A DNA stretch of 22,309 bases, from positions 1-22,309 of the forward strand of contig NW_003122813.1 of the NCBI RefSeq assembly GCF_000003605.2. Reading direction: 5' to 3'. The notes under the pieces were generated by a model. That model did not search any database and was not told the origin of the DNA. It worked only from the letters and a program-made list of their open reading frames with translations. Both the position numbers and the translations under genes were made by a program. The DNA is from Saccoglossus kowalevskii (lineage: Eukaryota; Hemichordata; Enteropneusta; Harrimaniidae). Below are positions 1 through 22,309 of this stretch, one piece after another; position 1 is the stretch's first letter, and every line of letters begins with the position of its first letter.

Positions 1-207
1 TGTAAAATGGTTAATTTTCACTGGGTTTAAATTTCGCTGATTTAGCATTTCAGGCATATTCAGTGGGTTTTAAATTCACGATTTTATTATTTAGATAATG
101 TGTTCTATGCTAAATTTTACATATTCACTGGGTTTTAATTTAGCGCATTTTTGCAGTCAGCGAAATAAGCGAAATTAAAACCCAGTGAATAATTAACCCT
201 TTTACAG
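1..207 (+). mobile_element. 208-bp miniature inverted-repeat element, copy 1 (lacks first base at window edge)
   Basis: This is a non-coding, AT-rich (about 30% GC) element matching the other four copies, but the window starts at its second base, so the initial C and the left target TA are outside. It ends in TTTTACAG at 207 and is followed by TA (208-209). Its internal architecture is best read here. A TTCACTGGGTTT motif lies at 17-28, related direct copies at 59-76 and 124-141, and an inverted copy at 172-189. A 9-bp inverted pair, ATTTAGCAT and ATGCTAAAT, lies at 40-48 and 107-115. No open reading frame of useful length exists, so any movement would depend on a transposase encoded elsewhere. 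It is identical by eye to copy 2. Confidence 0.85.
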
Positions 208-960
208 TAACATATGAGCAACCTGTCTTTAAAGACCACCTGCCTATAGGGCCACTTTTAGGCAGTCCCAAGGCATAAAGTATGAGCAATCTGTCTTTAA
301 AGACCACCTGCCTATAGGGCCACTTTTAGGCAGTCCCAAGGCATAAAGTATGAGCAACCTGTCTTTAAAGACCACCTGCCTATAGGGCCACTTTTAGGCA
401 GTCCCAAGGCATAAAGTATGAGCAACCTGTCTTTAAAGACCACCTGCCTATAGGGCCACTTTTAGGCAGTCCCAAGGCATAACATATGAGCAACCTATCT
501 TTAAAGACCACCTGCCTGTAGGGCCACTTTTAGGCAGTCCCAAGGCATAACGTATGAGCAACCTGTCTTTAAAGACCACCTGCCTATAAGGCCACTTTTA
601 GGCAGTCCCAAGGCACAAAGTATGAGCAACCTGTCTTTAAAGACCACCTGCCTATAGGGCCACTTTTAGGCAGTCCCAAGGCATAAAGTATGAACAACCT
701 GTCTTTAAAGACCACCTGCCTATAGGGCCACTTTTAGGCAGTCCCAAGGCATAAAGTATGAGCAACCTGTCTTTAAAGACCACCTGCCTATAGGGCCACT
801 GTTAGGCAGTCCCAAGGCATAAAGTATGAGCAATCTGTCTTTAAAGACCACCTGCCTATAGGGCCACTTTTAGGCAGTCCCAAGGCATAAAGTATGAGCA
901 ACCTATCTTTAAAGACCACCTGCCTATAGGGCCACTTTTAGGCAGTCCCAAGGCATAAAG

Positions 961-1028
961 TATGAGCAACCTGTCTTTAAAGACCACCTGCCTATAGGGC
1001 CACTTTTAGGCAGTCCCAAGGCATAACA
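961..1028. repeat. Representative 68-bp monomer with internal palindromes
   Basis: One monomer chosen to show the symmetry carried by most copies. A perfect 12-bp palindrome GTCTTTAAAGAC lies at 973-984, reduced to 10 bp in ctatc variants. A CTGCCTA arm at 988-994 and its exact complement TAGGCAG at 1007-1013 form a 7-bp stem with a 12-base loop. CCTATAGG at 991-998 is a third palindrome overlapping the left arm. Monomers with the aca triplet add CATATG at the junction. Such symmetry could form hairpins or be a dimeric protein site, but nothing in the window shows which. Confidence 0.85.
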
Positions 1029-1516
1029 TATGAGCAACCTATCTTTAAAGACCACCTGCCTGTAGGGCCACTTTTAGGCAGTCCCAAGGCATAACGTATG
1101 AGCAACCTGTCTTTAAAGACCACCTGCCTATAGGGCCACTGTTAGGCAGTCCCAAGGCATAAAGTATGAGCAATCTGTCTTTAAAGACCACCTGCCTATA
1201 GGGCCACTTTTAGGCAGTCCCAAGGCATAAAGTATGAGCAACCTATCTTTAAAGACCACCTGCCTATAGGGCCACTTTTAGGCAGTCCCAAGGCATAAAG
1301 TATGAGCAACCTGTCTTTAAAGACCACCTGCCTATAGGGCCACTTTTAGGCAGTCCCAAGGCATAACATATGAGCAACCTATCTTTAAAGACCACCTGCC
1401 TGTAGGGCCACTTTTAGGCAGTCCCAAGGCATAACGTATGAGCAACCTGTCTTTAAAGACCACCTGCCTATAGGGCCACTTTTAGGCAGTCCCAAGGCAT
1501 AACGTATGAGCAACCT

Positions 1517-1604
1517 CTATATAAAGACCACCTGCTTATAGTAACCAGATCTATACTAAGACCACCTGCTTATAGTGACCAGCTCTATATAAAGACCATC
1601 TGCC
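1517..1604. repeat. Half-unit block, subtype a (copy 1)
   Basis: Two 34-bp units (1517-1550 and 1551-1584) begin ctatataaag and ctatactaag and share accacctgcttatagt. They are followed by a third start, ctatataaagaccatctgcc (1585-1604), which runs back into a normal monomer. Flanking tatgag starts at 1505 and 1641 are 136 bp apart, exactly two monomers, so two half-length units stand in for one 68-bp unit. Subtype a is marked by ctatactaag and by the following monomers: cccaaagcata, then gcaagctgtc 197 bp from the block start, with cctacagg and ccacttgttgg. Confidence 0.9.
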
Positions 1605-3216
1605 TATAGGGCCACTTTTAGGCAGTCCCAAAGCATAACGTATGAGCAACCTATCTTTAAAGACCACCTGCCTATAGGGCCACTTTTAGGCAGTCCCAAG
1701 GCATACTGTATGAGCAAGCTGTCTTTAAAGACCACCTGCCTACAGGGCCACTTGTTGGCAGTCCCAAGGCATAACATATGAGCAACCTATCTTTAAAGAC
1801 CACCTGCCTATAGGGCCACTTTTAGGCAGTCCCAAGGCATAAAGTATGAGCAACCTGTCTTTAAAGACCACCTGCCTATAGGGCCACTTTTAGGCAGTCC
1901 CAAGGCATACTGTATGAGCAACCTATCTTTAAAGACCACCTGCCTATAGGGCCACTTTTAGGCAGTCCCAAGGCATAACGTATGAGCAACCTGTCTTTAA
2001 AGACCACCTGCCTATAGGGCCACTTTTAGGCAGTCCCAAGGCATACTGTATGAGCAACCTATCTTTAAAGACCACCTGCCTATAGGGCCACTTTTAGGCA
2101 GTCCCAAGGCATACTGTATGAGCAACCTATCTTTAAAGACCACCTGCCTGTAGGGCCACTTTTAGGCAGTCCCAAGGCATAACGTATGAGCAACCTGTCT
2201 TGAAAGACCACCTGCCTATAGGGCCACTTTGAGGCAGTCCCAAGGCATAACATATGAGCAACCTATCTTTAAAGACCACCTGCCTATAGGGCCACTTATA
2301 GGCAGTCCCAAGGCATAAAGTATGAGCAACCTGTCTTTAAAGACCGCCTGCCTATAGGGCCACTTTTAGGCAGTCCCAAGGCATACTGTATGAGCAACCT
2401 ATCTTTAAAGACCACCTGCCTATAGGGCCACTTTTAGGCAGTCCCAAGGCATAACGTATGAGCAACCTGTCTTTAAAGACCACCTGCCTATAGGGCCACT
2501 TTTAGGCAGTCCCAAGGCATACTGTATGAGCAACCTATCTTTAAAGACCACCTGCCTATAGGGCCACTTTTAGGCAGTCCCAAGGCATACTGTATGAGCA
2601 ACCTATCTTTAAAGACCACCTGCCTGTAGGGCCACTTTTAGGCAGTCCCAAGGCATAACGTATGAGCAACCTGTCTTTAAAGACCACTTGCCTATAGGGC
2701 CACTTTTAGGCAGTCCCAAGGCATAACATATGAGCAATCTATCTTTAAAGACCACCTGCCTATAGGGCCACTTATAGGCAGTCCCAAGGCATAAAGTATG
2801 AGCAACCTGTCTTTAAAGACCACCTGCCTATAAGGCCACTTTTAGGCAGTCCCAAGGCATAAAGTATGAGCAACCTGTCTTTAAAGACCACCTGCCTATA
2901 GGGCCACTTTTAGGCAGTCCCAAGGCATAAAGTATGAGCAACCTGTCTTTAAAGACCACCTGCCTATAGGGCCACTTTTAGGCAGTCCCAAGGCATAACA
3001 TATGAGCAACCTATCTTTAAAGACCACCTGCCTGTAGGGCCACTTTTAGGCAGTCCCAAGGCATAACGTATGAGCAACCTGTCTTTAAAGACCACCTGCC
3101 TATAGGGCCACTTTTAGGCAGTCCCAAGGCATAACATATGAGCAACCTATCTTTAAAGACCACCTGCCTATAGGGCCACTTTTAGGCAGTCCCAAGGCAT
3201 AACGTATGAGCAACCT

Positions 3217-3304
3217 TTATATAAAGACCACCTGCTTATAGTAACCAGATCTATACAAAGACCACCTGCTTATAGTGACCAGCTCTATATAAAGACCATC
3301 TGCC
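3217..3304. repeat. Half-unit block, subtype b (copy 2)
   Basis: Same 34 + 34 bp construction as the block at 1517, but the first unit begins ttatataaag and the second ctatacaaag. Flanking tatgag starts (3205 and 3341) are again 136 bp apart. Element copy 2 starts exactly 257 bp after the block start, a spacing shared by every subtype b block. Confidence 0.9.
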
Positions 3305-3473
3305 TATAGGGCCACTTTTAGGCAGTCCCAAGGCATAACGTATGAGCAACCTATCTTTAAAGACCACCTGCCTATAGGGCCACTTTTAGGCAGTCCCAAG
3401 GCATAAAGTATGAGCAACCTGTCTTTAAAGACCACCTGCCTATAGGGCCACTTTTAGGCAGTCCCAATGCATA

Positions 3474-3681
3474 CTGTAAAATGGTTAATTTTCACTGGGT
3501 TTAAATTTCGCTGATTTAGCATTTCAGGCATATTCAGTGGGTTTTAAATTCACGATTTTATTATTTAGATAATGTGTTCTATGCTAAATTTTACATATTC
3601 ACTGGGTTTTAATTTAGCGCATTTTTGCAGTCAGCGAAATAAGCGAAATTAAAACCCAGTGAATAATTAACCCTTTTACAG
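3474..3681 (+). mobile_element. 208-bp TA-flanked miniature inverted-repeat element, copy 2 (complete)
   Basis: The element starts CTGTAAAA and ends TTTTACAG and is flanked by TA on both sides (3472-3473 and 3682-3683). Its inverted ends are long: about 39 bases on the left (3474-3512) match about 40 on the right (3642-3681), with two mismatches and one single-base gap. Shared blocks are GTTAATT, TTCACTGGGTTT and AATTTCGCT. Removing the element plus one TA restores gcaTAacatatgag, the ordinary monomer junction, so the insertion point and the TA duplication are read directly. TA duplication and size fit a non-autonomous element mobilised by a Tc1/mariner-type transposase. That family assignment is inference, because no transposase is present and the tip is not a known family signature to me. 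Confidence 0.9.
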
Positions 3682-4855
3682 TAACATATGAGCAACCTGT
3701 CTTTAAAGACCACCTGCCTATAGGGCCACTTTTAGGCAGTCCCAAGGCATAAAGTATGAGCAATCTGTCTTTAAAGACCACCTGCCTATAGGGCCACTTT
3801 TAGGCAGTCCCAAGGCATAAAGTATGAGCAACCTGTCTTTAAAGACCACCTGCCTATAGGGCCACTTTTAGGCAGTCCCAAGGCATAAAGTATGAGCAAC
3901 CTGTCTTTAAAGACCACCTGCCTATAGGGCCACTTTTAGGCAGTCCCAAGGCATAAAGTATGAACAACCTGTCTTTAAAGACCACCTGCCTATAGGGCCA
4001 CTTTTAGGCAGTCCCAAGGCATAAAGTATGAGCAACCTGTCTTTAAAGACCACCTGCCTATAGGGCCACTGTTAGGCAGTCCCAAGGCATAAAGTATGAG
4101 CAATCTGTCTTTAAAGACCACCTGCCTATAGGGCCACTTTTAGGCAGTCCCAAGGCATAAAGTATGAGCAACCTATCTTTAAAGACCACCTGCCTATAGG
4201 GCCACTTTTAGGCAGTCCCAAGGCATAAAGTATGAGCAACCTGTCTTTAAAGACCACCTGCCTATAGGGCCACTTTTAGGCAGTCCCAAGGCATAACATA
4301 TGAGCAACCTATCTTTAAAGACCACCTGCCTGTAGGGCCACTTTTAGGCAGTCCCAAGGCATAACGTATGAGCAACCTGTCTTTAAAGACCACCTGCCTA
4401 TAGGGCCACTGTTAGGCAGTCCCAAGGCATAAAGTATGAGCAATCTGTCTTTAAAGACCACCTGCCTATAGGGCCACTTTTAGGCAGTCCCAAGGCATAA
4501 AGTATGAGCAACCTGTCTTTAAAGACCACCTGCCTATAAGGGCCACTTTTAGGCAGTCCCAAGGCATAAAGTATGAGCAACCTATCTTTAAAGACCACCT
4601 GCCTATAGGGCCACTTTTAGGCAGTCCCAAGGCATAAAGTATGAGCAACCTGTCTTTAAAGACCACCTGCCTATAGGGCCACTTTTAGGCAGTCCCAAGG
4701 CATAACATATGAGCAACCTATCTTTAAAGACCACCTGCCTGTAGGGCCACTTTTAGGCAGTCCCAAGGCATAACGTATGAGCAACCTGTCTTTAAAGACC
4801 ACCTGCCTATAGGGCCACTTTTAGGCAGTCCCAAGGCATAACGTATGAGCAACCT

Positions 4856-4943
4856 CTATATAAAGACCACCTGCTTATAGTAACCAGATCTATACTAAGA
4901 CCACCTGCTTATAGTGACCAGCTCTATATAAAGACCATCTGCC
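4856..4943. repeat. Half-unit block, subtype a (copy 3)
   Basis: Two 34-bp units with ctatactaag in the second, followed by cccaaagcata and, 197 bp from the block start, gcaagctgtc with cctacagg and ccacttgttgg. This matches the block at 1517 by eye. Confidence 0.9.
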
Positions 4944-6147
4944 TATAGGGCCACTTTTAGGCAGTCCCAAAGCATAACGTATGAGCAACCTATCTTTAAA
5001 GACCACCTGCCTATAGGGCCACTTTTAGGCAGTCCCAAGGCATACTGTATGAGCAAGCTGTCTTTAAAGACCACCTGCCTACAGGGCCACTTGTTGGCAG
5101 TCCCAAGGCATAACATATGAGCAACCTATCTTTAAAGACCACCTGCCTATAGGGCCACTTTTAGGCAGTCCCAAGGCATAAAGTATGAGCAACCTGTCTT
5201 TAAAGACCACCTGCCTATAAGGCCACTTTTAGGCAGTCCCAAGGCATAAAGTATGAGCAACCTGTCTTTAAAGACCACCTGCCTATAGGGCCACTTTTAG
5301 GCAGTCCCAAGGCATAAAGTATGAGCAACCTGTCTTTAAAGACCACCTGCCTATAGGGCCACTTTTAGGCAGTCCCAAGGCATAACATATGAGCAACCTA
5401 TCTTTAAAGACCACCTGCCTGTAGGGCCACTTTTAGGCAGTCCCAAGGCATAACGTATGAGCAACCTGTCTTTAAAGACCACCTGCCTATAGGGCCACTT
5501 TTAGGCAGTCCCAAGGCATAACATATGAGCAACCTATCTTTAAAGACCACCTGCCTATAGGGCCACTTTTAGGCAGTCCCAAGGCATAACATATGAGCAA
5601 CCTATCGTTAAAGACCACCTGCCTATAGGGCCACTTTTAGACAGTCCCATGGCATAAAGTATGAGCAACCTCTCTTTAAAGACCACCTGCCTATAGGGCC
5701 ACTTTTAGGCAGTCCCAAGGCACAAAGTATGAGCAACCTGTCTTTAAAGACCACCTGCCTTTTGGACCACTTTTAGGCAGTCCCAAGGTATAACGTATGA
5801 GCAACCTATCTTTGAAGACCGCCTACCTATAGGGACACTTTTAGGCAGTCCCAAGGCATAACATATGAGCAACCTATCTTTAAAGACTACCTGCCTATAG
5901 GGCCACTTTTAGGCAGTCCCAAGAGATAAAGTATGAGCAACCTATCGTTAAAGACCACCTGCCTATAGGGCCACTTTTAGACAGTCCCAAGGCATAAAGT
6001 ATGAGCAACCTGTCTTTAAAGACCACCTGCCTATAGGACCACTTTTAGGCAGTCCAAAGGCATAACATATGAGCAACCTATCTTTAAAGACCACCTGCCT
6101 ATAGGCCCACTTTTAGGCAGTCCCAAGGGATAAAGTATGAGCAACCT

Positions 6148-6235
6148 TTATATAAAGACCACCTGCCTATAGTAACCAGATCTATACAAAGACCACCTGC
6201 TTATAGTGACCAGCTCTATATAAAGACCATCTGCC
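6148..6235. repeat. Half-unit block, subtype b (copy 4, variant)
   Basis: Subtype b by its ttatataaag and ctatacaaag starts, but the first unit has cctgcctatagt where the others have cctgcttatagt, and the preceding monomer is gggataaag rather than gcataacg. This may be a small conversion from an ordinary monomer. Element copy 3 starts 257 bp after the block start. Confidence 0.9.
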
Positions 6236-6404
6236 TATAGGGCCACTTTTAGGCAGTCCCAAGGCATAACGTATGAGCAACCTATCTTTAAAGACCACCT
6301 GCCTATAGGGCCACTTTTAGGCAGTCCCAAGGCATAAAGTATGAGCAACCTGTCTTTAAAGACCACCTGCCTATAGGGCCACTTTTAGGCAGTCCCAATG
6401 CATA

Positions 6405-6612
6405 CTGTAAAATGGTTAATTTTCACTGGGTTTAAATTTCGCTGATTTAGCATTTCAGGCATATTCAGTGGGTTTTAAATTCACGATTTTATTATTTAGA
6501 TAATGTGTTCTATGCTAAATTTTACATATTCACTGGGTTTTAATTTAGCACATTTTTGCAGTCAGCGAAATAAGCGAAATTAAAACCCAGTGAATAATTA
6601 ACCCTTTTACAG
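6405..6612 (+). mobile_element. 208-bp miniature inverted-repeat element, copy 3 (complete)
   Basis: Same length, ends, orientation and TA flanks (6403-6404 and 6613-6614) as copy 2. It differs by one substitution, tttagcaca instead of tttagcgca, in the third quarter of the element. It sits after the same derived monomer ending cccaaTgcata and exactly 257 bp downstream of a 34-bp half-unit block, as copies 2 and 5 do. This shows that the copy arose by duplication of the surrounding satellite segment rather than by a new transposition. Confidence 0.9.
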
Positions 6613-6901
6613 TAACATATGAGCAACCTGTCTTTAAAGACCACCTGCCTATAGGGCCACTTTTAGGCAGTCCCAAGGCATAAAGTATGAGCAACCTATC
6701 TTTAAAGACCACCTGCCTGTAGGGCCACTTTTAGGCAGTCCCAAAGCATAACGTATGAGCAACCTGTCTTTAAAGACCACCTGCCTATAGGGCCACTTTT
6801 AGGCAGTCCCAAGGCATAACATATGAGCAACCTATCTTTAAAGACCACCTGCCTATAGGGCCACTTTTAGGCAGTCCCAAGGCATAACGTATGAGCAACC
6901 T

Positions 6902-6989
6902 CTATATAAAGACCACCTGCTTATAGTAACCAGATCTATACTAAGACCACCTGCTTATAGTGACCAGCTCTATATAAAGACCATCTGCC
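6902..6989. repeat. Half-unit block, subtype a (copy 5)
   Basis: Same sequence as the blocks at 1517 and 4856 by eye, again with gcaagctgtc 197 bp from its start (7099). It lies only 952 bp (14 monomers) before a subtype b block, the closest pairing of the two subtypes in the window. Confidence 0.9.
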
Positions 6990-7853
6990 TATAGGGCCAC
7001 TTTTAGGCAGTCCCAAAGCATAACGTATGAGCAACCTATCTTTAAAGACCACCTGCCTATAGGGCCACTTTTAGGCAGTCCCAAGGCATACTGTATGAGC
7101 AAGCTGTCTTTAAAGACCACCTGCCTACAGGGCCACTTGTTGGCAGTCCCAAGGCATAAAGTATGAGCAACCTATCTTTAAAGACCACCTGCCTATAGGG
7201 CCACTTTTAGGTAGTCCCAAGGCATAACATATGAGCAACCTATCTTTAAAGACCACCTGCCTATAGGGCCACTTTTAGGCAGTCCCAAGGCATAAAGTAT
7301 GAGCAACCTGTCTTTAAAGACCACCTGCCTATAGGGCCACTTTTAGGCAGTCCCAAGGCATACTGTATGAGCAACCTATCTTTAAAGACCACCTGCCTAT
7401 AGGGCCACTTTTAGGCAGTCCCAAGGCATACTGTATGAGCAACCTATCTTTAAAGACCACCTGCCTATAGGGCCACTTTTAGGCAGTCCCAAGGCATACT
7501 GTATGAGCAACCTATCTTTAAAGACCACCTGCCTATAGGGCCACTTTTAGGCAGTCCCAAGGCATAAAGTATGAGCAACCTGTCTTTAAAGACCACCTGC
7601 CTATAGGGCCACTTTTAGGCAGTCCCAAGGCATAACATATGAACAACCTATCTTTAAAGACCACCTGCCTGTAGGGCCACTTTTAGGCAGTCCCAAGGCA
7701 TAACGTATGAGCAACCTGTCTTTAAAGACCACCTGCCTATAGGGCCACTTTTAGGCAGTCCCAAGGCATAACATATGAGCAACCTATCTTTAAAGACCAC
7801 CTGCCTATAGGGCCACTTTTAGGCAGTCCCAAGGCATAACGTATGAGCAACCT

Positions 7854-7941
7854 TTATATAAAGACCACCTGCTTATAGTAACCAGATCTATACAAAGACC
7901 ACCTGCTTATAGTGACCAGCTCTATATAAAGACCATCTGCC
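7854..7941. repeat. Half-unit block, subtype b (copy 6)
   Basis: Subtype b by ttatataaag and ctatacaaag. The CTAG scar at 8111 lies 257 bp after its start, the position occupied by the element in other copies. Confidence 0.9.
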
Positions 7942-8110
7942 TATAGGGCCACTTTTAGGCAGTCCCAAGGCATAACGTATGAGCAACCTATCTTTAAAGA
8001 CCACCTGCCTATAGGGCCACTTTTAGGCAGTCCCAAGGCATAAAGTATGAGCAACCTATCTTTAAAGACCACCTGCCTATAGGGCCACTTTTAGGCAGTC
8101 CCAATGCATA

Positions 8111-8114
8111 CTAG
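8111..8114. other. CTAG scar at former element site (putative excision footprint 1)
   Basis: The junction reads gcaTA-CTAG-TAacatatgag. Compared with the ordinary monomer junction gcaTAacatatgag, it has six extra bases: a second TA plus CTAG. CT equals the first two bases of the element and AG its last two. The scar follows the private cccaaTgcata change and lies 257 bp after a half-unit block, exactly where elements sit elsewhere. It is therefore a site that once held the element, not an unoccupied ancestral site. A two-base stagger at each end is the behaviour known for Tc1-type transposases; assignment to that family is inference. Confidence 0.8.
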
Positions 8115-10613
8115 TAACATATGAGCAACCTGTCTTTAAAGACCACCTGCCTATAGGGCCACTTTTAGGCAGTCCCAAGGCATAAAGTATGAGCAATCTG
8201 TCTTTAAAGACCACCTGCCTATAGGGCCACTTTTAGGCAGTCCCAAGGCATAAAGTATGAGCAACCTGTCTTTAAAGACCACCTGCCTATAGGGCCACTT
8301 TTAGGCAGTCCCAAGGCATAAAGTATGAGCAACCTGTCTTTAAAGACCACCTGCCTATAGGGCCACTTTTAGGCAGTCCCAAGGCATAACATATGAGCAA
8401 CCTATCTTTAAAGACCACCTGCCTGTAGGGCCACTTTTAGGCAGTCCCAAGGCATAACGTATGAGCAACCTGTCTTTAAAGACCACCTGCCTATAAGGCC
8501 ACTTTTAGGCAGTCCCAAGGCACAAAGTATGAGCAACCTGTCTTTAAAGACCACCTGCCTATAGGGCCACTTTTAGGCAGTCCCAAGGCATAAAGTATGA
8601 GCAACCTGTCTTCAAAGACCACCTGCCTATAGGGCCACTTTTAGGCAGTCCCAAGGCATAAAGTATGAGCAACCTGTCTTTAAAGACCACCTGCCTATAG
8701 GGCCACTGTTAGGCAGTCCCAAGGCATAAAGTATGAGCAATCTGTCTTTAAAGACCACCTGCCTGTAGGCCCACTTTTAGGCAGTCCCAAGGGATAAAGT
8801 ATGAGCAACCTATCTTTAAAGACCACCTGCCTATAGGGCCACTTTTAGGCAGTCACAAGGCATAACGTATAAGCAACCTGTCTTTAAAGACCACCTGCTT
8901 GTAGGGCCACTTTTAGGCAGTCTCAAGGCATAACATATGAGCAACCTATCTTTAAAGACCACCTGCCTGTAAGGCCACTTTTAGGCAGTCCCAAGGCATA
9001 ACGTATGAGCAATCTATCTTTAAAGACCACCTGCCTATAGGGCCACTGTTAGGCAGTCCCAAGGCATAACATATGAGCAACCTATCTTTAAAGACCACCT
9101 GCCTGTAGGGCCACTTTTAGGCAGTCCCAAGGCATAACGTATGAGCAACCTGTCTTTAAAGACCACCTGCCTATAGGGCCACGTTTAGGCAGTCCCAAGG
9201 CATAACATATGAGCAACCTATCTTTAAAGACCACCTGCCTATAGGGCCACTTTTAGGCAGTCCCAAGGCATAACATATGAGCAACCTATCTTTAAGGACC
9301 ACCTGCCTGTAAGGCCACTTTTAGGCAGTCCCAAGGCATAACGTACGAGCAACCTATCTTTAAAGACCACCTACCTATAGGGCCACTTTTAGGCAGTCCC
9401 AAGGCATAAAGTATAAGCAACCTGTCTTTAAAGACCACCTGCCTATAGGGCCATTTTTAGGCAGTCCCAAGACATAACGTATTAGCAACCTATCTTTAAA
9501 GACCACCTGCCTATAGGGCCACTTTTAGGCAGTCCCAAGGCATAAAGTATGAGCAACCTGTCTTTAAAGACCACCTGCCTATATGGCCACTTTTAGGCAG
9601 TGCCAAGGCATAACATATGAGCAACCTGTCTTTAAAGACCACCTGCCTATAGGGCCACTTTTAGGCAGTCCCAAGGCATAACATATGAGCAACCTATCTT
9701 TAAAGACCACCTGCCTATAGGGCCACTTTTAGGCAGTCCCAAGGCATAAAGTATGAGCAACCTATCTTTAAAGACCACCTGCCTATAGGGCCACTTTTAG
9801 GCAGTCCAAAGGCATAACATATGAGCAACCTATCTTTAAAGACCACCTGCCTATAGGGCCACTTTTAGGCAGTCCCAAGGGATAAAGTATGAGCAACCTG
9901 TCTTTAAAGACCACCTGCCTATAGGGCCACTTTTAGGCAGTCCCAAGGGATAAAGTATGAGCAACCTGTCTTTAAAGACCACCTGCCTATAGGACCACTT
10001 TTAGGCAGTCCCAAGGCATAACATATGAGCAACCTATCTTTAAAGACCACCTGCCTATAGGGCCACTTTTAGGCAGTCCCAAGGCATAAAGTATGAGCAA
10101 CCTGTCTTTAAAGACCACCTGCCTATATGGCCACTTTTAGGCAGTCCCAAGGCATAACATATGAGCAACCTGTCTTTAAAGACCACCTGCCTATAGGGCC
10201 ACTTTTAGGCAGTCCCAAGGCATAACGTATGAGCAACCTGTCTTTAAAGACCACCTGCCTATAGGGCCACTTTTAGGCAGTCCCAAGGCATACTGTATGA
10301 GCAACCTATCTTTAAAGACCACCTGCCTATAGGGCCACTTTTAGGCAGTCCCAAGGCATACTGTATGAGCAACCTATCTTTAAAGACCACCTGCCTGTAG
10401 GGCCACTTTTAGGCAGTCCCAAGGCATAACGTATGAGCAACCTGTCTTTAAAGACCACTTGCCTATAGGGCCACTTTTAGGCAGTCCCAAGGCATAACAT
10501 ATGAGCAACCTATCTTTAAAGACCACCTGCCTATAGGGCCACTTATAGGCAGTCCCAAAGCATAAAGTATGAGCAACCTGTCTTTAAAGACCACCTGCCT
10601 ATAAGGCCACTTT

Positions 10614-10857
10614 TAGCAGTCCCAAGGCATAAAGTATGAGCAACCTGTCTTTAAAGACCACCTGCCTATAGGGCCACTTTTAGCAGTCCACGCATAAAGT
10701 ATGAGCAACCTGTCTTTAAAGACCACCTGCCTATAGGGCCACTTTTAGGCAGTCCAAGGCATAAAGTATGAGCAATCTGTCTTAAAGACACTGCTGTAGG
10801 CCCACTTTTAGGCAGTCCAAGGGATAAAGTATGAGCAACTATCTTTAAAGACCACTG
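10614..10857. other. Indel cluster: twelve missing bases in about four monomers
   Basis: Within this stretch the monomers lose single bases repeatedly: ttttagcag for ttttaggcag, gtccacgcat for gtcccaaggcat, gtccaagg for gtcccaagg, tgtcttaaagacactgctg for the usual longer form, gcaactatc for gcaacctatc, and accactgcc for accacctgcc. By eye the losses total 12, exactly the shortfall of tract 4 from a whole number of 68-bp units. Most losses shorten a run of two or three identical bases. This pattern is typical of unpolished long-read consensus, though real local decay is possible. Confidence 0.8.
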
Positions 10858-11315
10858 CCTATAGGGCCACTTTTAGGCAGTCCCAAGGCACAAAGTATGA
10901 GCAACCTGTCTTTAAAGACCACCTGCCTATAGGGCCACTTTTAGGCAGTCCCAAGGCATAAAGTATGAGCAACCTGTCTTTAAAGACCACCTGCCTATAG
11001 GGCCACTTTTAGGCAGTCCCAAGGCATAAAGTATGAGCAACCTGTCTTTAAAGACCACCTGCCTATAGGGCCACTGTTAGGCAGTCCCAAGGCATAACAT
11101 ATGAGCAACCTATCTTTAAAGACCACCTGCCTGTAGGGCCACTTTTAGGCAGTCCCAAGGCATAACGTATGAGCAACCTGTCTTTAAAGACCACCTGCCT
11201 ATAGGGCCACTTTTAGGCAGTCCCAAGGCATAACATATGAGCAACCTATCTTTAAAGACCACCTGCCTATAGGGCCACTTTTAGGCAGTCCCAAGGCATA
11301 ACGTATGAGCAACCT

Positions 11316-11403
11316 CTATATAAAGACCACCTGCTTATAGTAACCAGATCTATACTAAGACCAACTGCTTATAGTGACCAGCTCTATATAAAGACCATCT
11401 GCC
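11316..11403. repeat. Half-unit block, subtype a (copy 7)
   Basis: Subtype a, with a single change in the second unit (agaccaactgc for agaccacctgc). gcaagctgtc, cctacagg and ccacttgttgg follow at the usual 197-bp spacing (11513). Confidence 0.9.
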
Positions 11404-12075
11404 TATAGGGCCACTTTTAGGCAGTCCCAAAGCATAACGTATGAGCAACCTATCTTTAAAGACCACCTGCCTATAGGGCCACTTTTAGGCAGTCCCAAGG
11501 CATACTGTATGAGCAAGCTGTCTTTAAAGACCACCTGCCTACAGGGCCACTTGTTGGCAGTCCCAAGGCATAAAGTATGAGCAACCTATCTTTAAAGACC
11601 ACCAGCCTATAGGGCCACTTTTAGGTAGTCCCAAGGCATAACATATGAGCAACCTATCTTTAAAGACCACCTGCCTATAGGGCCACTTTTAGGCAGTCCC
11701 AAGGCATAAAGTATGAGCAACCTGTCTTTAAAGACCACCTGCCTATAGGGCCACTTTTAGGCAGTCCCAAGGCATACTGTATGAGCAACCTATCTTTAAA
11801 GACCACCTGCCTATAGGGCCACTTTTAGGCAGTCGCAAGGCATAACGTATGTGCAACCTGTCTTTAAAGACCACCTGCCTATAGGGCCACTTTTAGGCAG
11901 TCCCAAGGCATACTGTATGAGCAACCTATCTTTAAAGACCACCTGCCTATAGGGCCACTTTTAGGCAGTCCCAAGGCATACTGTATGAGCAACCTATCTT
12001 TAAAGACCACCTGCCTGTAGGGCCACTTTTAGGCAGTCCCAAGGCATAACGTATGAGCAACCTGTCTTTAAAGAC

Positions 12076-13707
12076 CACTTGCCTATAGGGCCACTTTTAG
12101 GCAGTCCCAAGGCATAACATATGAGCAACCTATCTTTAAAGACCACCTGCCTATAGGGCCACTTATAGGCAGTCCCAAGGCATAAAGTATGAGCAACCTG
12201 TCTTTAAAGACCACCTGCCTATAAGGCCACTTTTAGGCAGTCCCAAGGCATAAAGTATGAGCAACCTATCTTTAAAGACCACCTGCCTATAGGGCCACTT
12301 TTAGGCAGTCACAAGGCATAACGTATAAGCAACCTGTCTTTAAAGACCACCTGCTTGTAGGGCCACTTTTAGGCAGTCTCAAGGCATAACATATGAGCAA
12401 CCTATCTTTAAAGACCACCTGCCTGTAAGGCCACTTTTAGGCAGTCCCAAGGCATAACGTATGAGCAATCTATCTTTAAAGACCACCTACCTATAGGGCC
12501 ACTTTTAGGCAGTCCCAAGGCATAAAGTATAAGCAACCTGTCTTTAAAGACCACCTGCCTATAGGGCCACTTTTAGGCAGTCCCAAGACATAACGTATGA
12601 GCAACCTATCTTTAAAGACCACCTGCCTATAGGGCCACTTTCAGGCAGTCCCAAGGCATAAAGTATGAGCAACCTGTCTTTAAAGACCACCTGCCTATAA
12701 GGCCACTTTTAGGCAGTCCCAAGGCATGACATATGAGCAACCTGTCTTTAAAGACCACATGCCTATAGGGCCACTTGTAGGCAGTCCCAAAGCATAACAT
12801 ATGAGCAACCTATCTTTAAAGACCACCTGCCTATAGGGCCACTTTTAGGCAGTCCCAAGGCATAAAGTATGAGCAACCTGTCTTTAAAGACCACCTGCCT
12901 ATAGGGCCACCTTTAGGCAGTCCCAAGGCATAACATATGAGCAACCTATCTTTAAAGACCACCTGCCTATAGGGCCACTTTTAGGCAGTCCCAAGGCATA
13001 ACATATGAGCAACCTATCGTTAAAGACCACCTGCCTATAGGGCCACTTTTAGACAGTCCCATGGCATAAAGTATGAGCAACCTCTCTTTAAAGACCACCT
13101 GCCTATAGGGCCACTTTTAGGCAGTCCCAAGGCATAACATATGAGCAACCTGTCTTTAAAGACCACCTGCCTATAGGGCCACTTTTAGGCAGTCCCAAGG
13201 CATACTGTATGAGCAACCTATCTTTAAAGACCACCTGCCTATAGGGCCACTTTTAGGCAGTCCCAAGGCATAACGTATGAGCAACCTGTCTTTAAAGACC
13301 ACCTGCCTATAGGGCCACTTTTAGGCAGTCCCAAGGCATACTGTATGAGCAACCTATCTTTAAAGACCACCTGCCTATAGGGCCACTTTTAAGCAGTCCC
13401 AAGGCATACTGTATGAGCAACCTATCTTTAAAGACCACCTGCCTGTAGGGCCACTTTTAGGCAGTCCCAAGGCATAACGTATGAGCAACCTGTCTTTAAA
13501 GACCACTTGCCTATAGGGCCACTTTTAGGCAGTCCCAAGGCATAACGTATGAGCAACCTATCTTTAAAGACCACCTGCCTATAGGGCCACTTTTAGGCAG
13601 TCCCAAGGCATACTGTATGAGCAACCTATCTTTAAAGACCACCTGCCTGTAGGGCCACTTTTAGGCAGTCCCAAGGCATAACGTATGAGCAACCTGTCTT
13701 TAAAGAC
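12076..13707. repeat. 1632-bp (24-monomer) higher-order period marked by accacttgcc
   Basis: The marker cacttgcc starts at 12076 and again at 13708, exactly 24 monomers apart, each followed 86 bp later by acttatagg and then by a ctataagg monomer. The preceding copy at 10456 is 1620 bp away, which becomes 1632 when the 12 bases lost in the indel cluster are added back. Further copies of the suite start at 2685 and 18895, and a partial one at 13504. The tract between the scars at 14497 and 16135 has the same 24-monomer length. Confidence 0.75.
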
Positions 13708-14239
13708 CACTTGCCTATAGGGCCACTTTTAGGCAGTCCCAAGGCATAACATATGAGCAACCTATCTTTAAAGACCACCTGCCTATAGGGCCACTTATAG
13801 GCAGTCCCAAGGCATAAAGTATGAGCAACCTGTCTTTAAAGACCACCTGCCTATAAGGCCACTTTTAGGCAGTCCCAAGGCATAAAGTATGAGCAACCTG
13901 TCTTTAAAGACCACCTGCCTATAGGGCCACTTTTAGGCAGTCCCAAGGCATAAAGTATGAGCAACCTGTCTTTAAAGACCACCTGCCTATAGGGCCACTT
14001 TTAGGCAGTCCCAAGGCATAACATATAAGCAACCTATCTTTAAAGACCACCTGCCTGTAGGGCCACTTTTAGGCAGTCCCAAGGCATAACGTATGAGCAA
14101 CCTGTCTTTAAAGACCACCTGCCTATAGGGCCACTTTTAGGCAGTCCCAAGGCATAACATATGAGCAACCTATCTTTAAAGACCACCTGCCTATAGGGCC
14201 ACTTTTAGGCAGTCCCAAGGCATAACGTATGAGCAACCT

Positions 14240-14327
14240 TTATATAAAGACCACCTGCTTATAGTAACCAGATCTATACAAAGACCACCTGCTTATAGTG
14301 ACCAGCTCTATATAAAGACCATCTGCC
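14240..14327. repeat. Half-unit block, subtype b (copy 8)
   Basis: Subtype b; the CTAG scar at 14497 lies 257 bp after its start. The accacttgcc marker at 13708 is 532 bp upstream, the same distance as from 2685 to the block at 3217. The linked neighbourhood therefore extends well beyond the block. Confidence 0.9.
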
Positions 14328-14496
14328 TATAGGGCCACTTTTAGGCAGTCCCAAGGCATAACGTATGAGCAACCTATCTTTAAAGACCACCTGCCTATAG
14401 GGCCACTTTTAGGCAGTCCCAAGGCATAAAGTATGAGCAACCTGTCTTTAAAGACCACCTGCCTATAGGGCCACTTTTAGGCAGTCCCAATGCATA

Positions 14497-14500
14497 CTAG
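14497..14500. other. CTAG scar at former element site (putative excision footprint 2)
   Basis: Junction TA-CTAG-TA preceded by cccaatgca and followed by atatatgag. The C-to-T change downstream (taatatatg instead of taacatatg) is shared with the scars at 16135 and 20838 but not with the one at 8111. The scar lies 257 bp after the half-unit block starting at 14240. Confidence 0.8.
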
Positions 14501-16134
14501 TAATATATGAGCAACCTGTCTTTAAAGACCACCTGCCTATAGGGCCACTTTTAGGCAGTCCCAAGGCATAACATATGAGCAATCTGTCTTTAAAGACCAC
14601 CTGCCTGTAGGACCACTTTTAGGCAGTCCCAAGGCATAACGTATGAGCAACCTGTCTTTAAAGACCACCTGCCTATAAGGCCACTTTTAGGCAGTCCCAA
14701 GGCACAAAGTATGAGCAACCTGTCTTTAAAGACCACCTGCCTATAGGGCCACTTTTAGGCAGTCCCAAGGCATAAAGTATGAGCAACCTGTCTTTAAAGA
14801 CCACCTGCCTATAGGGCCACTTTTAGGCAGTCCCAAGGCATAAAGTATGAGCAATCTGTCTTTAAAGACCACCTGCCTATAGGGCCACTTTTAGGCAGTC
14901 CCAAGGCATAAAGTATGAGCAACCTGTCTTTAAAGACCACCTGCCTATAGGGCCACTTTTAGGCAGTCCCAAGGCATAACATATGAGCAACCTATCTTTA
15001 AAGACCACCTGCCTGTAGGACCACTTTTAGGCAGTCCCAAGGCATAACGTATGAGCAACCTGTCTTTAAAGACCACCTGCCTATAAGGCCACTTTTAGGC
15101 AGTCCCAAGGCACAAAGTATGAGCAACCTGTCTTTAAAGACCACCTGCCTATAGGGCCACTTTTAGGCAGTCCCAAGGCATAAAGTATGAGCAACCTGTC
15201 TTTAAAGACCACCTGCCTATAGGGCCACTTTTAGGCAGTCCCAAGGCATAACATATGAGCAACCTATCTTTAAAGACCACCTGCCTGTAGGGCCACTTTT
15301 AGGCAGTCCCAAGGCATAACGTATGAGCAACCTGTCTTTAAAGACCACCTGCCTATAAGGCCACTTTTAGGCAGTCCCAAGGCACAAAGTATGAGCAACC
15401 TGTCTTTAAAGACCACCTGCCTATAGGGCCACTTTTAGGCAGTCCCAAGGCATAAAGTATGAGCAACCTGTCTTTAAAGACCACCTGCCTATAGGGCCAC
15501 TTTTAGGCAGTCCCAAGGCATAACATATGAGCAACCTGTCTTTAAAGACCACCTGCCTATAGGGCCACTTTTAGGCAGTCCCAAGGCATAACATATGAGC
15601 AACCTATCTTTAAAGACCACCTGCCTATAGGGCCACTTTTAGGCAGTCCCAAGGCATAACATATAAGCAACCTATCTTTAAAGACCACCTGCCTGTAGGG
15701 CCACTTTTAGGCAGTCCCAAGGCATAACGTATGAGCAACCTGTCTTTAAAGACCACCTGCCTATAGGGCCACTTTTAGGCAGTCCCAAGGCATAACATAT
15801 GAGCAACCTATCTTTAAAGACCACCTGCCTATAGGGCCACTTTTAGGCAGTCCCAAGGCATAACGTATGAGCAACCTTTATATAAAGACCACCTGCTTAT
15901 AGTAACCAGATCTATACAAAGACCACCTGCTTATAGTGACCAGCTCTATATAAAGACCATCTGCCTATAGGGCCACTTTTAGGCAGTCCCAAGGCATAAC
16001 GTATGAGCAACCTATCTTTAAAGACCACCTGCCTATAGGGCCACTTTTAGGCAGTCCCAAGGCATAAAGTATGAGCAACCTGTCTTTAAAGACCACCTGC
16101 CTATAGGGCCACTTTTAGGCAGTCCCAATGCATA
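14501..16134. repeat. 68-bp satellite tract 5 (exactly 24 monomers)
   Basis: Length is 1634 bp, 24 x 68 plus TA. It is bounded by two CTAG scars, so it is one complete higher-order unit. Inside it a short suite (aca/cctgtag, acg/ctataagg, cacaaag, aag) recurs: the cacaaag monomer appears at 14703, 15111 and 15383, spaced exactly six and four monomers apart. It ends with half-unit block 15878-15965 and the cccaaTgcata monomer. Confidence 0.95.
15878..15965. repeat. Half-unit block, subtype b (copy 9)
   Basis: Subtype b; the scar at 16135 lies 257 bp after its start. It is 1638 bp after the previous subtype b block, which is 24 monomers plus the six scar bases. Confidence 0.9.
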
Positions 16135-16138
16135 CTAG
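16135..16138. other. CTAG scar at former element site (putative excision footprint 3)
   Basis: Same TA-CTAG-TA junction and the same downstream taatatatg variant as the scar at 14497, exactly 24 monomers (plus the 6-bp scar) further on. It lies 257 bp after the block starting at 15878. The two scars are copies made by duplication of a higher-order unit. Confidence 0.8.
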
Positions 16139-18385
16139 TAATATATGAGCAACCTGTCTTTAAAGACCACCTGCCTATAGGGCCACTTTTAGGCAGTCCC
16201 AAGGCATAAAGTATGAGCAATCTGTCTTTAAAGACCACCTGCCTATAGGGCCACTTTTAGGCAGTCCCAAGGCATAAAGTATGAGCAACCTGTCTTTAAA
16301 GACCACCTGCCTATAGGGCCACTTTTAGGCAGTCCCAAGGCATAACATATGAGCAACCTATCTTTAAAGACCACCTGCCTGTAGGGCCACTTTTAGGCAG
16401 TCCCAAGGCATAACGTATGAGCAACCTGTCTTTAAAGACCACCTGCCTATAAGGCCACTTTTAGGCAGTCCCAAGGCACAAAGTATGAGCAACCTGTCTT
16501 TAAAGACCACCTGCCTATAGGGCCACTTTTAGGCAGTCCCAAGGCATAAAGTATGAGCAACCTGTCTTTAAAGACCACCTGCCTATAGGGCCACTTTTAG
16601 GCAGTCCCAAGGCATAACATATGAGCAACCTGTCTTTAAAGACCACCTGCCTATAGGGCCACTTTTAGGCAGTCCCAAGGCATAACGTATGAGCAACCTA
16701 TCTCTAAAGACCACCTACCTATAGGGCCACTTTTAGGCAGTCCCAAGGCATAAAGTAAAAGCAACCTGCCTTTAAAGACCACCTGCCTCTAGGGATACTT
16801 TTAGGCAGTCCCAAGGCATAACATATGAGCAACCTATCTTTAAAGACCACCTGCCTATAGGGCCCACTTTTAGGCAGTCCCAAGGCATAACGTATGAGCA
16901 ACCTATCTCTAAAGACCACCTACCTATAGGGCCACTTTTAGGCAGTCCCAAGGCATAAAGTAAAAGCAACCTATATTTAAAGACCACCTGCCTATAGGGC
17001 CACTTTTAGGCAGTCCCAAGGCATAACGTATGAGCAACCTATCTTTAAAGACCACCTGCCTATAGGGCCACTTTTAGGCAGTCCCAAGGCATAAAGTATG
17101 AGCAACCTATCTTTAAAGACCACCTGCCTATAGGGCCACTTTTAGGCAGTCCAAAGGCATAACATATGAGCAACCTATCGTTAAAGACCACCTGCCTATA
17201 GGGCCACTTTTAGGCAGTCCCAAGGCATAACATATGAGCAACCTATCTTTAAAGACCACCTACCTATAGGGCCACTTTTAGGCAGTCCCAAGGCATAAAG
17301 TATAAGCAACCTGTCTTTAAAAACCACCTGCCTATAGGGCCACTTTTAGGCAGTCCCAAGGCATAACGTATGAGCAACCTATATTTAAAGACCACCTGCC
17401 TATAGGGCCACTTTTAGGCAGTCCCAAGGCATAAAGTATGAGCAACCTGTCTTTAAAGACAACCTGCCTATAGGACCACTTTTAGGTAGTCCCAAGGCAT
17501 AACGTATGAGCAACCTGCCTTTAAAGACCACCTGCCTTTAGGGATACTTTTAGGCAGTCCCAAGGCATAACATATGAGCAACCTATCTTTAAAGACCACC
17601 TGCCTATAGGGCCACTTTTAGGCAGTCCCAAGGCATAACGTATGAGCAACCTATCTCTAAAGACCACCTACCTATAGGGCCACTTTTAGGCAGTCCCAAG
17701 GCATAAAGTAAAAGCAACCTGCCTTTAAAGACCACCTGCCTCTAGGGATACTTTTAGGCAGTCCCAAGGCATAACATATGAGCAACCTATCTTTAAAGAC
17801 CACCTGCCTATAGGGCCACTTTTAGGCAGTCCCAAGGCATAACGTATGAGCAACCTATCTCTAAAGACCACCTACCTATAGGGCCACTTTTAGGCAGTCC
17901 CAAGGCATAAAGTAAAAGCAACCTATATTTAAAGACCACCTGCCTATAGGGCCACTTTTAGGCAGTCCCAAGGCATAACGTATGAGCAACCTATCTTTAA
18001 AGACCACCTGCCTATAGGGCCACTTTTAGGCAGTCTTAAGGCATAACGTATAAGCAACCTGTCTTTAAAGACCACCTGCCTGTAGGGCCACTTTTAGGCA
18101 GTCCCAAGGCATAACATATGAGAAACCTATCTTTAAAGACCACCTGCCTGTAAGGCCACTTTTAGGCAGTCCCAAGGCATAACGTATGAGCAACCTATCT
18201 TTAAAGACCACCTACCTATAGGGCCACTTTTAGGCAATCCCAAGGCATAAAGTATAAGCAACCTGTCTTTAAAGACCACCTGCCTATAGGGCCACTTTTA
18301 GGCAGTCCCAAGGCATAAAGTATGAGCAACCTGTCTTTAAAGACCACCTGCCTATAGGGCCACTTTTAGGCAGTCCCAATGCATA
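16139..18385. repeat. 68-bp satellite tract 6 (33 monomers, one extra base)
   Basis: Length is 2247 bp, 33 x 68 plus TA plus one extra C in the run at 16863-16865 (gggcccac instead of gggccac). The first monomers copy the start of tract 8 in variant order. From 16684 to about 18000 the array is made of an unusual monomer group (tatctctaaag, cctacc, taaaagcaacc, ctagggatac) that occurs twice at a lag of 14 monomers. No half-unit block is present before the element at its end. Confidence 0.95.
16684..18000. repeat. Local segmental duplication of unusual monomers at a 14-monomer lag
   Basis: The sequence tatctctaaag/cctacc, taaaagcaacctgcc/ctagggatac, aca/ctatc, tatctctaaag/cctacc, taaaagcaacctatattt occurs twice. 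The taaaagcaacctgcc monomer starts at 16756 and 17709. The taaaagcaacctatattt monomer starts at 16961 and 17913. The offsets are 953 and 952 bp, the difference being the extra C near 16864. This is a recent duplication of at least five monomers, probably as part of a 14-monomer segment. Confidence 0.75.
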
Positions 18386-18593
18386 CTGTAAAATGGTTAA
18401 TTTTCACTGGGTTTAAATTTCGCTGATTTAGCATTTCAGGCATATTCAGTGGGTTTTAAATTCACGGTTTTATTATTTAGATAATGTGTTCTATGCTAAA
18501 TTTTACATATTCACTGGGTTTTAATTTAGCGCATTTTTGCAGTCAGCGAAATAAGCGAAATTAAAACCCAGTGAATAATTAACCCTTTTACAG
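18386..18593 (+). mobile_element. 208-bp miniature inverted-repeat element, copy 4 (complete)
   Basis: Complete copy with TA flanks (18384-18385 and 18594-18595). It shares with copy 5 one substitution, attcacgg instead of attcacga in the middle of the element, which separates copies 4 and 5 from copies 1 to 3. The upstream junction carries the usual cccaaTgcata change. Unlike copies 2, 3 and 5, there is no half-unit block 257 bp upstream; ordinary monomers with tataagc and cctacc variants lie there. The left flank therefore looks replaced by unequal exchange between different higher-order units. Confidence 0.9.
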
Positions 18594-20837
18594 TAACATA
18601 TGAGCAACCTGTCTTTAAAGACCACCTGCCTATAGGGCCACTTTTAGGCAGTCCCAAGGCATAACATATGAGCAACCTATCTTTAAAGACCACCTGCCTA
18701 TAGGGCCACTTTTAGGCAGTCCCAAGGCTTAACGTATGAGCAACCTATCTTTAAAGACCACCTGCCTATAGGGCCACTTTTAGGCAGTCCCAAGGCATAC
18801 TGTATGAGCAACCTATCTTTAAAGACCACCTGCCTGTAGGGCCACTTTTAGGCAGTCCCAAGGCATAACGTATGAGCAACCTGTCTTTAAAGACCACTTG
18901 CCTATAGGGCCACTTTTAGGCAGTCCCAAGGCATAACATATGAGCAACCTATCTTTAAAGACCACCTGCCTATAGGGCCACTTATAGGCAGTCCCAAGGC
19001 ATAAAGTATGAGCAACCTGTCTTTAAAGACCACCTGCCTATAAGGCCACTTTTAGGCAGTCCCAAGGCATAAAGTATGAGCAACCTGTCTTTAAAGACCA
19101 CCTGCCTATAGGGCCACTTTTAGGCAGTCCCAAGGCATAAAGTATGAGCAACCTGTCTTTAAAGACCACCTGCCTATAGGGCCACTTTTAGGCAGTCCCA
19201 AGGCATAACATATAAGCAACCTATCTTTAAAGACCACCTGCCTGTAGGGCCACTTTTAGGCAGTCCCAAGGCATAACGTATGAGCAACCTGTCTTTAAAG
19301 ACCACCTGCCTATAGGGCCACTTTTAGGCAGTCCCAAGGCATAACATATGAGCAACCTATCTTTAAAGACCACCTGCCTATAGGGCCACTTTTAGGCAGT
19401 CCCAAGGCATAAAGTATGAGCAACCTGTCGTTAAAGACCACCTGCCTATAGGGCCACTTTTAGGCAGTCCCAAGGCATAATATATGAGCAACCTATCTTT
19501 AAAGACCACCTGCCTACAGGCCCACTTTCATGCAGTCCCAAGGGATTAAGTATGAGCAACCTATCTTTAAAGACCACCTGCCTATAGGGCCACTTTTAGG
19601 CAGTCCCAAGGGATAAAGTATGAGCAACCTGTCTTTAAAGACCACCTGCCTTTTGGACCACTTTTAGGCAGTCCCAAGGTATAACGTATGAGCAACCTAT
19701 CTTTGAAGACCGCCTACCTATAGGGACACTTTTAAGCAGTCCCAAGGCATAACGTATGAGCAATCTATCTTTAAAGACCACCTACCTATAGGGCCACTTT
19801 TAGGCAGTCCCAAGGCATAAAGTATAAGCAACCTGTCTTTAAAGACCACCTGCCTATAGGGCCACTTTTAGGCAGTCCCAAGACATAACGTATGAGCAAC
19901 CTATCTTTAAAGACCACCTGCCTATAGGGCCACTTTCAGGCAGTCCCAAGGCATAAAGTATGAGCAACCTGTCTTTAAAGACCACCTGCCTATAAGGCCA
20001 CTTTTAGGCAGTCCCAAGGCATGACATATGAGCAACCTGTCTTTAAAGACCACCTGCCTATAGGGCCACTTTTAGGCAGTCCCAAAGCATAACATATGAG
20101 CAACCTATCTTTAAAGACCACCTGCCTATAGGGCCACTTTTAGGCAGTCCCAAGGCATAAAGTATGAGCAACCTCTATTTAAAGACCACCTGCCTATAGG
20201 GCCACTTTTAGGCAGTCCCAAGGCATAACATATGAGCAACCTATCTTTAAAGACCACCTGCCTATAGGGCCACTTTTAGGCAGTCCCAAGGCATAACATA
20301 TGAGCAACCTATCGTTAAAGACCACCTGCCTATAGGGCCACTTTTAGACAGTCCCACGGCATAAAGTATGAGCAACCTCTCTTTAAAGACCACCTGCCTA
20401 TAGGGCCACTTTTAGGCAGTCCCAAGGCATAACATATGAGCATCCTATCTTTAAAGACCACCTGCCTATAGGCCCACTTTTAGGCAGTCCCAAGGGATAA
20501 AGTATGAGCAACCTGTCTTTAAAGACCACCTGCCTATAGGGCCACTTTTAGGCAGTCGCAAGGCATAACGTATGAGCAACCTATCTTTAAAGACCACCTG
20601 CCTATAGGACCACTTTTAGCAGTCCCAAGTATAAAGTATGAGCAACCTGTCTTTAAAGACCACCTGCCTATAGGGCCACTTTTAGGCAGTCCCAAGGCAT
20701 AACGTATGAGCAACCTATCTTTAAAGACCACCTGCCTATAGGGCCACTTTTAGGCAGTCCCAAGGCATAAAGTATGAGCAACCTGTCTTTAAAGACCACC
20801 TGCCTATAGGGCCACTTTTAGGCAGTCCCAATGCATA
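18594..20837. repeat. 68-bp satellite tract 7 (33 monomers, two bases missing)
   Basis: Length is 2244 bp, which is 33 x 68 plus TA minus two. The missing bases are at about 20619 (ttttagcag for ttttaggcag) and 20630 (caagtataaag for caaggcataaag). The early part repeats the accacttgcc/ccacttatagg suite (18895 and 18981). The later part repeats the diverged group seen in tract 2 (ttttggacc, tttgaagaccgcc, tatcgtt, ttttagacag). No half-unit block occurs before the scar that ends the tract. Confidence 0.95.
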
Positions 20838-20841
20838 CTAG
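20838..20841. other. CTAG scar at former element site (putative excision footprint 4)
   Basis: Same junction, upstream cccaatgca and downstream taatatatg as the scars at 14497 and 16135. Here the half-unit block that normally lies 257 bp upstream is absent, as also before element copy 4. This suggests an exchange that swapped the left flank. Confidence 0.8.
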
Positions 20842-21795
20842 TAATATATGAGCAACCTGTCTTTAAAGACCACCTGCCTATAGGGCCACTTTTAGGCAGT
20901 CCCAAGGCATAAAGTATGAGCAATCTGTCTTTAAAGACCACCTGCCTATAGGGCCACTTTTAGGCAGTCCCAAGGCATAAAGTATGAGCAACCTGTCTTT
21001 AAAGACCACCTGCCTATAGGGCCACTTTTAGGCAGTCCCAAGGCATAACATATGAGCAACCTATCTTTAAAGACCACCTGCCTGTAGGGCCACTTTTAGG
21101 CAGTCCCAAGGCATAACGTATGAGCAACCTGTCTTTAAAGACCACCTGCCTATAAGGCCACTTTTAGGCAGTCCCAAGGCACAAAGTATGAGCAACCTGT
21201 CTTTAAAGACCACCTGCCTATAGGGCCACTTTTAGGCAGTCCCAAGGCATAAAGTATGAGCAACCTGTCTTTAAAGACCACCTGCCTATAGGGCCACTTT
21301 TAGGCAGTCCCAAGGCATAACATATGAGCAACCTATCTTTAAAGACCACCTGCCTGTAGGGCCACTTTTAGGCAGTCCCAAGGCATAACGTATGAGCAAC
21401 CTGTCTTTAAAGACCACCTGCCTATAGGGCCACTTTTAGGCAGTCCCAAGGCATAACATATGAGCAACCTATCTTTAAAGACCACCTGCCTATAGGGCCA
21501 CTTTTAGGCAGTCCCAAGGCATAACGTATGAGCAACCTTTATATAAAGACCACCTGCTTATAGTAACCAGATCTATACAAAGACCACCTGCTTAAAGTGA
21601 CCAGCTCTATATAAAGACCATCTGCCTATAGGGCCACTTTTAGGCAGTCCCAAGGCATAACGTATGAGCAACCTATCTTTAAAGACCACCTGCCTATAGG
21701 GCCACTTTTAGGCAGTCCCAAGGCATAAAGTATGAGCAACCTGTCTTTAAAGACCACCTGCCTATAGGGCCACTTTTAGGCAGTCCCAATGCATA
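20842..21795. repeat. 68-bp satellite tract 8 (exactly 14 monomers)
   Basis: Length is 954 bp, 14 x 68 plus TA, running from a CTAG scar to element copy 5. Monomer order is gcaatc, aca/cctgtag, acg/ctataagg, cacaaag, aag, aag, aca/cctgtag, acg, aca, acg, then half-unit block 21539-21626 and the cccaaTgcata monomer. It is a shortened version of the 24-monomer unit in tract 5. Confidence 0.95.
21539..21626. repeat. Half-unit block, subtype b (copy 10)
   Basis: Subtype b with one private change in the second unit (cttaaagtg for cttatagtg). Element copy 5 starts 257 bp after the block start. Confidence 0.9.
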
Positions 21796-22003
21796 CTGTA
21801 AAATGGTTAATTTTCACTGGGTTTAAATTTCGCTGATTTAGCATTTCAGGCATATTCAGTGGGTTTTAAATTCACGGTTTTATTATTTAGATAATGTGTT
21901 CTATGCTAAATTTTACATATTCACTGGGTTTTAATTTAGCGCATTTTTGCAGTCAGCGAAATAAGCGAAATTAAAACCCAGTGAATAATTAACCCTTTTA
22001 CAG
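21796..22003 (+). mobile_element. 208-bp miniature inverted-repeat element, copy 5 (complete)
   Basis: Complete copy with TA flanks (21794-21795 and 22004-22005), the same orientation and the same private substitution as copy 4. It lies 257 bp downstream of the half-unit block starting at 21539 and after a monomer ending cccaaTgcata. The sequence downstream (aca then acg monomers with ctatc) matches what follows copy 4 for about two monomers, supporting a common duplicated segment. Confidence 0.9.
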
Positions 22004-22309
22004 TAACATATGAGCAACCTGTCTTTAAAGACCACCTGCCTATAGGGCCACTTTTAGGCAGTCCCAAGGCATAACATATGAGCAACCTATCTTTAAAGAC
22101 CACCTGCCTATAGGGCCACTTTTAGGCAGTCCCAAGGCATAACGTATGAGCAACCTATCTTTAAAGACCACCTGCCTATAGGGCCACTTTTAGACAGTCC
22201 CAAGGCATAACGTATGAGCAACCTATCTTTAAAGACCACCTGCCTATAGGGCCACTTTTAGGCAGTCCCAAGGCATAACATATGAACAACCTGTGTATAA
22301 AGACCACTT
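22004..22309. repeat. 68-bp satellite tract 9 (4.5 monomers, runs off the window)
   Basis: Four full monomers follow element copy 5. One has ttttagacag (22190-22199). The final partial monomer reads tatgaacaac then ctgtgtataaagaccactt, a combination not seen elsewhere in the window. It may be the start of another variant block, but the window ends before this can be judged. Confidence 0.9.

Follow-up and report, generated by a model that had tools for sequence, protein, structure and literature searches.

The satellite array and its filled and scarred units

The window analysed here, of 22,309 bp, is the entire contig C1541; the assembly to which this contig belongs has 4830 contigs and 572,110,611 bases. 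The window is made nearly completely of a 68-bp satellite in a single array, for which Tandem Repeats Finder gave a period of 68 with 89% matches and in which we found 301 monomer junctions. Four monomers read gcaTA-CTAG-TA and five hold a MITE of 208 bp; these are called scarred and filled units, respectively. Rfam and tRNA searches of the window gave no match, and its comparison with a phage collection and viral contigs gave no lead. The features are the following:

1..207, + strand: filled site F0, MITE lacking its first base (bases 2-208 present), as the contig starts here
208..22307, + strand: 68-bp satellite array with inserts, about 300 monomers (Tandem Repeats Finder and junction count)
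3474..3681, + strand: filled site F1, 208-bp MITE, with TA at 3472-3473 and 3682-3683
6405..6612, + strand: filled site F2, 208-bp MITE
8111..8114, + strand: scar S1, CTAG with TA on either side; followed downstream by TAACATATG, like the filled units
14497..14500, + strand: scar S2, CTAG; downstream TAATATATG
16135..16138, + strand: scar S3, CTAG; downstream TAATATATG
18386..18593, + strand: filled site F3, 208-bp MITE
20838..20841, + strand: scar S4, CTAG; downstream TAATATATG
21796..22003, + strand: filled site F4, 208-bp MITE

A first-pass annotation of this DNA had described four CTAG scars and five insertions of 208 bp. We found the sequence TACTAGTA at 8109, 14495, 16133 and 20836 of the window, which puts CTAG at 8111, 14497, 16135 and 20838, exactly where it had been reported. 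Taken alone this 8-mer is weak, as shuffling gave a mean of 1.5 occurrences and reached 4 in 5 of 100 shuffles, and its 4 matches in a two-contig sample (68,019 of 200,000 bases readable) come from a sample without power; the 30-base context of the scar, with up to 3 mismatches, was instead found at these 4 places only in the 572 Mb of the assembly, with 0 matches for the reversed control. The window search and this unique context confirm the four scars, and four of the five filled sites are complete as described. In F0 the first base is missing: the contig begins one base inside this MITE copy (window 1-207), a contig break at a repeat boundary. Monomers at 10600-10900 of the window are irregular, with small indels (spacings of 133, 64 and 63), possibly unpolished long-read sequence.

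The upstream G-to-T change of the filled and scarred units had been considered private to them, and within the window this holds: all 8 filled or scarred monomers whose upstream side can be seen have it (F0, which lacks this side, was left out of the count), against 0 of 293 others, among the 301 junctions (one-sided Fisher test, 6.6e-16, a value to be read with the caution that the units are copies and hence not independent). Outside the window it does not, since 2 of 78 loosely matched monomers of related arrays have the same change, without a scar, both on contig C3080, in a diverged array. A plain monomer with the G-to-T change had no match in the assembly (exact 28-base pattern, AAYRTATG types only). 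It had also been claimed that three of the scars lie 257 bp after a half-unit block, as the filled sites do. By subtraction, the block (TTATATAAAGACC) is found at this distance from 3 of 4 scars (8111, 14497 and 16135), in agreement with the claim, and, where the filled sites allow a judgement (4 of them), from 3 (3474, 6405 and 21796), so not from all; the filled site at 18386 and the scar at 20838 have no block at 257 bp.

Two further CTAG occurrences, at 16789 and 17742, were rejected as scars on account of their different position within the monomer. We also rejected as TA-CTG-TA scars the 23 monomers reading GCATACTGTA, which occur in runs with a spacing of 68 bp and are probably a substitution variant.

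The inserted element and its target site

The MITE has imperfect inverted ends, CTGTAAAA...TTTTACAG, which align well over about 47 bases. A first look at the assembly gave 2107 candidate copies, and among the 40 scored, 35 were near full-length copies outside the window, with 95-96% identity; 20 of the 35 were fetched for inspection of ends and flanks. These 20 are 207-208 bp long and all have TA on both sides; they start with CTG in 18 cases, TTG in one and CTA in one, and all 20 end with CAG, while the longer start is CTGTAAAA in 17 and a one-base variant of it in the other three. With respect to a consensus of 22 outside copies (the 20 fetched and two chance finds, L007 and L032) the outside copies diverge by 0.5-5.3% and the array copies by 3.4-4.3%, and by this measure the family is young. 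The five array copies differ from one another at two sites only, and for this reason we take them as copies of one insertion. In L007 a MITE lies about 0.2 kb from a TACTAGTA, which was rejected as a related scar, being in a separate place with a different flank.

To find empty sites, the joined flanks of the 20 copies were searched, which gave 1061 candidates, 40 of which were scored. Seventeen paralogous empty sites were examined, 15 for the L052 insertion and two for that of L036, and in each of the 17 there is just one TA, without added bases; the candidates C1946, C264 and C2952, as well as matches to a second MITE beside L035, were left unfetched. Together with the TA flanking 20 of 20 copies, the single TA at 17 of 17 empty sites indicates that TA is duplicated on insertion and that CT and AG belong to the element, and that the site before insertion was TA and not TACTAGTA. 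The L052 MITE sits in moderately repeated sequence, its 15 empty relatives (L073-L087) having 89-99% identity.

The element is short, has inverted terminal repeats, exists in many similar copies and is of nearly fixed length, as is typical of MITEs, and the TA target duplication seen in 20 of 20 copies and at 17 of 17 empty sites is that of Tc1/mariner elements. The terminal motif of Stowaway, CTCCCTCC, is not that of the fetched copies, which begin with CTGTAAAA or its one-base variants. At L035, a MITE with CTGTAAAA tips adjoins another, different one with the same tips, and a single TA serves both, a hint that several families may draw on one transposase source. The assembly contains 27 matches to DDE_3 and 54 to DDE_1; no transposase with the MITE ends was seen in the 8 loci fetched (4 of the 27 and 4 of the 54, two of them partly masked, each reaching about 1.5 kb beyond the match per side), and paired CTGTAAA ends around the DDE match were found in 0 of these 8. 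Short tip-like words are present in L070, but do not enclose the transposase match.

Origin of the CTAG junction

TA-CTAG-TA keeps exactly the first two and the last two bases of the element. We compared the junctions that would result from products keeping from -4 to 8 bases per side: the microhomology is 0 bp at CT|AG, versus 4 for TACTGTA, 3 for TACAGTA and 2 for plain TA, and 4 for one more product that also deletes flank bases. A footprint of a few terminal bases between two TAs is what Tc1/mariner elements leave, with a length given as 2-4 bp (PMC7913693); the scar has this form in four units that go back to one ancestral site, and points to excision there. A point against it is that all 17 empty sites from other places are plain, so that this type of scar is seen at one ancestral site only.

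The reading we favour, with a probability of about 0.92, consists of a MITE insertion, an excision leaving CTAG and the copying of both filled and scarred units. A 208-bp non-autonomous cut-and-paste MITE would have entered a single satellite monomer (gcaTAacatatgagc) at its TA, and the filled unit would have been multiplied by array turnover. One or more filled units would then have lost the element through cleavage that, on one strand, lay two bases inside the element ends, and end joining that retained both two-base tips would have given TA-CTAG-TA; finally, the scarred unit would have been amplified in its turn and become interspersed with filled and plain ones. The offset of the cleavage is deduced from the scar; a staggered cut and a Tc1/mariner-type enzyme are presumed. 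Excision as such, leaving a short scar between TAs, had been proposed in the first-pass annotation and is well supported by the flanks of the 20 outside copies, by the 17 empty sites and by the 2+2 bases joined without microhomology. The order from filled to scarred is presumed from the element family and not from related species. Against this reading count the outcome at the 8 transposase loci fetched, none of which has these ends, the mosaic flanks described below, and the fact that the case comes from one contig, with irregular monomer spacing near 10,600-10,900.

The same junction could in principle have arisen without transposase, if the interior of the element had been deleted by replication slippage or microhomology end joining. 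Inverted repeats are known to provoke deletions. The breakpoints, however, are symmetric, two bases from each end, with a microhomology of 0; moreover, the other scars sought beside the G-to-T change in the window (TACTGTA, TACAGTA or plain TA) are absent, all 8 units being either CTAG-scarred or filled, and we consider a deletion of this kind highly improbable. Nor do we give much credit, at a slightly lower level, to an artefact in which collapsed or mis-joined repeat units created the junction during assembly: the start of the contig one base inside the element and the irregular monomer spacing near 10,600-10,900 speak for it, but the identical 8 bases are present four times, in units whose flanks differ, and transposase cleavage predicts just this junction.

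In another scheme TACTAGTA would be the older site and the element would have entered between CT and AG without duplication, which is compatible with the scar if the element is counted as 204 bp. The outside copies, however, bring their own CT and AG ends (with two single-base tip variants in 20) and the paralogous empty sites have a plain TA; on these two grounds we rejected the scar as the ancestral site, and we regard its priority as extremely improbable. The related arrays agree with this. A search that skips very common words, and by which the window's own contig is unlisted, gave related-array stretches on other contigs with 72-90% identity (162 candidates, 38 scored). Among 233 monomers in 16 such stretches (17,616 bases), none has CTAGTA at the junction, and none of the 16 contains TACTAGTA or CTGTAAAA; CTAG alone is present once in each of three stretches, in other contexts. 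A CTAG-type junction in arrays without the G-to-T change or the element, which would have contradicted excision, was sought and found in 0 of 233 related-array monomers, and the scar in its 30-base context was found, in the whole assembly, on the present contig only. Among the related arrays, C3080 (L061 and L062) is a 116-kb contig with many related-satellite stretches, of 78-86% identity and with a unit of about 69 bp. In L055 and L060, a monomer has another short insertion just after GCATA (or GTATA), ACATACA-like or ACATCTAG-like, and these may be simple indels or else scars that other elements left.

Copying in the array and comparison with known systems

Exactly the same 471 bp upstream, ending in CT, are common to F1, S2 and S3, and exactly the same 488 bp downstream, starting with AG, are common to F0 and S1. 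Such exact flanks, breaking at the 2-base marks, indicate that the units were copied, and the amplification of the scar within the satellite, as originally suggested, is upheld by the long stretches that scarred and filled units have in common; the copying probably occurred by exchange within the array. The common core covers about 118 bp upstream in 8 sites, with a difference in S1 at -52; downstream it covers 70 bp in 9 sites, and position +3 is C in the filled units and S1 and T in S2-S4. Beyond the core both scarred and filled units have mosaic flanks, from which the order of the two cannot be read.

One excision followed by exchange explains the flank pattern, though S1 may stem from a second one. 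In this variant of the favoured reading, S1 and S2-S4 would each go back to one or more excisions of their own, with the same canonical scar and ordinary turnover in between. It would account for the C that S1 shares at +3 with all five filled units, for its exact identity with F0 over 488 bp downstream and for its closeness to F1 (272 bp compared on each side, with 1 mismatch upstream and 0 downstream), which look as though the element had gone from an F1/F0-like unit; recurrence is also expected of a canonical footprint. On the other hand, one excision, one C-to-T change and ordinary crossovers fit equally, and S1 and S2-S4 differ at only two sites in the core (about 118 + 70 bp). We see several excisions as an unlikely, though by no means negligible, course of events. 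Slightly more doubtful is the suggestion that the array records how one MITE was excised repeatedly, at least twice, from sister units, so that a satellite can serve as a natural assay of excision in many copies; if true, the ratio of filled to scarred units would set excision against array turnover.

On the preferred reading, of excision and subsequent copying, the locus is evidence, at the level of sequence, for mobilisation from a satellite array of a MITE family of this genome that is young and targets TA. The scar may serve as a tag of a satellite-unit lineage, unlikely to revert and usable to follow unequal exchange; the understanding of excision and array turnover is unchanged by it. 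The type of scar is well known, and its copying within a satellite is a tidy but modest extra in an unusual place. In the portions of the literature consulted we found no example of an excision footprint amplified inside a satellite.

ISY100 (Tc1/mariner/IS630) duplicates its TA target, as the present element does on insertion, and cuts two bases inside its ends (PMC2170065); the MITE differs from it in having no linked transposase and in a cleavage offset deduced from the scar. Bari1 of Drosophila, treated in a review of Tc1-type elements (PMC8834629), resembles our case as an element in heterochromatic tandem repeats for which one natural excision with a footprint is reported; there, however, the element is itself the tandem unit, and the excision described is at one adaptive insertion, with no satellite-copied scar in the portion consulted. 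An interaction of satellite arrays with mobile elements is also described for the Pacific oyster (PMC8268682), where segments left over from imprecise excision are discussed, but much of the satellitome is Helitron-related and the word footprint is absent from the main text. The closest likeness in form is a Stowaway MITE in the beta-amylase gene of Triticeae (PMC1925063), where the footprint of Thinopyrum elongatum is printed TACT...AGTA, with dots that we take as an alignment gap, and where further footprints are TACTCC and TACTC. That element too is a TA-target MITE and left the same footprint, two bases of each end between TAs; the difference is that it did so in a gene intron compared across species and with other element ends, whereas here the scar is carried by units of one satellite array.
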